From contig NC_088717.1 of the NCBI RefSeq assembly GCF_963576615.1, positions 22,781,344-22,845,343 of the forward strand: a stretch of 64,000 nt of DNA. Reading direction: 5' to 3'. A program made the translations under genes and the position numbers. Within the stretch, counting starts at the first letter, position 1. Every line of letters starts with the position of its first letter. Source of the stretch: Watersipora subatra. Taxonomy: Eukaryota; Bryozoa; Gymnolaemata; Cheilostomatida; Watersiporidae. Below are positions 1 through 64,000 of the stretch, one piece after another. The notes beneath the pieces are model-generated. The model was not told where the DNA came from. It saw nothing but the letters and a program-made list of their open reading frames with translations, and did not search any database.

Positions 1-278
1 TACAAGTTAATTACAACTACATTATACACAGTCACACATTCACATTGTGCTTTATGAGTAGCTATCTTATTTACCTTTGCAATTGGATGACCTTGGTGCT
101 CAGATGGATGAGGAATACTAGCTTTTAATCTCTCTGAGAGAACATTGTCACATCTTCAACGTGTATAGAGAAAGCTAAAGAGTCACCCACGCTTTTCCCT
201 ATAACTGCCACCCACCTGATCAGACTGTCAGACTGAAATGTATAGATAAGAATCAAATCAGTATCGTGCATATGAATA
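1..278. other. No gene seen (left edge)
   Basis: I see no exon, RNA gene or clear repeat here. The stretch ends at the TA dinucleotide that flanks the element starting at 279. Confidence 0.5.
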
Positions 279-2162
279 CAGTGCACCCTTGAGATACAAT
301 GTTAATTCATTCCAAGGTCGGCATCGTATAGTGAAAAAATTGTATGTAAGGGTATAGAAACCATTGTAATTATACAATAAATAAAAAATGGTAAAAATCG
401 TCCAAAATTTTATAAAAATGCTGTACATATTGAAAATTAGTAACAAAACAGTATGTTAGTTTTGTATTAAATGCACCTAGTGAGTATGATCTGCAAAATG
501 CAGATCGTGTACGCAATGTGCGTTTGTGCACTTGTGTACGCATTTGTGCGGTACGCATCTGTACGCATTTGTGCGTTACGCAATGTATACTTGTTTGTGT
601 GTACGCAAACGCAAAACGTGTACGAAATGCAATACGCACTGTGGCGTGGCGTACGTACAACATAAGCTTTTAAATCACTTCAAATATGTTTAGCTTACTA
701 AACACACATTCAAAGCTAATTAAAGCTGAGTTTCAGTATGTATTTTTAACTATCTCACTAAATCTCAACTTTTCATCACTAAAATCTTTTCGCTTCCCAG
801 TTTTTACTATAGCCTTTAGCCTACTATAGCCTTTAGGGAGTCTGGTTAAAACCTTTTTAAACCTAACTTGACCGTAAAGGCCATGCGTTGCAATTCTCAA
901 AAGCAGGTTCTCGTACACTTGACCATATAATGGTCATCAAAAAATGAAATTTTATTCACTATACCGTAGTGTACGCACATACCTTTGGAATAACGTGACT
1001 TGAGCTGTTGATCTAGTTAATTATTTTTGAATCGTGAAAAGCGTAATTTGTCAGGAAGACACAACTTTGCTGCTGGTACAGAGAGTGCTCGAAAAAAAAT
1101 AAGCTAACTTAGTGCGGACTATTACTTATTGAGGATGACGCTTGCTCGTGCACTGTAAATGCTGGTGCAGTGCAGAAAATTGCTAGCTAGCTAACATTTG
1201 TAAAAGGATTCAGAAAAGGTTGTGCAGCAGTTTGTCTTGAATGTGATGTGCACAAAAATCAATGTAACCATACATACAGAAGTTTGTATGTACCCTAGAC
1301 GGCATGGTTTTAGCAAGTTCTAGAAAGTAATATAGATGCGTCAACTATCTTGAGTAGCTTGTTATATATGAGTTACATACATATGATGATTTGTATTTAC
1401 GCAGTAAAAACAGGCCCATCTGCAAAGACATGGTTAAACAAGAAACTAAAACATAAAACCAAAATGAAATAAATAAAACATAAATGTATTGAATAAAGCA
1501 CGAAAAACATGCCATACCGAAAAGATAAACAATGATATGCATTGTACAGTATTGTTTTTATATACCAGTTCACATCGGTAAATTAACACTTAACACTTTT
1601 CTGTCGATGTAGGTTTTTATGTCTCTTCTACATCCCGTGTATTGCTTTCAACTCCTTCAAGTCGTTAGTCGTAAGCTCCTCCTTGTGCTTGCTTTAACGT
1701 ATTTCTTATTTTTGATAATTGCAATTGTTGATTGGTTGCGATCATATTCCTTGGCAATATTACTAATACAGGCGTCTTCTTCTTATTTATTTATGACCTC
1801 CAACTCTGTTGTCATGAAAATCATTTTTCCTTTGTCTTGTAAAGGGTTTATAACGCTAAAAATGAATACTCGCTCAAAATTATGTGCTTTTCACTAAATT
1901 TCACATGTAGAATGCTGACCTGAGAGAAGTCGGTCATCGTGTCCCTTCTAAACGTTGTGAAAATGTTTCCGGCAAACAGCATCTTTGTTATTGCGATGTG
2001 CGTTATGAGCACACCGACTGCCAAATTTTAACTCGGGCAAAACTTTTCTCGAATTCGTATGGTGAAATAAAATTCGTATAGCGAAGTGAAGATCTCACGA
2101 TGTTCAACTTCGTAAGGCGAGATAATTGTATTTCAGGGTAATCATTTCTTGAGGGTGCACTG
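279..2162. mobile_element. TA-flanked DNA transposon, mariner-like, non-coding
   Basis: The left end reads CAGTGCACCCTTGAGA and the right end, on the other strand, CAGTGCACCCTCAAGA. Both ends are flanked by TA, the target duplication typical of Tc1/mariner-type elements. Subterminal sequence such as ATTCATTCC and CGTATAGTGAAAAAATTG recurs, mutated, near 11.06-11.19 kb and 52.93-53.06 kb, so this is a multi-copy family. No transposase reading frame is recognisable in the interior, so the copy is non-autonomous or decayed. The assignment to mariner rests on the TA target site and end type only. Confidence 0.6.
489..655. repeat. TACGCA-rich degenerate repeat
   Basis: About 165 bp inside the TA-flanked element are dominated by irregularly spaced copies of TGTACGCA, TGTGCG and TACGCAT. 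The tract is CpG-rich and mostly alternating purine/pyrimidine, unlike its AT-rich surroundings. The open frames across it are composition artefacts. Confidence 0.55.
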
Positions 2163-2164
2163 TA

Positions 2165-4520
2165 TTCTCAAGTGTAATGCGATGTCTTTGGATAAAAAGT
2201 TCAGTTTGTTGAACCAATTTTATTTTGCTAGCCAGCTTTAAAGGAAGTGTCATTTGAACATAGTAAATTCTGCAAACAGCTGTGTAGACAACTCCAAGTT
2301 ATTACAACTGTAAAACATCAAGCTGGTGTTTAAAAGATTCAATATTAAAAAAACAGATTATTTTGTATTAGATACATACTCCTAGATAGTTTGATGGGAG
2401 AAATTAAGTTTCAATGGCTTATTACAGTGCACGCAGTTCCAAAAGATTGCTGGCTGAGGCTGTCGCCAAAGTTGCGGGTTTGAAAAATGACACCACCACT
2501 GTACCTCTCCAGATAGCCTAAATCTAAGACCACAAATTTAATTAAATTGAATAAAAGGATATAATAGTGTCATGGTTATTTTAGATACTAAAATGGGATG
2601 TAATCATTCAAATGGTATTTAGTTTGGAATGAAATGTTGAGCATAATACTCAGTAATCACGCAATCACACGCCTGTGACACAAAGCATTGAAGACACATA
2701 TTGGACCTGCTCAGCTATTATGATAGCCATCTGAGTTATGAATTTGTTATTTATGAAGTACCTCAAATCCACTGATAACTATTTACATAGTGATGTAGGC
2801 TTTAGCAGGGCAATTGAGTTACCATGAGTCCTATATACTGACTCATTTGTTTTCAATGTTCTGATATTTATTCTGAGTCTGCACTGCCTACAAAATATTT
2901 AATAGTATAAACATTAAAGTGTGAAAGTTCATTGAGAAAATAAGTTTTTGCAGACTATGTAACTACAACTAAGCGTATTTGAAATGCTCATAGATTTTGT
3001 ACGTCTGAAATATGCACATTCACACTGATGAGATATTATATAGAGTTACATATATGAGGTATTTAAAGTCATTTTGTTTGAGTTTAAATCTACAGGAAAA
3101 TCGGTAATAATGTCTATGGTAATTGCGCAGTCCCTTTTTTGCATATACAGGTAGTTTGAAAGCTTTTTAAATTGGACAGAATGTCTATTAAAGACCTGAA
3201 TATGACTGTTCCTCACTTGTAGGATTACAGTCTTGAATGTATGCTCTGACCGTATGCTGTGTTACAAATTTTACTTGCTGAAACAAGAACTTACAGACCC
3301 AGGTGTAAGTAAGCTGTACCTAGTTTTTTGTGTGACTTGCGTGAACTTCCGCTAAATGCAGACCAATCAACTGGTCAGATGGAACACAATTGGTCTCCAT
3401 TGTTGCCACGGATGAAAGTCTCACAGACAGCGAATTTTCAAAACTTTTTTCCAGCATTAAGACCTGCCTTCTGCTGATAAGCTAGGGCAACTGTTCCCAT
3501 TTTTATTACAGCCTTCTACTGCTAACAGATCACTCTGCCTTTCTTATTGTTCTACAGAAAGTTGATGAAAGTTATAAGAGAGACTATTTACCATCAATGG
3601 CTGTACATTAAGCAAATTGAATCGGTCATTGAAGGAGCTTCATGATACAAACATTCATGTGTTAGTGTGAATGTATGTGACATTGTATTCATGAAGGAAA
3701 GACATGTTCTATAAGCCCTGTAGATAATTAGCATGATGGAACTATAGAAAAAGAACAACCAAGTGCGTTCAGTATGTTCAATGAGCAAGACTGAGAAACG
3801 AAGTTCGTTTTACCACGATAAACATAATTTGAAAGCGATTAAAACATCAAAAGGAAACTACTGAATTTCCACCGGTAAAAAAAACCTATTAAAATATGCT
3901 AAATTATGCGCAAACTCCCTTTTTGATGAAAACAATCCAAGATCCAACAACCATTAACCAACAAATCCAACATCTTTCCAAACTGCCCCCTTTTGGTTCT
4001 TCAAAAAAGAAAAACTTGACTGAACCCTTTCAACTTGTTGGCTGTACCGTAACTGCATGCAGTATTATTGGTTTGCATCGACAACTTTTCTCCTTTTTAT
4101 GATCAATCTCACTGGTTTAATAACGCATGATTGCAGTTGTTTTACAACAAGTCGATGGGGACTGCACATTTTCAAAGGTCAGTTACAACGAGTTGCTTAG
4201 TTTTTTTAAACAGCAAAGTCTATTCTGCAAAGCAGAACTAAAAATAATTATTTTTTACGTTTAGAATGAGGTAAAACAACACAATACTTTTAATATAAAG
4301 GCTGTGTTTACCTGTTTGTTGTCTATTTGCAATCAGGAGTCAAGGTTGGGATAAAAGATAACTTTTCAGGATACCACAACTTGTGAGACAACATGCTTTA
4401 AATCGTTCGCCAATCGATCGCCTTCGTATTTATGAACACTTGCTTACCTATCATATTCTCCTTTTTTGTCGACACATTTAATGACCTATTACGGCGAGCT
4501 AGAATGAAAGCGAAAGTTAT
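2165..4520. other. AT-rich sequence without recognised features
   Basis: I find no exon with paired splice sites, no similarity to a known protein and no clear inverted repeat. Short open frames near 3594-3788 (minus) and 3896-4102 (plus) have no recognisable motif and look like chance. Confidence 0.4.
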
Positions 4521-4524
4521 ATAG

Positions 4525-6830
4525 CATAAAACCTGTAACTGAAAGTCATGGCGCTCTATTTTTTAATACTTTTTTGTAGTGGCTGTCTGTTAGAAGCAGC
4601 ATTCAAATAGAGGTTGGCGGCGTAACTTTTAAAAAGCTCGTCAGAATTTAAAAAAATAAATTTAGCCCGTTTTCTGGCAAAGTGAATGTCGCCTATATTT
4701 CGCCCTCTTTTTTTTGGTGGAGCTCTAAACCTATTAAACCTCCATTGGAGCTCTATTAAACCTTTATTGGAGCTCTATTAAACCTCTATTGGAGCTCTAT
4801 TAAACCTCTATTGAAGCTCTATTGAACCTCTAATGAAGCTCTATTAAACCTCTATTAAACCTCTATTGGAGCTCTAATAAACCTCTATTTGAGCTCTATT
4901 AAACCTCTATTGGAGCTCTATTAAACCTCCATTGGAGCTCTATTAAACCTCTATTTGAGCTCTATTAAACTTCTTTTGGAGCTCTATTAAACCTCTATTG
5001 GAGCTCTATTAAACCTCTATTGAAGCTCTATTGAACCTCTAATGAAGCTCTATTAAACCTCTATTAAACCTCTATTGGAGCCCTATTAAACCTCTATTGG
5101 AGCTCTATTAAACCTCTATTGAAGCTCTATTAAACCTCTATTGGAGCTCTATTAAACCTCTATTGGAGCTCTTTTAAACCTATATTGGAGCTCTATTAAA
5201 CCTCTATTGGAGCTTTATTAAACCTCTATTGGAGCTCTATTAAACCTCTATTGGAGCTCTATTAAACTTCTATTGGAGCTCTATTAAACCTTTATTGGAG
5301 CTCTATTAAACCTCTATTGGAGCTCTATTAAACCTCTATTGAAGCTCTATTAAACCTCTATTGAAGCTCTATTAAACCTCTATTGGAGCTCTAGTAAACC
5401 TTTATTGAAGCTCTATTAAACCTCTATTGAAGCTCTATTAAACATCTATTGGAGATCTTTTAAACCTATATTGGAGCTCTATTAAACCTCTATTGGAGCT
5501 TTATTAAACCTCTATTGAAGCTCTATTAAACCTCTATTGGAGCTCTATTAAACCTCTATTGAAGCTCTATTAAACCTCTATTGGAGCTCTATTAAACCTC
5601 TATTGGAGCTCTATTAAACTTCTATTGGAGCTCTATTAAACCTTTATTGGAGCTCTATTAAACCTCTATTGGAGCTCCATTAAACCTCTATTGAAGCTCT
5701 ATTAAACCTCTATTGAAGCTCTATTAAACATCTATTGGAGCTCTTTTAAACCTCTATTGAAGCTCTATTAAACCTCTATTGAAGCTCTATTAAACCTCTA
5801 TTGGAGCTCTAGTAAACCTCTATTGAAGCTCTATTAAACATCTATTGGAGCTCTTCTAAACCTCTATTGAAGCTCTATTAAACCTCTATTGAAGCTCTAT
5901 TAAACCTCTATTGGAGCTCTATTAAACCTATATTAGAGCTCTATTAAACCTCTATTGGAGCTTTATTAAACCTTTTGGATGTCATGAATCTGATAAATCA
6001 TCTCTAACTTGTCAAAGATCTCTTTATAAATACGTATTGAGAAACTGAGAAATATCTCTATCAGTTGATATTTATTCCTTGCAATAAACCTGCTTTGATA
6101 TTGTAGCCTGTGTTGTGCTTTGCAATTTCTAAATTTAAAGACCTATTTTTATTTTATATGTAGAATTTACAATGTTACATAAAAGCTCATTGCATTCATT
6201 GATATGTTTGCTACAATTTAAAGCCAAAACTAGCTTTTTATGTGCAATAGAAGAAGAGTTACAAGCGGAGGACCAGTTGTACGATCAGATTACTATGATA
6301 TCAACAATGATTATCTTACCTTATGATAAAACTGTGCAAATTTATAAGCTATATAATGACGATCAATCAAAGGCTACAAATATACGTTCACGAACAAGTT
6401 ACATAAACGAATCACACTAATTTGCTGAAACAAAAATTACCGTTTTCATGACAAAAATATTTGCGACGCTTGCTATGATAGCTACGTTCTGATTGTTGCT
6501 TTCGATGGAACGAACATCATTAAGTTTTCCAATACTTTCCACAATATCTTTTGGCCTCAACTTTTCTTTTGCACTGCTAAACTAGTTGATGTTAATCGTT
6601 CAAACAAATTGTTGGCGGGGCAAAACTTTGACGCGTTGCATTTAGCACAAATGCAACCCGTAAAAGTTATGCTTGCTAAACGTAACCTTTGGCCCAAAAC
6701 TTGCAAACCGTTTTTATATACGAGAACATGTACTTCAAAGCATCCAAACCGCGTTAATCAAAGAACTACCGTATTATAAGCTTGAAACAGTTATTGCTTA
6801 TTGATAAGGTGTTGCTTTCAATAATAAATG
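4525..6830. mobile_element. Interspersed DNA element, copy A (carries the minisatellite)
   Basis: The sequence on both sides of the minisatellite matches, in reverse complement, the element at 58275-59955 (copy B). The left flank (about 4540-4720, with GGCGCTCTATTTTT and GAATGTCGCCTATATTT) matches copy B near 59780-59940. The right flank (about 5975-6760, with TCAAAGATCTCTT, AATATCTCTA and GCTAAACTAGTTGATGTTA) matches copy B at about 58740-59760. No transposase is visible in either copy, so this is probably a non-autonomous DNA transposon. The right boundary is blurred; similarity fades after about 6830. Confidence 0.6.
4716..5975. repeat. 22-bp minisatellite, about 57 copies
   Basis: The unit is GGAGCTCTATTAAACCTCTA followed by TT, repeated head to tail for about 1.25 kb. 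Variants are mostly single substitutions (GGAG/GAAG, CTCTATT/CTTTATT, AACCTC/AACATC) and an occasional missing half unit. Blocks of variant units recur in the same order, for example around 4800-4870 and 5030-5070, suggesting multi-unit duplication steps. The array sits inside element copy A and replaces a single unit present in copy B. Confidence 0.95.
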
Positions 6831-7823
6831 CATGATTTTTGTTTTTACAAACTTGAACTTGTTAGGCCCACTCAGAGCTGTATTATTATCCGCTCACCCG
6901 CATCAAGACTTCAATAACATGAATTATTTTGAATATAAAAAATAAAAATAACAGGGTAAAAATTTGTGGAAGAAATGGCAACAGCTGTGACAGGCACCAA
7001 GGCATACCAATGCACACATGGAAGAGATATGAATGTACATGAAACAGAAAATGAAATACAAGACTGAGATAATGGTAAGAAAGTATTGTGTAATACTGTG
7101 AATATCTACATGTATATTGTATGTTGAGTAACGCGTATATGCCATCATCTGCTCGGAGTATGCACATGAATGTATTAGTAATATTGTTCTGTTATATATC
7201 ATTGTAGATTGCATGTATCAAGGTAATACAGTTTCTTACATTATGTTAACTAAACTGGTGTAATTTTGGTGAGGATGTTATGACCTTATATTGTGGTGGT
7301 TGATAGTGATTTTTCTGAACGATTGTGAATAAAACTCAACCTGTTCTTCAAATATTCTATCATAAGTCTATCTAGCAGATTGACCTGAAGATTATAGTAA
7401 AAGATTCTATCATGTTACTCGCTGCAGAAAAAACTATTTGAACCCCCAACCACAAAGTAACGTCGAAATCTATGTCTAACTACAGTGAAGATGAACTGTT
7501 CTGCGACACTGTGTGTTAGAAGTATGGGGTGTTACCGGTAATACAAATTGAGTGTTGATTGTGTTTACTTTTAAAAAGAGAGACGCCGTAACAGGTTTGC
7601 AAACCCTAAAAGATTTTTAATTAATGTCTGCTAGTAAGATTTGTAATTTCATCTCATGAGATATTCGTAGGAAATATACATGTAGACAGGTGTGGTATTT
7701 TTTTGCATTACACCTGTTGCTGTTGGAAATGGAAAATATTTTTGTGGATGTATGTAATATTCATGTCAAGATACCATGCAAAATAATTTGTAATTATTAA
7801 GCTGTTTCATTCTATTTTTGCAG
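6831..7823. other. AT-rich non-coding stretch before exon at 7824
   Basis: I see no supported gene or repeat. Open frames on the minus strand near 6886-7214 are rich in hydrophobic residues from T-rich DNA and lack any recognisable motif. The 3' end forms the polypyrimidine-tract/AG acceptor of the next exon. Confidence 0.4.
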
Positions 7824-7960
7824 GTAGCAAAATTACCAATAAATATCTGCGGGGTAATGTACTCAATTTAATGCATACTGCTAGAGAGCATAAGATTGAG
7901 GAGGTCTTTGAAAATAGTATCCCTGAAATCTCAAGTCACAGAATGCACCCAACTTGGAAG
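7824..7960 (+). CDS. Internal exon, probable N-terminal part of a MULE-type element protein
   Basis: A TTTTTGCAG acceptor precedes an open 137-nt segment that ends at a GTATGATAG donor. It encodes about 45 residues beginning SKITNKYLRGNVLNLMH and ending SSHRMHPTWK. The exon ends in phase 0, which matches the next exon at 9163. I do not recognise a named domain within this exon alone. The exon at 9163 resembles the N-terminal DNA-binding region of CaRF-like proteins encoded by some animal Mutator-like elements, and a transposase-like fragment of that class lies downstream at 11744. I therefore infer one broken element gene. A host gene is the alternative. Confidence 0.5.
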
Positions 7961-9162
7961 GTATGATAGTTGTTAGGTTCCTGGGTAGTCATATTCTTGT
8001 GCACGAGAAAGGGGGAATGTATAACATGTATAATATCTTGCTCGGTTATATTGTTAAATGTGGAATGCTGTTACAATATTTGTTGGCTGATGAATGAATT
8101 CTTCTTTGGAATGGAAAAGTATTACCATATATCACTGCATATAAGCCTATTTCACATGTACGTCGAACCTATAAATTGTAAGACGCTGTACGTACCCATG
8201 AAAGAAAAAGGTTGCGGAAATAGAGTGGCTTTGGGAGACATAGTACGAGATTTTTCTGATTCGAGAGTAGGTGCATAATTAGCCAATAATGTCTCTGTTT
8301 AATCGAAAGGAAACAATCATCTGTTTGCGTTGAGCCAATGGAAAACAAATTAGCACCTTATGCTGACGCTAGTTTCGCTTTAAAAAAGCACATGTTTATA
8401 GCTATTTCTTCTTCATAATGATCAGACGTATCACAGATACATAGGTCTCACAATTTGTAGATCAATCGACTTCTGCTGGTGTTATATATGGAACAATGGT
8501 ATTAGTGAGAGTGAGTATTTATGTTTAACAGTAATAATAATACTGTAAGCTATAGTATTAGTGGTAACTCGTCTGACTCGGATCATGCCCAACTTGTCAT
8601 CCATAGTAGTATTAAGGGAACAAGTAAGTGCCTGAACCAATTCTGCAACATATCTGTGGCCTTTTTATGGCATCAGATGATTTAAAGTTTGATGCTAATT
8701 AGTTTGGTTAAATTTTATATGAGAACTTATATGCGTGTTCATGTCAAATATTTGGTTTACTGATTATTTGTCTCCATAAAAATTTATTTGGAGCAAAAAA
8801 GTTAATGGTTGTGGTGAGCATTATTGTTGTTTTAATTTTATTAATAAAGTTGAGTTAATAAAGGTTCGAGTTGCAGTTGCTGAAATTAAGCATAATTTCA
8901 TTTCTTTTGCTTTCAATCAGAGTTACGCACTATGACCAGTTTCAGTCAGAATCACATGTATAAGCCGAACCTCCTGGTTTGGTAAAGATTTTTTTTCTAG
9001 AATAGAGTTTTATACACTAGAGAGTTACACACAATAGAGTTTTATAGAGGAATATACAGTACTCATGAAGTTTGCGTTTGGGTTACTGTCAGCTTCTAAT
9101 ACCTTTCAGGGGTTAAGAAACATGAATTCATTTTGATCATTTATGCATATTTGTTTATCTAG

Positions 9163-9362
9163 CGTCAGGCGGAATGCTTCAGTCAATTAATGCATCAGCT
9201 AAATACGCAAGGCGATTTTTGTGGAAGACCTCACCCCCATTTTGAGACGTACGGAAAAGAGCGATTCAAAGGGCGACAGATACCGTACAGATCCAACCGA
9301 AGATTCTGGCCTACCGATCGTGATCTCAAGAATCATATGCAAGTTACTTTCAAAAATATGCT
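9163..9362 (+). CDS. Internal exon with NRRFWPTDRDLKNHM motif, CaRF-like/MULE N-terminal region
   Basis: The exon lies between a TTTATCTAG acceptor and a GTGAGT donor, is 200 nt long and fully open. The product begins RQAECFSQLMHQL and ends YRSNRRFWPTDRDLKNHM followed by QVTFKNML. The string NRRF-[YW]-P-x-x-x-D-[IL]-x-N-H is what I associate with CaRF-like DNA-binding segments found at the start of some animal Mutator-like transposon proteins. That recall needs a profile search to confirm. The exon starts in phase 0 and leaves two bases for the next exon. Confidence 0.55.
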
Positions 9363-9420
9363 GTGAGTAAAATTATTAAAAAATTCCCTGGCTGATAATT
9401 TACATGTATCAAAATTTTTG

Positions 9421-9528
9421 GAAAATTATTTTGTTTGATTAAATTGCCCATGAAGATTTCTTGAGAAGTTGGTAGAAAATTATTTTGTTTGATTAAATTG
9501 CCCATGAAGATTTGTTGAGAAGTTGGTA
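9421..9528. repeat. 54-bp tandem duplication
   Basis: Two adjacent 54-bp copies, each starting GAAAATTATTTTGTTTGATT and ending GAGAAGTTGGTAG, differ by about one base (TTTCTTG versus TTTGTTG). They lie in the intron following the exon that ends at 9362. Confidence 0.9.
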
Positions 9529-10130
9529 GGGTTTGGCAGAATGTGTACGATAAGTAATTTAAAATAGTGGCCAATCACTACACTGGATAACTTAATAATA
9601 GCATAGCACACATTATGTTGCTGTTCTGCTATCCAATTTCTTCATACATTGATGCTTAGCACTGTGATCACGCAGTGTTTTAAATATGGACCTAGTTTTC
9701 ACACGTTCTACCAACGTAATTGCTTTGCTTTTGTTATCATTCAAAATGGCAATGATGCAATTTACTTTGCAAAACCATGCTTATAAAATCATTGACCAAC
9801 TAGACTTCCATGTATGGTCGGGTGGATAGTATATGTACATGTATGCACACACGTTTTTCATACCAGAAAGTTGAATATTATTTATATTCTGACCTTTATT
9901 TTTGAGTGTTGTAGTCAAAATGAGAAAAATCATTCAGTTTACTTTTATACTAATACAGTATAATAAACTAATGATTAGCATATCACAGCATGATTGAATT
10001 AATTAGCAAGAGTTGTCATACTACTGATTTATTGTAACAGCTCACAACTCTTTAGTCATAAATTACTCTCTAAGTTTATTCTAAGTTGTATTCAAAAGCA
10101 GTTGACTAATATTTAGATGTTATTTTGCAG

Positions 10131-10282
10131 TAGGTTCCTTTTTTGACACAATCGTAACCCAAAAGATCTCACACGGCCTAGACATTTCCAATGCTGCAAG
10201 CCAACTTGCACATGATTACATGAAAACTGCACGAAAATCTAACATAGCAGATGCACACAGACAAATACTACTGTTTCACATG
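10131..10282 (+). pseudogene. Broken exon, possible third exon of the same element gene
   Basis: A TATTTTGCAG acceptor precedes an open stretch encoding FFDTIVTQKISHGLDISN and then AASQLAHDYMKTARK and SNIADAHRQI. Joined in phase from the exon ending at 9362, a T6 run at 10139-10144 throws the frame off and hits a stop; one T fewer would keep it open. This is either a frameshift mutation, a base-calling error in a homopolymer, or evidence for an unseen small exon between. Similarity stops where a CAGTGCACCCT transposon end begins at 10283. Confidence 0.45.
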
Positions 10283-10400
10283 CAGTGCACCCTGGATTAC
10301 GGTGTCATGATTTTACGTGTTTCTGCCTTACGATGTGGAACATAATGTTTTTTGTTCCTTCGTTACGACATTTTTTCACCACATTACAGCGCCAAAATCG
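10283..10400 (+). mobile_element. Fragment of CAGTGCACCCT-ended transposon
   Basis: The sequence starts CAGTGCACCCTGGATTACGG, sharing its first 11 bases with the terminal repeat of the element at 279-2162, and continues with GCCTTACGATGTGGAACATA, which resembles that element's subterminal region. No matching right end is found nearby, so the copy looks truncated. It begins at the 3' edge of the coding-like segment 10131-10282. Confidence 0.45.
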
Positions 10401-10919
10401 TTTCTCAAAATTCCAATTTGGTGGTTGGTGTGCAGAATACATTGCAATCATGAAGATGCTGATATGGTACTCATCAAAATCCCTCCCAGAATGCCTGAAA
10501 GAGATACGATGCTCGCTCTTTTTCTATCAGTTCAGCATTGTTCATGTTTCGTAAATGCTTGAAATGGAGTAAGGGAAATGAAAATTTTTGCAAACTAAGC
10601 CAAAGTGAAATATTATTGTGTCTTTTAGCGTTTAGTATAATATTTATTATAAATTTTAAAACGTTGTACATATATAACTATATAACTACATATATAATTC
10701 TAATTCATTAGCCATGGATACTATTATTAATAATGACATTAAAAGAAGTGAGAAAATGATTTTATTGCAATAAAAATTTTATTGCTGATCATAACCACTA
10801 AATAAACCCAAGTTTCTGTAGGTAACTATAGTTACTAAGGCTTATATACTATTTTGTTACTAATTTTTAATATCTACAGCATGCAAATGAAATTTTTTTA
10901 TCAAGGGGTGCTTGCATTA

Positions 10920-11056
10920 GATACCGCAAAACCTTTAATTGAATGGCACTTTTATTTGAACTCCACCTCTATTTGACCCCCTATAGAGAATACTATACTA
11001 AAGGAGAAAGGTTGAAAAATAGTGCGCACTGAGGTATTCAAAAATGTTTTTACGGT
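10920..11056. mobile_element. Short MITE with TA-flanked imperfect inverted ends
   Basis: The left end reads TACCGCAAAACCTTTAATTG and the right end reads TTTTTACGGTA, giving inverted ends TACCGNAAAA. The left end resembles the end of element copy B (CCGTAAAACCTCTAATTGAG on its minus strand). At about 137 bp and non-coding, it fits a MITE derived from the family seen at 4.5 and 58.3 kb. Confidence 0.45.
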
Positions 11057-11059
11057 AAT

Positions 11060-11190
11060 TACTATAGATATAATAAACCCTTATTATATTTATGGTTTAT
11101 TGTATTTATGGTAATTACTATGGGTTTCTTTATACCCAACTATACGACATTCTCACCTCTCCAACACGGAAATGAATTAAGGTATGGCGG
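11060..11190. mobile_element. Mariner-like family fragment
   Basis: The segment with TTACTATGGGTTTC and AACACGGAAATGAATTAAGG parallels 52930-53063 (TTACTATGGGTTTC, GGAACAAATTAAGG) and, in reverse complement, the left part of the element at 279-2162. It lacks intact ends. Confidence 0.4.
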
Positions 11191-11743
11191 CCCACTATAA
11201 TTGAAATATATACATGTAAACTGGGGTCACAGTTACAAGTAATTAACCCAAACCATCTCCCTGGATTACAATCACGGTTTGATTTGTTTTGTTTTTCTTT
11301 TAGTGGAAGTAGTTCAGACTAGGATAGCTGTTAGAAGATGGTTGATTAATTACAGTGTAAACTTCTGACTAATAAGTTTTTATTTTGTCATTTCATCAGA
11401 GTTATACAAAGTCTGTTGTACATTCATCAAACCATAAAGCAATGGCATCACTTGAAGCAGTGTAGAGATGAGTTATGTGTCTTGGATGTGGTATAGAAAA
11501 TGTCAATGTTCACTATAAAGACACTTTTTATTGTCGTGAAAACTAACTCCAATTACCAAGTATGTGTGAAATTCGCTCATGGGCATAGACAAATAATGCT
11601 TTCAGCAATGTAATTGACCTTTCATCATTCGATACGATTTTTATGGATGCGCTGTTTGGGATGTCGTGAGACTTGATTGGGATTAATTTTAACAGACAGA
11701 CAGGTACATTTATGACATACCATGTGAAACATTTATTTTTTAG

Positions 11744-11926
11744 GTAGTTGAAACTTTCATCTTGAATGATGAGACAACTGAGAGCATACAGGAAGCTCTT
11801 GAAGGGATTGAGAAGTGGAACGGCTCATGGACACCTCGGCATGGATAGTTGATTATGCAGATTAAGAAATTGCGGTCATAGAACACGTGTTTAGTGGGAA
11901 GTGTTGTATCTTGCATTGGGTCAGCC
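11744..11926 (+). pseudogene. Mutator-like (MULE) transposase fragment, frameshifted
   Basis: After a TTTTTTAG acceptor the frame reads VVETFILNDETTESIQEAL and continues to a TAG at 11846-11848. The next frame continues the similarity as WIVDYAD, then a TAA, then EIAVIEHVFSGKCCILHWVS. The pattern D-Y...E-I-x-x-[IV]-x-x-V-F...C-x-x-H is the conserved catalytic-core segment of MULE-type transposases, where a polar residue cluster and F-H-R-E-Q normally follow. Here the text decays after LHWVS. One frameshift and one stop make it a pseudogene. It lies on the same strand as, and downstream of, the exons at 7824, 9163 and 10131, so the four probably derive from one element. Confidence 0.55.
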
Positions 11927-11929
11927 ACA

Positions 11930-13000
11930 ATTAATATTATAACTATTTCCCACTGTAACCCACTTCACAGAACATATGAATCACTGGAGGCATGGTTTAC
12001 TTTTGTTTAGCAAGCACACTGAAGTTGGTGTAATTGGCTAAATTGTTTTGTATTTTTTGCTGCTACTACCAATTTTTTTCAAACTCATTAATCAACCAGG
12101 TAGAACTTTATTGTACTCTTATTAAGTCTTCCATAGACCTAGTAATGAACCTAATTCAGATGTCTAAATATGTGACAGAGATTAAAGTATTTTTTTGTGC
12201 AATTTTCACTGAGAACAAGCTTGGGAGAGAGCCGTCAAAAGGATCGAAAGGAAAAAGTATAAACTCAGCTGAACAGCAAGTTGTTTTCAGTGTCGGTCAA
12301 AGAATTGTCTTTTCAAGGTTAGCATTTGACTTACGACAATTCTTCAATGTTGGTTACAACATCAAGGTTTATTTTCCTGAGCAAAACCAAAATACATTAC
12401 ACATGCTCTCTCAAGCATCCACAGTTCTGTTAGATATTCAAGAGTAATAACCAAACATGTCGTAGCACATTTGGAAAGACTAGAAAAGCTCTACGAAATC
12501 AGGTGGTCATGAGTGAGAATCGGCCCTTTATCTAAAATCTATCTTACTTTGATTAGCTAAAGTAGCGCTGTTCATGAGTCAAGGTTTATTTACCATAATA
12601 GCTTACTAACTGGTTAGTTCTAGAACCAAGGACAAGTACGTCACAAACAAGAGGGCTGTTGAGAATTCCAACTTGTTGACAAGACATAGGGATTTTTAAA
12701 AATATTTGAAGCAGCAGTGGCCCCAAGGCGATTTACCAAAGGCAAGTCAAAATCAGAACCGATTGCCGATTGAAGTCTAAGAAAAGGAAAGCTTCTTTCC
12801 TGTAGCTGTATAGCTATCTTGATGTACTAAATGTTCAGATATGTTGCTTTAACCTTTGTTATGATTAACAATCTTCGGAATGGTACATGAAGTAAGTAAT
12901 TAATGCTATACGTGTGTTCATGTTTGCATGCCAGTATTGATATGATACTATGCATCGATAATAACCTTAACATATCATTTCATCGCTCTAATGATCATCA
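11930..13000 (+). other. Uncharacterised stretch with a 137-codon open frame (12034-12447)
   Basis: The longest unexplained plus-strand frame of this part lies at 12034-12447. Its second half (GKSINSAEQQVVFSVGQ, then IVFSRLAFDLRQFF, ending VLLDIQE) looks more protein-like than the first, which is a hydrophobic translation of T-rich DNA. I cannot match it to a family. It could be a further degraded exon of the MULE-like gene upstream, or chance. Confidence 0.25.
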
Positions 13001-13037
13001 TATTTTTTACATTAAATAGAATTTAGAAAATGAAAAA

Positions 13038-13085
13038 GGTATATATACGTAGTATATATAAAATTATATATACTATATATAGTAT
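13038..13085. repeat. (TA)-rich simple sequence
   Basis: A short run of imperfect TATATA with interspersed GTAGTATA; composition only. Confidence 0.6.
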
Positions 13086-13099
13086 GTATTGTATAGTAC

Positions 13100-15440
13100 A
13101 GCATATTTTAAGTAGTCTGTTTGTCCGGATGTACCTAAATCAGTTGGTATATTGGTGGAAGAAGTAGAAAAAACTAGGTAACCCTAGAAAACACTGAAAC
13201 CATAGACAACCTAAATAGCTTTATGCAACACCAATGAATGTGTATAATTCAGTCTTCTGTATGTCGGCTACCCTGAATGATTATTTGCTTTTTAAGAAAC
13301 ATATCAACAATGATATGCATTTTGGCTTGTAGTAAGTGTACAGCTCTGACATACTAAAATACCTGTGAAATCACCCCAAAGAGATGGTCAAAGCCTACCA
13401 AATGCCTAGGCCAAATGCCATACCCGAAGAGTTTCTGGCGAGGCACTTGCTGGTAATCTGCAGCTATTGAGTTTTGAGGCAAGCGTGTAAAAGGTTCTGG
13501 ATGATTCAGAAAAAAGTACATATTTACTTTTAATCCTTCATGTGAGTGCTATGACTTCCAGCAGCATCTGTATCCATGTAAGCATGTATTTGTGCTTTTA
13601 GCCTATAACACGGAAGGTTTTTTGGACCTGCCTCCTGAATATATGTCAAGTCCACGGTTTTCACTTGATGATGACGTAATGTCATGTACTCAATTCTTTA
13701 CATCAAAATAGCCACTAACTAGTTATTCAGCTCCAGCAAGCCCATTTACTTCTTGTATCAAGAGTGCTGACGGTGCTGAACCGCTACCCTCGCTACCAAA
13801 AAAGTGATATCACAGCTTATGATAGCAAGTGAAGATAGAGAGCTGTTGAAAATGTTGTCGTCAAAAACCTATCTCGCCAGTGACAGTCTTGCCCTACAAG
13901 ATCTTGCTGCAGAAAAGGAAGTACACTCGTGAAAGCTTAATAACTCTGTAGAAAAGAATGGCGTAAATCTAGAGGTGAAAGAGTGCAACTGCCAGTATCA
14001 AAATGGTAGGAATAAATGTCAACAGAAAAAATGGAGAACCAGCCATGGGTCTTAACATTACTAAAGCATTGACTCTCAAAACCTAAGCACTACCTACCAA
14101 GCAAGCTTTAAATCGCCCATAATTTGATACCATTCTGATATTATCTGCATATCCAGCATGTTGTCATCATTTTATTGAAAGCTTGAAAATTCATGAAAGT
14201 TTAGGAAAAGCATTGCTTTTGTGACCAAAATAAACCAAGATCTGTTAGTTTACTATTCATTATTTTGTATTTTATTCAAGGGAAATTATCCGACGAGGAT
14301 GATAAAGCGTAAATTTCTTAGCCAGCTGCCAATGATGCCCAAAAGGCGTTTTCAGCCCATCAAGTGAATTGGACGTGTTAGAACTGCTGCATCACAGAAA
14401 CAACAAGTTAACATGGCTGTACACAAGATACTTGCTGCTGCATGCAAGAGAGTCAATTAGCTGAGAGAAACTACAGCTTGATATGGTATGCTTAATATAA
14501 CAATCAATCAGTTGATAGTGTAATTGTTTAAGGAAATGTTTGTAGGATCTACATTTATTATCATATCTATTAAAGGACGCCCGTAGCAAACTTGTAGGCA
14601 ATCAGTTTTATACTAAAATTCTCTCCTATACTAGTTGAGCACATTTGTCAATGTTTAGAGACATTCTCAAACTGTTTGAGAGAATAGTTTGTTGTAAGGT
14701 GAAAGAGAATGCAGCCTTATGTCCCAGGGCTGATACTTTAAAAGAAATACCCATCTGGATAGGCCCAGACTTGGATATTGTACCCCCAATCACCTGGTGT
14801 GTCGATTTGAAATACACCCCCTAAACACTGGGAGTTCCCTAGAGGGCGCCCAGGTTCAACGCTCCGCTAAACATCCAATATGGTTCATGCATTAATAAAG
14901 CAGAAAAAAGCTACAAACAAAATTCCCATTTTTATTTAAATACATTTTTATTTCGGATTTTTCGTTTGTTCAGTATTGTGAGACGATCATTTTTTTGCAA
15001 ACGGGTCATTTTTTTGCTAACAGAGATCAATATATCGTAGTTTACTATTGGTAAAAAACAAACAAAAAAGGCAATTAGCTAACCATAAATCAAATTATAA
15101 AAACAGTTCGTGTGGCGACATAATAGTCGCTCTGCCCACTAACGTCAGTATCGCAAAACAGCAAAATGTCGCCATGCCTGCAAAATGGTTAATAAAACTG
15201 ATTCCAAGCATTAACCATCAGACCATCATTTTCATTTACCAAGGAAAACATGATGAATATCAATGAAATAAATATAATATTGTTATGACGGAATTTAGGC
15301 GTTTTCAGATTCTCTAGTTAACAAGAGGGAGTGAGGGGATTAATAACACGAGCAAACTAGCCACACAATCTCGTATAACAAGGATTATTATTTGCACTCG
15401 CTTGGAGCAAAAGTTTTATATGTTTAATATCTTATTTCTG
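13100..15440. other. No firm gene; possible coding debris near 13.6-14.0 kb
   Basis: A few short in-frame pieces appear, such as LPPEYMSSPRFSLDDD near 13630-13680 and YLASDSLALQDLAAEKEVHS near 13870-13930, but each ends in stops within about 30 codons and I cannot link them by splice sites. The rest is AT-rich with no identified repeat. Confidence 0.3.
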
Positions 15441-15444
15441 CTTA

Positions 15445-15483
15445 TTTCATACGAACTCCGGGGTATCCGGAGTTCGTATGAAA
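15445..15483. other. Perfect 17-bp hairpin with 5-nt loop
   Basis: The left arm TTTCATACGAACTCCGG and right arm CCGGAGTTCGTATGAAA are exact reverse complements separated by GGTAT. The stem is unusually GC-rich for the region. No poly-T or coding context suggests a terminator; a cruciform or remnant of a foldback element is possible. Confidence 0.9.
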
Positions 15484-15550
15484 GACAACTCTCAATAAAC
15501 CTTAAGCTGCCCGTGAATCTGCTCCTGTAGATGGGTAATGCAGCTAGTGT

Positions 15551-15571
15551 ATATATATATATATATATACC
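15551..15571. repeat. (TA)n microsatellite
   Basis: A pure TA run of about 10 units, followed by degenerate TTAGGAG motifs up to about 15770. Confidence 0.85.
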
Positions 15572-15589
15572 CATATTTCCGAGTTAGGA

Positions 15590-15840
15590 GTTGAATAAAT
15601 ATATACCAGTTAGGAGGTTTCGGAATATAAGGGATTAGGAGTTAACGCAAATATATATGGGTAAGCCTCCTATATGGTCTAATTTATCTACATTGTAGAT
15701 ATATATATTTATTCACCTCCTAATTATTATATATTTGTATGGAAATTTTAGGAGAATATGGTATCATACAATATATATTCATCGCCTTATCATACTTTGT
15801 ATATATGCATACTAGAAAAACTGTCAAAACTTGGAGAATG
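15590..15840. repeat. Degenerate TTAGGAG/CCTCCTA motif cluster
   Basis: Copies of GAGTTAGGAG, CAGTTAGGAGG, GATTAGGAG and their complement GCCTCCTA are scattered with ATATAT spacers. The motif is the core of the 29-bp monomer in the adjacent satellite, and the same motif recurs at 30395-30665. This looks like the decayed edge of the satellite. Confidence 0.5.
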
Positions 15841-18400
15841 TCTAGATGGTTGTTGTAAATTACATATCAATTTGAAGGTAAAATAATTCATACCTCAATG
15901 AGTAAGCAAAAATAATGATTACCAGTTAGCAGATTGCTACAAATTACACATAAATTAGAATGTTACCATTGTAACTTATGTAATAGTTACAATGGAAACA
16001 TTACATAGCATGGCATAGCTTACATACCCTTTAGTAAGATGCCGTAACTTATATCATTTAGGAGTTTGCTATAACTTGTTTCTTTTAGAGGCTGCTCTGA
16101 TTTACATATAATAAAGTATGTTGCTATAACTTATAGATCATTTGAGAAATTGCTATAATTTGAATTTCACATAGTTGGTAGCAATTATCTATATATCAGT
16201 GACGAGGCTGCTATAAGTTATATATTATTTAGGAGGCTGCTGCTATTTATAAATTGTTTTGGAGGTTGCTATAACTTACATATCATTGCAGATGCTGCTA
16301 TGAGTTACATATAATTTAGGATGTTGCTATCACTTATAGATCACCTAAGACCTTGCTATAATTTGAATTTTCCATAGTTGATAGCTATTATTTATATATC
16401 AGTTAGGAGGCTGCTATGGGTTATATTTTAATTAGGAGGCTGCTGATATTTATATATCATTTAGGAGGTTGCTATAACTTACATATCATTGCAGAGGCTG
16501 CTATGAGTTACATATAATTTAGGATGTTGCTATCACTTATAGATCACCTAAGACCTTGCTATAATTTGAATTTTCCATAGTTGATAGCTATTATTAATAT
16601 ATCAGTTAGGAGGCTGCTATGTATTATATATTAATTAGGAGGCAGCTGATATTCATATATCATTTAGGGGTTGCTATAACTTACATATCATTGCAGATGC
16701 TGCTATGAGTTACATATAATTTAGGATGTTGCTATCACTTATAGATCACCTAAGACCTTGCTATAATTTGAATTTTCCATAGTTGATAGCTATTATTTAT
16801 ATATCAGTTAGGAGGCTGCTATGGATTATATATTAATTAGGAGGCTGCTGATATTTATATATCATTTAGGAGGTTGCTATAACTTACATATCATTGCAGA
16901 GGCTGCTATGAGTTACATATAATTTAGGATGATGCTATCACTTATAGATCACCTAAGACCTTGCTATATTTTGAATTTTCCATAGTTGATAGCTATTATT
17001 TATATATCAGTTAGGAGGCTGCTATGGATTATATATTAATTAGGAGGCTGCTGATATTTATATATCATTTAGGAGGTTGCTATAACTTACATATCATTGC
17101 AGAGGCTGCTATGAGTTTCATATAATTTAGGATGATGCTATCACTTATAGATCACCTAAGACCTTGCTATATTTTGAATTTTCCATCGTTGATAGCTATT
17201 ATTTATATATCAGTTAGGAGACTGCTATGAATTATATATTAATTAAGAGGCTGCTGATATTTATATATCATTTAGGAGGTTGCTATAACTTACATATCAT
17301 TGCAGAGGCTGCTATGAGTTACATATAGTTTAGGATGATGCAATCACTTATAGATCACCTAAGACCTTGCTATAATTTGATTTTTCATAGTTTATAGCTA
17401 TTATTTATATATCAGTTAGGAGGCTGCTATGAATTATATATTAATTAGGAGGCTGCTGATATTTATATATCGTTTAGGAGGTTGCTAGAACTTACATATC
17501 ATTGCAGATGCTGCTATGAGTTACATATAATTTAGGATGTTGCTATCACTTATAGATCACTTAAGACCTTGCTATAATTTGAATTTCCATAGTAGATAGC
17601 AATTACTTATATATCAGTTAGTAGGCTGCTATGAATTATATATTAATTAGGAGGCTGCTGCTATTTATATATCATTTAGGAGGTTGCTATAACTTACATA
17701 TCATTGCAGAGGTTGCTATGGGTTACATAGAATTTAGGATGTTGCTATGACTTATAGATCACCTAAGACCTTGCTATAATTTGAATTTTCCATAGTTGAT
17801 AGCAATTATTTACATATCAGTTAGTAGGCTGCTATGACTTATATATTAATTAGGAGGCTGCTGCTATTTATATATCATTTAGGAGGTTGCTATAACTTAC
17901 ATATCATTGCAGAGGTTGCTATGGGTTACATAGAATTTAGGATGTTGCTATGACTTATAGATCACGTAAGAGTTTGCTATAATTTGAATTTCATTTAGTT
18001 GGTAGCTACTATTTCTATATCAGTTAGGAGGCTGCTATGAGATGTATATTATTTAAGAGGTTGCTGCTATTTATATATCATTTAGTAGGTTGCTATAACT
18101 TATTTATCTGTTATTATTACTTAAACATTATTTATGTACTAGTCAGAAGGTTGCATGAAACTATACAACTTGTGTCTTATAGCGATATACCTTTCACATT
18201 TGTAAAAAGCTATTTAACTTAAATATAGGTTCTAGAGGTACCTATGACGTATACAGTGTACATTCTTCAAAAAGGCTATGATCGAGTATGTACTATGTTA
18301 AGAAGGTAACATAACTTGCACACATTAGCTAAGAGGCCATAAAACCTTGTTCTCTTTTAGCAACTAATACGCATAATGACTTCTCTGACTTATGACATAT
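15840..18400. repeat. Satellite array: 203-bp higher-order unit of seven 29-bp monomers
   Basis: The homogeneous core is about 16050-18110. The anchor AGATCAC/TTNTAAGA recurs at 16138, 16341, 16544, 16746, 16949, 17152, 17355, 17557, 17759 and 17962, that is every 202-203 bp. Inside each unit seven related monomers of 28-30 bp follow the scheme TTAGGAGGCTGCTAT plus an AT-rich tail (TTATATATCA or similar). Adjacent 203-bp units are more alike than adjacent monomers, the hallmark of a higher-order repeat. Both margins (15840-16050 and 18110-18400) contain only diverged monomers. No protein is encoded; short frames across it are by-products. Confidence 0.9.
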
Positions 18401-19235
18401 CAGAAAGTAACAAAATTATCTAAAAACACTCACAAAATTTTACTATAGAATCTACTATATCTTTTTGCCTATTGGTGCGATCATGAGTTGTGGGCCTCTG
18501 CAAACCGGCCTCTGTTGCACATTTCCAAGTATTTTTTTCTGAAATAGTTTAATTGTTGTTAAAACTTACATATTGTATAGTATGTTAAACTTTAAGGTAG
18601 GATTCCATAATTGTGTATATAAAACAACAACAGCCACCATGCTTGATACCAAAAAATTCAACTAGTCAAGTACCATAGAATGGTTGTTGCTTAGTCGCCA
18701 AACGGAGTAAATTTATTCAGACGTCAAGTTTAATGCGATATTACAAAAGCCTCAACGACAAGAAGACCCTGCTGCCAGTTTAATTTTGCAGCTTCTTGAG
18801 TAAGTTGTGGGCTCGGGCATAAGGCATCATTATAATTTTCAAACACCAATTTCTTTTAACAGTATACAGCTCTGACATTGTTGGTAGTTTGCATAAATCA
18901 TCCGATCATGGCTTTTTGAACGCTCCATTTTCTTTTAGGCTGCATAACTTTCTACTCACTAAAATAAACAAATAATGTAACTCAATATTTATAAATATGA
19001 TCTATGTTATAGTTTCTTATTCAGTCACATATCGCTGCTGCACTGCATACAAAAACTTAAACAAATTAGTTGGAAACAATGCATGGACACAACTCAGTTA
19101 CTGTGATTGCTAAAATGAAACTCATACATTTTTCCTTGCTGTGCATATTATCTACAGTAATAATATGATTTACTTGTACAACATACTTAGTTACTCAATC
19201 TAACATACAATAACAGCAATTTCTTTCTATTCATC
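18400..19235. other. AT-rich stretch, nothing recognised
   Basis: I see no exon, RNA gene or repeat with sufficient support. Confidence 0.4.
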
Positions 19236-19269
19236 TTAAGCCACTCTTAGAACGTTAAGAAAAAACATT

Positions 19270-19345
19270 TTCCCACTCGGGGATGGAACCTGGAGAGTCA
19301 GGTTGCAAAACCGGCACAATACCACAACACCACAAATTGGGTAGA
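19270..19345 (-). ncRNA. tRNA-like SINE head or tRNA pseudogene
   Basis: Read on the minus strand there is TGGTGTTGTGG (resembling an A box) and, 31 nt downstream, GGTTCCATCCC (resembling the B-box consensus GGTTCGANTCC), followed by CGAGTGGG. That is the spacing of an internal RNA polymerase III promoter. I cannot fold a complete cloverleaf, so a tRNA-derived SINE or a decayed tRNA is more likely than a working tRNA gene. Confidence 0.35.
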
Positions 19346-21034
19346 TTCCAAACAAGCCCATTGTGTCTATGAAGAACCCAGGGAAAAAATTAATGTCACA
19401 TAGAGAGCCAATAAAAATACAATAACATTCTATCTTGAGGGCATTTTCGCTGTTCAAAACTTCTTTTTGACTGCAATTTATTGTTAGCGATGATCAGTCG
19501 GGCTGAACCTAGCACGGCACCAAATTTTTTCTAACTTTAGATCTCTCGACTTTGGGTGATTTTATTGATCAATAGTAATACTGAGTCCTATTATTCACAT
19601 TTTACCAATAATAATAATGAATACCTGGCATAATTACTCAACATTTTGCTTGCATAGCTAGTTCAATGGGATTATTGAGGATTAGGTTTTACTTTGATCA
19701 TTCAAAGTAAATATGAACATTCTTTGTCTTGTAATACAGGTCTGTTGTAAAAACTAGCTCAGTTGATTAAATACTCTGGAGCGGCGAGCGGAAAAACTAA
19801 AATTTGGTTTGCTAACTATTTTTACCAACATAGGCCAGAGTACTGACAGCAATAACTGAATAGAACATGCTGTTTAATTAAAATGTAACATAAAAGATGT
19901 TTTATTTTGTTTTGGTAAGCTTGCAGCAAAAATGTTTGTTTTGCACCTAAAAAATTATTTTGCTCCAAATACTTTACGAAACAAGTGGTAATAACTTTAT
20001 TGATGCAAATTGTACTGAAATTATATTTGCTACGAGCACCAATGGAAATCAAAATAAGTAATAAAATTCTTACAGACCTTTTAAAAAACAATTGTCTTTG
20101 CTGCTACAAAACAGTGAGTAGACCCATAGGAAAAGAAGTACATGTTCTTATACTGCTAAAACTACCTTTGGCTCAGAAATCAGTTTTGAACAAAGCAATG
20201 AATTAAAATATGCATTGGCATAATGTTGTGATGGCTAGGAAACAAAGCTGGGTCTTGCACATGAGGGTAATTTAGCTAATGTAAATAGATTTCCTACACT
20301 ATCTAATTGAAAGCATCAATGCAAAATCTAAATACATGTAACTACTTACTAGCCATAGTACAGAGTGACCTTTTATTGTTGGTCCACATAGCATCCGTCC
20401 GCTTTGAGCATCTTTAAATTCTATTAAAGTGGATTTCATTTTGAGTTCCTTTGACATTTCAAAGTACTAAAATGGGCAAATACAAATTGCAATTTTAGGG
20501 AACTATTCAATTGAAGCCATATGCCACAAAAATTTCTCTACGTTGTTGGTAGAATATTCTATAAGTGCTAACATTACATTTGTTTTTATTTTTAAAGTTG
20601 ACACCAGTAATTTAGCAAATTATGTAGCTTATTAGTAAAACTTTTGTTAACATCGGCAAACAAACCGCATAAATGCTGCCCAATACCGAAGGCCAAAAAT
20701 AATAATATATATTGCTATTTATGTTTTTACCAATAGTTTTGCAGTTTTGTCTTTGTATTGCAATTTATATGCAACCTATTGTATTTCAGGTTTGAGCAAA
20801 TATGAGTTTTAGTAGTGTTCTGACCCTTCCTATCAGGTGGTTTCAACATTTTGAGGTAACAATGAAAAGCCATGAGTGGAATTTCTAACAAACTATTGCG
20901 CAACTTCAGCAGCATCTTATATATATCATTCGCCAAACTCATTGTCTTGAATCATCAAAGTTCACCAAATCATTCAAAAAGAAATACAAATATTTGTATC
21001 GCTAATTATTCTATAGCTTAAAGAATAGAGAAAA

Positions 21035-22379
21035 CATAATATTATTATGTTTTATTAATTTTCTTGAGGCGTTGACTAATGTTCTAAAAAAAGAATCAAG
21101 GAGACTGACCCACTAGGAGCTGAGATATAGCCAGCCAAACACAGGTCTGCCTAATAACGAATCAGAGGAAAACCCTTCAAAAATCCGGAGATATATGAGA
21201 TATGAAATCGACTTATTGGTCATGTGCCGGTGTTGCGCACCCTTACCACTGTTACGTATAATGATTGTTTTAGGCTACGAGATGTGAAACGCTTCTCGCG
21301 ATAGTAAAGAATTTACAGACTAGCTCTGGTTTCTCAGAAAAATCAAGCAAACATTGTGTGGTAAAGGCATTTGCCCACAACCCCTCGCCATGATTTTTCA
21401 AAACAGAAGAGCAGATCTTGACTATTGTGCTTCAAATTTTAACTCGATCTCTTCGGATCTGCTCCGAAGATCCTCTGTTCAACGAACAGCCTGTGTATAG
21501 TGTACATGCGACATCCGCGATTTGCAGTTTGTTTAGAATAAGAAAGAGAATTGTGGATTTTTGTTCATTCATCATTTTTCTACTGTGTACCTACTGCAGC
21601 ATTCAGTAGATTATCATGACTATCGTCACTATTAACAGACGGTAAGTTCACTACAGCTATAATTTAAAAAAAAGAATATCTTGACCGTGCTGCTCTTGCT
21701 GTATGAAAAGAAAACGATAGTTTTTAATTTGATTTTTCTATTTATCTATTATCTTACCTGTAATTATTTTTATGATTAATATAATAATCATAATGTATAT
21801 TATACAAAATAATAATATAACTGCGTATGGAATAAATGATGTAACTAATATAATTTGTACAAAAGTCCAATTGATAACCGAGATTAATGATTGATTTAAT
21901 TGATTCCATTTATTAGCTATAGTTAAAAAAATCTGAACAGCGCTAAAGATGAGTCTGAATAAGGAAGCTAAGTGGGAGAACAACAAAACTGAGCTGAACT
22001 AGCAAGATAGCAAAATGTTGCAAAACGATAGATCCGTGTAATCATTTTATGCTAAAACTAATCTACACGTCAGAGGGACTGGTTCGGAGTTCTCAGAGCA
22101 ATGATTGTTAGGCCTAATTGGATTGTTCTATACTTCCAGGGATTAAACCAATTTAAAGGTCGTGATTGTTATAGGAGAGCACATTAGTTGGTTTAATTGA
22201 CTAATGGCACACAAGTCGATTTCATACGTCATGTAATGATGATTACCAAAACGCTTGTTTTTTGGTAGACTTGGGTTTGGCAGGCTATATCTCAGCTTCT
22301 GATTGGTCAATCTCCTTGATTCTTTTTTAGAACATCAGTCAACACCTCAAGATAAATAGTAAAGCATAATAATATTATG
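21035..22379. mobile_element. DNA element with TIRs of about 190 bp
   Basis: The left arm begins CATAATATTATTATG and runs through CTTGAGGCGTTGACTAATGT, AGAATCAAGGAGACTGACC and GCTGAGATATAGCC to GAAATCGACTT near 21215. The right arm, read on the minus strand, gives the same series with scattered mismatches from 22379 back to about 22200. The interior shows no transposase. I find no convincing target duplication. It sits between blocks 1 and 2 of the left duplication copy and is absent from the right copy. Confidence 0.7.
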
Positions 22380-22613
22380 TTGTAGTACAAGACTTTTTAT
22401 GGTATTGACAGTGTTGTTCGAAGATTTCCCTATAAAATTACTCGAAACTCACAAAGCAATTTGAAATTTTTGTTTAGGACTTTTCAACCTGAAAAGAAAC
22501 ATTTAGGTTTCTTGATTTACTTATTTGAGATTCTTTCTGATTCTCAAATTAGTTAGTGCTATTATAGCTTTCGCAAGTACATCCAGAATTGAAAAACAGA
22601 GAATTACTTATTT

Positions 22614-22865
22614 TGATGACAGTATTGATGATTGTTGATGACCGATTCAGATTTTAGTGATTACACATATAATAAAAGTAGCAGCCCCAATAGTGACTCC
22701 AATGGTGGTCAAAGTAATAGTTTCGTAAGAGTAAGGAACATGGCAAAGCATCGGCTTTCGAGCTTCGAAGTGATCGTAGCTTCACATAGCTTTAGCAATG
22801 CACGAAATAGGAATGCATTAAGTTTTTTGAATAGTACTATTTTTAAACGTGTTGGAAAAATATAA
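22614..22865 (+). pseudogene. Acidic/serine-rich coding fragment, left copy
   Basis: An open frame encodes DSDFSDYTYNKSSSPNSD and then SNSFVRVRNMAKHRLSSFEV. Its homologue lies inverted at about 27440-27660, where the complementary strand reads SDFCDYTDN, a stop, then a serine/aspartate run and SESNSFVSVRDIVEDRF. Partial protein-level conservation between the copies suggests a former coding exon of unknown function. I do not recognise a family. Confidence 0.35.
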
Positions 22866-23093
22866 TCTATAACAAAAGTGTTTTAGATAAAATTTGAAGC
22901 TAATAAAAGTTGAACATATACTATGAAGCGCAATCGACAATTTTTGCCACTATAATTAGAAGGGTTAAAAACTGCAGTGCCATGGCATTCAAACAAAGGT
23001 TTCACAGTAATCTTATTTCTTATAAACTTTGTGAAATAAAACTTTTATTAATGTGGCGCGCTTTTGTGTAAATTAACCGTTAATCAGCAACAT

Positions 23094-23181
23094 ACCCCCT
23101 TCAAGAAAGCGTCCAGCTGTGCTTCGTACCATTTTCCATTTGGTGGATATAGTTCTTGGATGCGGTGACCAGGTTTCTACC
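23094..23181 (-). CDS. Exon-like segment, KPGHRIQELYPPNGKWYEA
   Basis: On the minus strand a TTTTGGTAG acceptor is followed by an open stretch reading KPGHRIQELYPPNGKWYEA and then QLDAFLKG, ending at a GGTATGTTG donor. The LYPPNGKWYEA core resembles the W-Y-x-A strand of Tudor/Agenet-type folds, but 27 residues are too few for a call. The paralogous segment at 28785-28872 keeps both splice sites but its reading is degraded. It is part of block 3 of the duplication. Confidence 0.4.
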
Positions 23182-23511
23182 AAAACAAGCAAAACAATTT
23201 GAATAGCCCAAACAGATGTTATGCAGATTAAAAATTGATGGAAAAGATGCCTGATGTTTTTAGATTTTTCAGCAAATCCGTGTCCCTACTTCCCATTACT
23301 AAAATTCCATGAAGCAGTAATAAATTATCTCATGCGATATTCTTCTACAAAATTGAAACATAGATTTTAAAGCTTCAACAATTTAAAGGGTTTCATTTAC
23401 TCCAGTCACTTACTTATGACTCAGCCTCTAGTTTCAATCCGTATCAAATTACAACTAAAATGCATCAACTTGTTAATTACAATGAAAATAATACATTATC
23501 ATAACTTTATA

Positions 23512-24646
23512 CTGCCCTAAGCAAGCAAAACGCCCTATCATACAAGTTTTTCAAAATTCACTTTTTTGTGCTTTAATGTAAGTTAGGTTGAGATCTAACA
23601 TGTCTCGAAATTTCATATATCTGAGAGCACCAGAAATAGCACTTTTCACAATGTGCAAAACGCCCTATCCACATTTACCACACATAAAGTGGCAATCAAA
23701 GCGCTCTATCTGCAGATACAGCGTTTTGATTGGCCTGAACATACACAAAGTTGGACATTATGAACAGCATTATGTAATCAAAGAGTATATAAACAAAGGG
23801 AAGCGAAACTGAAGCATATATAATTGGTTGTTTTAAGGCAGCTCATACAAGCTAGTGCACTTCTAAGTGCTCAATATTATTGCTATATTTTTCATCATAA
23901 TATATTTATTATGACAGAACGATATCTATGTGACAAAAGTCTCGATTTAAAAATCCGACTCAGAGAATTGATGAAAAATTTGTTTTAATTACATGTCCAT
24001 TGGAAGGTTTTGCTTTTTTAAAATACTGACATTATTGCACTCAGTTGTTTGTTTTAAATTATTTTCAATAAAAGCGTTTGATCTTTTTTAAACTACTATT
24101 TTACTTATTCCTTTCATTTCATAACATCAGGTTTGAAGGATACCATGATCTTTGATCATCTCTTAACTTTTGAGCTGAATATGGCTATTACAGGGCTTTA
24201 ATCCATGTGTTGACTGGATGAGTAATAGTAATTGCAACATATATCATTTTTTTGACTAATTGCGGATTAATATCAGAATTTAAACTTGTAATCCTTTGAT
24301 AATCCAGTCATGGCAAATGGTCTTGTGGCAAACTAACAATGAGAAACCAGTCCAATTAAGCAATCAAAATGCCCTATCTGCTGTGATAGGGCGTTTGATT
24401 GCCTAGTGCCAGCTTAGTAAATTGTCAATTTAAGCAAACAAAATACCCTAAGTGAAATAACTCCTTTGATTTTAAAGTTTCACGAAAAAAGTTTTTCGCT
24501 AAAGATTGTTGGATATCTCACCATTATAAATAAAAACACAACTAAAATACTGCTAATACTGATGTCAGGCTCGACCAAAACGCGTTTTTGCTTGTGCTGA
24601 ACAATTTACAAATATCAAGATACGGCGTTTTGCTTGCTCAGGGCAG
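23512..24646. mobile_element. TA-flanked element with arrays of inverted GCAAGCAAAACGCCCTATC motifs
   Basis: The left end CTGCCCTAAGCAAGCAAAAC and the right end on the other strand CTGCCCTGAGCAAGCAAAAC are flanked by TA on both sides (23510-23511 and 24647-24648). The motif CAANCAAAANGCCCTATC recurs inside in both orientations: near 23652, as a palindromic pair at 23692-23734, as a second palindromic pair at 24359-24404, and weakly near 24432. No open transposase frame is seen. It is inserted in the left copy of the segmental duplication and absent from the right copy. Confidence 0.75.
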
Positions 24647-24659
24647 TATAATGTACTAA

Positions 24660-25240
24660 TAATTCTGCCTGTTTGGTGCTATCAATCAGCTAACACTACT
24701 AATCAGAATAAAAAGCATCCATAATTTTTTAATGCTTTTTAAAAAGTTACAAAAGTTAGGAGCATCGATAGAGTCACAGATATTCATCAATTGCTGGCTA
24801 CCATGCTATATGTTACCATAATTATTTTAACGTGTGTCGGTTAATCTCACAAAGCTACCCTCGTGTATAATTACAATTTTATCATTTTATGAAAATTAGT
24901 AATAATTTCATTCTTTTAGCATTATAAAGTTGGGGTTTCTTGACCTTTTTAACTTGACAATATTACGATCCTGCAATTAAGGCAGTAAAATCCAAATCGA
25001 AAATAGCTGCGAAAACCTATGCATTGTTGTTTGCCATCGCAATTTGATGACATGAGTAAGTTGCTTAGAAATAGTATTTTAAGTGGCTCGCCCTAAAGGT
25101 CAAAATAGGCCACTACCGGTCTAACCTTTTGCATTGGTATTGAGGCGAAGTAAAATACTTTTCACGAGGACTTTTCACCATAATATGGTACAATTAATTC
25201 AGTGACAAAATTGGCAAAAGTAATATAAAACAATTGTGAC
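24660..25240. other. Diverged middle of the left duplication copy
   Basis: AT-rich; no supported exon. It presumably corresponds to 29170-29690 in the right copy, but similarity is too weak to align by eye. Confidence 0.3.
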
Positions 25241-25359
25241 AAACAAATATACCAATTGTGACATGCTTAGTCTGTTCTTCTGCTGCTGCAAAACCCTAAA
25301 TGGCTAGACGCGTGAAAAAAGCAAAAATTTTAGCAGCTACAATCTCGCTAGAAGGTTGA

Positions 25360-26030
25360 ACTTATGTGGTGAGTCTTTAGGTTGTGTAGGAATGAGAGGT
25401 TGACTGATTTCTTACAATCTATTTAATCAATTGACTAGCATGCAAGAAGGGGTAGCAAGCCATGCCACATTAGGATAATGAGTCACTTTAAGCACAAACC
25501 ACAATTGCATAAGTACATAGGTGATTTCTGCTAGTGAGAAGACCTTGGAGAATAAGACCACATTATGCAATTCTGTGCAGATTTTATTACTGCAGTTATA
25601 ATTGTGCTGCAATACTTCTAATAGAGTGAAAAGCAAATGAGCTGCCCAACCACAACCTCCTTCATTATAAAGTTACAAAGAATAGGAATAACAACAATAG
25701 CTTTCATTCGGAGGCTGAGGCTATTGAGAAGTAGAAAGTGAATTAGCTAAGCAGGCAATAGTAGAACACACATAATAAGAGCATAGGCATCATGATTGAC
25801 GTGTATGCAGGCAATGAATTTATGTACAATTTTACTACCAAACTTTTTAGTAAAGCTAGACACCTTTGGCTAAAAAGTGCTAGATATAGGTCAAAACAAG
25901 CCAGTGACAAATTTCATGTTATGCATCCTTGTTTGGACACTTTATTTCTAAAGTGTTTAATGCATTGGCAGTTTAACATAAAAGTGTGCCAAGAATGCAC
26001 AAAGAACGTTGACAGCAATAACTGCATAGT
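25360..26030. other. Spacer between the two duplication copies
   Basis: I see no supported gene. A short local repeat, GACAGCAATAACTG, occurs at about 26011 and 26033 at the start of the right copy. Confidence 0.4.
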
Positions 26031-29000
26031 ACTGACAGCAATAACTGAATAGAACATGCTCTTTAATTAAAATGTAACATCAAAATAAACGTTTTAGTTA
26101 GTTTTGGTAAGCTTGCAGCAAAAATGTTTGTTGTGCACATAAAATATTGTTTTGCTCTAAATACTTTACGAAACAAGTAATAATAACTTTATTGATGCAA
26201 GTGGTACTGAAATTATATTTGCTACGAGCACCGATGAAAGTCAAAATAAGTAATACAATTCTTACAGACCTTTTAAAAACAATGGCCTTTGCTGCTACAA
26301 AACAGTGAGTAGACCCATAGGAAGAGAAGTATATGTTCTTATACCGCTGAAACTACCTTTGGTTCAGAAATCAGATTTAAAAAGAGCAATGAATTATTAT
26401 AAGCGTTGGCAAAATGTTTGTGATGGATAGAAAACAAAGCTGGGTATTGCACATGCTGGTAGTTTAGCTAATGTAAATAGATTTCCTACACTACCTAATT
26501 GAAAGCATCAATGCAAAATCTAAATACATATAAATACTTACTAGCCATAGTACAGAGTGACCTTTTAATGTTTGTCAACATAACCTCCATACCGCTTTGA
26601 GCATCTTGAAATTATATTAAAGTTGCTTTCATTATGAGCTCCCTTTGACATTTTAAAGTATTAAAATGGGCAAATACAAGTTGCATTTTCAGAGAACTCT
26701 TCAATTCAAGTCATATGCCACAAAAAATTCCTCTGCATTGTTTGTAGTATATTCTAAAAGTGCTAACACTACATTTGTTTTAAATTTTAAAGTTGACACC
26801 AATAACTGAGCAAATTATGTAGCTTATTAGTAAAACTTTTGTTAACATCAGCAAACAAACTGCATACATGCTGCCCGATACCGAAGGCCAAAAATAATAA
26901 TATATATTGCTATTTATATTTTTACCAATAGTTTTGCAGTTTTGTTATTGTATAGCAAATTGTATAAAACCAACTGTATTTCAGGTTTGAGCAACTATGA
27001 CTTTTAGTAGTGTTCTGACCCTTCCTATCGCGTGTTTTCAACATTTTGAGGTAATAATTAAAAGCCATGAGTTGAATTTCTAACAAACTATTAAATGCAA
27101 GTCATTGCGCAACTTCAGCAGCATCTTATATATATATATATCATTCGCCAAACTCATTGTCTTGAATCATCAAAGTTCACTAAATCATTCAAAGGGAAAT
27201 ACATACATTTGTATCTCTAATTCTTCTATAGCTTTACCCTTTTACTGCCACCCATGTACAAATTAAGCTACCGGCCTACCGCCAGCCATTTCACCGAAAA
27301 TTGCCAATTTAGCTTCATGATATGTATACAATTTTGTTTCAACTTCAAAGTTTATCTAGAAACTTTTTGTAATATACTTTATTTTGCTAAAATTTTAACA
27401 TATTTCAATGCTAGTAGCTATTATAGTGCTATGCAAAAATCAATGTACCTTCACTTTGTGCATTGCTAAAGCTATGTGAAGCTACGATCGCTACAAAGCT
27501 AAAACGATCCTCTACAATGTCCCTTACACTTACAAAACTATTACTTTCACTATCATCAGAGTCACTGCTGCTACTTTAATTATCTGTGTAATCACAAAAA
27601 TCTGAATTTGAATTGGATATAATGTCATCAACATAAGTAATTATCTGTTTTCTGACTTGCGCGATACTTAACAAAACTTACACAAAAAATGTCCATTTCT
27701 ATTTTGAAAAGTCCCAAAAAAAATTTGAAACTGCTTGGTTATCTTAGACTAATCTTTTAGAAAAATCTTCGGACCACACTGACAATACCATAAAAGTTTT
27801 TAAATCATCAGTTATGTTTTCATCGGATAATAAAATTAGGTGACCATGTAATTGTTGGAAAATTCGCATAAATGTGCATACGGCAGTCGCTGATAGATTT
27901 AGCATAAATTCGCATACTGTAGGGTAAGAGTAAAAACAAACAAAATATTTGTCAATCTCCTGCCTCTAAACATGATATCTCAAATCTGATAATTACTCTC
28001 AGTGTTGGCTGAGTAACTAAAAGTGGTAATGGGTAACCATAGAAAACTATTCATTTTATATAATTATAATTATGCAATTGCTAAGCAATTGCTAAGCAAT
28101 TGCTACCATGACTCATAAAGACTAAGAAGAGTAATACTAAATCTCTATGCTATGCTACATTCCTTTGATTGGTTTGCACTATCTGTATTATGTAACCTGC
28201 CAATAATAGATGAATAGAACACAAAAGTGGCATAATGGTTTATGTAAGCGTTTGAAATAATACAATGCCTATAAAAATTGACAACTTTTCTTACTGAAGC
28301 TATGGCTATATCAAATTATCACACTACTTTTTGGCTCGCATGTATAATGTGCTATTTTACAGCAACTTATTGCATTATTGCATACCTTTAATTTGATGTC
28401 TGCAAATCAGTCTTTGGTGTGGGCCATCAATGCTTCTCATCCAGCAGTTATCTATAACTAAAGCGTCATTGATTATTTGCAACTATACAAAGAAAAACTA
28501 CTTTTGGGCATGTTGTTACATTCTTACGTCAGGTATACATTTGCTAGTTACAGTAAAACTTTGTACAGTATATTTTGTGTTGGTGAATTTAAAGTTTTGC
28601 TTATCATAGTAACTTTGCCAAAACGTCAAACATTACTACATTTCAAAATACAACCTTACTGATATAATGTTTATAGTTTTTAATCTATAATTATGTATAT
28701 GTTCAAAAATATTATAAAATTTGGTAGATGAAACCTTGATTATTTTGACATATTTTTTATGCAAACCAACGTGTAATTAGCAACATACCTTTTCTAGAAA
28801 TAACATCCAACTTTGTCTAATACTCTCTGCCATCTGATGAATATACTGGCAATAATGCTTACCAAGTTTCTACAAAAAATGAAAAGATAATTCAAATAGC
28901 ATAAACAGATATAAAAACCAAAATGAATGCAAAATACACATCTTAGTTCACTGGTTAGGTTTTTTTGGCAAACTTGAATATCTGCCTCCTACTACTGAAG

Positions 29001-29870
29001 CTCTATAAAACAGCTAAGCTCCTAATTACTACACAATTACTACACAAGATTCAAACTAAATACTAAAAGTTTTAAAATTCAAAGGCTGCATATACCCCAC
29101 TTACTTGCTTATGCCTATGCATGTACTACTATTACTTACAAAATCATAACTGAAATACGCAAACTCTCACTATTAATGATAACAATAATACAATAACATA
29201 ATGATCATGTTATTCTAATAACAGTTTTGACTTTTGGTAGAACCACATTAATAATTTTACTTATCATTATAAAAAAGCATCAAAAATTATTATAATAATA
29301 ACTGAAAATAGATTAAAGTTGGAGACTTAACTGATTCACTAAAATAACTATTAATTGTCAGCTGGCGTGTCTGTGTTGATGTTACAAAACTGAACATTTG
29401 TGTAACAATAATAAAGTTCAAAATTAGGATTTTACAAAAAGTTTTGATATTCTCCTTTATGGTATTATAATGCTGACCTTTTTTGACTTTTCTATGCAGA
29501 ACAATATCAGCAGTTGGATGACATAAACGGGAGTAAAAATATATATCAAACGTGTTCTATGCTACATTCCTTAAAAGCTATAAAAATTGAAACATACTTT
29601 TTTCACGCTAGTCCTATTTCAATATTAAATAAAATTTATACTGTTTTTCTACAACTGTATGTTTCAAGTAAATAAACTGTAAATTGATTAAAATAACATC
29701 ATCAACTTACCAAATGTGACGTGCTCCCTTACATGTAGTTATTCTGCTGCTACCAAGCTCTAGTAGACTACATGGGTGAAGAGCTAACAGTCCTAACAGC
29801 CACAGCAACATTATAACAGCCACATCTCTCTAGCTGTTATATACTGTGGTTATACTTTTGCCGCTTTACT
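26030..29870. repeat. Segmental duplication, right copy (uninterrupted)
   Basis: It carries the same four blocks as 19840-25360 without the two inserted elements: block 1 at 26030-27233, block 2 at 27440-27800, block 3 at 28750-29170 and block 4 at about 29695-29870. In this copy the coding-like pieces of blocks 2, 3 and 4 all read on the minus strand, so it is likely the ancestral arrangement. A triplicated CAATTGCTAAG lies at 28077-28107. Confidence 0.6.
28785..28872 (-). pseudogene. Degraded paralogue of the exon at 23094-23181
   Basis: The minus strand keeps a TTTGTAG acceptor and a GGTATGTTGCT donor aligned with the left copy, but the encoded text has diverged and no longer preserves the LYPPNGKWYEA core. 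This fits relaxed constraint on at least one copy. Confidence 0.35.
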
Positions 29871-30390
29871 TCAATAAATTTAAAAAATCAATTCTTTGAC
29901 TAAAAAACCATCTCTCAGGTATTGCGTTCGGATGCAAAGTTTCAAAAAAAGATTTATTTTGTGGCTGGATGCAACGGCAGCGAAAATATGAATTGTACTG
30001 ATTATAGACTTATTAAAAACTTTTACTACAGCCATGCTTAAACATCAGTTGAAACCATAATGTGCAATTATTGTGAATTTTCACAAAAAAGAGCAGATCA
30101 ATGAGAAACCTTGCAAAAAAAGGGAGTGCTTAAATGGCAGTCTTGAAAACCATAAAGAGGGTCAGCAAATAAATTGTAATGTATTGTAGTTTGTTAATAT
30201 ACAACTTCATTTCTCAAATCTAATAAAGCTATCATGAATATTAGCAAAACTGACTGTATCCAACATAGCTGCTAATTCCTTGTATTGGTTGATGCTTAGT
30301 CATAAGCTTATTGCAATGTGTTTTTAAATAGATTGTGCTATTAACTGAAACGATACCAAAACAATTAAAAGTAAGAATATTTTAAAATTG
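29870..30390. other. AT-rich, nothing recognised
   Basis: No exon or repeat with support. Confidence 0.4.
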
Positions 30391-30394
30391 ATAT

Positions 30395-30670
30395 ATGCCT
30401 CCTAGTTCGATATATAAGAGCCTCCTAGAGTTTATAATTTATTGATAGAAAATTACACATTTTTGTTGGAGTTGTCTCCTCTTTTCCATATATATGAATA
30501 TAGATATATAAGGCAACTATGGGAATCATGTTTAAAATACTTCTATAGGGTTGTTAAGCACTATAAGCACTGCTAGAATTAGGAGGCTCCCTGGACGCCT
30601 CCTAATTTTTCAGAGCCTCCTAACATGGATTATATATTGATAGAAGCCTCCTAGTTGGGAAATATAGTTC

Positions 30671-30744
<74 letters not shown>

Positions 30745-30751
30745 TATATAA

Positions 30752-30782
<31 letters not shown>

Positions 30783-30792
30783 TATTTAATTT
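30395..30792. repeat. CCTCCTA motif cluster and (TA)n tract
   Basis: From 30395 to 30665 the motifs GCCTCCTAG, GCCTCCTAA and TTAGGAGGCT recur, matching the monomer core of the satellite at 15.8-18.4 kb. Immediately after comes an almost pure TA tract from about 30668 to 30785. The same pairing of TTAGGAG motifs with a TA run occurs at 15551-15770. Confidence 0.65.
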
Positions 30793-30799
30793 ATACATA

Positions 30800-31352
30800 C
30801 TTTGTGTCATCTTTCAAGGGCCCAATGATTCATATGCTATTAGTACCTAAACTGAAAAACCTAGTGTAATATCATTAAATAAAAACAGAACAAAATAAAA
30901 TATGTAACTCAAGACCCAATGATAGCCTGTGTAGGCCTGAATGACAATTATATATATACATGTATGTGTATATACATTTAAACTTGTAAGTAACCACAGT
31001 CTCAGAGCATACCGGGATTGAGTAGGACCGTAAACTGTGTGTCTCAGCTCATATTCTTTTATGTATTTTTGGAGATCACCTGAATTGCCGAATACACATA
31101 CAGTATACATCGTAATGCAGTAGCTACAGTGTTTAAGCTGTAAATAAACAGTATGAGTACTGTAACAAAACTCTAGGAAGTAATACCGGTAATTGGTTCC
31201 GACTGCTACTAAGAAGCATCTAGGCCTACTGCATATCTACTGACCCGTGCCATCTTGTTTTAAGGGTGATGCTGACAAGAAAAAAGGCACCAAGTACAGC
31301 TGCAGTTGTTTCAAGTAAATTAGTAGTGGTGTGCATGGTATAAATATGATAC
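30800..31352. other. Non-coding, nothing recognised
   Basis: I find no supported exon. The stretch ends at the target duplication of the hAT-type element at 31361. Confidence 0.4.
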
Positions 31353-31360
31353 ACTGTACT

Positions 31361-32161
31361 CAGGCCTATATTCCCTGGTTGCAAGTTGGGGCGGCTAAGC
31401 AAATTGGGGCGGCTAATGTTAGGCGACGAGTTATGAGCATCTGGGAGTTTGGAGGGGCCATGTCAGCTCCCCTCAACAGTTTCTTTTATGTAGGGCCACA
31501 ACTGGGCATCTCATGTAAAGTTTTAAAAATTTTTTATCGGAAAGTATAAACATTTGTTCTATTATTAGAGATTCGTTTGTTTTAGGTGATGTGACTGCCA
31601 GGACGTTTTCAGATTAAAATAGGCTAAATTTGACCGCAGTGGAAATGCTCAGAAAAAAAACATCTTTTTCTTTTGAGCGTTTCAACAAAGATCAATTTTG
31701 CCGATTTTATTGATGTTCATCCTAAGGTTTTTACGCTTTCGTGGGGGAATTGTTAAGCAGATGTTTGTTAAAACTTGACTTTTTGCAAACATTTATAAAA
31801 GTCGTTAACAAGAATATTTTGCCGATGATCATAATAATGATGCCCAATAACTATTAAAAGTTGACGGTTATCTATATAGCTTGGAATAAAGTGATACTCT
31901 ACAGCGATCAAAACGGTTCCCTTAGCCGTTGGGCAAATAACTGTTCGAGTTAATGCTGTTGAGGTCAAGTTATTTAAGGCAATTTATCATTGCATGGGAA
32001 CAGACCAAACCAATCCGTTCGAGTTAACCAAGTGTTAATGATAAAATTTTACATTTTATCCCAGGGCGAGTTATCCTAGTTTGACTGTACTTCGCCGCCA
32101 AAAATTCCTAAAAAAGTTGGGCTGGCTCAGCCGGCCAGCCGCCCCAGGGAATACGGGCCTG
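31361..32161. mobile_element. hAT-type non-autonomous transposon, 8-bp target duplication
   Basis: The terminal inverted repeats are CAGGCCTATATTCCCTGG on the left and CAGGCCCGTATTCCCTGG on the right (other strand). ACTGTACT is present exactly at 31353-31360 and again at 32162-32169. An 8-bp duplication plus ends starting CAGG is diagnostic of the hAT superfamily. The 801-bp interior contains no transposase and holds a local GGGGCGGCTAA repeat near the left end and a GGCTGGCTCAGCCGGCCAGCC palindrome-like tract near the right end. Confidence 0.85.
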
Positions 32162-32435
32162 ACTGTACTCACTTTTAGCTAGTAATAATATTATTCCTTG
32201 TTTTGGCTAGGCCTGTGATAATTATTGGTTGACTGAGATTTAAGCTAACCTTCCGTCTTCATAAATCTAGGCAGTCACAATCAACAGTTTTTCATCACAC
32301 TCTCCTCTCACACAACAAATGACAATATTAACCAAGAGATAAAGGGGTGGGGGTTTGGGAAATTAACGCAATTATTTCATAATAAATAATTCCTGTGGTA
32401 AATAGAACAAATAAACAAATAAACAACACAGAAAA

Positions 32436-32778
32436 ACTAGCCCATCACGAAGGAGAACACAAAGTTCAATAATAATTGTTGCTGAACTTTGCGTTCTTTG
32501 TCTGCGATGTACTAGCCTCTATACAAACCGAACAGCGGTTTATATACAGGCTAGTGATGCACAGGATGTTGTTGTCGTTTCATCAATTTACAACAAGACT
32601 CCACTCAGCATCTGCTAACCTCAGCTTGAGCTAGTAGCATAACAGTTGATGATGCACTATTCCAAATAGATCGTAGTTATTTATTATTTCTCAACCAACT
32701 ACAAGCAAGATAGGAGTGAGAAATAATAGCGCGGGTTGCTGCAAGTAAACACTCGCAACAACCCGCTTTATTATTTCT
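32436..32778. repeat. Cluster of three hairpins (foldback-like)
   Basis: Three inverted repeats follow each other. The first is at 32436-32514 (arms with AACACAAAGTTCAA against TTGCTGAACTTTGCGTT). The second is at 32509-32552 (ACTAGCCTCTATA against TATACAGGCTAGT, with an inner AAACCG/CGGTTT pair). The third is at 32719-32778 (AGAAATAATAGCGCGGGTTG against CAACCCGCTTTATTATTTCT). No coding is visible. It may be remnants of foldback or MITE elements, or the flank of the P-like element downstream. Confidence 0.6.
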
Positions 32779-33145
32779 AAGTACTCACCACGTCTTCACT
32801 AGCTTGAAGCAGGAAGAAGAATGCTCTCCAATTCACTCTTGCATATACATATATATACTTAAGGACCTCAATAAGCTGAAAAACTACAATAAAGTGTGAA
32901 AGCTGTATAATCTTGCAAGCCTGTGTGAGACTTTCTTCCGAAGCCTAGCTGCCTTCCTTAACCTAAGTTTCTGTAATGTTGTCAGGTACGCGAGAGATGC
33001 CTGCTTATACAACAGCGAGCCTTTTCTGATGGGAACGGGTTTTTCTCTACCGTATATACTGCATGCCTAGAGCGCACGACTTTTCTGATGGGAACTAGCT
33101 TTTACCCTTGTTTTGTGACCAAGCAGGAAACCAAAAGCGGGGACT

Positions 33146-33181
33146 GCGTGACTCATTGAACTCAAAACCCCTGGAATGGCA
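33146..33181. repeat. Left inverted repeat of the P/THAP9-like element
   Basis: CATTGAACTCAAAACCCCTG followed by GAATGGCA (33154-33181) is repeated as its reverse complement at 41331-41358 with one mismatch in 28 bp. Similarity probably extends outward to GCGTGACT, matching GCGTACTC across the MULE insertion point. The pair encloses the THAP exons and the C-terminal transposase exon, as expected for the ends of a transposon. Confidence 0.65.
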
Positions 33182-33280
33182 GAGGTTATTCGCGAGTACG
33201 GAAATCTGGCCGACGCCATGTTCAGGTATTGTTTGAATTAATTTCATTGTGTTCAATGTGAGAAAGAAATCTAATTTCAG

Positions 33281-33460
33281 ATTTAACAGCTATGGAAGAT
33301 CACGAACACACTGCTAAATCAAAGGAACAGACTACTGAGATTAACACTAATAATTTATGTAAGAGAGAGAAGGGTCTAGGTGCGCAGTGCCATTGCTATT
33401 CCATGAACTGCAAAAACCGCAAGAATGGACTTTCAAAGGAAAGGGCATGACATTTCACAA
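33281..33460 (+). pseudogene. THAP-domain exon 1 (zinc-binding C-x4-C half), frameshifted
   Basis: After a CTAATTTCAG acceptor, ATG at 33292 opens a frame that reaches CHCYSMNCKNRKNGLSKER. The CYSMNC-x-NR core is the first cysteine pair of the THAP C2CH zinc module. The ATG frame then meets TGA at 33448-33450. One frame over, the exon ends MTFH plus two bases of the next codon at a GTGAGT donor, and that phase joins perfectly to FPNK in the next exon, the HKFP signature of THAP domains. So a one-base shift has occurred within the exon (or in the base calls). An upstream exon ends at 33225 (TTCAG/GTATTG). Confidence 0.7.
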
Positions 33461-33542
33461 GTGAGTCACTTTTACTACTAGTTATATTACTATTGCTAAA
33501 GTCTAATACTACTACTAGTTGTCCTACTACTAGTTAGTACTG

Positions 33543-34361
33543 CCAATGATATACAGCCCCCCAAGGATAGCCGACGGCTATCATATGGGCGGGGTTTAAT
33601 GATGGAGCTCTATTAGGATTGTGCTAGCCTGGGTTTCGGAGCAAACACAACTCTCGCGGGGCGGTCGCGTTGCCTTGTTAGGTTTTAGAAAACACGAATC
33701 GCTGTTATCGTTTCATTAGCTTATTCAGCCAGTAGACCCCACAGGTCACAATAGCAAACTTTGCTTTTCTGCAATGTAGGGGTAATACCTAACCAAAATA
33801 ATGTATTTATTCAAAATAAAACATTTCAAATTACCTACTTTTAGTAATTTTAAAATTAGTAAAGGTCGTAGTATATGCCTAAAGTTGAATATAATTACCC
33901 GAACAACGGCATTTTCTTTTTAGTTTTTGATTAATATTTTGCCACCCCTAATATAAAATGACAAAGTCTTTCATCGGTTTCACATTGTTTTACCTTGCCA
34001 ATAAAATGGGACAGCAGGCAAAGCTGTGCAGTGTAGTTTTCATACTCAAAATCTAAATGCAAAACCGAATTTGAGCTATTTTACGATTGTGACTATTAAT
34101 ATCACGAATGCTTGTGAATGGCAACTGACTGATCATAACAGTGACTATATTGGGATACTATATTTATTTGACAACAAAATGAATGCAACAGATAAATAAA
34201 ATAACCACGATAGTTCATAATATTCGTAAATTTACAAGGTGCTTTATTCAGCATATTTGTTTGTTCGGGTGCCGTGTTCGGGTTAATCCCAACAGAGCTT
34301 CATCATTAAACCCCGCCCATATGAGTGCCGTCGGCTATCCTTGGGGGCTGTATATCATTGG
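33543..34361. mobile_element. 819-bp DNA element in the THAP intron, 5-bp target duplication
   Basis: The inverted ends start CCAATGATATACAGCCCC and extend inward through AAGGATAGCCGACGGC and GGGCGGGGTTTAATGAT, about 80 bp in all with few mismatches. TACTG flanks both sides (33538-33542 and 34362-34366). The interior shows no transposase. The superfamily is uncertain: if the terminus is taken as CAGCCCCC the adjacent bases form a palindrome rather than a direct repeat, so the 5-bp reading is preferred. Confidence 0.75.
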
Positions 34362-34735
34362 TACTGCTACCAGTTAATTCTACTACACTAGTCACTGGGT
34401 GAGTGAGAGTCGATCAGTGTCACTACTGAGTGTACGAGTTTGACTGTATTTTGTCGGTGATTAGATAAATTTATAAGCTAGTGAGTGAAATGTTCTTCCT
34501 TCAGAACAAAGGTTTTTTATTATTTCAATTTGGAATTTTTTTTCTATTAAGATTTTTGAACTATAAACCATTAGGTTATTTCTAAATATTTATACTTGAA
34601 AAAAAAGTTTGCCGTGTCTATAATATCATTTATTGTTGTACCTGGATATAGCTAGCAGTAAGGAGATAACAGTAATAATACTATTGTTATTACTACTGTT
34701 GCTAACTAACTACTACAATTTCATTTTAATTTTTA

Positions 34736-34746
34736 GATTTCCAAAC
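34736..34746 (+). pseudogene. Start of THAP exon 2, cut by the LTR element
   Basis: After the TTAATTTTTAG acceptor the exon reads A-TTT-CCA-AAC, giving F-P-N after the split lysine codon. It resumes at 39005 on the far side of the LTR retrotransposon; CAAAC at 34742-34746 is the target site duplicated at 39000-39004. Confidence 0.75.
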
Positions 34747-35030
34747 TGTAATAAGTACTTTTATCCTTGTATAGTGTACCAGCTAACTTGACACCAAAAC
34801 CGCTTGTATTCGAATGACACAATAATAGGTATAACATAACGAATGACGTAACGAATGGCGTAACTACTAGGTAGGAAACACGAAAACGGCAATCTATGAG
34901 ACAGCAATTACTTGTACACAGAATGAGTAATAGTATTACATGCAGTAGTAAGAGTAAATGATATACATGTAGGCTTATAAAATAAGACATGCACGCATAG
35001 GTTACTATACATGTATATACATAGACTACA
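34747..35030 (-). repeat. 3' LTR of the LTR retrotransposon
   Basis: On the minus strand it begins TGTAGTC and ends TTATTACA. It is directly preceded on that strand by AGGGGGAGG, a polypurine tract as expected at the 3' LTR junction (35031-35039 on the plus strand reads CCTCCCCCT). It is a direct repeat of 38715-38999. Confidence 0.9.
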
Positions 35031-35050
35031 CCTCCCCCTGATCTTCAAGA

Positions 35051-36337
35051 TCAATTAAAACCAGCTACATAAAAATCTGGGGGTTTCCTAGCCCTAGCTG
35101 GTCTAGTGGCATTGTTAGCTGCAGTTGAATGATTGTTGTGACTGTCTTTAGTTACAGGTGGAGTTTCAACGTTTGTTAAACCCTCAGTTGACTCATTAGT
35201 ATTAGCTATGTGTAACTCACAGTCTAAAGTAGCTGGCTGTTTATCAACTCTCCAACAAAATCTTATGTCTCCTATATGGCGAGCCATGTCATCCACTTTA
35301 ACTGCTGTGTTGGAGACCAAGGAAGTTACCTTACCAGTTTTCCACACTGATGTGCACTTGGCATTACTTGGTTTTACATATACCTGGTCACCCATTTTGT
35401 AAGGGTTTAAACTAATGTCCCGTTCAGCCGATATTCTAGTAGTTTCTTGTTTCTGAGGATTGTAATTAAACAATCTCTGAAATGGCACAACACCATCGGC
35501 ATTAGGATCATTGTTGTACCAATATAGCATGTCATTGACAGTGCCACCGGAGCGGGCAAGCATGCGTTTAATAGTACGATGATTGCGTTCTATCACTCCA
35601 TTGCCAGAAGCTCTATAAGCACAGCTGTAGATAAGATTTACACCCTATTTGTCAAGAAGGGGCTTGAACGATCTATAGCAAGGTCCATTATCTGACAATA
35701 TTTCCACTGGAGACCCACGCTCACAAAATATGTGGTCTAACTGTTCCATGACGGCGGGAGAAGTTTCGTTTCTTAACTTTCTTCAAATTGCAAACCTGCT
35801 CGGTCTACAGTCAATAACAGTCAAGTACGGGATTCCCTGGTAGTGTGTTACATCAGTTGCTAAACGATACCAATCACTTTCCGCCTCTACTTGACCAGTT
35901 TCCCAATGAGCTGGTGCAGGATCGACTCGTTTGCACACATGACAGTGCTTCACTACTTTTTCAATGTCTTTCTTTTTTACAGTAGGCCCCCACCTTTCTG
36001 TGGCTAGATACCATGTACGATCAGCGCCTAGGTGATGAGCTTCATGTAGATCATGCAGTTTCCCTTCTATACTGCCAGAAATTGTTAGATTGACAGCACA
36101 TACTCGTTTCTGCAACAATTTGTGGGGAACTCTAGTCAGTTCATCAGCTTTATTGTCTTCAGACTTTATGACAGTTATTTGTAAGACCAACTGATACTCA
36201 CTGATTAGATCATTTAGTAGATTGAGGCGTCGTTTCACCAGAATTTCACTGAGGCCGCTCAACTTTGGTCTTTTACAGTCCTGTAATACAAATTTCACCC
36301 ATCCAAATACTGTGGCAGAGTCTGTCAAAAATGTCAC
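35051..36337 (-). pseudogene. RNase H end and integrase region of the LTR element, two stops
   Basis: The frame opens with TDSATVFGWV, the end of the RNase H domain. An integrase zinc-binding module follows, with the histidine pair in the HEAHHLGADRT segment and cysteines in HCHVCKR. The first catalytic aspartate lies in LATDVTHYQ, the second in EILSDNGPC and the glutamate in ERNHRTIK. Two in-frame stops interrupt it: TGA at 35783-35785, in a position where tryptophan would fit, and TAG at 35645-35647. The C-terminal 180 codons form a variable tail. All pieces share one frame, so decay is by substitution here. Confidence 0.85.
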
Positions 36338-37577
36338 ATTTTTGAGATTTCATAGCCATATTGATTGCTTTGACAACTCCTTCTAACTTTGCCATGTTGA
36401 TATGGGCCCCATCATTGACACCTCTAAACCAACTTGCATCCTCTACTATCCGATTATCAATCTCTACACATGCTCCTATTGCCAAGCTGCTAGCATCGCA
36501 CCACACTTTATCATTCTCAGATGCAGGTACTTTCCATTGGCCAGTTACAGGGTCATGGCGGTGCATACTGTTATCAATCTCCTCTATTTTTTTCTTGACA
36601 TTACTGAGTACCTCATCGTCCCACCCATAAGCGTTAATTTCTCTTTTGAGATAGCTACATGCTACTCGCAACCACATTGCTACTGGATAGTGACCAATAT
36701 ACTTTCCACATATTGAGTACAGTTCTCGATTGGTCACAGTGGAATGCACTTCTGGCAGCTCAAAGTCTCTACTCCACTTGAGAGTACCGCTATTAGAAGC
36801 CTCTACTCTCAAACCCAGTACTCGTGCGCTTGACAGACTTTCTGGTTCTTTTGACAGTAAGCCGTACTTCTGCAGATGATTCTTCACTTTCAACGCTGAC
36901 ACAACATCTTCATTTACCACAATATCATCTATGTATTGATCTGTGCCTTTGGCTATCTTCTCATGCATTGACAAAACCTTTGCTAAGATAGGAGACATTA
37001 TCTTAGGTGCCACATTCAAGCCAGACCCTAACCTTGTCATCACATATAACTGACCATTGAATCGAACAGCTTGAAACCGTTGTAGTGAACTGTCCACATG
37101 AAGTTGTAGGTATGCCTTTTTCAGATCTAACATACACACATTGTCCCCTAATGTTCTCCACTGCCTCAGTTTTTCTTGACATATAGCTACGTCATTTCCA
37201 GGATTGCTGTTCACATGCTGGTTTAACTCCCTGCTATAGTCCATCACTGGTCTCACCTTTCTACCTTTGTTTGACTGAAAGACTGCCATCAGTGGAATTA
37301 TGCCACTTACGTTGCCATGAATCTTCACACCATGTAGCTCTAGCCAGCCATTAGAGATCCGCTGCTCAATCTCACAGCTGTATTGTTCTTTATAGTCTGT
37401 GTTTATACCATACTCAGCGCATTGATTTTTCAACTCTGGTTCGTGGCTTTTCCATTTCCATACTACCGTCCACTTAGTTCCATCAAATACAGCTTTAAAG
37501 TCAGTATCTTCGATAGTCAAACAGTCTGTCTCAGGCTTTTTTAACTCGGAGTTATCTTCATATAACATAGCAACCAC
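36273..37577 (-). CDS. Reverse transcriptase and RNase H of the LTR element
   Basis: 434 codons are open. The reverse transcriptase shows RPVMDYSRELN (fingers), MLDLKKAYLQLHV with the first catalytic aspartate, GLNVAPKIMS, and QYIDDI with the catalytic aspartate pair. RNase H begins at KVWCDASSLAIGA (first aspartate) with a glutamate in KLEGVVKAINMAM. The RNase H then continues in the frame of the downstream integrase segment, so a frameshift separates them near 36300. It normally acts in cytoplasmic particles to copy element RNA into DNA. This copy cannot make a complete polyprotein. Confidence 0.88.
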   Translation of the reverse strand: MVAMLYEDNSELKKPETDCLTIEDTDFKAVFDGTKWTVVWKWKSHEPELKNQCAEYGINTDYKEQYSCEIEQRISNGWLELHGVKIHGNVSGIIPLMAVFQSNKGRKVRPVMDYSRELNQHVNSNPGNDVAICQEKLRQWRTLGDNVCMLDLKKAYLQLHVDSSLQRFQAVRFNGQLYVMTRLGSGLNVAPKIMSPILAKVLSMHEKIAKGTDQYIDDIVVNEDVVSALKVKNHLQKYGLLSKEPESLSSARVLGLRVEASNSGTLKWSRDFELPEVHSTVTNRELYSICGKYIGHYPVAMWLRVACSYLKREINAYGWDDEVLSNVKKKIEEIDNSMHRHDPVTGQWKVPASENDKVWCDASSLAIGACVEIDNRIVEDASWFRGVNDGAHINMAKLEGVVKAINMAMKSQKCDIFDRLCHSIWMGEICITGL

Positions 37578-37610
37578 AGGTTGTGATGCACATCCAAATG
37601 TTACCCTTTC

Positions 37611-37910
37611 TCATGCATGTATTGTCACACCTTTATGTTTGTAGATTTCTTCGGCACCAAGACTCAACCCGCACCCACATACTAACTCAGGTACTACCAA
37701 GCAACGTAACTGAATAGTGTCACAATGATTTATAGCTACATTGATGTCAGCTTCTTCACAGCATTGCGTGCTATTTCCATTTAACATCTTTACTGTCCTT
37801 TGTTGCCCTCTTATGCCAAGACCTAATTTACGAACAACACTAACTGAGATTACCGACTGGTCACATCCACTATAAATTAGAGTTTTTATGGACAGTCTAT
37901 GAAGCCTCAC
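37611..37910 (-). pseudogene. Aspartic protease region of the LTR element
   Basis: The segment reads LIYSGCDQSVISVSVVRKL, in the position of the retropepsin active-site motif D-[ST]-G-x-x-x-S-[VI]-[IV]. Here tyrosine replaces the catalytic aspartate, so the enzyme would be inactive unless that reflects a mutation in this copy only. It is followed by a conserved GLGIRG and ML-NG stretch. It lies between gag and reverse transcriptase, as usual. Confidence 0.7.
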
Positions 37911-37933
37911 AAATATAATTGGCAGCGTCGTCT

Positions 37934-38692
37934 CTAGAGTTGGTTGTTGGGAAGAGCATGCGACGCTGAGGCTCCCCCATCCTCGTTTCCCTGCTGCTCC
38001 TTAGCTGTCCAGTTTTTGCTTATATGACCGATGTTATTGCGGTTGTAACCACAAGTTGGCTTACTGGAAAAACTTTTCATTTTTTTCCTGTAAGACAATG
38101 TCTGGAAATATGTCCAAAACCTGAGCAAGCATAGCATTGAACACCCTTTGCTGGTTGATTAAGTGTGTCATGTGTAGCAGCACTGCATACATAAGATGAC
38201 GCACCTGAATTTGAAGAAATAATTGCTCGAGCTCTAGTTACAATTTCCCTTAACCCCATCTCCTCTACGGCAGCCATAGCTTTAAGCTGGCATGCTACCT
38301 CTGATGGCAGCCCTGACATATATGCACATTTGAGAAGGGGTTCTGGATTAGTTTGTCCCGTAGATTTTACAAGCCTTTTCAATCTGCACGTCTGCTGTTT
38401 TGTTATCTTGCAAGGCTCGCTCACGTAGTTGACTGTAGGCACTGTATATATTTATGCTGAATGCCGTCAGTAGTTCTTTCTTCAGCTTAACATAGTCACC
38501 CTTCACATCCTCAGACAGCTGCTCATACAAAGCAAATGCTGGGCCATTTAAGATTAGCGATACAAATGTTTTAAGATGTTCTATTTTTTGTAGTTCAGCC
38601 ACCAGTTCTAGTTTGCTGATCCAAGTGCCGAACTCTCCACTGATATTATTGTCCTCATAAGATTTGATTAAATCAGATAGTTTTACTACCAT
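37934..38692 (-). pseudogene. gag region of the LTR element, frameshifted
   Basis: ATG at 38692 starts an alpha-helical capsid-like segment (KTFVSLILNGPAFALYEQL). The frame breaks near 38400 and continues in another frame to the zinc knuckle CYACSGFGHISRHC (C-x2-C-x4-H-x4-C). A second, degenerate knuckle follows in a third frame near 38060, with its later cysteine positions lost (CGYNRNNIGHISKNW). At least two frameshifts therefore break gag. The start codon is only 22 nt downstream of the 5' LTR. Confidence 0.8.
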
Positions 38693-38714
38693 TGTTTCTT
38701 ATAGCCGAAATAGC

Positions 38715-38999
38715 TTATAATAAGTACTTTTATCCTTGTATAGTGCACCAGCTAACTTGACACCAAGACTGCTTGTATTCGAATGACACAATAATAGGTA
38801 TAACATAACGAATGACATAACAAATGGCGTAACCACTAGGTAAGAAACACAAAGACAGCAATCCATGAGACAGCAATTACTTTTACACAGAATGAGTAAT
38901 AGTATTACATGCAGTAGCAAGAGTAAATGATATACATGTAGGCTTATAAAATAAGACATGCACGCATAGGTTACTATACATGTATATACATAGACTTCA
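38715..38999 (-). repeat. 5' LTR of the LTR retrotransposon
   Basis: A direct repeat of 34747-35030. On the minus strand it starts TGAAGTC and ends TTATTATA, the terminal CA having become TA. Between this end and the gag ATG there are only 22 nt, and no obvious TGG-type primer-binding site complementary to a tRNA 3' end follows the LTR. Confidence 0.9.
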
Positions 39000-39004
39000 C
39001 AAAC

Positions 39005-39153
39005 AAAGCAACTGAGAACTCTTGTTATTTACAACGGTATCGCAACCACAGAAGAGTGAATAAGCCTGATTCTTGGGCACTTATCTGCAACAAACATTTA
39101 AATGATTCATGTTTTGACAACAGGTTAAAACGTTCGACTGAAGTCATTTAAAG
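39005..39153 (+). pseudogene. THAP exon 2, remainder (C-x2-H half)
   Basis: Continuing in frame from the interrupted FPN, the text includes KATENSCYLQRYRNHRR, then WALICNKHLNDSCFD and LKRSTEVI. W-x3-C-x2-H and the following F-D...L-K are the second half of the THAP C2CH zinc finger, which binds DNA at transposon ends in P-type transposases. The frame stops at TAA 39149-39151, two bases before an AAAG/GTAAAA donor. The canonical AVPTIF box that normally closes a THAP domain is absent or beyond the splice site. Confidence 0.75.
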
Positions 39154-39948
39154 GTAAAAAAATTTCAATGTTGAATGATGCTTTTCAATGTTTGAATTTA
39201 GAACCATATTGTCAAGCGCAGTGCTGCAAGGTTGTTCTACTTAAAGTAGATATATCTAAAAAAATATAGAAACCTCAAACAGCACACAAAACTGTGACAG
39301 CTGCCACAGCAAGTGCTTATGAATATGTTTGCAGCTTAACAGTTGTGTGCTCTGCTCTCTGCGATTCTTCATCTTAGTTTCTGGGATTTAATCTCCAGTG
39401 CATAAAATATGCTGTCCTTTTTGTCGTGTGTTAACTGTGTAAATGTTTTTTTCATTTCCTAATTGTTGTAATAAAACTACATAATACCCCTGCAAATCAT
39501 AAATTCCAAATTGATAGCAATAACTTGCAATTTAGAACACAAAACATCTTTTTGAAACAAAGAAAATCAATTTAAATCAAAAAAAATCAATAGAAATCTT
39601 TTAGAAATCAATAGAATTTTTTGATTTAAAAAAATCATCGATTTTTAACCACCCTGCCTACAACACAACAGAGTAAGCCATGGTGAATCCTTTGATACTA
39701 AATAACCGTTATGGGAATTTTGTTGCAAGTCAACCTTTAAGTTTTATGCCTAATATGGGTGTGAATGAATTCCAGTGAAAATTGCCACATTTTCATTTTA
39801 CATAGCGATATGGTAGCATTTTGAGCTGTTTTATTTTCGCTTATTTTATTAGTTGTATTGTTGTATATTAAGGGTACTATGTTTATGTGAATAAGAGACT
39901 CATTTTTGTTGATTTTATGTAATGGTTATAATTGATGCTTTTGTTTAG
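39154..39948 (+). other. Intron or deleted centre of the P-like element
   Basis: Non-coding. It contains an A-rich AAATCAAT/GATTTAAA simple repeat at about 39540-39650 ending TTTTTAACCACCCTGCC, a type of sequence often seen at ends of other elements. It ends in the TTTTGTTTAG acceptor of the next exon. The region where the transposase catalytic centre should be encoded is missing. Confidence 0.5.
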
Positions 39949-40517
39949 GTGATTGGAATAATAATCCTACTGTTACTCATTTTAAGGCTACCTTTCGCAA
40001 ACTTATCAGCAAATGTGGTCCAAAATCAGATGCTAGTAAGACAGGTAATGTTACTGCTCAAAACCGGTTTTTCATCATACAGGCTACTCCAGAAGTTAAT
40101 CAGTTTGTGGAACTCAATGCTTTCAGATGTCAAATTTCTGTTATATGTAACAGTATAGTCTATATAGCTGGCTACACTTTGCAAAAGCTAACTAAAGTGC
40201 TGTCACGTGACATTGGCCGTCAGTCGCTGGTTACCACTAAGTCAAGTATCCAGTACCGACATCTCTATGCTCTACTCAAGCTACTAAACAATGGATGATT
40301 GGTGCGTCCATCAGACGATGTCATCAGGATTCTGCTAGTTGCAGATTGATACTTTCGTATTAATACAAAGCCAGATCCACTCCATTGTGTGGTGTATGTT
40401 ATCAGTAGCGTAGGATCTAGTGATGTGCTATGCCTTGGGAAACACCTTACGGATACGGTAGATGGCATATCTAACCATTGCGTCATTGATGACAAACCTT
40501 ATTCAGTCGTTTTATGA
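39949..40517 (+). pseudogene. C-terminal P-element/THAP9-like transposase exon with internal stops
   Basis: The frame reads GDWNNNPTVTHFKATFRKL, then VYIAGYTLQKLTKVLSRD, then LLNNG followed by TGA at 40296-40298, LVRPSDDVIRILLVAD, TGA at 40348-40350, and YFRINTKPDP up to TGA at 40515-40517. W-N-N-N-P-T...F, Y-I-A-G and GGLV-x-PS-x-D-V are conserved blocks in the C-terminal region of THAP-containing P-type transposases. The first TGA replaces the second glycine of that GGLV block, pointing to single-base decay. It follows an AG acceptor at 39948. Confidence 0.75.
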
Positions 40518-41330
40518 TCTCCGACAGCATCATTATGCTAAAATCCTACACTCAAACTGCAAGGTGCATCTTTGTGGCATACAATATTAAAGTAGTACTT
40601 TTTAAAGGCCAGTAACAATTTAATCAAAGTAATATTCATCTGCAGCTGTTGTTGTGCTGTTATTCCTAATCTGATTTAGTTCTAAGAAACTCTGATGCAC
40701 CTTGGCTCAATATCCAGTGCTATGCAAATCTCCTTTTACACAGTTTTTTGTAACGTGTATGTATAAGTTTAATCATCTGATTACACAAATTCCTGCATTT
40801 CCTTGTTAGCATTATTTTGATTTTCCTTTATTACAACTGTTTTTAATTTCCGTTTAGTTGTTGCAGTAGTTCATTCCATCTTTTACAGATACAGTATTAT
40901 ACATATCATACATTCGTAAGCTATTATCACGTAAATCTTGAAAACAGTTTCTGTTTTGGAATTAATATATATATCCATTATAATTAATATAATGGAACAG
41001 TTGTTGTTTGCCTGAATATATCATTTGCTGGGTTTATGCATCTGTAATACAACAGTTTGTATGAATAACATGGTCCACGAAAATCTATTTTACATCTACT
41101 CTTCATTTGATATATCCCACTCCATATGTTATAAATAGGTTTTCTTCTATCAGGGCACTCTAAACGTTGTGTAGGAGTAGCTTTCATTAACACCCAGCTG
41201 GAAAATAACTATTCAACATGTACATTTCTGTCATTTTACACCGTTTGTTTACAAACGGAACTAGCATTCGATTAGCTCTCCAATATGGCGCAAACCTTAT
41301 GTATTATTATTAACGTACAAGTCACGTGAT
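40518..41330. other. 3' region of the P-like element
   Basis: Non-coding and AT-rich; no further exon recognised before the right inverted repeat at 41331. Confidence 0.4.
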
Positions 41331-41358
41331 TGCCATTCCAGGGGTTTTAAGTTCAATG
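41331..41358. repeat. Right inverted repeat of the P/THAP9-like element
   Basis: TGCCATTCCAGGGGTTTTAA then GTTCAATG is the reverse complement of 33154-33181 with one mismatch. Four bases later begins the 9-bp target duplication of the MULE-type element, so the outer part of this repeat probably continues after 47424. Confidence 0.65.
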
Positions 41359-41370
41359 TTTGTGAGTACG

Positions 41371-41940
41371 GGTCAGGTATAATTGCAGTGGCTCAAAACC
41401 TGGTCAGTTTCTGGGTAGTTTTGTAGGGGTGGAGCTTAATCCGAAAATACAAAAGCTTTAAAGTTAGTCGTACTGAGCCACAGTTTGTCGTTTTCAGCCA
41501 CTACAAACGTTTAGTTGTTGAGAAATCGAGTTATCTTTTATCACGTAAGCTTAATATCACGTTAGCATCTTTTTCAAGCAAATCTTTAAATACAAATATG
41601 AGTTATATTAGCAAATTAAAATAAAGTATTTACATAGCGGTTTATCGTAGTTTTTTCTTGTTGAAAATAAATGGTAACATGCTCATGAAACGGAAAAAAA
41701 TCTTCTCAAAAATACACCATTAATTATTCTGTATTCGTTTATATTTGAAAAATAGTTTTATGTTTTTTTAATATAAGTACACTTTTGTAAAGCGGTATTA
41801 CATGAAATATTGAAAAGTTACGATTACCTATGTTCTGAACAAATAAAATGCACATTTAAACGATTGTCCACTTTGTTACCATTCTGAGAGCCTAAAATGA
41901 TTAGATTTAATTTCACTGTAAATATTAATATTAGCATCTC
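41371..41940. repeat. Left TIR of the Mutator-like element
   Basis: Begins GGTCAGGTATAATTGCAGTG; matches 46850-47415 in reverse complement, nearly identical at the tip and diverging inward with small indels. Confidence 0.85.
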
Positions 41941-42612
41941 GTTAGGCATTGATTGTAAAATGAAGGCAACAGAAGACAACAGTTTTTTATCTTTACTGTA
42001 TTTGCTGCAAGCACACACTTTAACAACTAACTTTGTATTACTCCTAAGTCTCAACTGTAGCACCTCTTGAAACAACGACAGTATATAGCTACCTAAGGAA
42101 CAACCATTTAATTGTGTATCTCAAAGTTTATTTGAACTTGTTTCTACAATGGTGCGTTGTAAGTAGCACTGCCAGGCCTAGGCTGTATCTCATCTGTTTG
42201 GTTCACAAGAAATGTAAGAGAGGAGGCAAGGTAAAGCAAATTTTTGTAGTCTTCTGCAATGCAGGGCAGTTATATTTTTGGACTAAACAGCCTGCCTGTG
42301 ATCAGTAGTCCCCAGTAGTCAGAGTCGGTCACTGCTTGCAATTTGTCTTAAAAAATTAATTGAAATGCACTATGTATTCATATTGCTTCAACCCTAAAAT
42401 AAGACCTCAGTGGGTCATCATGTATTCGTAACTGACTATTTGTATTCGTCATTTCATCTTCTATATAGGCCTACCTACAAGCCTCCCGTGCCTGTAGTCG
42501 GCAATCGTGTCGGTAGGTTATCGAAGCCTCGATAGCTGAATGAAATGATTGCTGACAACAGTCAACTTCTACGAAGAACCTGAGGGCCTACCAAATATAT
42601 TTTTAATTGCAG

Positions 42613-42759
42613 TGCATTTAAGCATTATGCCACTTGTTCTTGCCTCATCGTTAGATGAGGCTGAGCAAGCCATCAAAGCCCATGAAATCGAATATGGCAA
42701 CAAGTTTTACACATACCATAAGGACGGCATATTCAACAAGCATGAAATACTTTTTGAAG
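42613..42759 (+). CDS. MULE-type element gene, exon 1 (N-terminus)
   Basis: A TTTTAATTGCAG acceptor precedes ATG at 42627; the coding part reads MPLVLASSLDEAEQAIKAHE and IEYGNKFYTYHKDGIFNKH before a GTAATC donor. A short helix with S-L-D-E-A-E-x-x-I followed by K-F-Y-T-Y resembles the start of CaRF-like N-terminal modules of animal MULE proteins. It ends in phase 1 (GAA G), matching the exon at 43459. The frame is also open upstream of the acceptor to 42549, so an alternative first exon is possible. Confidence 0.55.
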
Positions 42760-43458
42760 GTAATCTCGCACTTTTTCTCCACTGCCTAATTTGTGATCTT
42801 GTGTTAAAAATGAACATTTTATACCTCGGATATTTTAGTGTAACCTTGATTGTGAAGTGTAACCTTGATTGTAAAATGTAGGCCTATGCTTGGTTGTTGT
42901 GCAATAGAAGTACTTGTCAATAGTAGCTTATATGTTTTTTCTGCTGCAGTTTTATGAAGCCCTTTTTGGTTTGTTTTTGTACCATGTGATCTATGACGTC
43001 ACAGGCCCTACTTGAAGCAGAATTGACACAATTTTCATCAGTTCACTAGCAACTCACACTGGATACACACCATCTACCTCTCAGCAATAAAGGATTACTC
43101 TCTATAGACACTCAACTCTTAAGCTTAATTTAACGAAGTGGATATTCGTGTATATACAGACATGCAGCGGATTACAATCAAGCTTGTAGTGCAGCCTTGA
43201 TTAGAAGATATACATAGGCTTCAATGTACAAGCATTGGCATGCAATTGAAATGACATTAAAAATCATTGTATATACTAATAACTACAATCAAGCAAGCAA
43301 TAAATGTATCAAGCGTCATATACACGCAGCAGTTAGTTCTCAATTGAGTGTTAGCAATCAAGTAAGGCTAAAAACCTACAACGTCTTCAGCCAATGAATC
43401 TAAAAAATCTGTACCACGTTTCTTAATTTTAAAATTTTATCTGCTCTAGTTTAGCAAG

Positions 43459-43619
43459 GTGAAGATATTTGGAGAGGTAAGAACGTCATTCATGACAGTC
43501 AAGGCTATTTATGTATGTATGGCGAAGAAAAAGAGTATGGCGAAGAAAAAGAGTATGGTTGCATGTACGGCCCTGAAAGACAGCAAACCCAGAAGGAAAA
43601 GTACAAAGAACAGCGGAGG
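43459..43619 (+). CDS. MULE-type element gene, exon 2
   Basis: With the acceptor TTAGCAAG at 43458, the exon joins in phase to exon 1 (GAA G/GT GAA GAT) and reads EDIWRGKNVIHDSQGYLC, an imperfect in-tandem GEEKEY duplication, then GCMYGPERQQTQKEKYKEQR. The donor is GTAAGT. The C-x-x-G-P-x-R followed by a lysine-rich helix is the type of basic segment expected for DNA binding or nuclear import. Choosing 43455 as the start would break the frame, which decides the acceptor. Confidence 0.6.
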
Positions 43620-44459
43620 GTAAGTTACCGGTACACCAAGAATATTTTACTCAGCCTATTATAAGGGATATTTTTTGACAGCAAAACTCAGTCTTTGTAT
43701 GTCCAATATATTTAGACAGGGCTATCCTTCCATGTCTTTGCAAATGCACAGATAGTATAGTATGGATTTTAAATAAAGATGATAAATAATATTTATTACT
43801 TTTATGGATTTTAATTTGTCTTATTTCTGAAATAGCTATCTTGTAACAAAAGCACATGTGCACATTTATATTCTTGTAAGCCGGAAATCAGAGAATGCAG
43901 TAAATCTAAGTCTACACTACTGTGAGGGTTGCGACATGTCTAAGCTGTATTCGATACTTTGCCTTCGGTCTCACAGTACATCAAAGTTCAAAAACATTTT
44001 CTCATTTTAATTCATCTACACTCTCATAGAAATTCTGTAGAATTGCAAAGAAACAAGGACTTGATTGGAATGCTCAGATACCATATCCTTGACCCAGTAG
44101 CCAGTGAAGTTTATGGCAATCTGTCTCATTTTCCTTGAGAATTTCTCATCCCGAGGCCTCACACATGTGCCAGATAGTGTTATATCTCAGTTCACACCTT
44201 TGGTTAAACTTGGACGTAATATTTTATTTTACATTTAATATTTCACACCTAAAATTTGCAAAAACAATCATTAAAAGCAAGATAAAATGAATGCTTATTT
44301 CGGAGCTCTGGCAACAAGGCCTTTGTTTGGACTCTTTTGCCAATTTGAATTTAGTTAGATTGTGCCCACAAATATAAATATGCTATGCATGTGCATAAAT
44401 TCATATATGTTGTCACATGGTGTCGATATACATAATTTACGTATTGTTTACATTTTTAG

Positions 44460-44519
44460 TCACAGAATCCAACAAAGAGACCGCATCCTCAAGACAATAC
44501 ATCTGATAGTAACACGGAG
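44460..44519 (+). CDS. MULE-type element gene, exon 3
   Basis: A 60-nt exon between TACATTTTTAG and GTACTC, phase 0 to phase 0, encoding SQNPTKRPHPQDNTSDSNTE, a polar, proline-containing linker. It joins exon 2 (phase 0) without a frame break. Confidence 0.5.
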
Positions 44520-44812
44520 GTACTCACTCACATAACCAGCAAAAAACCTTTTAGGCAAATCGGGCAATATTAATTATGGTTAAATGTGGAATTTCATTGG
44601 TAGGCGGATCTTCAAGCCATTTATAGCCCAAGATTAGTAGCTAGAAAAACGTGAAGTTATAGTAGGATAATGCAGAAAAACCCCTTGTGTAGGCAGGATT
44701 AGGTTTTAGAAACAAATTATTTGCTGCCAACTGTGATATTTATTAAGTTGCCTGTTCACACCCAGCCAAACGTTCAATGCCTCGAGCATTCTGATTTATA
44801 GCTCAAGATAAG

Positions 44813-44965
44813 GAGGAAACACAGTGCTTGCTCAGGACGGGTAGGAGTAAGAGCAGAGGCTATGCAAGCTTCCATAGATGTGGGGAGAATCTACGAAATG
44901 CCACAAACGACAGCATTATAGCTGTAAATCAGACACCTGATGTTACTTTCATACCTAACAATCCG
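44813..44965 (+). CDS. MULE-type element gene, exon 4
   Basis: A 153-nt open exon between CAAGATAAG and GTGAGT, phase 0 to phase 0. It encodes EETQCLLRTGRSKSRGYAS, FHRCGENLRNATNDS and IIAVNQTPDVTFIPNNP. After it no continuing exon is recognised inside the element: two MITEs occupy part of the remaining 1.9 kb. The splice-compatible run of four exons suggests the gene fragment has not decayed much since it was trapped or truncated. Confidence 0.5.
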
Positions 44966-45069
44966 GTGAGTGGTAATATTCAGTAACTCAATTTTAAAAT
45001 TAGAACCCTGTTGCATGATGCTTTCGTGTCACTTTAGTGTAAGTACTCAGTGTCTGAATTGGAGAGAGT

Positions 45070-45350
45070 TGTGCAACGATGCTCCCAAATCTTTGATTCC
45101 AGATTTGTAAAGCATATCAAATCGCTGGCATGCGTTTTGCTCCAAATCAAATCACTTAGAAGGGTGACTGCTCAGCTTTCAAATAAAATGAAATTAAAAC
45201 CGTCATCCACTATGTAATTGATGGTTTTGATTTAATTTACAAGCTGGGTAATCCATTTTTATGGTGCTTTGGTGCCAATCTCATGATTGGTGATTTAATG
45301 TGATTTGCAAATTTCTAATCAGGATTTGGGAGCATCTTTGGAGTTGTTAT
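45070..45350. mobile_element. MITE inside the Mutator-like element
   Basis: GATGCTCCCAAATCTTTGAT at about 45078 is repeated inverted as ATCAGGATTTGGGAGCATC at about 45324-45342, and the arms extend inward about 60 bp with mismatches (AATTTGCAAATCACATTAAA type sequence). Non-coding. Confidence 0.55.
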
Positions 45351-45866
45351 GAACTCTTGAGAGATTGATAACAAGGTGCCACAACACCATCCGATTCATA
45401 GACTGAGTACTTGGACTAATGTCGCTGTTGTCTTCTACAAGTCAACTCTATGGGCTAAGTCGGTTGAGCAATGGAGGATCGGAGAAGATATATGAAGCCA
45501 GGAACTAATTGTGAAATAAAACTACTGTAAAAACAGTAATTAAGTCAGGAACTAGCAAAAGCAGATTTGCCCGGTTCTTTGAGATCGCCAAATTAACTTC
45601 CAGCTAATCATAATGTCCAATGTAACTTTCCAATCTACTTCATTAAATTAACAAATAATATTCCTGTCAAAGTCAAAAATCGTCGCAAATAATGCCACTT
45701 GAATACTGCATTCACAGTACTTTACAAGTTCAAGGAGATGTAAATACACATGCTATGATTGTTTTTTTTTAGATCAACGATCTCCAAGAGGAGTTTGCAG
45801 GGAGTAAGAAATGACAGAGCATAAATGCTTCCTGAGGCTTTCTAATACATGCAATATCTAGATAGG

Positions 45867-45994
45867 CATAGAACAAGTTTGTTCCCTATAGCTGTGGGTA
45901 AACTGGCAATGAAGTGAGGGCAAGCCAGAGGGCATCTGGCGTGCCCTCTACCTCATTGCCAGTTCATCTGCAGCCATAGAGAACAAACTTGTTC
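45867..45994. mobile_element. Palindromic MITE with TAGATAGG flanks
   Basis: The arms AGAACAAGTTTGTTC...AACTGGCAATGA are nearly perfect inverted repeats over about 60 bp each, leaving almost no loop. TAGATAGG occurs immediately on both sides (45859-45866 and 45995-46002). An 8-bp duplication would suit a hAT-type MITE, although the right end appears to lack the last bases of the left terminus. Confidence 0.65.
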
Positions 45995-46849
45995 TAGATA
46001 GGAATACTTTTATATGCAAAAACTCGAACTGTTTCAGCTTGTACTGTGCTCAATTTTGAGTGAATATATTGATCAAATTAAAACATACCTGCATACATAA
46101 AACATTCAGGATTTTCGACGCTTTTTTTTTAAAAATAACCCAGACTTATATTCACTTATTTTCACACATCTACATGTAGTATATGTAGCCCTTTTCTACT
46201 GCGTTATTCTGTTCTCATTTGTGCTTATTAAAGGCCTTTATGGCTTTGGTGCTGATGTGATAGTAATTACGTTATGTGCAACATTTTCTTTTCATATCAA
46301 ATAAAGTAAATATATTAAACTTTACAATTTATCATGATAGATTCATCCGATAACTGAAACAACCTACTTCCCATCATTGTTCAAGTGGTCCATCACCAGA
46401 CATTTTGTCATTGCGCATCGACTTTTCAAACAATATATGTTGTACAACGTCAGCAACCCCAATAGACATACATTATGCTAAAGGTTTTGTGTGTGCTGCC
46501 CTCTGATTTTCCAGAATTGGCTACATTGTGCTTGTGGAGGTAACGGGAAAGCTGATAACAATGGTGCACAACAATTGCCACATGCATTATTTATATTGGA
46601 GCAAGAAAATACATCATCATGCCAACAGTAAAAAATATTTTTTGCCCAACAAATAAAAAAAATCTTTTGGTCACACAATGCTGTACATAAATAATAAATA
46701 TATAAGCAAATTGACAAATGAATACTACAGAGTGCGGTCATGTTCAAAATCTAAATAAAGTTAGTTGTTGGAGAAGTCAGTGTTTGCAGTAAAGATAAGA
46801 TAGACTAATGTCTTCTGTTGCCTTTTCACAATCTTTGTCTTATGATATG

Positions 46850-47415
46850 CTAACATAAATAGTTACACTAAAATGAAATAGAATCTTCTTTAGCTCGCAG
46901 AATGGTAGCAAAGTAGACAATGGTTTCGATGTGCATTTTATTTAGTTAGAACATAATCACAAATATTCAATAACTTGTGTAATACCGCGTTACATACATG
47001 TAAGTGCAATCATATTACAACGTAGTAAAATATTCTTCATTCACACTGTATAAACGAATACAGAATAATTAATGATGTATTTTTGAGAAGATTTTTTTCC
47101 GTTTCGTGAGCCTGTTACTATTTCGTCTTAACACGACAAAACTACGATAAACAACTATGTGAATACGTTATGCTAGTTTGATGAAATATCTCATATTTTT
47201 GATTAAGGATTTGCCTAAAACGATGTTTATGCTTTATTTTGTTACAAAAAATAAAAAGATTACAGACTCAATTTCTAACCGACTAAACATTGGCACATGC
47301 TTAAAACCTAGTCGCTTAGTGCCGACAAAACATTTGCACTTCCGGATTAAGCTCCACCTCTACAAAACGACCCCGAAACTGACCAGGTTTTGAGCCACTG
47401 CAATTATACCTGACC
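46850..47415. repeat. Right TIR of the Mutator-like element
   Basis: Reverse complement of 41371-41940; ends TATACCTGACC directly before the second copy of GTGAGTACG. Confidence 0.85.
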
Positions 47416-47424
47416 GTGAGTACG

Positions 47425-48590
47425 CAAGTGGACGTACAGCCACAACATGAACGGAAGCCGTATTGACTAATCAGATAACAGTATTTATAAAAACAGCCAA
47501 TCAGGAGAATGCTGAAAACAGGATACAACTGGTTCTTAAACAGGAAATGTAGGTGATGTTTTTGGTTAGTAACGGGTGCGTGACGCGGCTACCCTTGAGT
47601 TACTGGTATATAGAGTTATAATGGCGATCTTCAAACATTCGTAACTCGGCGGTCGTTGTTCTAATTTTCATGTCATTGGTACCATTGGATCACTTATTTT
47701 CTGTTCTTGTTTTGCTGTGTGAGTTTGTATTTTTACTATCATATAATGTTTAAAAACGGTTTTTTTTAGCCAACCCACCGAGGGCGTTAGTAGAAGATAA
47801 AAAATAGAGCCACCACCTATATCATATATTTGATTAGTATTAAAAGCGAGTATCAAATTTTGGCAATAAGATTACAGAAGAAATAAAATGCAAGATTAAA
47901 TGCGAGAATAGTACTACTGAAAATAATAAATAAATATATACACAAAGAACCACACGGTACATACCTATGCTAGTTTAGCTGTTTCAATGCTGGATTTTCG
48001 TCGACACCAGCAAAACTTTTATTTTCGTGGGTTTGGTGTTAATTTTAGGATCATATATTAAGCTGGCTAAGAACTGTAGGTGTAAAAAACCTGTTTTTTT
48101 ACCAAATTAAAAGTCAGGTGGTGAGAAGTTGACTCGTTGTTACTGTTTTACTAAATTTGTGCGCTTTTCAAACGAATGTTTATGCTGTTGAATGGAATTT
48201 TCAAAATGCCTTTCTGGTTTACAATATTACAAAGGTAGCCATATATATGTTGCAAAATAACATAAGATATTTGATGGCCGTCTCAGACACCTTTTCGTCA
48301 CTTTAAATGGCATGAACATATTTTAAACACTGCTAAGAAAAGCAGTTGTTATGTGTGGTTGTGGAGAAGTTATGTTATGCATAACTAATCCGAATTCACA
48401 CACAACATCAGTGTTAAATTGCTTGTCTTATTATTCTATTTTGACTATGTTTAGTTTATGCACTTTTGCTTAGCTTGTGGGAACTGATTTACTTATTACT
48501 GACACAGTTACAGGTGAAAGTTAAGTACAGGTACAAGTGCAAGTTGTTAAGCTGTTGTAAGCGATGCTAATATCTACCAGTCAAACTTAC
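47425..48590. other. Flank of the MULE insertion; probable outer remnant of the P-like element then unassigned sequence
   Basis: The first bases (CAAGTGGACGTAC) continue, after removal of the MULE, the sequence beyond the right P-like inverted repeat. The rest is AT-rich with no supported feature. Confidence 0.4.
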
Positions 48591-49170
48591 TTCTTTATTC
48601 TATAAGTCAAACGATGAAATACACAACTAACAGCATTCTAAAACAATAATATTATTGACAAGCAATTAGAAGAGTTAATAAAAATTACATCCTTACTCGA
48701 ACGGTCGTCTATGCTTGTTGATCAGTCCTGTATAGCTGTGAGTTTTGACAGTCAAACAAGAGTCGTGAGAGGCCATATGTAGAAAGTGTCAGCAGTTAAG
48801 TTAGCGGTGTAGACGAGGCTCAGCTGATGAAAGAGAAGGAGGCTCCATATCTAGGTAATGTTTGACAGGAGTGGCAGATCTGTATGTGACTCATTTGACT
48901 CATCTCTAATGTTTCTCTGGTGGCTTTTTGATGTTGGTGGTCGGTAGGTTTACTTGCTTCGACTTCCCTTTGGCATGTTCTCCATCTGGTGTTGACGCAG
49001 TTTCTATGATTGATTTCTTCCAATTCTGAAGTTCATAATTTTCTTTTGACATTTCAAATTATCAAATCATTTGATTTCTTTTAGGTGTCATGCTGCTTGT
49101 AGGTATTCTATACTTATCCTGTGGTTTGACTACATTCCCTGTTGGTATCTTGTTTTCGCAGTATCTCCAT
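48590..49170. repeat. Dispersed repeat, copy 1
   Basis: Shared order of motifs with 51250-52350: CTTTATT, GCATTCTAAAACAATAATA, a GACAGTC block, GATTAATTTCTTCC-like sequence and GTATCTCCATACA. Divergence is moderate. Adjacent LINE-like coding (49142 onward) suggests it may belong to a retroelement, but this is not shown. Confidence 0.45.
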
Positions 49171-49380
49171 ACAACACAGTAACACACTCGGAATAATCCG
49201 AATGTGCCTTTTGAATGCAGGTACTTCAACCAAAATAGTTGCTTTCAACACAATTGTTACACCATTATTCGAGTATGCCAGCCACGTATGGTCACCTCAC
49301 ACTAAGTGTCTGACAGTTCAGTTAGCCACCATTTAGAGGAGGGGTTGTCAGGTGTATGTTTAGACCAAGTCTCATGGATA
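49142..49380 (+). pseudogene. Non-LTR retrotransposon reverse transcriptase fragment (C-terminal part)
   Basis: The frame includes NTLGIIRMCLLNAGTSTKI, then VAFNTIVTPLFEYASHVWSP and HTKCLTVQLATI, a stop, and RRGCQVYV. The pattern L-G-[FI]-I-R-x-x-L...T-L-V-x-P-x-[LF]-E-Y-A-S-x-V-W-x-P is the conserved thumb/post-thumb segment of jockey/CR1/RTE-type reverse transcriptases. Only about 70 codons remain and one stop interrupts it. Confidence 0.65.
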
Positions 49381-49399
49381 ATGTTACGGGTTGTATGGA

Positions 49400-50440
49400 A
49401 AAAATAACATCCATAACTTGAGAGAGGGAGGGACGAGTAAGATTTAAAGAGATCAGAGTTTAGTCCCTATGCGTTTAACCACTTTAATTATATATCTTCA
49501 ACTCCTTCCACTAAAAATGGCACGGCATATTGAACCCAGATTTTAAAATACATTAATCAAAAGGCATGTTCGCAGGTACTTCTGCATTGCAGTGATTACA
49601 AACAAATACATGTGCAGTACAAATATTCAATACAATACAAATGCAGCGATTACTACTACCATTATTATTGTTACTATTATTGCATTACTAATACATGTGT
49701 TTAATTTTATGCCCATGTGATGCCTTCAGGCATATTGGGCAAGTTTGAATATAATAATGCAATAGCCCTGTTACATCACTCTTTAAAATTTGTAGTTGTA
49801 CAATATTGCTCCTCATCCATACCCATACATCAGTGTTGTATTTGCTTTTTCATCTTATTTTATTTCTGCTATTGATGTAAAAGTCAACATTGACTAGCCA
49901 CTTGCGAGTGAGTTCTATGTAGAAGTTGTCTTATACTGGACAAGTAATAGCTCACATACACGACTGTAATCGCCACAAGCGATGTCACTGCTTGCTCAGT
50001 AAAGCTTTTATTACTCCAGTTCTATAAGCATGCAAACGCAGAGAACTCAGAACTCAGAATCAAACTCAGTTTAATACAATCAAGGGTAACTCTGAAATGA
50101 TTTTGCTATACTAACACCCAGCTGAACAGGGCTTAATCAATTCCACCATGCTGTTCTTTACTGTGATGCAGAAAGTAGTTCTTTCATTGTTCACAAGCTC
50201 TGTATTCTAATTCACTAGGTTTTCATTCCATAACACTGGATCACAGTTGCTTATGTAGTGAGTTTTGTTGGTTAGTCCATTGGTATAGCTTTTCATGTCA
50301 GCTAGCTTTTGTATCACAGCTGATCATCTAATCTGGGCTTGGCTAATCTATCACAGGATGTTTAGTTCAATTGCGGGCTTTTCTTAAGTTGTGTGAAACA
50401 ATTTGATCAATAGTGGTTCAGACACTAGTGAAAGTGTTAA
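49400..50440. other. Non-coding stretch, nothing recognised
   Basis: AT-rich with short ATTACTATTATT simple sequence near 49640-49690. No supported exon. Confidence 0.4.
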
Positions 50441-50449
50441 GCTATAGAC

Positions 50450-51217
50450 CAGGGGTTGGCAACCTGCGGCTTTGGAGCTGCATGCGGCTCTTTCATCCTT
50501 TCGCTGCGGCTCCCTCTGACTTTGGAATTTTCTCCTTTTATTACCATATGCCAAGTAATTCATAAAAATATAGAAATTTTATTACTAGATTTTGAAATAT
50601 AATTTTAAAAGTTGTAAGTATGGTGATAAATCAAACATTGTCGCTTGCTATGCATCATTATGTACATCATGTTGTATTATTAGTACCTTATCACATGATC
50701 GTCACGTGACTATAACATTAAAGTACCGAAAAACGTACTGACGGATTCGCGCAAAAACGTACTAACGGATTCGCGCGGAAGGCCAGATCACTGGGAAATA
50801 CCTTCTGATATCATGTCAACGAATTGGGTTAATTAAACACCTATAAATCTAGTAAGGTTGGCCAGACACTTAGGTCTGCAATATCGTCAACAACACTACT
50901 GACAAACAACAACACTAATACAGCTAGTACACTTTATAACAATTTATGTACCAATAAAACCACTGAAATTATTTTATTGTTTTTGCAAAAGTGTAATTTT
51001 GTTTTCTCAGCAGTTAGATCATTATAAATGTCAAAACTTTATGTTTTATGATGCAAAAATTGTATAAAAACATTAAAAGCTAAAGAAAAAGTTACATGTG
51101 GTTTTTATTTATTTTTTATTGCGAAATATGAAAAGTGGTTCGTGGCTCTCACTATGTTCTTTCCTGTGGAAAATGAGTCCAAATGGCTTTTTGAGTGGAA
51201 AAAGTTGCCGACCCCTG
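50450..51217. mobile_element. hAT-type non-autonomous transposon, 8-bp target duplication
   Basis: The ends are CAGGGGTTGGCAACCTGCGG and, on the other strand, CAGGGGTCGGCAACTTTTTC. CTATAGAC is duplicated exactly at 50442-50449 and 51218-51225. Internal subterminal CTGCGGCTC-type sequence on the left and CGTGGCTCTC on the right fits the common animal hAT family with CAGGGGTNGGCAA ends. The 768-bp interior is non-coding. Confidence 0.88.
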
Positions 51218-51300
51218 CTATAGACCATGCCTATATTTGCCAGTAAAGGATACATCTTTATTTCTTCAAGTCCAGCGCTATAAATACAGAACTAAAAAAA

Positions 51301-51730
51301 TTCTAAAGCAATAATAATTGTGACAAAAACTTAAAACTAGGCCATAAAAACTGTCGAAGTTCTTTTGCTCACTCTCATGTGTCTATGAGTGTCGACAGTC
51401 ATAAGCAAACCGTGACAGTCCAAAGAATTAGAGCCTAACCCATTAATTGATGAAAAAGGTTTGACGGTTGAAAGAGAAAATGGTGGAACCATGAGCGTTG
51501 TCCATTTTTATAAAATTCTAAAGCAATAATAATTGTGACAAAAACTTAAAACTAGGCCATAAAAACTGTCGAAGTTCTTTTGCTCACTCTCATGTGTCTA
51601 TGAGTGTCGACAGTCATAAGCAAACCGTGACAGTCCAAAGAATTAGAGCCTAACCCATTAATTGATGAAAAAGGTTTGACGGTTGAAAGAGAAAATGGTG
51701 GAACCATGAGCGTTGTCCATTTTTATAAAT
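51301..51730. repeat. Exact 215-bp tandem duplication
   Basis: The unit from TTCTAAAGCAATAATAATTG to GTCCATTTTTATAAAA is repeated with period 215 (starts 51301 and 51516). I see no difference between the copies, so it is very recent or an assembly duplication. Confidence 0.9.
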
Positions 51731-52007
51731 GTCTTTGTTTGCCGGTGAGAAAATGTTCAAGTGTTCAGGGTTTGTTCATTATATTGTAGAGGGCAGGTAT
51801 TTGAGTAGAATTGTGTTGATTACATCATAGAAATGTAATGGTTTGAAATTATGGCCAAACCCTGATATTTGCTGTCTATGTGTCATCGCCTCTCTTTTCT
51901 TTTGATGGGTTTTCTAGCCTGCTGGTTGATACATCTTCTCTGGTTAATTTCTTCCTATTTGAAGTTTCTAACTTGCCATTTTATGTCTCTTTTTAAATAG
52001 ATTTTCT

Positions 52008-52333
52008 TGAGGCACCTTTGGTGTACTACTTATTGCATACATTTGGTGTGGTTTAGGGCCTCATTCCTTTTAGTATCTGGTGTTGCTGAGGAACCTTTCA
52101 TATACTACGTATTGCATACATTTGTTATGGTTTAGGGCCTCCTTCCTTTTGGTATCTGGTTTTCTTTAGGCACCTTTGATATACTACGTATTGCATACAT
52201 TTGTTGTGGTTTAGGGCCTCATTCTTTTTGGTATCTGGTTTTGCCGAGGCACCTTTGATATACTACATATTGCATACATTTGTCGGTGTTTTTAGTTTGG
52301 GGCCTCCTTCCTTTTGGTATCTGGTTTTGCTGA
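52008..52333. repeat. 79-bp tandem repeat, four copies
   Basis: Units start at GAGGCACCTTTGNTNTACTA at about 52010, 52088, 52167 and 52246, each continuing GCATACATTTG, GGTTTAGGGCCTC and TTTTGGTATCTGGT, with a few substitutions and a short insertion in the last. Confidence 0.9.
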
Positions 52334-52929
52334 TATCTCCATACAGCAGCCTGTTATGTACAAAATGTGATATGCCAAGTTACTGATTACTCTAAACATA
52401 CATTGCACCCGTTATATGATTACATGGACAGTGTGCTGGCAGGTTACGATGATACTCTTATATGATTTTTTTTGCCCTCTTCATACAGAATATTTTTTGC
52501 CACACTACCAACAAAAATCTCTTTCAAAATTTGATATTGGCAAATATGGCAGATATGCTATTTACCAAAATATCTCTAACAATGAATGAAAAGGATACGA
52601 TGCTCGATCACGCTCACATCGGCATTGTTGGTTATTGTGAAAAATTGTGATGAACAAGTTTAAGTTGTGTAAAAGTTAGAAAAACATACCAAAACTCAGG
52701 CTCAAGCATGTGTTTAGTAACCTAGATTAATATTAGTTAAGTTCAACATTTATGTTACACGTCTGTCTCGAAGGTATGAACTCCCTATGGGATGTACTGC
52801 ACATACTAAATTGTAACATTAATATTTATGGCAGATCATAGTCACTAAACACTATAGTTACTGCACGTAACTAAAGTTATCATATTAGTTTTTGCTAATT
52901 TTTTATATGTACAGTACATATATGAATTC

Positions 52930-53063
52930 TTGACGATTTTCACTATGGGGTGTTCACATTAGATATTTACTATGGGTTTCAAGACCCCTCTATACCAAAT
53001 TTTTGCCTTATGACGTTAATACTGGAACAAATTAAGGTCACATGGCGAGGGTACACTGTATAA
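52930..53063. mobile_element. Mariner-like family fragment (right end)
   Basis: Ends in GAGGGTACACTGTA, the reverse complement of a TACAGTGTACCCTC terminus related to the element at 279-2162, and contains GGAACAAATTAAGG and TTACTATGGGTTTC shared with 11060-11190. Confidence 0.5.
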
Positions 53064-56000
53064 CTGAGCTCTAGCGAATCTGTAAGTAAGCTAAGTTGTG
53101 TCTCTCAATGTGTACACAGTCATACCTTGACATACAAATGCACCAACATACCAGCAGATCGAGATATGAGCAGCATTTCGAGCAAGTTTTTTTCAAATGC
53201 AAATCTTATTATCAAATCACAACCTCAGAAATTTTAAATGCAAACAGTTGCTGAGTTCTGTGGAAAAATGTTGAAATTAACTATGCAATGACAGTTGATA
53301 TTAGTCCAAGGACAGCAATAAAGACAGACCAAATGGAGGATGCAGCAGATGGTACAGGGAAAGGTGCAGACAGAAACGAAAGGCAAATGGGAAACTCAGG
53401 AGCAACTCTAATGAACCTAAGACAGCCAAATAAGCCTACAGAACGCTGACAGCCAAAAGGGCTGCACAATCAACAAGAAGCGTAGAGCCGGTAAATTTAT
53501 TAGAAAGGGCAGTAAACCAAATAGCCAAAAAACCTGAAAAGAGACATCCATAAATAATCCCTTAATCCATAACGAGTCTTGTCACTCTACCCACTATGCG
53601 CCTGCAGGAAAGCACTCTCAGTACTGAATCAGAGACTAGAAATCGCAACTACATAAGACCAAGTACACATAACATACTGTCATTTTGGTGGTCTATTGAA
53701 AATCATCAAAATATTGTTAGATCAGACTTCTTTGTACTAACTAGAGTTACAGATACTCTTAATCAAAATAATAGTGTTTGATGTTGTTATAAGGTCAGTT
53801 GATCTCCAATGAGTACCGAGCCTGTCTGTGTTGTACTCTGTTATTAATATTTATTATCGAGCGGTACAATATCGATATAAAAAATTGGGAACATGTTGAA
53901 AGATAAGATATTGTTAAACTACGGATATCACTAAGAAAAAAATGATTGACAACCTTTCAATTTTGGGCGCCAACGGTTCCAATGAATTCTTTTTATTCAG
54001 ATAGCCTGTAAGTAGGTGTTTAAGAAGCTGTTTTTCAGAAACCAGATGGAGTTTTGAAACCAAATCTTTTTAGTGACCTGACGAAAGGCAGAAGATGCGC
54101 GTGTGAAGTTTGAATGAAGTCGGCCATAAAATGTTGAAATTCAAAGCGTTTCCACGGATACCAGATGCTCACACCGTCAAAGTGGGATTTATTTATATAT
54201 TATCATTTATTTATAGATTAATCATCGCGTGGCAGCTTGCAATACACATATGTAGAAATAGCCAATCACAAAAAAAAACATTTACGACTACTACTTGATA
54301 TATTTTAGTCATATTTAGAATATTGTTTTATTTTGGATAATAGTGTGTTGTATGACCGTGATAGGATTATAAATAAATATATCTAGTGGATCTGACAAGA
54401 AATACTGATGAAATAGCTTAAGAAAGTGGTGCCTACCACTAATTTTGCTCGAGTGCTTTATAGTTGGCGGTGCCATAAACTGAGGAGTACTAGGCAATCA
54501 CTTTTATTTTGCTATCAGTAATAATTTTCGAGTTATGTTAAATTTAATATATTTCTTTGTTAAACTTTAATTATTTTGCAAGACGTCATGGGAATCCTAG
54601 CATCAAACTGCAAGCTTAAGAATTCTAACAGAAAAAAATTGTCAAGTTTTAAGGCGATATATTCAAATCAACTGTGTATTAACACAAGCAACTAATGATA
54701 CTGATAAAATAGAAGCTGATCGATGATATATCGGAGGGTTAAATAGAAACAGTGAGTCAAGCAAAAAAGGAAGATACAGTGGTGCAAGAGTAGCCAATCG
54801 GAAGGAAGCAACTAGAAGCTGTCAACTAGAGAAGCCCGCAGCAGGAAGGTAGCTAGAAGAGAACAAGCTCATTCAACGATTGTGTGTGGAAATTCACCTA
54901 AAGAAGTGGTGAGATATAAAGTCGTGAAAGAAAAGAACCCATATACCTCTTCAGCTGTGAAAAGAGCTGTCACTATAGGTCCACCAAACACCAGCACTGC
55001 TTTTGATGTCATCATACACAAAATCATGGGCTGACCATCAATATTTCAGCTGTAACAAATTGGCATATCAATGTCTCTTCATGTGAAGGCAGTTAGTCGT
55101 GAGTTTGAGACTAAGCTCCACCTATTCACATCTAACATTTATGAGTTTTACAAGCCTAAGTTTATGAGATGGTCTTTGCTGTCCATCTCCTATGCCAGTA
55201 ACTTCTCCACTCTTACCTGCTACAACCTGTGGACTAATAGCTAACTGGACTTGCCCCATCTATGCCATTGGTCTGGACTCTCCTGGAATCTATAAAATAA
55301 GTTTTTTGTACTAGTGCTAAAATACAAAACCAACAACGATGCACCGGTGTAAATCATGCAAACCATGCTCATAATTGCAGGTAGTACTTAAGTGTCATTG
55401 TTATGCGCACTCCAAAGTGGACTGGGCCCTTACATTCAGCATCCCAAAAGAATAACAACAGTTGTCTACAATTATTAAAGAATCAACAAATTGCGGGTCA
55501 GTACATTTGGATTAATTTCTGGGCACCAAGAAAAGGTCTGGTGAGTTGCTATGCTCATGTTTGTTACTCACTGCGGAACAATGAACCTTGCCAAATAAAT
55601 TGGTTTTAGCCTTTACGTGGAGTTTGACAGGGGTATTTATGACTGAGTTCTGCTGAAGTGTTCAATAAAAAATATGAATTTGATTATATGGATAGCCTTG
55701 CACTGAGATATTCAATCTTTATTCTAACTCTTTGTACCCTTCCATGCTGCAGGAAAGTTTGTTTAACTCGAGCTTCAGGATTGTTGTGCGTGACATCGAG
55801 TAACACGATAAAAATCGAATGCTCGGAAGATTGAATCAAAAATCGATCAAAGACCATATCCAACCTTCAGAATGTTGTCACTACTTTATTGGAAACGCGC
55901 AACAACCTTAGGAAAAGTAATGAACTAGAATTCAACAATAGAATTTCATAATTCCAACAACCAGCGCTCAAACACCAAGCAACACATACTCAGATAAAGT

Positions 56001-57545
56001 AAAACATCCCTCAAATATCCCTACCACATCACCTGACCTTCAGATAAGACCTATTCAACCAAACACAGAATGAAGCAACGTAACAAGAAACAAATCAATT
56101 TCAAACAAGAACAATGTATCATTTTCTCCCTCACCAACCCTGCCAACCTGCAACACTAATTAATGACTTCAATCTAAATACAATCAAAAAAGCTAACATC
56201 ATCCATTTTAGACCAACATAAACATAAAATAACACCTTACAAACTAAAATCACAAAATTCTTGTATTACCATCCAGGTGAGAAACAAACCCAGAACAGAG
56301 AATATGGTAAAAATTTATCTGGCACTCTATTTGGTAGTTCATTAGCACGACTCACTATTTATCACGCCACAGTTAATGAAAACACGATCATGATGAAAAG
56401 CGCACAACTTAACTGTGATGGTTCCCTACTATATCAGGGTATTCACAGGGCATATATATCTTGTAAACAGTAAGACAGAACGTTGATTTATTTTCAATTT
56501 GTACATTTTCATCTTATCAATGAGGAAAATGGTAAGATATATAATTCCGTCTGACAACATCGACAACAGAAAATGATATTTCTCTTAGATAAATCTACAC
56601 TAAAATTGTGTCCCACCGATCACGTGTTCCAGCCTACCGTACTTCCACCAAACACATCGCTAGATCTTTAAACATTTTGCCTTATGTAAAACTTGCTAAT
56701 TTATGCCTTTGTGCCACAAGTTTCAAAATACGACATAAACTGTGCCCAGAATATTTGCATTTGTCTGTCATCACATATGACATTTGTTTTTCTATTTAGT
56801 GACAGCAACATACTACATCCGCCATCGTGTATTTCAGCTCCAGAAATTTCTGTTATTACACCCTTCATATCCCTATTTGACTCCTCTCTGCAAAACTATT
56901 AGATTGCTAACTTTCAAAACATGTTTGTTCAACTTGCTTGATATTTCTTGATTTCTGTTTGTTCATTTTGTCGATGATTGCAAATGGAAGGTTATACTTA
57001 CAAACAAAAACTCAGCTCTATGTGACGAGCAAAAGCTGCTTTATAAACTAAATCGTTATGGTACACACCTCATCCAAAAGTAACTCTCTTGTGAATGGCT
57101 CCAAAAATGTTTGCTTTTCTTGCTCAAGAAAGTGATAAAAAATGAGTCTCTCCCGAGCAGTCTACGTCAAAATATTGAAGTGGACAATTTACTGACTACA
57201 TCACAAAAAGCAAATTATAATATTAATATATATCCCATAATAGGGTGAGGGGTAACAACACTCGCCTGTGTTTCAGGCGCTGGCTATGCCAAATAGACTA
57301 AGATGGTTTGGAGCACTCAGAACTAGGACTTGTCATCCTCAAAGGTATAGTAAAAGTAGTTATATGGTAAATAATAAAAATCACTCTACCTAAACTCAAG
57401 TAGTACTAAGGTTGGATAAGATACTGTAACTGAGTGGTTTTCCCAGCCAGAATCTGTAAATCACGTGAGAATATTTTGAAAGGAAAACTCAAGCAACTAG
57501 AGTTTACCTGTGTATAATGCACAATGGACTATGAATATATTTTAG
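53064..57545. other. Mostly unassigned sequence with weak element debris
   Basis: Near 53116 the sequence CAGTCATACCTTGACATACA resembles the end of another TA-type (mariner-like) family, without a visible partner end. No exon chain is supported between 53.1 and 56.5 kb. At 56608-56940 there is weak reverse-transcriptase tail similarity, listed separately. Confidence 0.35.
56608..56940 (+). pseudogene. Possible LINE C-terminal tail debris
   Basis: One frame reads SLNILPYVKLANLCLC then FKIRHKLCPEYLHL, resembling L-N-W-L-P-[VF]-x...F-K-x-x-x-x-L-x-P-x-Y-L of non-LTR element tails. A second frame continues with ILHPPS and SLFDSSLQNY. It is short and frameshifted; chance similarity cannot be excluded. 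Confidence 0.3.
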
Positions 57546-57662
57546 GCCAGGCCGTTCCGTAACCGATGTTCTTCAGTAATGTCTGAAAAACAGCAGCCAG
57601 CCCAACATTCCGCTAGAGATGATGGTCACCGGCCTAAACCACTGCCACGTAGGACTCTTACA
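57546..57662 (+). CDS. Orphan exon, function unknown
   Basis: A TATATTTTAG acceptor, a 117-nt segment open in one frame, and a GTGAGT donor. It encodes ARPFRNRCSSV, then MSEKQQPAQHSARDD and GHRPKPLPRRTLT, polar and proline/arginine-rich. It begins and ends in phase 0. The internal methionine could be a start codon preceded by 5' untranslated sequence. No neighbouring exon is recognised within several kilobases, and I cannot name a family; it may belong to a host gene with long introns. Confidence 0.45.
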
Positions 57663-58274
57663 GTGAGTTTTTATTTCAAAATATGGTAGGATCCTAAAAA
57701 TTATAAATTTTTTGAAGTTTTCAAGAACAGGCAAAATAATCATCTAGTTTAGTTGAGCATTTTGGTTTCTGTCATTAACTTGAGAAACAATGTTTTTAAA
57801 CTATAATATGTAATTAATAAACGTTAAAGAAATATATGATTAAAATAGAGAGGTCAAAGTTTAACTGTTTTTGGAGGAACATCATGAAAATCGTTTTCTT
57901 ATTTGTACTTTCCAAAAATAGCATTTATTGATTACTGTGATTAAGTGGTATGAATATTTTTCAGAGACAAAACAAAGAATAAATGTCATATCCGTATATT
58001 TACCAACTATAAAAAATCTTACTGTATTATTTGCTACGTTTGTTTTTAGCTGTTATTGCATTCATAAATAACATATAATCATTAAAAGTGATTGCTCCAA
58101 TTTGGTTATGAGTTTATCGATGTGATAGACTATTTAATTTTAATCTATGTGATCATTGATTTTGGCTTACGCCAATCACCTATGCGTGTATACATGTATG
58201 TATACATTTGTATCACGTGTGTATTACATATGTATACCTACATGTAGACATATGTATGTATACATGTATGTATA
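57663..58274. other. Non-coding; TATACATGTATG simple repeats near 58180-58275
   Basis: AT-rich with no exon. The last 100 bp are tandem-like ATGTATACAT sequence that also borders the other side of element copy B near 59950-60065. Confidence 0.5.
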
Positions 58275-59955
58275 CATATATCTTTACGCCATCTCTCCAA
58301 TTTAACGCCTGCCTGAGAGAAGAGTTGAAACATAGACCTCCACTTTCCAATTGAACGCCACCTCCATTTGGCCGCCACTTTAACATTATTTGATCTCCAC
58401 AAGCCCATAATATTAACTGATCAGTAGAAGTGTCAACAAAATCTTATTAATAATTAATCGTTTATATCAATAACAATTAATTCTTTTGTTGTCCATTTCC
58501 AAGGTTTCTTTCGTTAAAACTTTAAAAGCAACACTGTAGCAATAACCAATAAATGTCTCAGGCTGATAGTCTTGATACTTTGATATACATGTACATATAT
58601 AATAAAAAAGGTTTAAATTTACGTTGGTAGATGGAACATTGAAAGCAACGCCACATAAATAACTCCTAATTGTCTCAGGCTCATTGTAGTTCCATTTTTA
58701 CGCGGTCCTAATATTTCGAAAGTCACACATATAAAAATCGTTTTGCAAGTTTTGGACCAAAGGCTACATTTGCTAAGCAAACTTTTACGCGCTGCATTAG
58801 AGCTAAATGCAGAACGTGAAAGTTTTGCTCTGCTAAAAAATCGTTTGGACACTAATATCAACTAGTTTAGCAGTAGAGAATAAGAGTTGAGGCCAGAAGA
58901 TATTGTGGAAGTTATTGGACAACTAGAAGATGTTTGTTGCATGGAAATCACGAATCAGAACGCAGCTATCCGATCAAACGATGAAAATATTTTTGTTTTA
59001 AAATCATGAATTTTTACTTTTGCACGTAATATTTGTACTGATGATAAAATACAAAATAAAATTTTCTTTAGAATGAAGAGCAAAGTTTAAAAAAAAAAGA
59101 GCTACCTTCCCGGCGGCATGCACCATAACAGAAAAATCTACTTTCATGCCACCATATATTCGTGGGAGAAGATTTCATTTTAAAAATTTTCATATTTCTG
59201 CATGTCTATACATGTTTACTCACTAATTGATGGAAAATTATGATCACAAATGGTGGACAAAGAATTGCCTATATGTGTGACACTATGCTTTACCTTGCCC
59301 ATAAGTGTGATTCATTTATTTCAATTGTTCATGAATATATAAATAGATTATCATTATATAACTTATAAGTATGCATATTTATAGCATGTTATTTAATAGT
59401 ACCCTTGCAGCTATCGTAGCTTGGCTTACAATGGATCGATGCTCAAACCTCCACTTCTATTGCACATAAAAGCTTGTTTTGGCTGCAAGCTGTAGGAAAT
59501 ATATCAATAAGTGCATTGAGCCTTACAATGTTAAATATAGATATAAATAAAAATATGTCTTCATATTTAGAATGAAATAAAAATTGACAATGCCAGCAAA
59601 TTAAAAAGAAGGACGCAGGCTATAATATCAAAGTAGATCAATTGCAAGCAATAATTATCAACTGGTAGAGATATTTCTCGGTTTCTTGATGCACATTTAT
59701 TAAGAGATCTTTGAAAAGTTAGAGGTAAGTTAGCAGATTTATTGCATCCAAAAGGTTAAATATCTATCCACCAGAAAAAAGAGCAAAATATAGGCGACAT
59801 TCGCTTCGCCTGTAATATGACTAAATTTATTTTCCGAAAATTCCGCCGAGTCATTTGAACTTCTATTGGAGCGCCGCCTCCAATTGACTGCCACTATAGA
59901 AGAAGCGTTGAAAAATAGAGCGCCGTGGCGCTCAATTAGAGGTTTTACGGTATAT
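58275..59955 (-). mobile_element. Interspersed DNA element, copy B (single-unit progenitor of the minisatellite)
   Basis: It is the reverse-oriented homologue of copy A (4525-6830). Its outer ends carry related, imperfect inverted sequence: TCTCCAATTTAACGCC on the left and, on the minus strand, CCTCTAATTGAGCGCC on the right, with further AATTGAACGCCACC-type motifs nearby. At 59749-59773 the minus strand reads GGTGGATAGATATTTAACCT then TTTGG, exactly where copy A has the 22-bp array. Both sides are bordered by TATACATGTATG sequence, suggesting insertion in a simple repeat. No transposase is seen. Confidence 0.65.
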
Positions 59956-60685
59956 ATATATACATGTATGTATGTAGGTATACATACTGTATGTATTCAT
60001 ACTGTTACAGTATATGTATGTATATGTACTGTATATGTATGTATATCTGTGTGTATACATACATGTATTTATTTATCTTTTTTTCAAAGTATGTCGTATT
60101 TCGTCTGTCATTCTGGCTATAGATGTAGCTATAGCGCACGCTGATTATTTTACCTATGCGACCACGCGTTATGATGCCCCTGTTAAAAAATGTTTTTCTT
60201 AAGATTTAATTAGTATATCCGGGGTCGAGGCCAATTCTTTTTGCACAGGCAATTACATTGTCTCTGTAAGAAGAGTCTCCGTAAAGTAGGAGTGTCTCCG
60301 TATTCAAAGTTTTGATGGATAGCTTCTGGTGGAACAGTAACCTTTTTTCTATATACACACTCGCTCGCTTGCTCACTCGTACACACACACTTCTATGCAA
60401 GAATTGTTATTGTTTATTCTGCATATTCATAGTTTTTATTTTGTTTTTTCAGTTCGTATTATTTGTATCATTACCGAATAATATTTTATTGTAATCATAG
60501 CAAAGCCGACTTAATTTAGCTGTTACTTGCTAATTATTTCACATTCACATCTAAACCTTTTCATAGTTGTTTCATTTTTTTAATTTATTCGACCTGCGCA
60601 AAACATTTTCCTCATGTTGTGAAGTTTAAAAGTTACAGTGGTTTGACACAGTTTGAAAACTATTACAGTGGTTTTATTTTCCTTC
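59956..60685. other. Simple ATGTATAC repeats then unassigned sequence
   Basis: GTATGTATAC-type repeats run to about 60065. The rest shows no supported feature; a small TACGGAGA inverted motif lies near 60270-60300. Confidence 0.45.
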
Positions 60686-60689
60686 TTCA

Positions 60690-61332
60690 ATTATTTTAAG
60701 TACCCAAAAAGCCCCAAAAGCTCAGTGTATGCATTTCCTGCTAGCTGCTTGCATCCACTGATGATGTGTTGGATGGTCTCAGGTGCATCTTTGCACAGTC
60801 TGCATCTAGGATCGTCTCTAGTGTGATAGATTTTTGTTTGGAGTTGCCTTGTTGGGAGCACTTGCTCCTGGCCTGCCATGATTAGCGACTCTGTATTGGC
60901 CGTTAGGTTTCCTTTGTTCAGCCACATATATGTCTGGTGAAGATCGCCAACCTTAGATATTTGCCGGTGGTAAGCACCATGAAGAGGTTTCGTGTGCCAG
61001 TCAATTTCCTCATCATCAGGGCGAAGCTCCATTGTAAGAGCAGCTAGCAACTTATCTGAAGTGGCCATGGAGGCTGCATAGGCTTTGATGCTTTGCTCTT
61101 CCTCTTTCACTGTCTGCTGTACACTTTTGATTCCCCTACCGCCATCTTTCCTATCGAGATACAATCTAGTAGTACCAGATTTTGGGTGGAGTGCTTCATG
61201 CATGGTCAGCAGTTTACGAGTTGCTATATCTGTTCCTTGATGGCTTCCTCAGTCCACTTTATTATGCCTGCTGGATATCTTATTACTGGCAGTGCGTAGG
61301 TAATTATTGCCATGACTTGGTTATGGCAACCC

Positions 61333-61400
<68 letters not shown>

Positions 61401-61665
61401 GGTTTGTGGTTGATGTTGCTTTGCATAATCCCCAAGTACTTGTACCCTTCTTCTATATCTTTGATGGTACCATTTGGCATTCTTAGGCCATCTGTGAGCA
61501 TAGAATGGTCTCTCTTAAGAATTAGCCTTCCACATTTCTCAATACCAAAGGTCATTCCGATGTCCTTGCTGTACCTGAGTGAGGTGTATTAGCGAATCGA
61601 TGTCCCTTTCTTTGTTAGCGTACAGCTTGATGTCATCCATGTAGAAGAGGTGGTTTACATGGATA
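60690..61665 (-). pseudogene. Non-LTR retrotransposon, reverse transcriptase to C-terminus, broken
   Basis: On the minus strand, beginning at about 61660, the text reads NHLFYMDDIKLYAN (YMDD catalytic motif), then after a frameshift FGIEKCGRLILKRD and YKYLGIMQSNIN. A (TA)n tract at 61336-61401 interrupts the frame. It resumes with MHEALHPKSGTTRLYLDRKD, GGRGIKSV, WHTKPLHGAYHRQ and a zinc-type CRLCKDAPETIQHIISGC. These are the RT and C-terminal blocks of a LINE family widespread in aquatic invertebrates. The copy ends at a stop near 60691, without the last segment present in the copy at 61716. Confidence 0.8.
61336..61401. repeat. (TA)n microsatellite inside the LINE frame
   Basis: Mostly pure TA; it separates the YKYLGI block from the downstream part of the minus-strand LINE copy. 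Confidence 0.8.
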
Positions 61666-61668
61666 GAC

Positions 61669-61713
61669 ATATATATATATATATATAAAAAAAAAATATA
61701 TATATATATATTT
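61669..61713. repeat. (TA)n with central A10 run at the junction of inverted LINE copies
   Basis: ATATAT on both sides of an A-run, located exactly between the minus-strand LINE copy and the plus-strand copy. Confidence 0.8.
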
Positions 61714-61715
61714 GA

Positions 61716-62280
61716 ATTTCAATCGGCTGCTCTTACAACAGACCTACGCCCTGATGATGAGGAAATTGACTGGCACACGGAACCTTTTTATGGTGCTTAC
61801 CACTGACAAATATCTAAGGTTGGCGATCTTCACCAGACATATATGTGGCCGAACAAAGGAAACCTAACGGCCAATACAGAGTCGCTAATCATGGCAGCCC
61901 AGGAGCAAGTGCTCCCAACAAAGCAACTCCAAACAAAAATTTATCACACTGGAGGCGATCCTAGATGCAGACTGTGCAAAGATGCACCTGAGACCATTCA
62001 ACACATCATCAGTGGATGCAAGCAGCTAGCAGGAAACGCATACACTGAGCGGTAACTGTAATCCCAGTAGTCATTGGAGCAGTGGGTGCAATAACACTGG
62101 CGCATAAAATGTGGCTTTCCCAAATACCAACAGCAATCAACTCAGGTGAGTTGCAGAAAAATGCGCTATTGGGAACAGCTAAGATCTTGAGGCGAGTGCT
62201 CAAACTCCCAGGTCTCTGGTAGGAGACCTGAGTTAGAGCAGATTACCACCCATACGGGGTATCCGGGCTGAGGAAACAAA
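61716..62280 (+). pseudogene. Non-LTR retrotransposon C-terminal copy, inverted relative to neighbour
   Basis: It repeats the end of the minus-strand copy (TDLRPDDEEIDWHTEP, then a stop, then WPNKGNLTANTESLIMAAQE, CRLCKDAPETIQHIISGC, NAYTE). After one frameshift it continues VTVIPVVIGAVGAITLAH and NALLGTAKILRRVLKLPGLW to a TAG at 62220-62222. The V-I-G-A-x-G and L-L-G-T-A-[KR]-I-L-R blocks are the true C-terminus of this LINE type. A 3' tail of about 60 nt leads into TA-rich microsatellite. Confidence 0.8.
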
Positions 62281-62283
62281 CTA

Positions 62284-64000
<1,717 letters not shown>

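Follow-up and report, generated by a model that had tools for sequence, protein, structure and literature searches.

The window analysed here is a 64,000-nucleotide stretch of the Watersipora subatra genome on chromosome 10 (C10:22781344-22845343), in which a 4.25-kb LTR retrotransposon lies on the minus strand (34747-38999), nested in the second exon of a THAP-domain sequence that is probably the remnant of a P-type DNA transposon (Table 1). The original prediction of an LTR retrotransposon was borne out by two paired LTRs of 284 bp each, which differ by 15 mismatches (13 transitions and 2 transversions; 94.7% identity). The resulting K2P distance of 0.055, compared with 0.007-0.061 in eight other pairs, gives a relative age only. 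On the plus strand, the left LTR copy has the ends TG...CA and the right copy TA...CA. The TA end is a point change in that copy, and the element-strand CA end is present in the other family 5' LTRs inspected.

Table 1. Features of the nested retrotransposon and its host transposon (window positions).
Feature	Position	Strand	Remarks
Left terminal inverted repeat	33154..33181	+	28 nt, 96%
THAP exon 1	33292..33460	+	CxC, frame jump, FHK; donor GTGAGT; begins at first ATG in CxC frame
MITE-like element in THAP intron	33543..34361	.	flanked by TACTG
THAP exon 2, left of insertion	34737..34746	+	from joined-exon comparison
Target duplication CAAAC, left copy	34742..34746	+	from sequence
3' LTR	34747..35030	-	284 bp, TG...CA; family copies found
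Polypurine tract GGGGGAGG (element strand)	35031..35038	-	adjoins 3' LTR; similar tracts beside other family 3' LTRs
Integrase C-terminal part	35051..35644	-	weak MLVIN_C, below cut-off
Integrase H2C2 zinc-binding part	35783..36349	-	PF17921, 33.1 bits; a stop then ends the frame
Reverse transcriptase + DUF7047	36273..37610	-	PF23088, 66.4 bits; PF00078, 24.1 bits, below cut-off
Aspartic protease part	37611..38000	-	weak, below cut-off
gag, second part	38077..38451	-	weak zinc knuckle, below cut-off
gag, first part	38348..38698	-	no Pfam match; resembles start of P0006
Primer site AGCTATTTCGGC	38704..38715	-	complements tRNA-Phe nt 1-12 exactly; follows 5' LTR without a gap
5' LTR	38716..38999	-	284 bp
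Target duplication CAAAC, right copy	39000..39004	+	from sequence
THAP exon 2, right of insertion	39005..39153	+	stop near its end
P-type transposase C-terminal fragment	39936..40298	+	PF21789, 19.6 bits, below cut-off 24; two relatives
Right terminal inverted repeat	41331..41358	-	C7 paralogue ends at same base

Both copies of the predicted CAAAC target duplication are exact and abut the outer ends of the LTRs without a gap. Exact 5-bp duplications also flank all nine family LTR pairs whose flanks were read by eye; these pairs represent eight independent insertions (two share flanks), and a further candidate pair (C3:11.26 Mb) was left out. At six solo LTRs of the family, likewise read by eye, the duplication is exact in four and has one mismatch in two. 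Together with the nine exact pairs, the four exact solo LTRs indicate that a 5-bp duplication is habitual for this family. The element shows paired LTRs with TG...CA ends (one end changed), a duplication within the 4-6 bp range and a polypurine tract next to the 3' LTR. Folding of the LTR and leader RNA was no better than that of shuffled sequences (z -0.71).

The coding content follows the Ty3/gypsy-type order PR-RT-IN with an H2C2 integrase, the PR and RT scores being below their cut-offs; as regards the full PR-RT-RH-IN order, an RNase H family is listed for relatives only. The RT/DUF7047 frame has 281 relatives at E values up to 0.001, with relatives in Hydra, Aplysia and Nymphon, and against PDB profiles the best 60 matches listed for the RT are retroviral-type RTs, all weak (best E 2.6e-5). 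Like Ty3/gypsy elements (Metaviridae), the window element has two LTRs, a polypurine tract, the order gag-PR-RT-DUF7047-IN, a 5-bp duplication, an H2C2 zinc site and a weak match to the MLV-type integrase C terminus. Unlike them, it has a leader of only 23 nt up to the gag ATG, and what its primer site complements is the tRNA-Phe 5' end instead of a tRNA 3' end. The domain content argues for a Ty3-like LTR retrotransposon of the DUF7047 lineage.

We then reconstructed the interrupted exon. Removal of the element and one CAAAC yields the spliced frame TFHKFPNKATENSC...WALICNKHLNDSCF, which confirms the upstream intron phase predicted to give the HKFP signature. The joined exon matches the THAP1 structure 2jtg straight across the joint (E 9.2e-5) and also matches the THAP profile PF05485 across it, in agreement with a base-exact insertion inside a THAP exon. 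In the proposed profile check, the match to PF05485 (E 5.2e-6, 27.6 bits, cut-off 23.9) runs across one frame jump in exon 1, whereas without the CxC part the score falls to 22.1 bits, below that cut-off. The good score requires this jump because the CxC part of exon 1, which reaches a stop after KERA, is in a different frame from HKFP. A protein search with the joined exon returned no homologue, and the THAP exon had no match in the phage collection.

Like P-element/THAP9-type transposons, the host sequence combines a THAP domain with an RNase H-like C-terminal fragment and terminal inverted repeats. Unlike them, it is broken: beyond the C-terminal fragment, no complete RNase H-like transposase core was found in the plus-strand frames of 39000-41400, read by eye and partly Pfam-scanned, and no 8-bp target duplication was found at the inverted repeats (GCGTGACT versus TTTGTGAG). 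Since this duplication is absent, we refer to a P-type remnant and not to a proven P element. We found a single P-type paralogue, at C7:43.558 Mb (flank of L026), in which window position 34581 adjoins 39795; it is dispersed, has different flanks and ends at the same right-hand base as the remnant. It also bears a separate insertion of the same LTR family. Because it lacks exon 2, this paralogue was ruled out as an empty site, and in the 13.7 kb upstream of it neither exon 1 nor the left terminal repeat gave more than short, chance-like matches. The alternate haplotype of the assembly is GCA_963576605.1 (PMC12902671). The missing 8-bp duplication and the subthreshold PF21789 match could also be accommodated if the THAP exon came from a host gene or a Kolobok-type element, as THAP domains may occur in Kolobok transposases as well. 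This origin appears improbable: a PF21789 fragment lies downstream, the inverted repeats are 28 nt long, and a dispersed paralogue has other flanks and the same end base.

Insertion by integrase at CAAAC in THAP exon 2 is almost certain, insofar as sequence can establish such an event: the integrase of a Ty3-like element of the DUF7047 lineage would have made a 5-bp staggered cut there. The original prediction had placed the insertion in the DNA-binding domain of another transposon. The THAP exon itself supports this, but the domain hit need not have been a working DNA-binding domain, since the host copy is broken and frame-jumped and no core was found. The P-type copy may already have been broken at the time of insertion, or may have broken since.

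The 12 nt that follow the 5' LTR, AGCTATTTCGGC, complement the 5' end of tRNA-Phe and not any tRNA 3' end, with site position 1 corresponding to tRNA position 1. Their complement is identical to the 5' ends of the tRNA-Phe genes of W. subatra itself: exact GCCGAAATAGCTCAGTTGGG has 34 matches in the genome, and at eight scanned loci ARAGORN called tRNA-Phe (GAA) starting from that base in seven and an unassigned tRNA in one. Among random 18-mers of window composition, 0/20,000 reached 12 matching positions with tRNA-Phe. Nucleotides 8-12 of tRNA-Phe match its 5' region only and not the 3' acceptor strand, and the pre-tRNA 5' leader did not extend the match beyond nucleotide 1 at five tRNA loci inspected. 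TGG, the site for a tRNA 3'-CCA end, was not found beside the LTR in the window element or in the other family and relative elements inspected. By its primer site, the element thus falls outside the class primed from tRNA 3' ends and shares with the copia type a site complementary to a tRNA region other than the 3' end. In 16 copies of the window family the site is exact in nine, has one change in six and two changes in one; 100 of 285 gag windows show equal or lower variation, so that within this family the conservation of the primer site does not exceed that of gag.

We additionally sampled DUF7047-type elements elsewhere in the genome. In all 16 loci, a deliberate, non-random selection from the 150 scored among 492 candidates, the 12 nt follow ACA (exact in 12, one change in four). 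An LTR pair was established in seven of the 16, and in these seven clean pairs, whose LTR ends are fixed because the 5-bp duplications are exact, the site directly follows the LTR. The RTs of eight relatives compared share 45-57% identity with that of the window element. In seven families whose LTRs and leaders are dissimilar, the similarity ends at tRNA nucleotide 1, and the 12 nt beyond the site average 28% identity over seven representatives (one exact copy per family, grouped by eye). The LTR-end ACA is conserved across families as well. A 1.2-kb direct repeat at 19.8/26.0 kb, considered as a control LTR pair, was not LTR-like. Outside W. subatra, the site pattern occurred in 33 IMG/VR stretches and at least 116 of a prokaryote collection; tblastn with an RT fragment on 113 loci (L086-L198), which include 80 of the prokaryote-collection stretches, gave no relative. 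In a separate IMG/VR pattern search for relatives, none of 26 stretches was one.

Minus-strand DNA would start at this 12-nt site, paired with nucleotides 1-12 of tRNA-Phe. Since the LTR end marks the start of DNA synthesis, the primer 3'-OH is expected at tRNA position 12, or at position 10 if integrase trims two bases; from either position we infer a short 5'-terminal fragment of tRNA-Phe, cut in the D arm. Copying of the fragment as far as its 5' end would explain why the conserved stretch ends at tRNA nucleotide 1. We consider it probable that such a fragment is the primer and is copied in this way. A 12-nt primer is, to our knowledge, shorter than known tRNA primers, and the families examined are all related by descent and belong to a single species; these points speak against fragment priming.

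The 12-nt motif might instead be a packaging, leader or integrase-end signal in an ordinary nested insertion, its identity with tRNA-Phe being coincidental. The motif abuts the LTR end read by integrase, the neighbouring ACA is conserved too, and the primer is itself deduced from sequence. We nevertheless regard this as unlikely, because, with 46 tRNA species assumed, a particular 12-mer would coincide with one of their 5' ends with a chance of 2.7e-6, or 3.6e-4 if any tRNA position and both strands are allowed, and because the offset between site and LTR is zero, conservation stops at tRNA nucleotide 1 and TGG is absent beside the LTR. Priming by an unusually folded tRNA-Phe, intact or at least longer than the proposed fragment, with its 5' part pairing while a different 3' end starts synthesis, has precedents in the bipartite sites of Ty1 and Ty3 and the half-tRNA primer of copia, as described in passages of PMC5371799; variants include trimming of a 5' half on the template or a bipartite, Ty3-like contact. 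The LTR boundary, however, sets the first added base at about tRNA nucleotide 12, where an intact tRNA would offer no 3'-OH, making this improbable. Absence of a tRNA 3' complement beside the LTR would also suit Tf1-like self-priming by the RNA's own 5' end, but the LTR and the 18 nt that follow it share at best 5 nt of Watson-Crick pairing, a length reached by 98% of shuffles, and we rejected this very improbable mechanism on that basis. Counting G-U pairs, the pairing is 7 nt; the shuffles refer to Watson-Crick pairs. Overall, insertion at CAAAC combined with priming by a 5' fragment of tRNA-Phe is the best explanation, and a rather likely one.

Copia of Drosophila is primed by a half-tRNA, according to a passage of PMC5371799. 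Similarly, the primer proposed here would be a tRNA fragment whose 3' end is new and internal; in contrast to copia, it would be drawn from tRNA-Phe and comprise 12 nt from nucleotide 1. In copia, half of an initiator Met tRNA, about 39 nt long, serves as the primer and pairs near its cut end. The proposed priming is thus plausibly, and in our judgement probably, a variant of half-tRNA priming. IAP/IAPE endogenous retroviruses are primed by tRNA-Phe at the usual 18-nt site (PMC7472051). They share the tRNA species with the window element and differ in having an 18-nt site in place of a 12-nt 5'-end complement. The IAP/IAPE site pairs with the tRNA 3' end. No report of a primer site for a tRNA 5' end was found in the open-access literature searched, including PMC5371799, PMC7472051, PMC7515703, PMC4033280 and PMC12471100. 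The 12 letters together with 'retrotransposon' gave a sole match in the open-access text, a tRNA probe: a Drosophila northern probe for the tRNA-Phe 5' end, which ends in the same 12 letters (PMC7038984).

Taken together, the nesting by itself is ordinary because the transposase copy is broken; the unusual part is the primer site, a trait that the relatives sampled from this genome have in common. A primer site for a tRNA 3' end is the textbook arrangement in LTR elements, and it is what annotation programs search for. The recurrence of the site tips us slightly towards the view that the whole DUF7047-type lineage may prime from the 5' end of tRNA-Phe, by a piece some 12 nt long that is released through a cut in the D arm; this would be a third tRNA-based mode, besides the tRNA 3' end and the anticodon-stem half used by copia. 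If this lineage does use tRNA 5' fragments, primer choice would be less constrained than assumed, elements now classed as having no primer site could be re-read, and 5' tRNA fragments would acquire a concrete role in genome parasites.

The element is on the minus strand, as indicated by GGGGGAGG adjoining its left LTR and by the gag ATG, which lies 23 nt inward of the right LTR. Gag is spread over two overlapping frames, and the other frames encode a protease (below cut-off), an RT with DUF7047, an H2C2 integrase part and a weak integrase C-terminal part. Since stops and frame changes separate the coding parts, the copy is very likely dead. A protein search returned the NCBI W. subatra model P0001 with 100% identity across 84% of the RT-frame query; this model consists of pieces of the element strung into one 764-aa protein.

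The original prediction of an insertion into a THAP exon was borne out. The CAAAC target duplication stands exactly outside both LTRs, the splice is as proposed (exon 1 ending CACAA|GTGAGT at 33460, exon 2 beginning after AG at 34737), and joining the exon over the element and one CAAAC gives TFHKFPNKATENSC...WALICNKHLNDSCF in the THAP frame. The expected match of the joined exon to the THAP profile (PF05485; cut-off 23.9) held in part, reaching 27.6 bits with the CxC part, read from a different frame, but only 22.1 bits without it. Alignment to the THAP1 structure (2jtg) continues across the joint. The target appears, on sequence grounds, to be a P-type remnant. A paralogue on chromosome C7 terminates at its counterpart of window position 41358, with different flanks beyond, so that this position looks like the end of a mobile element. 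At the 28-nt inverted repeats, an 8-bp duplication was looked for but not found. Window positions 34582-39794 have no counterpart in the paralogue, into which another copy of the window element's LTR family has inserted (L026/L068, G000:C7:43.560-43.564 Mb), placed at the match to window 40959-40984. The end sequence of the MITE-like element in the THAP intron also abuts the paralogue.

Coordinates of the features in the window
Feature	Position	Strand	Remarks
LTRs of the element	34747-35030 and 38716-38999	minus	284 bp each, 15 differences
PF21789 fragment	39936-40298		downstream of THAP exon; 19.6 bits, below cut-off 24
Inverted repeats, 28-nt	33154-33181 and 41331-41358
MITE-like element	33543-34361		within THAP intron; ~86-nt inverted ends, TACTG flanks
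~6-kb element	41371-47415		directly right of putative P-type remnant; long degenerate inverted repeats (79-91%); GTGAGTAC on both sides; related stretches in loci L022 and L066
Direct repeat, 1.2-kb	19836-21019 and 26025-27234		89% identity, not LTR-bounded
Tandem array, long	from 4632		11-bp period
Inverted repeat, 325-nt	60720-62050		95%

Searching the W. subatra genome with the LTR gave at least 40 scored matches from 157 candidates. Exact 5-bp duplications flanked 9/9 LTR pairs (18 LTRs, flanks compared by eye; one further candidate pair, at C3:11.26 Mb, is left out of this count), and as two pairs have common flanks, they represent eight independent insertions. Among six solo LTRs, the duplication was exact in four and had one mismatch in two. 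Divergence was 0.055 between the LTRs of the window element, compared to 0.007-0.061 in the eight other pairs. Its LTRs are both 284 bp, against 272-278 bp in 28 other LTR loci. At loci L012 and L014, LTRs lie between a PPT-like tract and the primer site, an arrangement like that of tandem copies with a common LTR.

The 5' LTR of the window element is followed by AGCTATTTCGGC, then TATAAGAAACAATGG, and no TGG stands beside it. The first 12 nt pair without mismatch with nt 1-12 of tRNA-Phe, using the tRNA letters in PMC11706605 and PMC10505166; the last 12 letters of a Drosophila tRNA-Phe 5' probe, as given in PMC7038984, are identical to this 12-mer. Allowing up to one mismatch, the 12-mer occurs in the 64-kb window solely at the primer site, and none of 20,000 random 18-mers produced a 12-nt match to tRNA-Phe. 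The tRNA-Phe genes of W. subatra begin GCCGAAATAGCTCAGTTGGG (34 exact genome matches, 31 in a C4 cluster), and in 7/8 scanned loci a tRNA-Phe (GAA) starts at this base, the other being an unassigned tRNA. In five tRNA loci compared, the 5' leader did not extend the match. The large C4 cluster (L033-L060, G000:C4:16.998-17.053 Mb) has spacings of often ~611 bp, and one unit, in L040, reads as a tRNA-Ile (tat).

Within the element's own family (16 copies), the 12 nt were exact in nine, with one change in six and two in one; as they are kept no better than gag, this is weak evidence. Recurrence between families is, by contrast, strong evidence. From 150 scored DUF7047 matches among 492 candidates in the genome, we chose 16 elements with long frames and differing scores, eight as 7 kb and eight as 1.3-kb pieces; RT identity to the window element was 45-57% in the eight compared. 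The site was present in 16/16 (12 exact, four with one change), always preceded by ACA. For seven of the 7-kb elements, the LTR ends are set by pairs of LTRs flanked by exact 5-bp duplications, and the site comes immediately after the 5' LTR; in the eighth, L070, the repeat is not LTR-bounded and the site was located through motif search. In all eight 1.3-kb pieces it was identified as a motif; the reversed motif had 2-4 mismatches at its best match there. Grouping by eye on LTR end and leader gave seven families, each with one exact representative, among which identity was 54% over the 12 nt ahead of the junction, compared with 28% over the 12 nt past the site, with column 13 already mixed. 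This indicates that conservation sets in where the LTR ends and breaks off at tRNA nucleotide 1.

Because the LTR boundary corresponds to the base with which extension of the primer begins, the primer 3' end is expected at tRNA nt 12, or alternatively at nt 10 were two bases trimmed by integrase. Since intact tRNA has no 3'-OH at either position, we infer that the primer is a tRNA-Phe fragment, as the simplest reading. Self-priming was rejected, as no more than 5 nt of Watson-Crick pairing were found. If the tRNA-Phe fragment were copied in full when the plus strand is made, this would account for the sharp stop of conservation at nt 1.

Nested transposons are commonplace. For the primer site, we found no earlier report in the open-access literature searched, which is weak evidence, most subscription papers and Repbase being outside its scope. 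Non-standard primers already known (PMC5371799) include the tRNA-independent start of Tf1 and the half-tRNA of copia. As far as searched, the primer site represents a new variant of tRNA-fragment priming.
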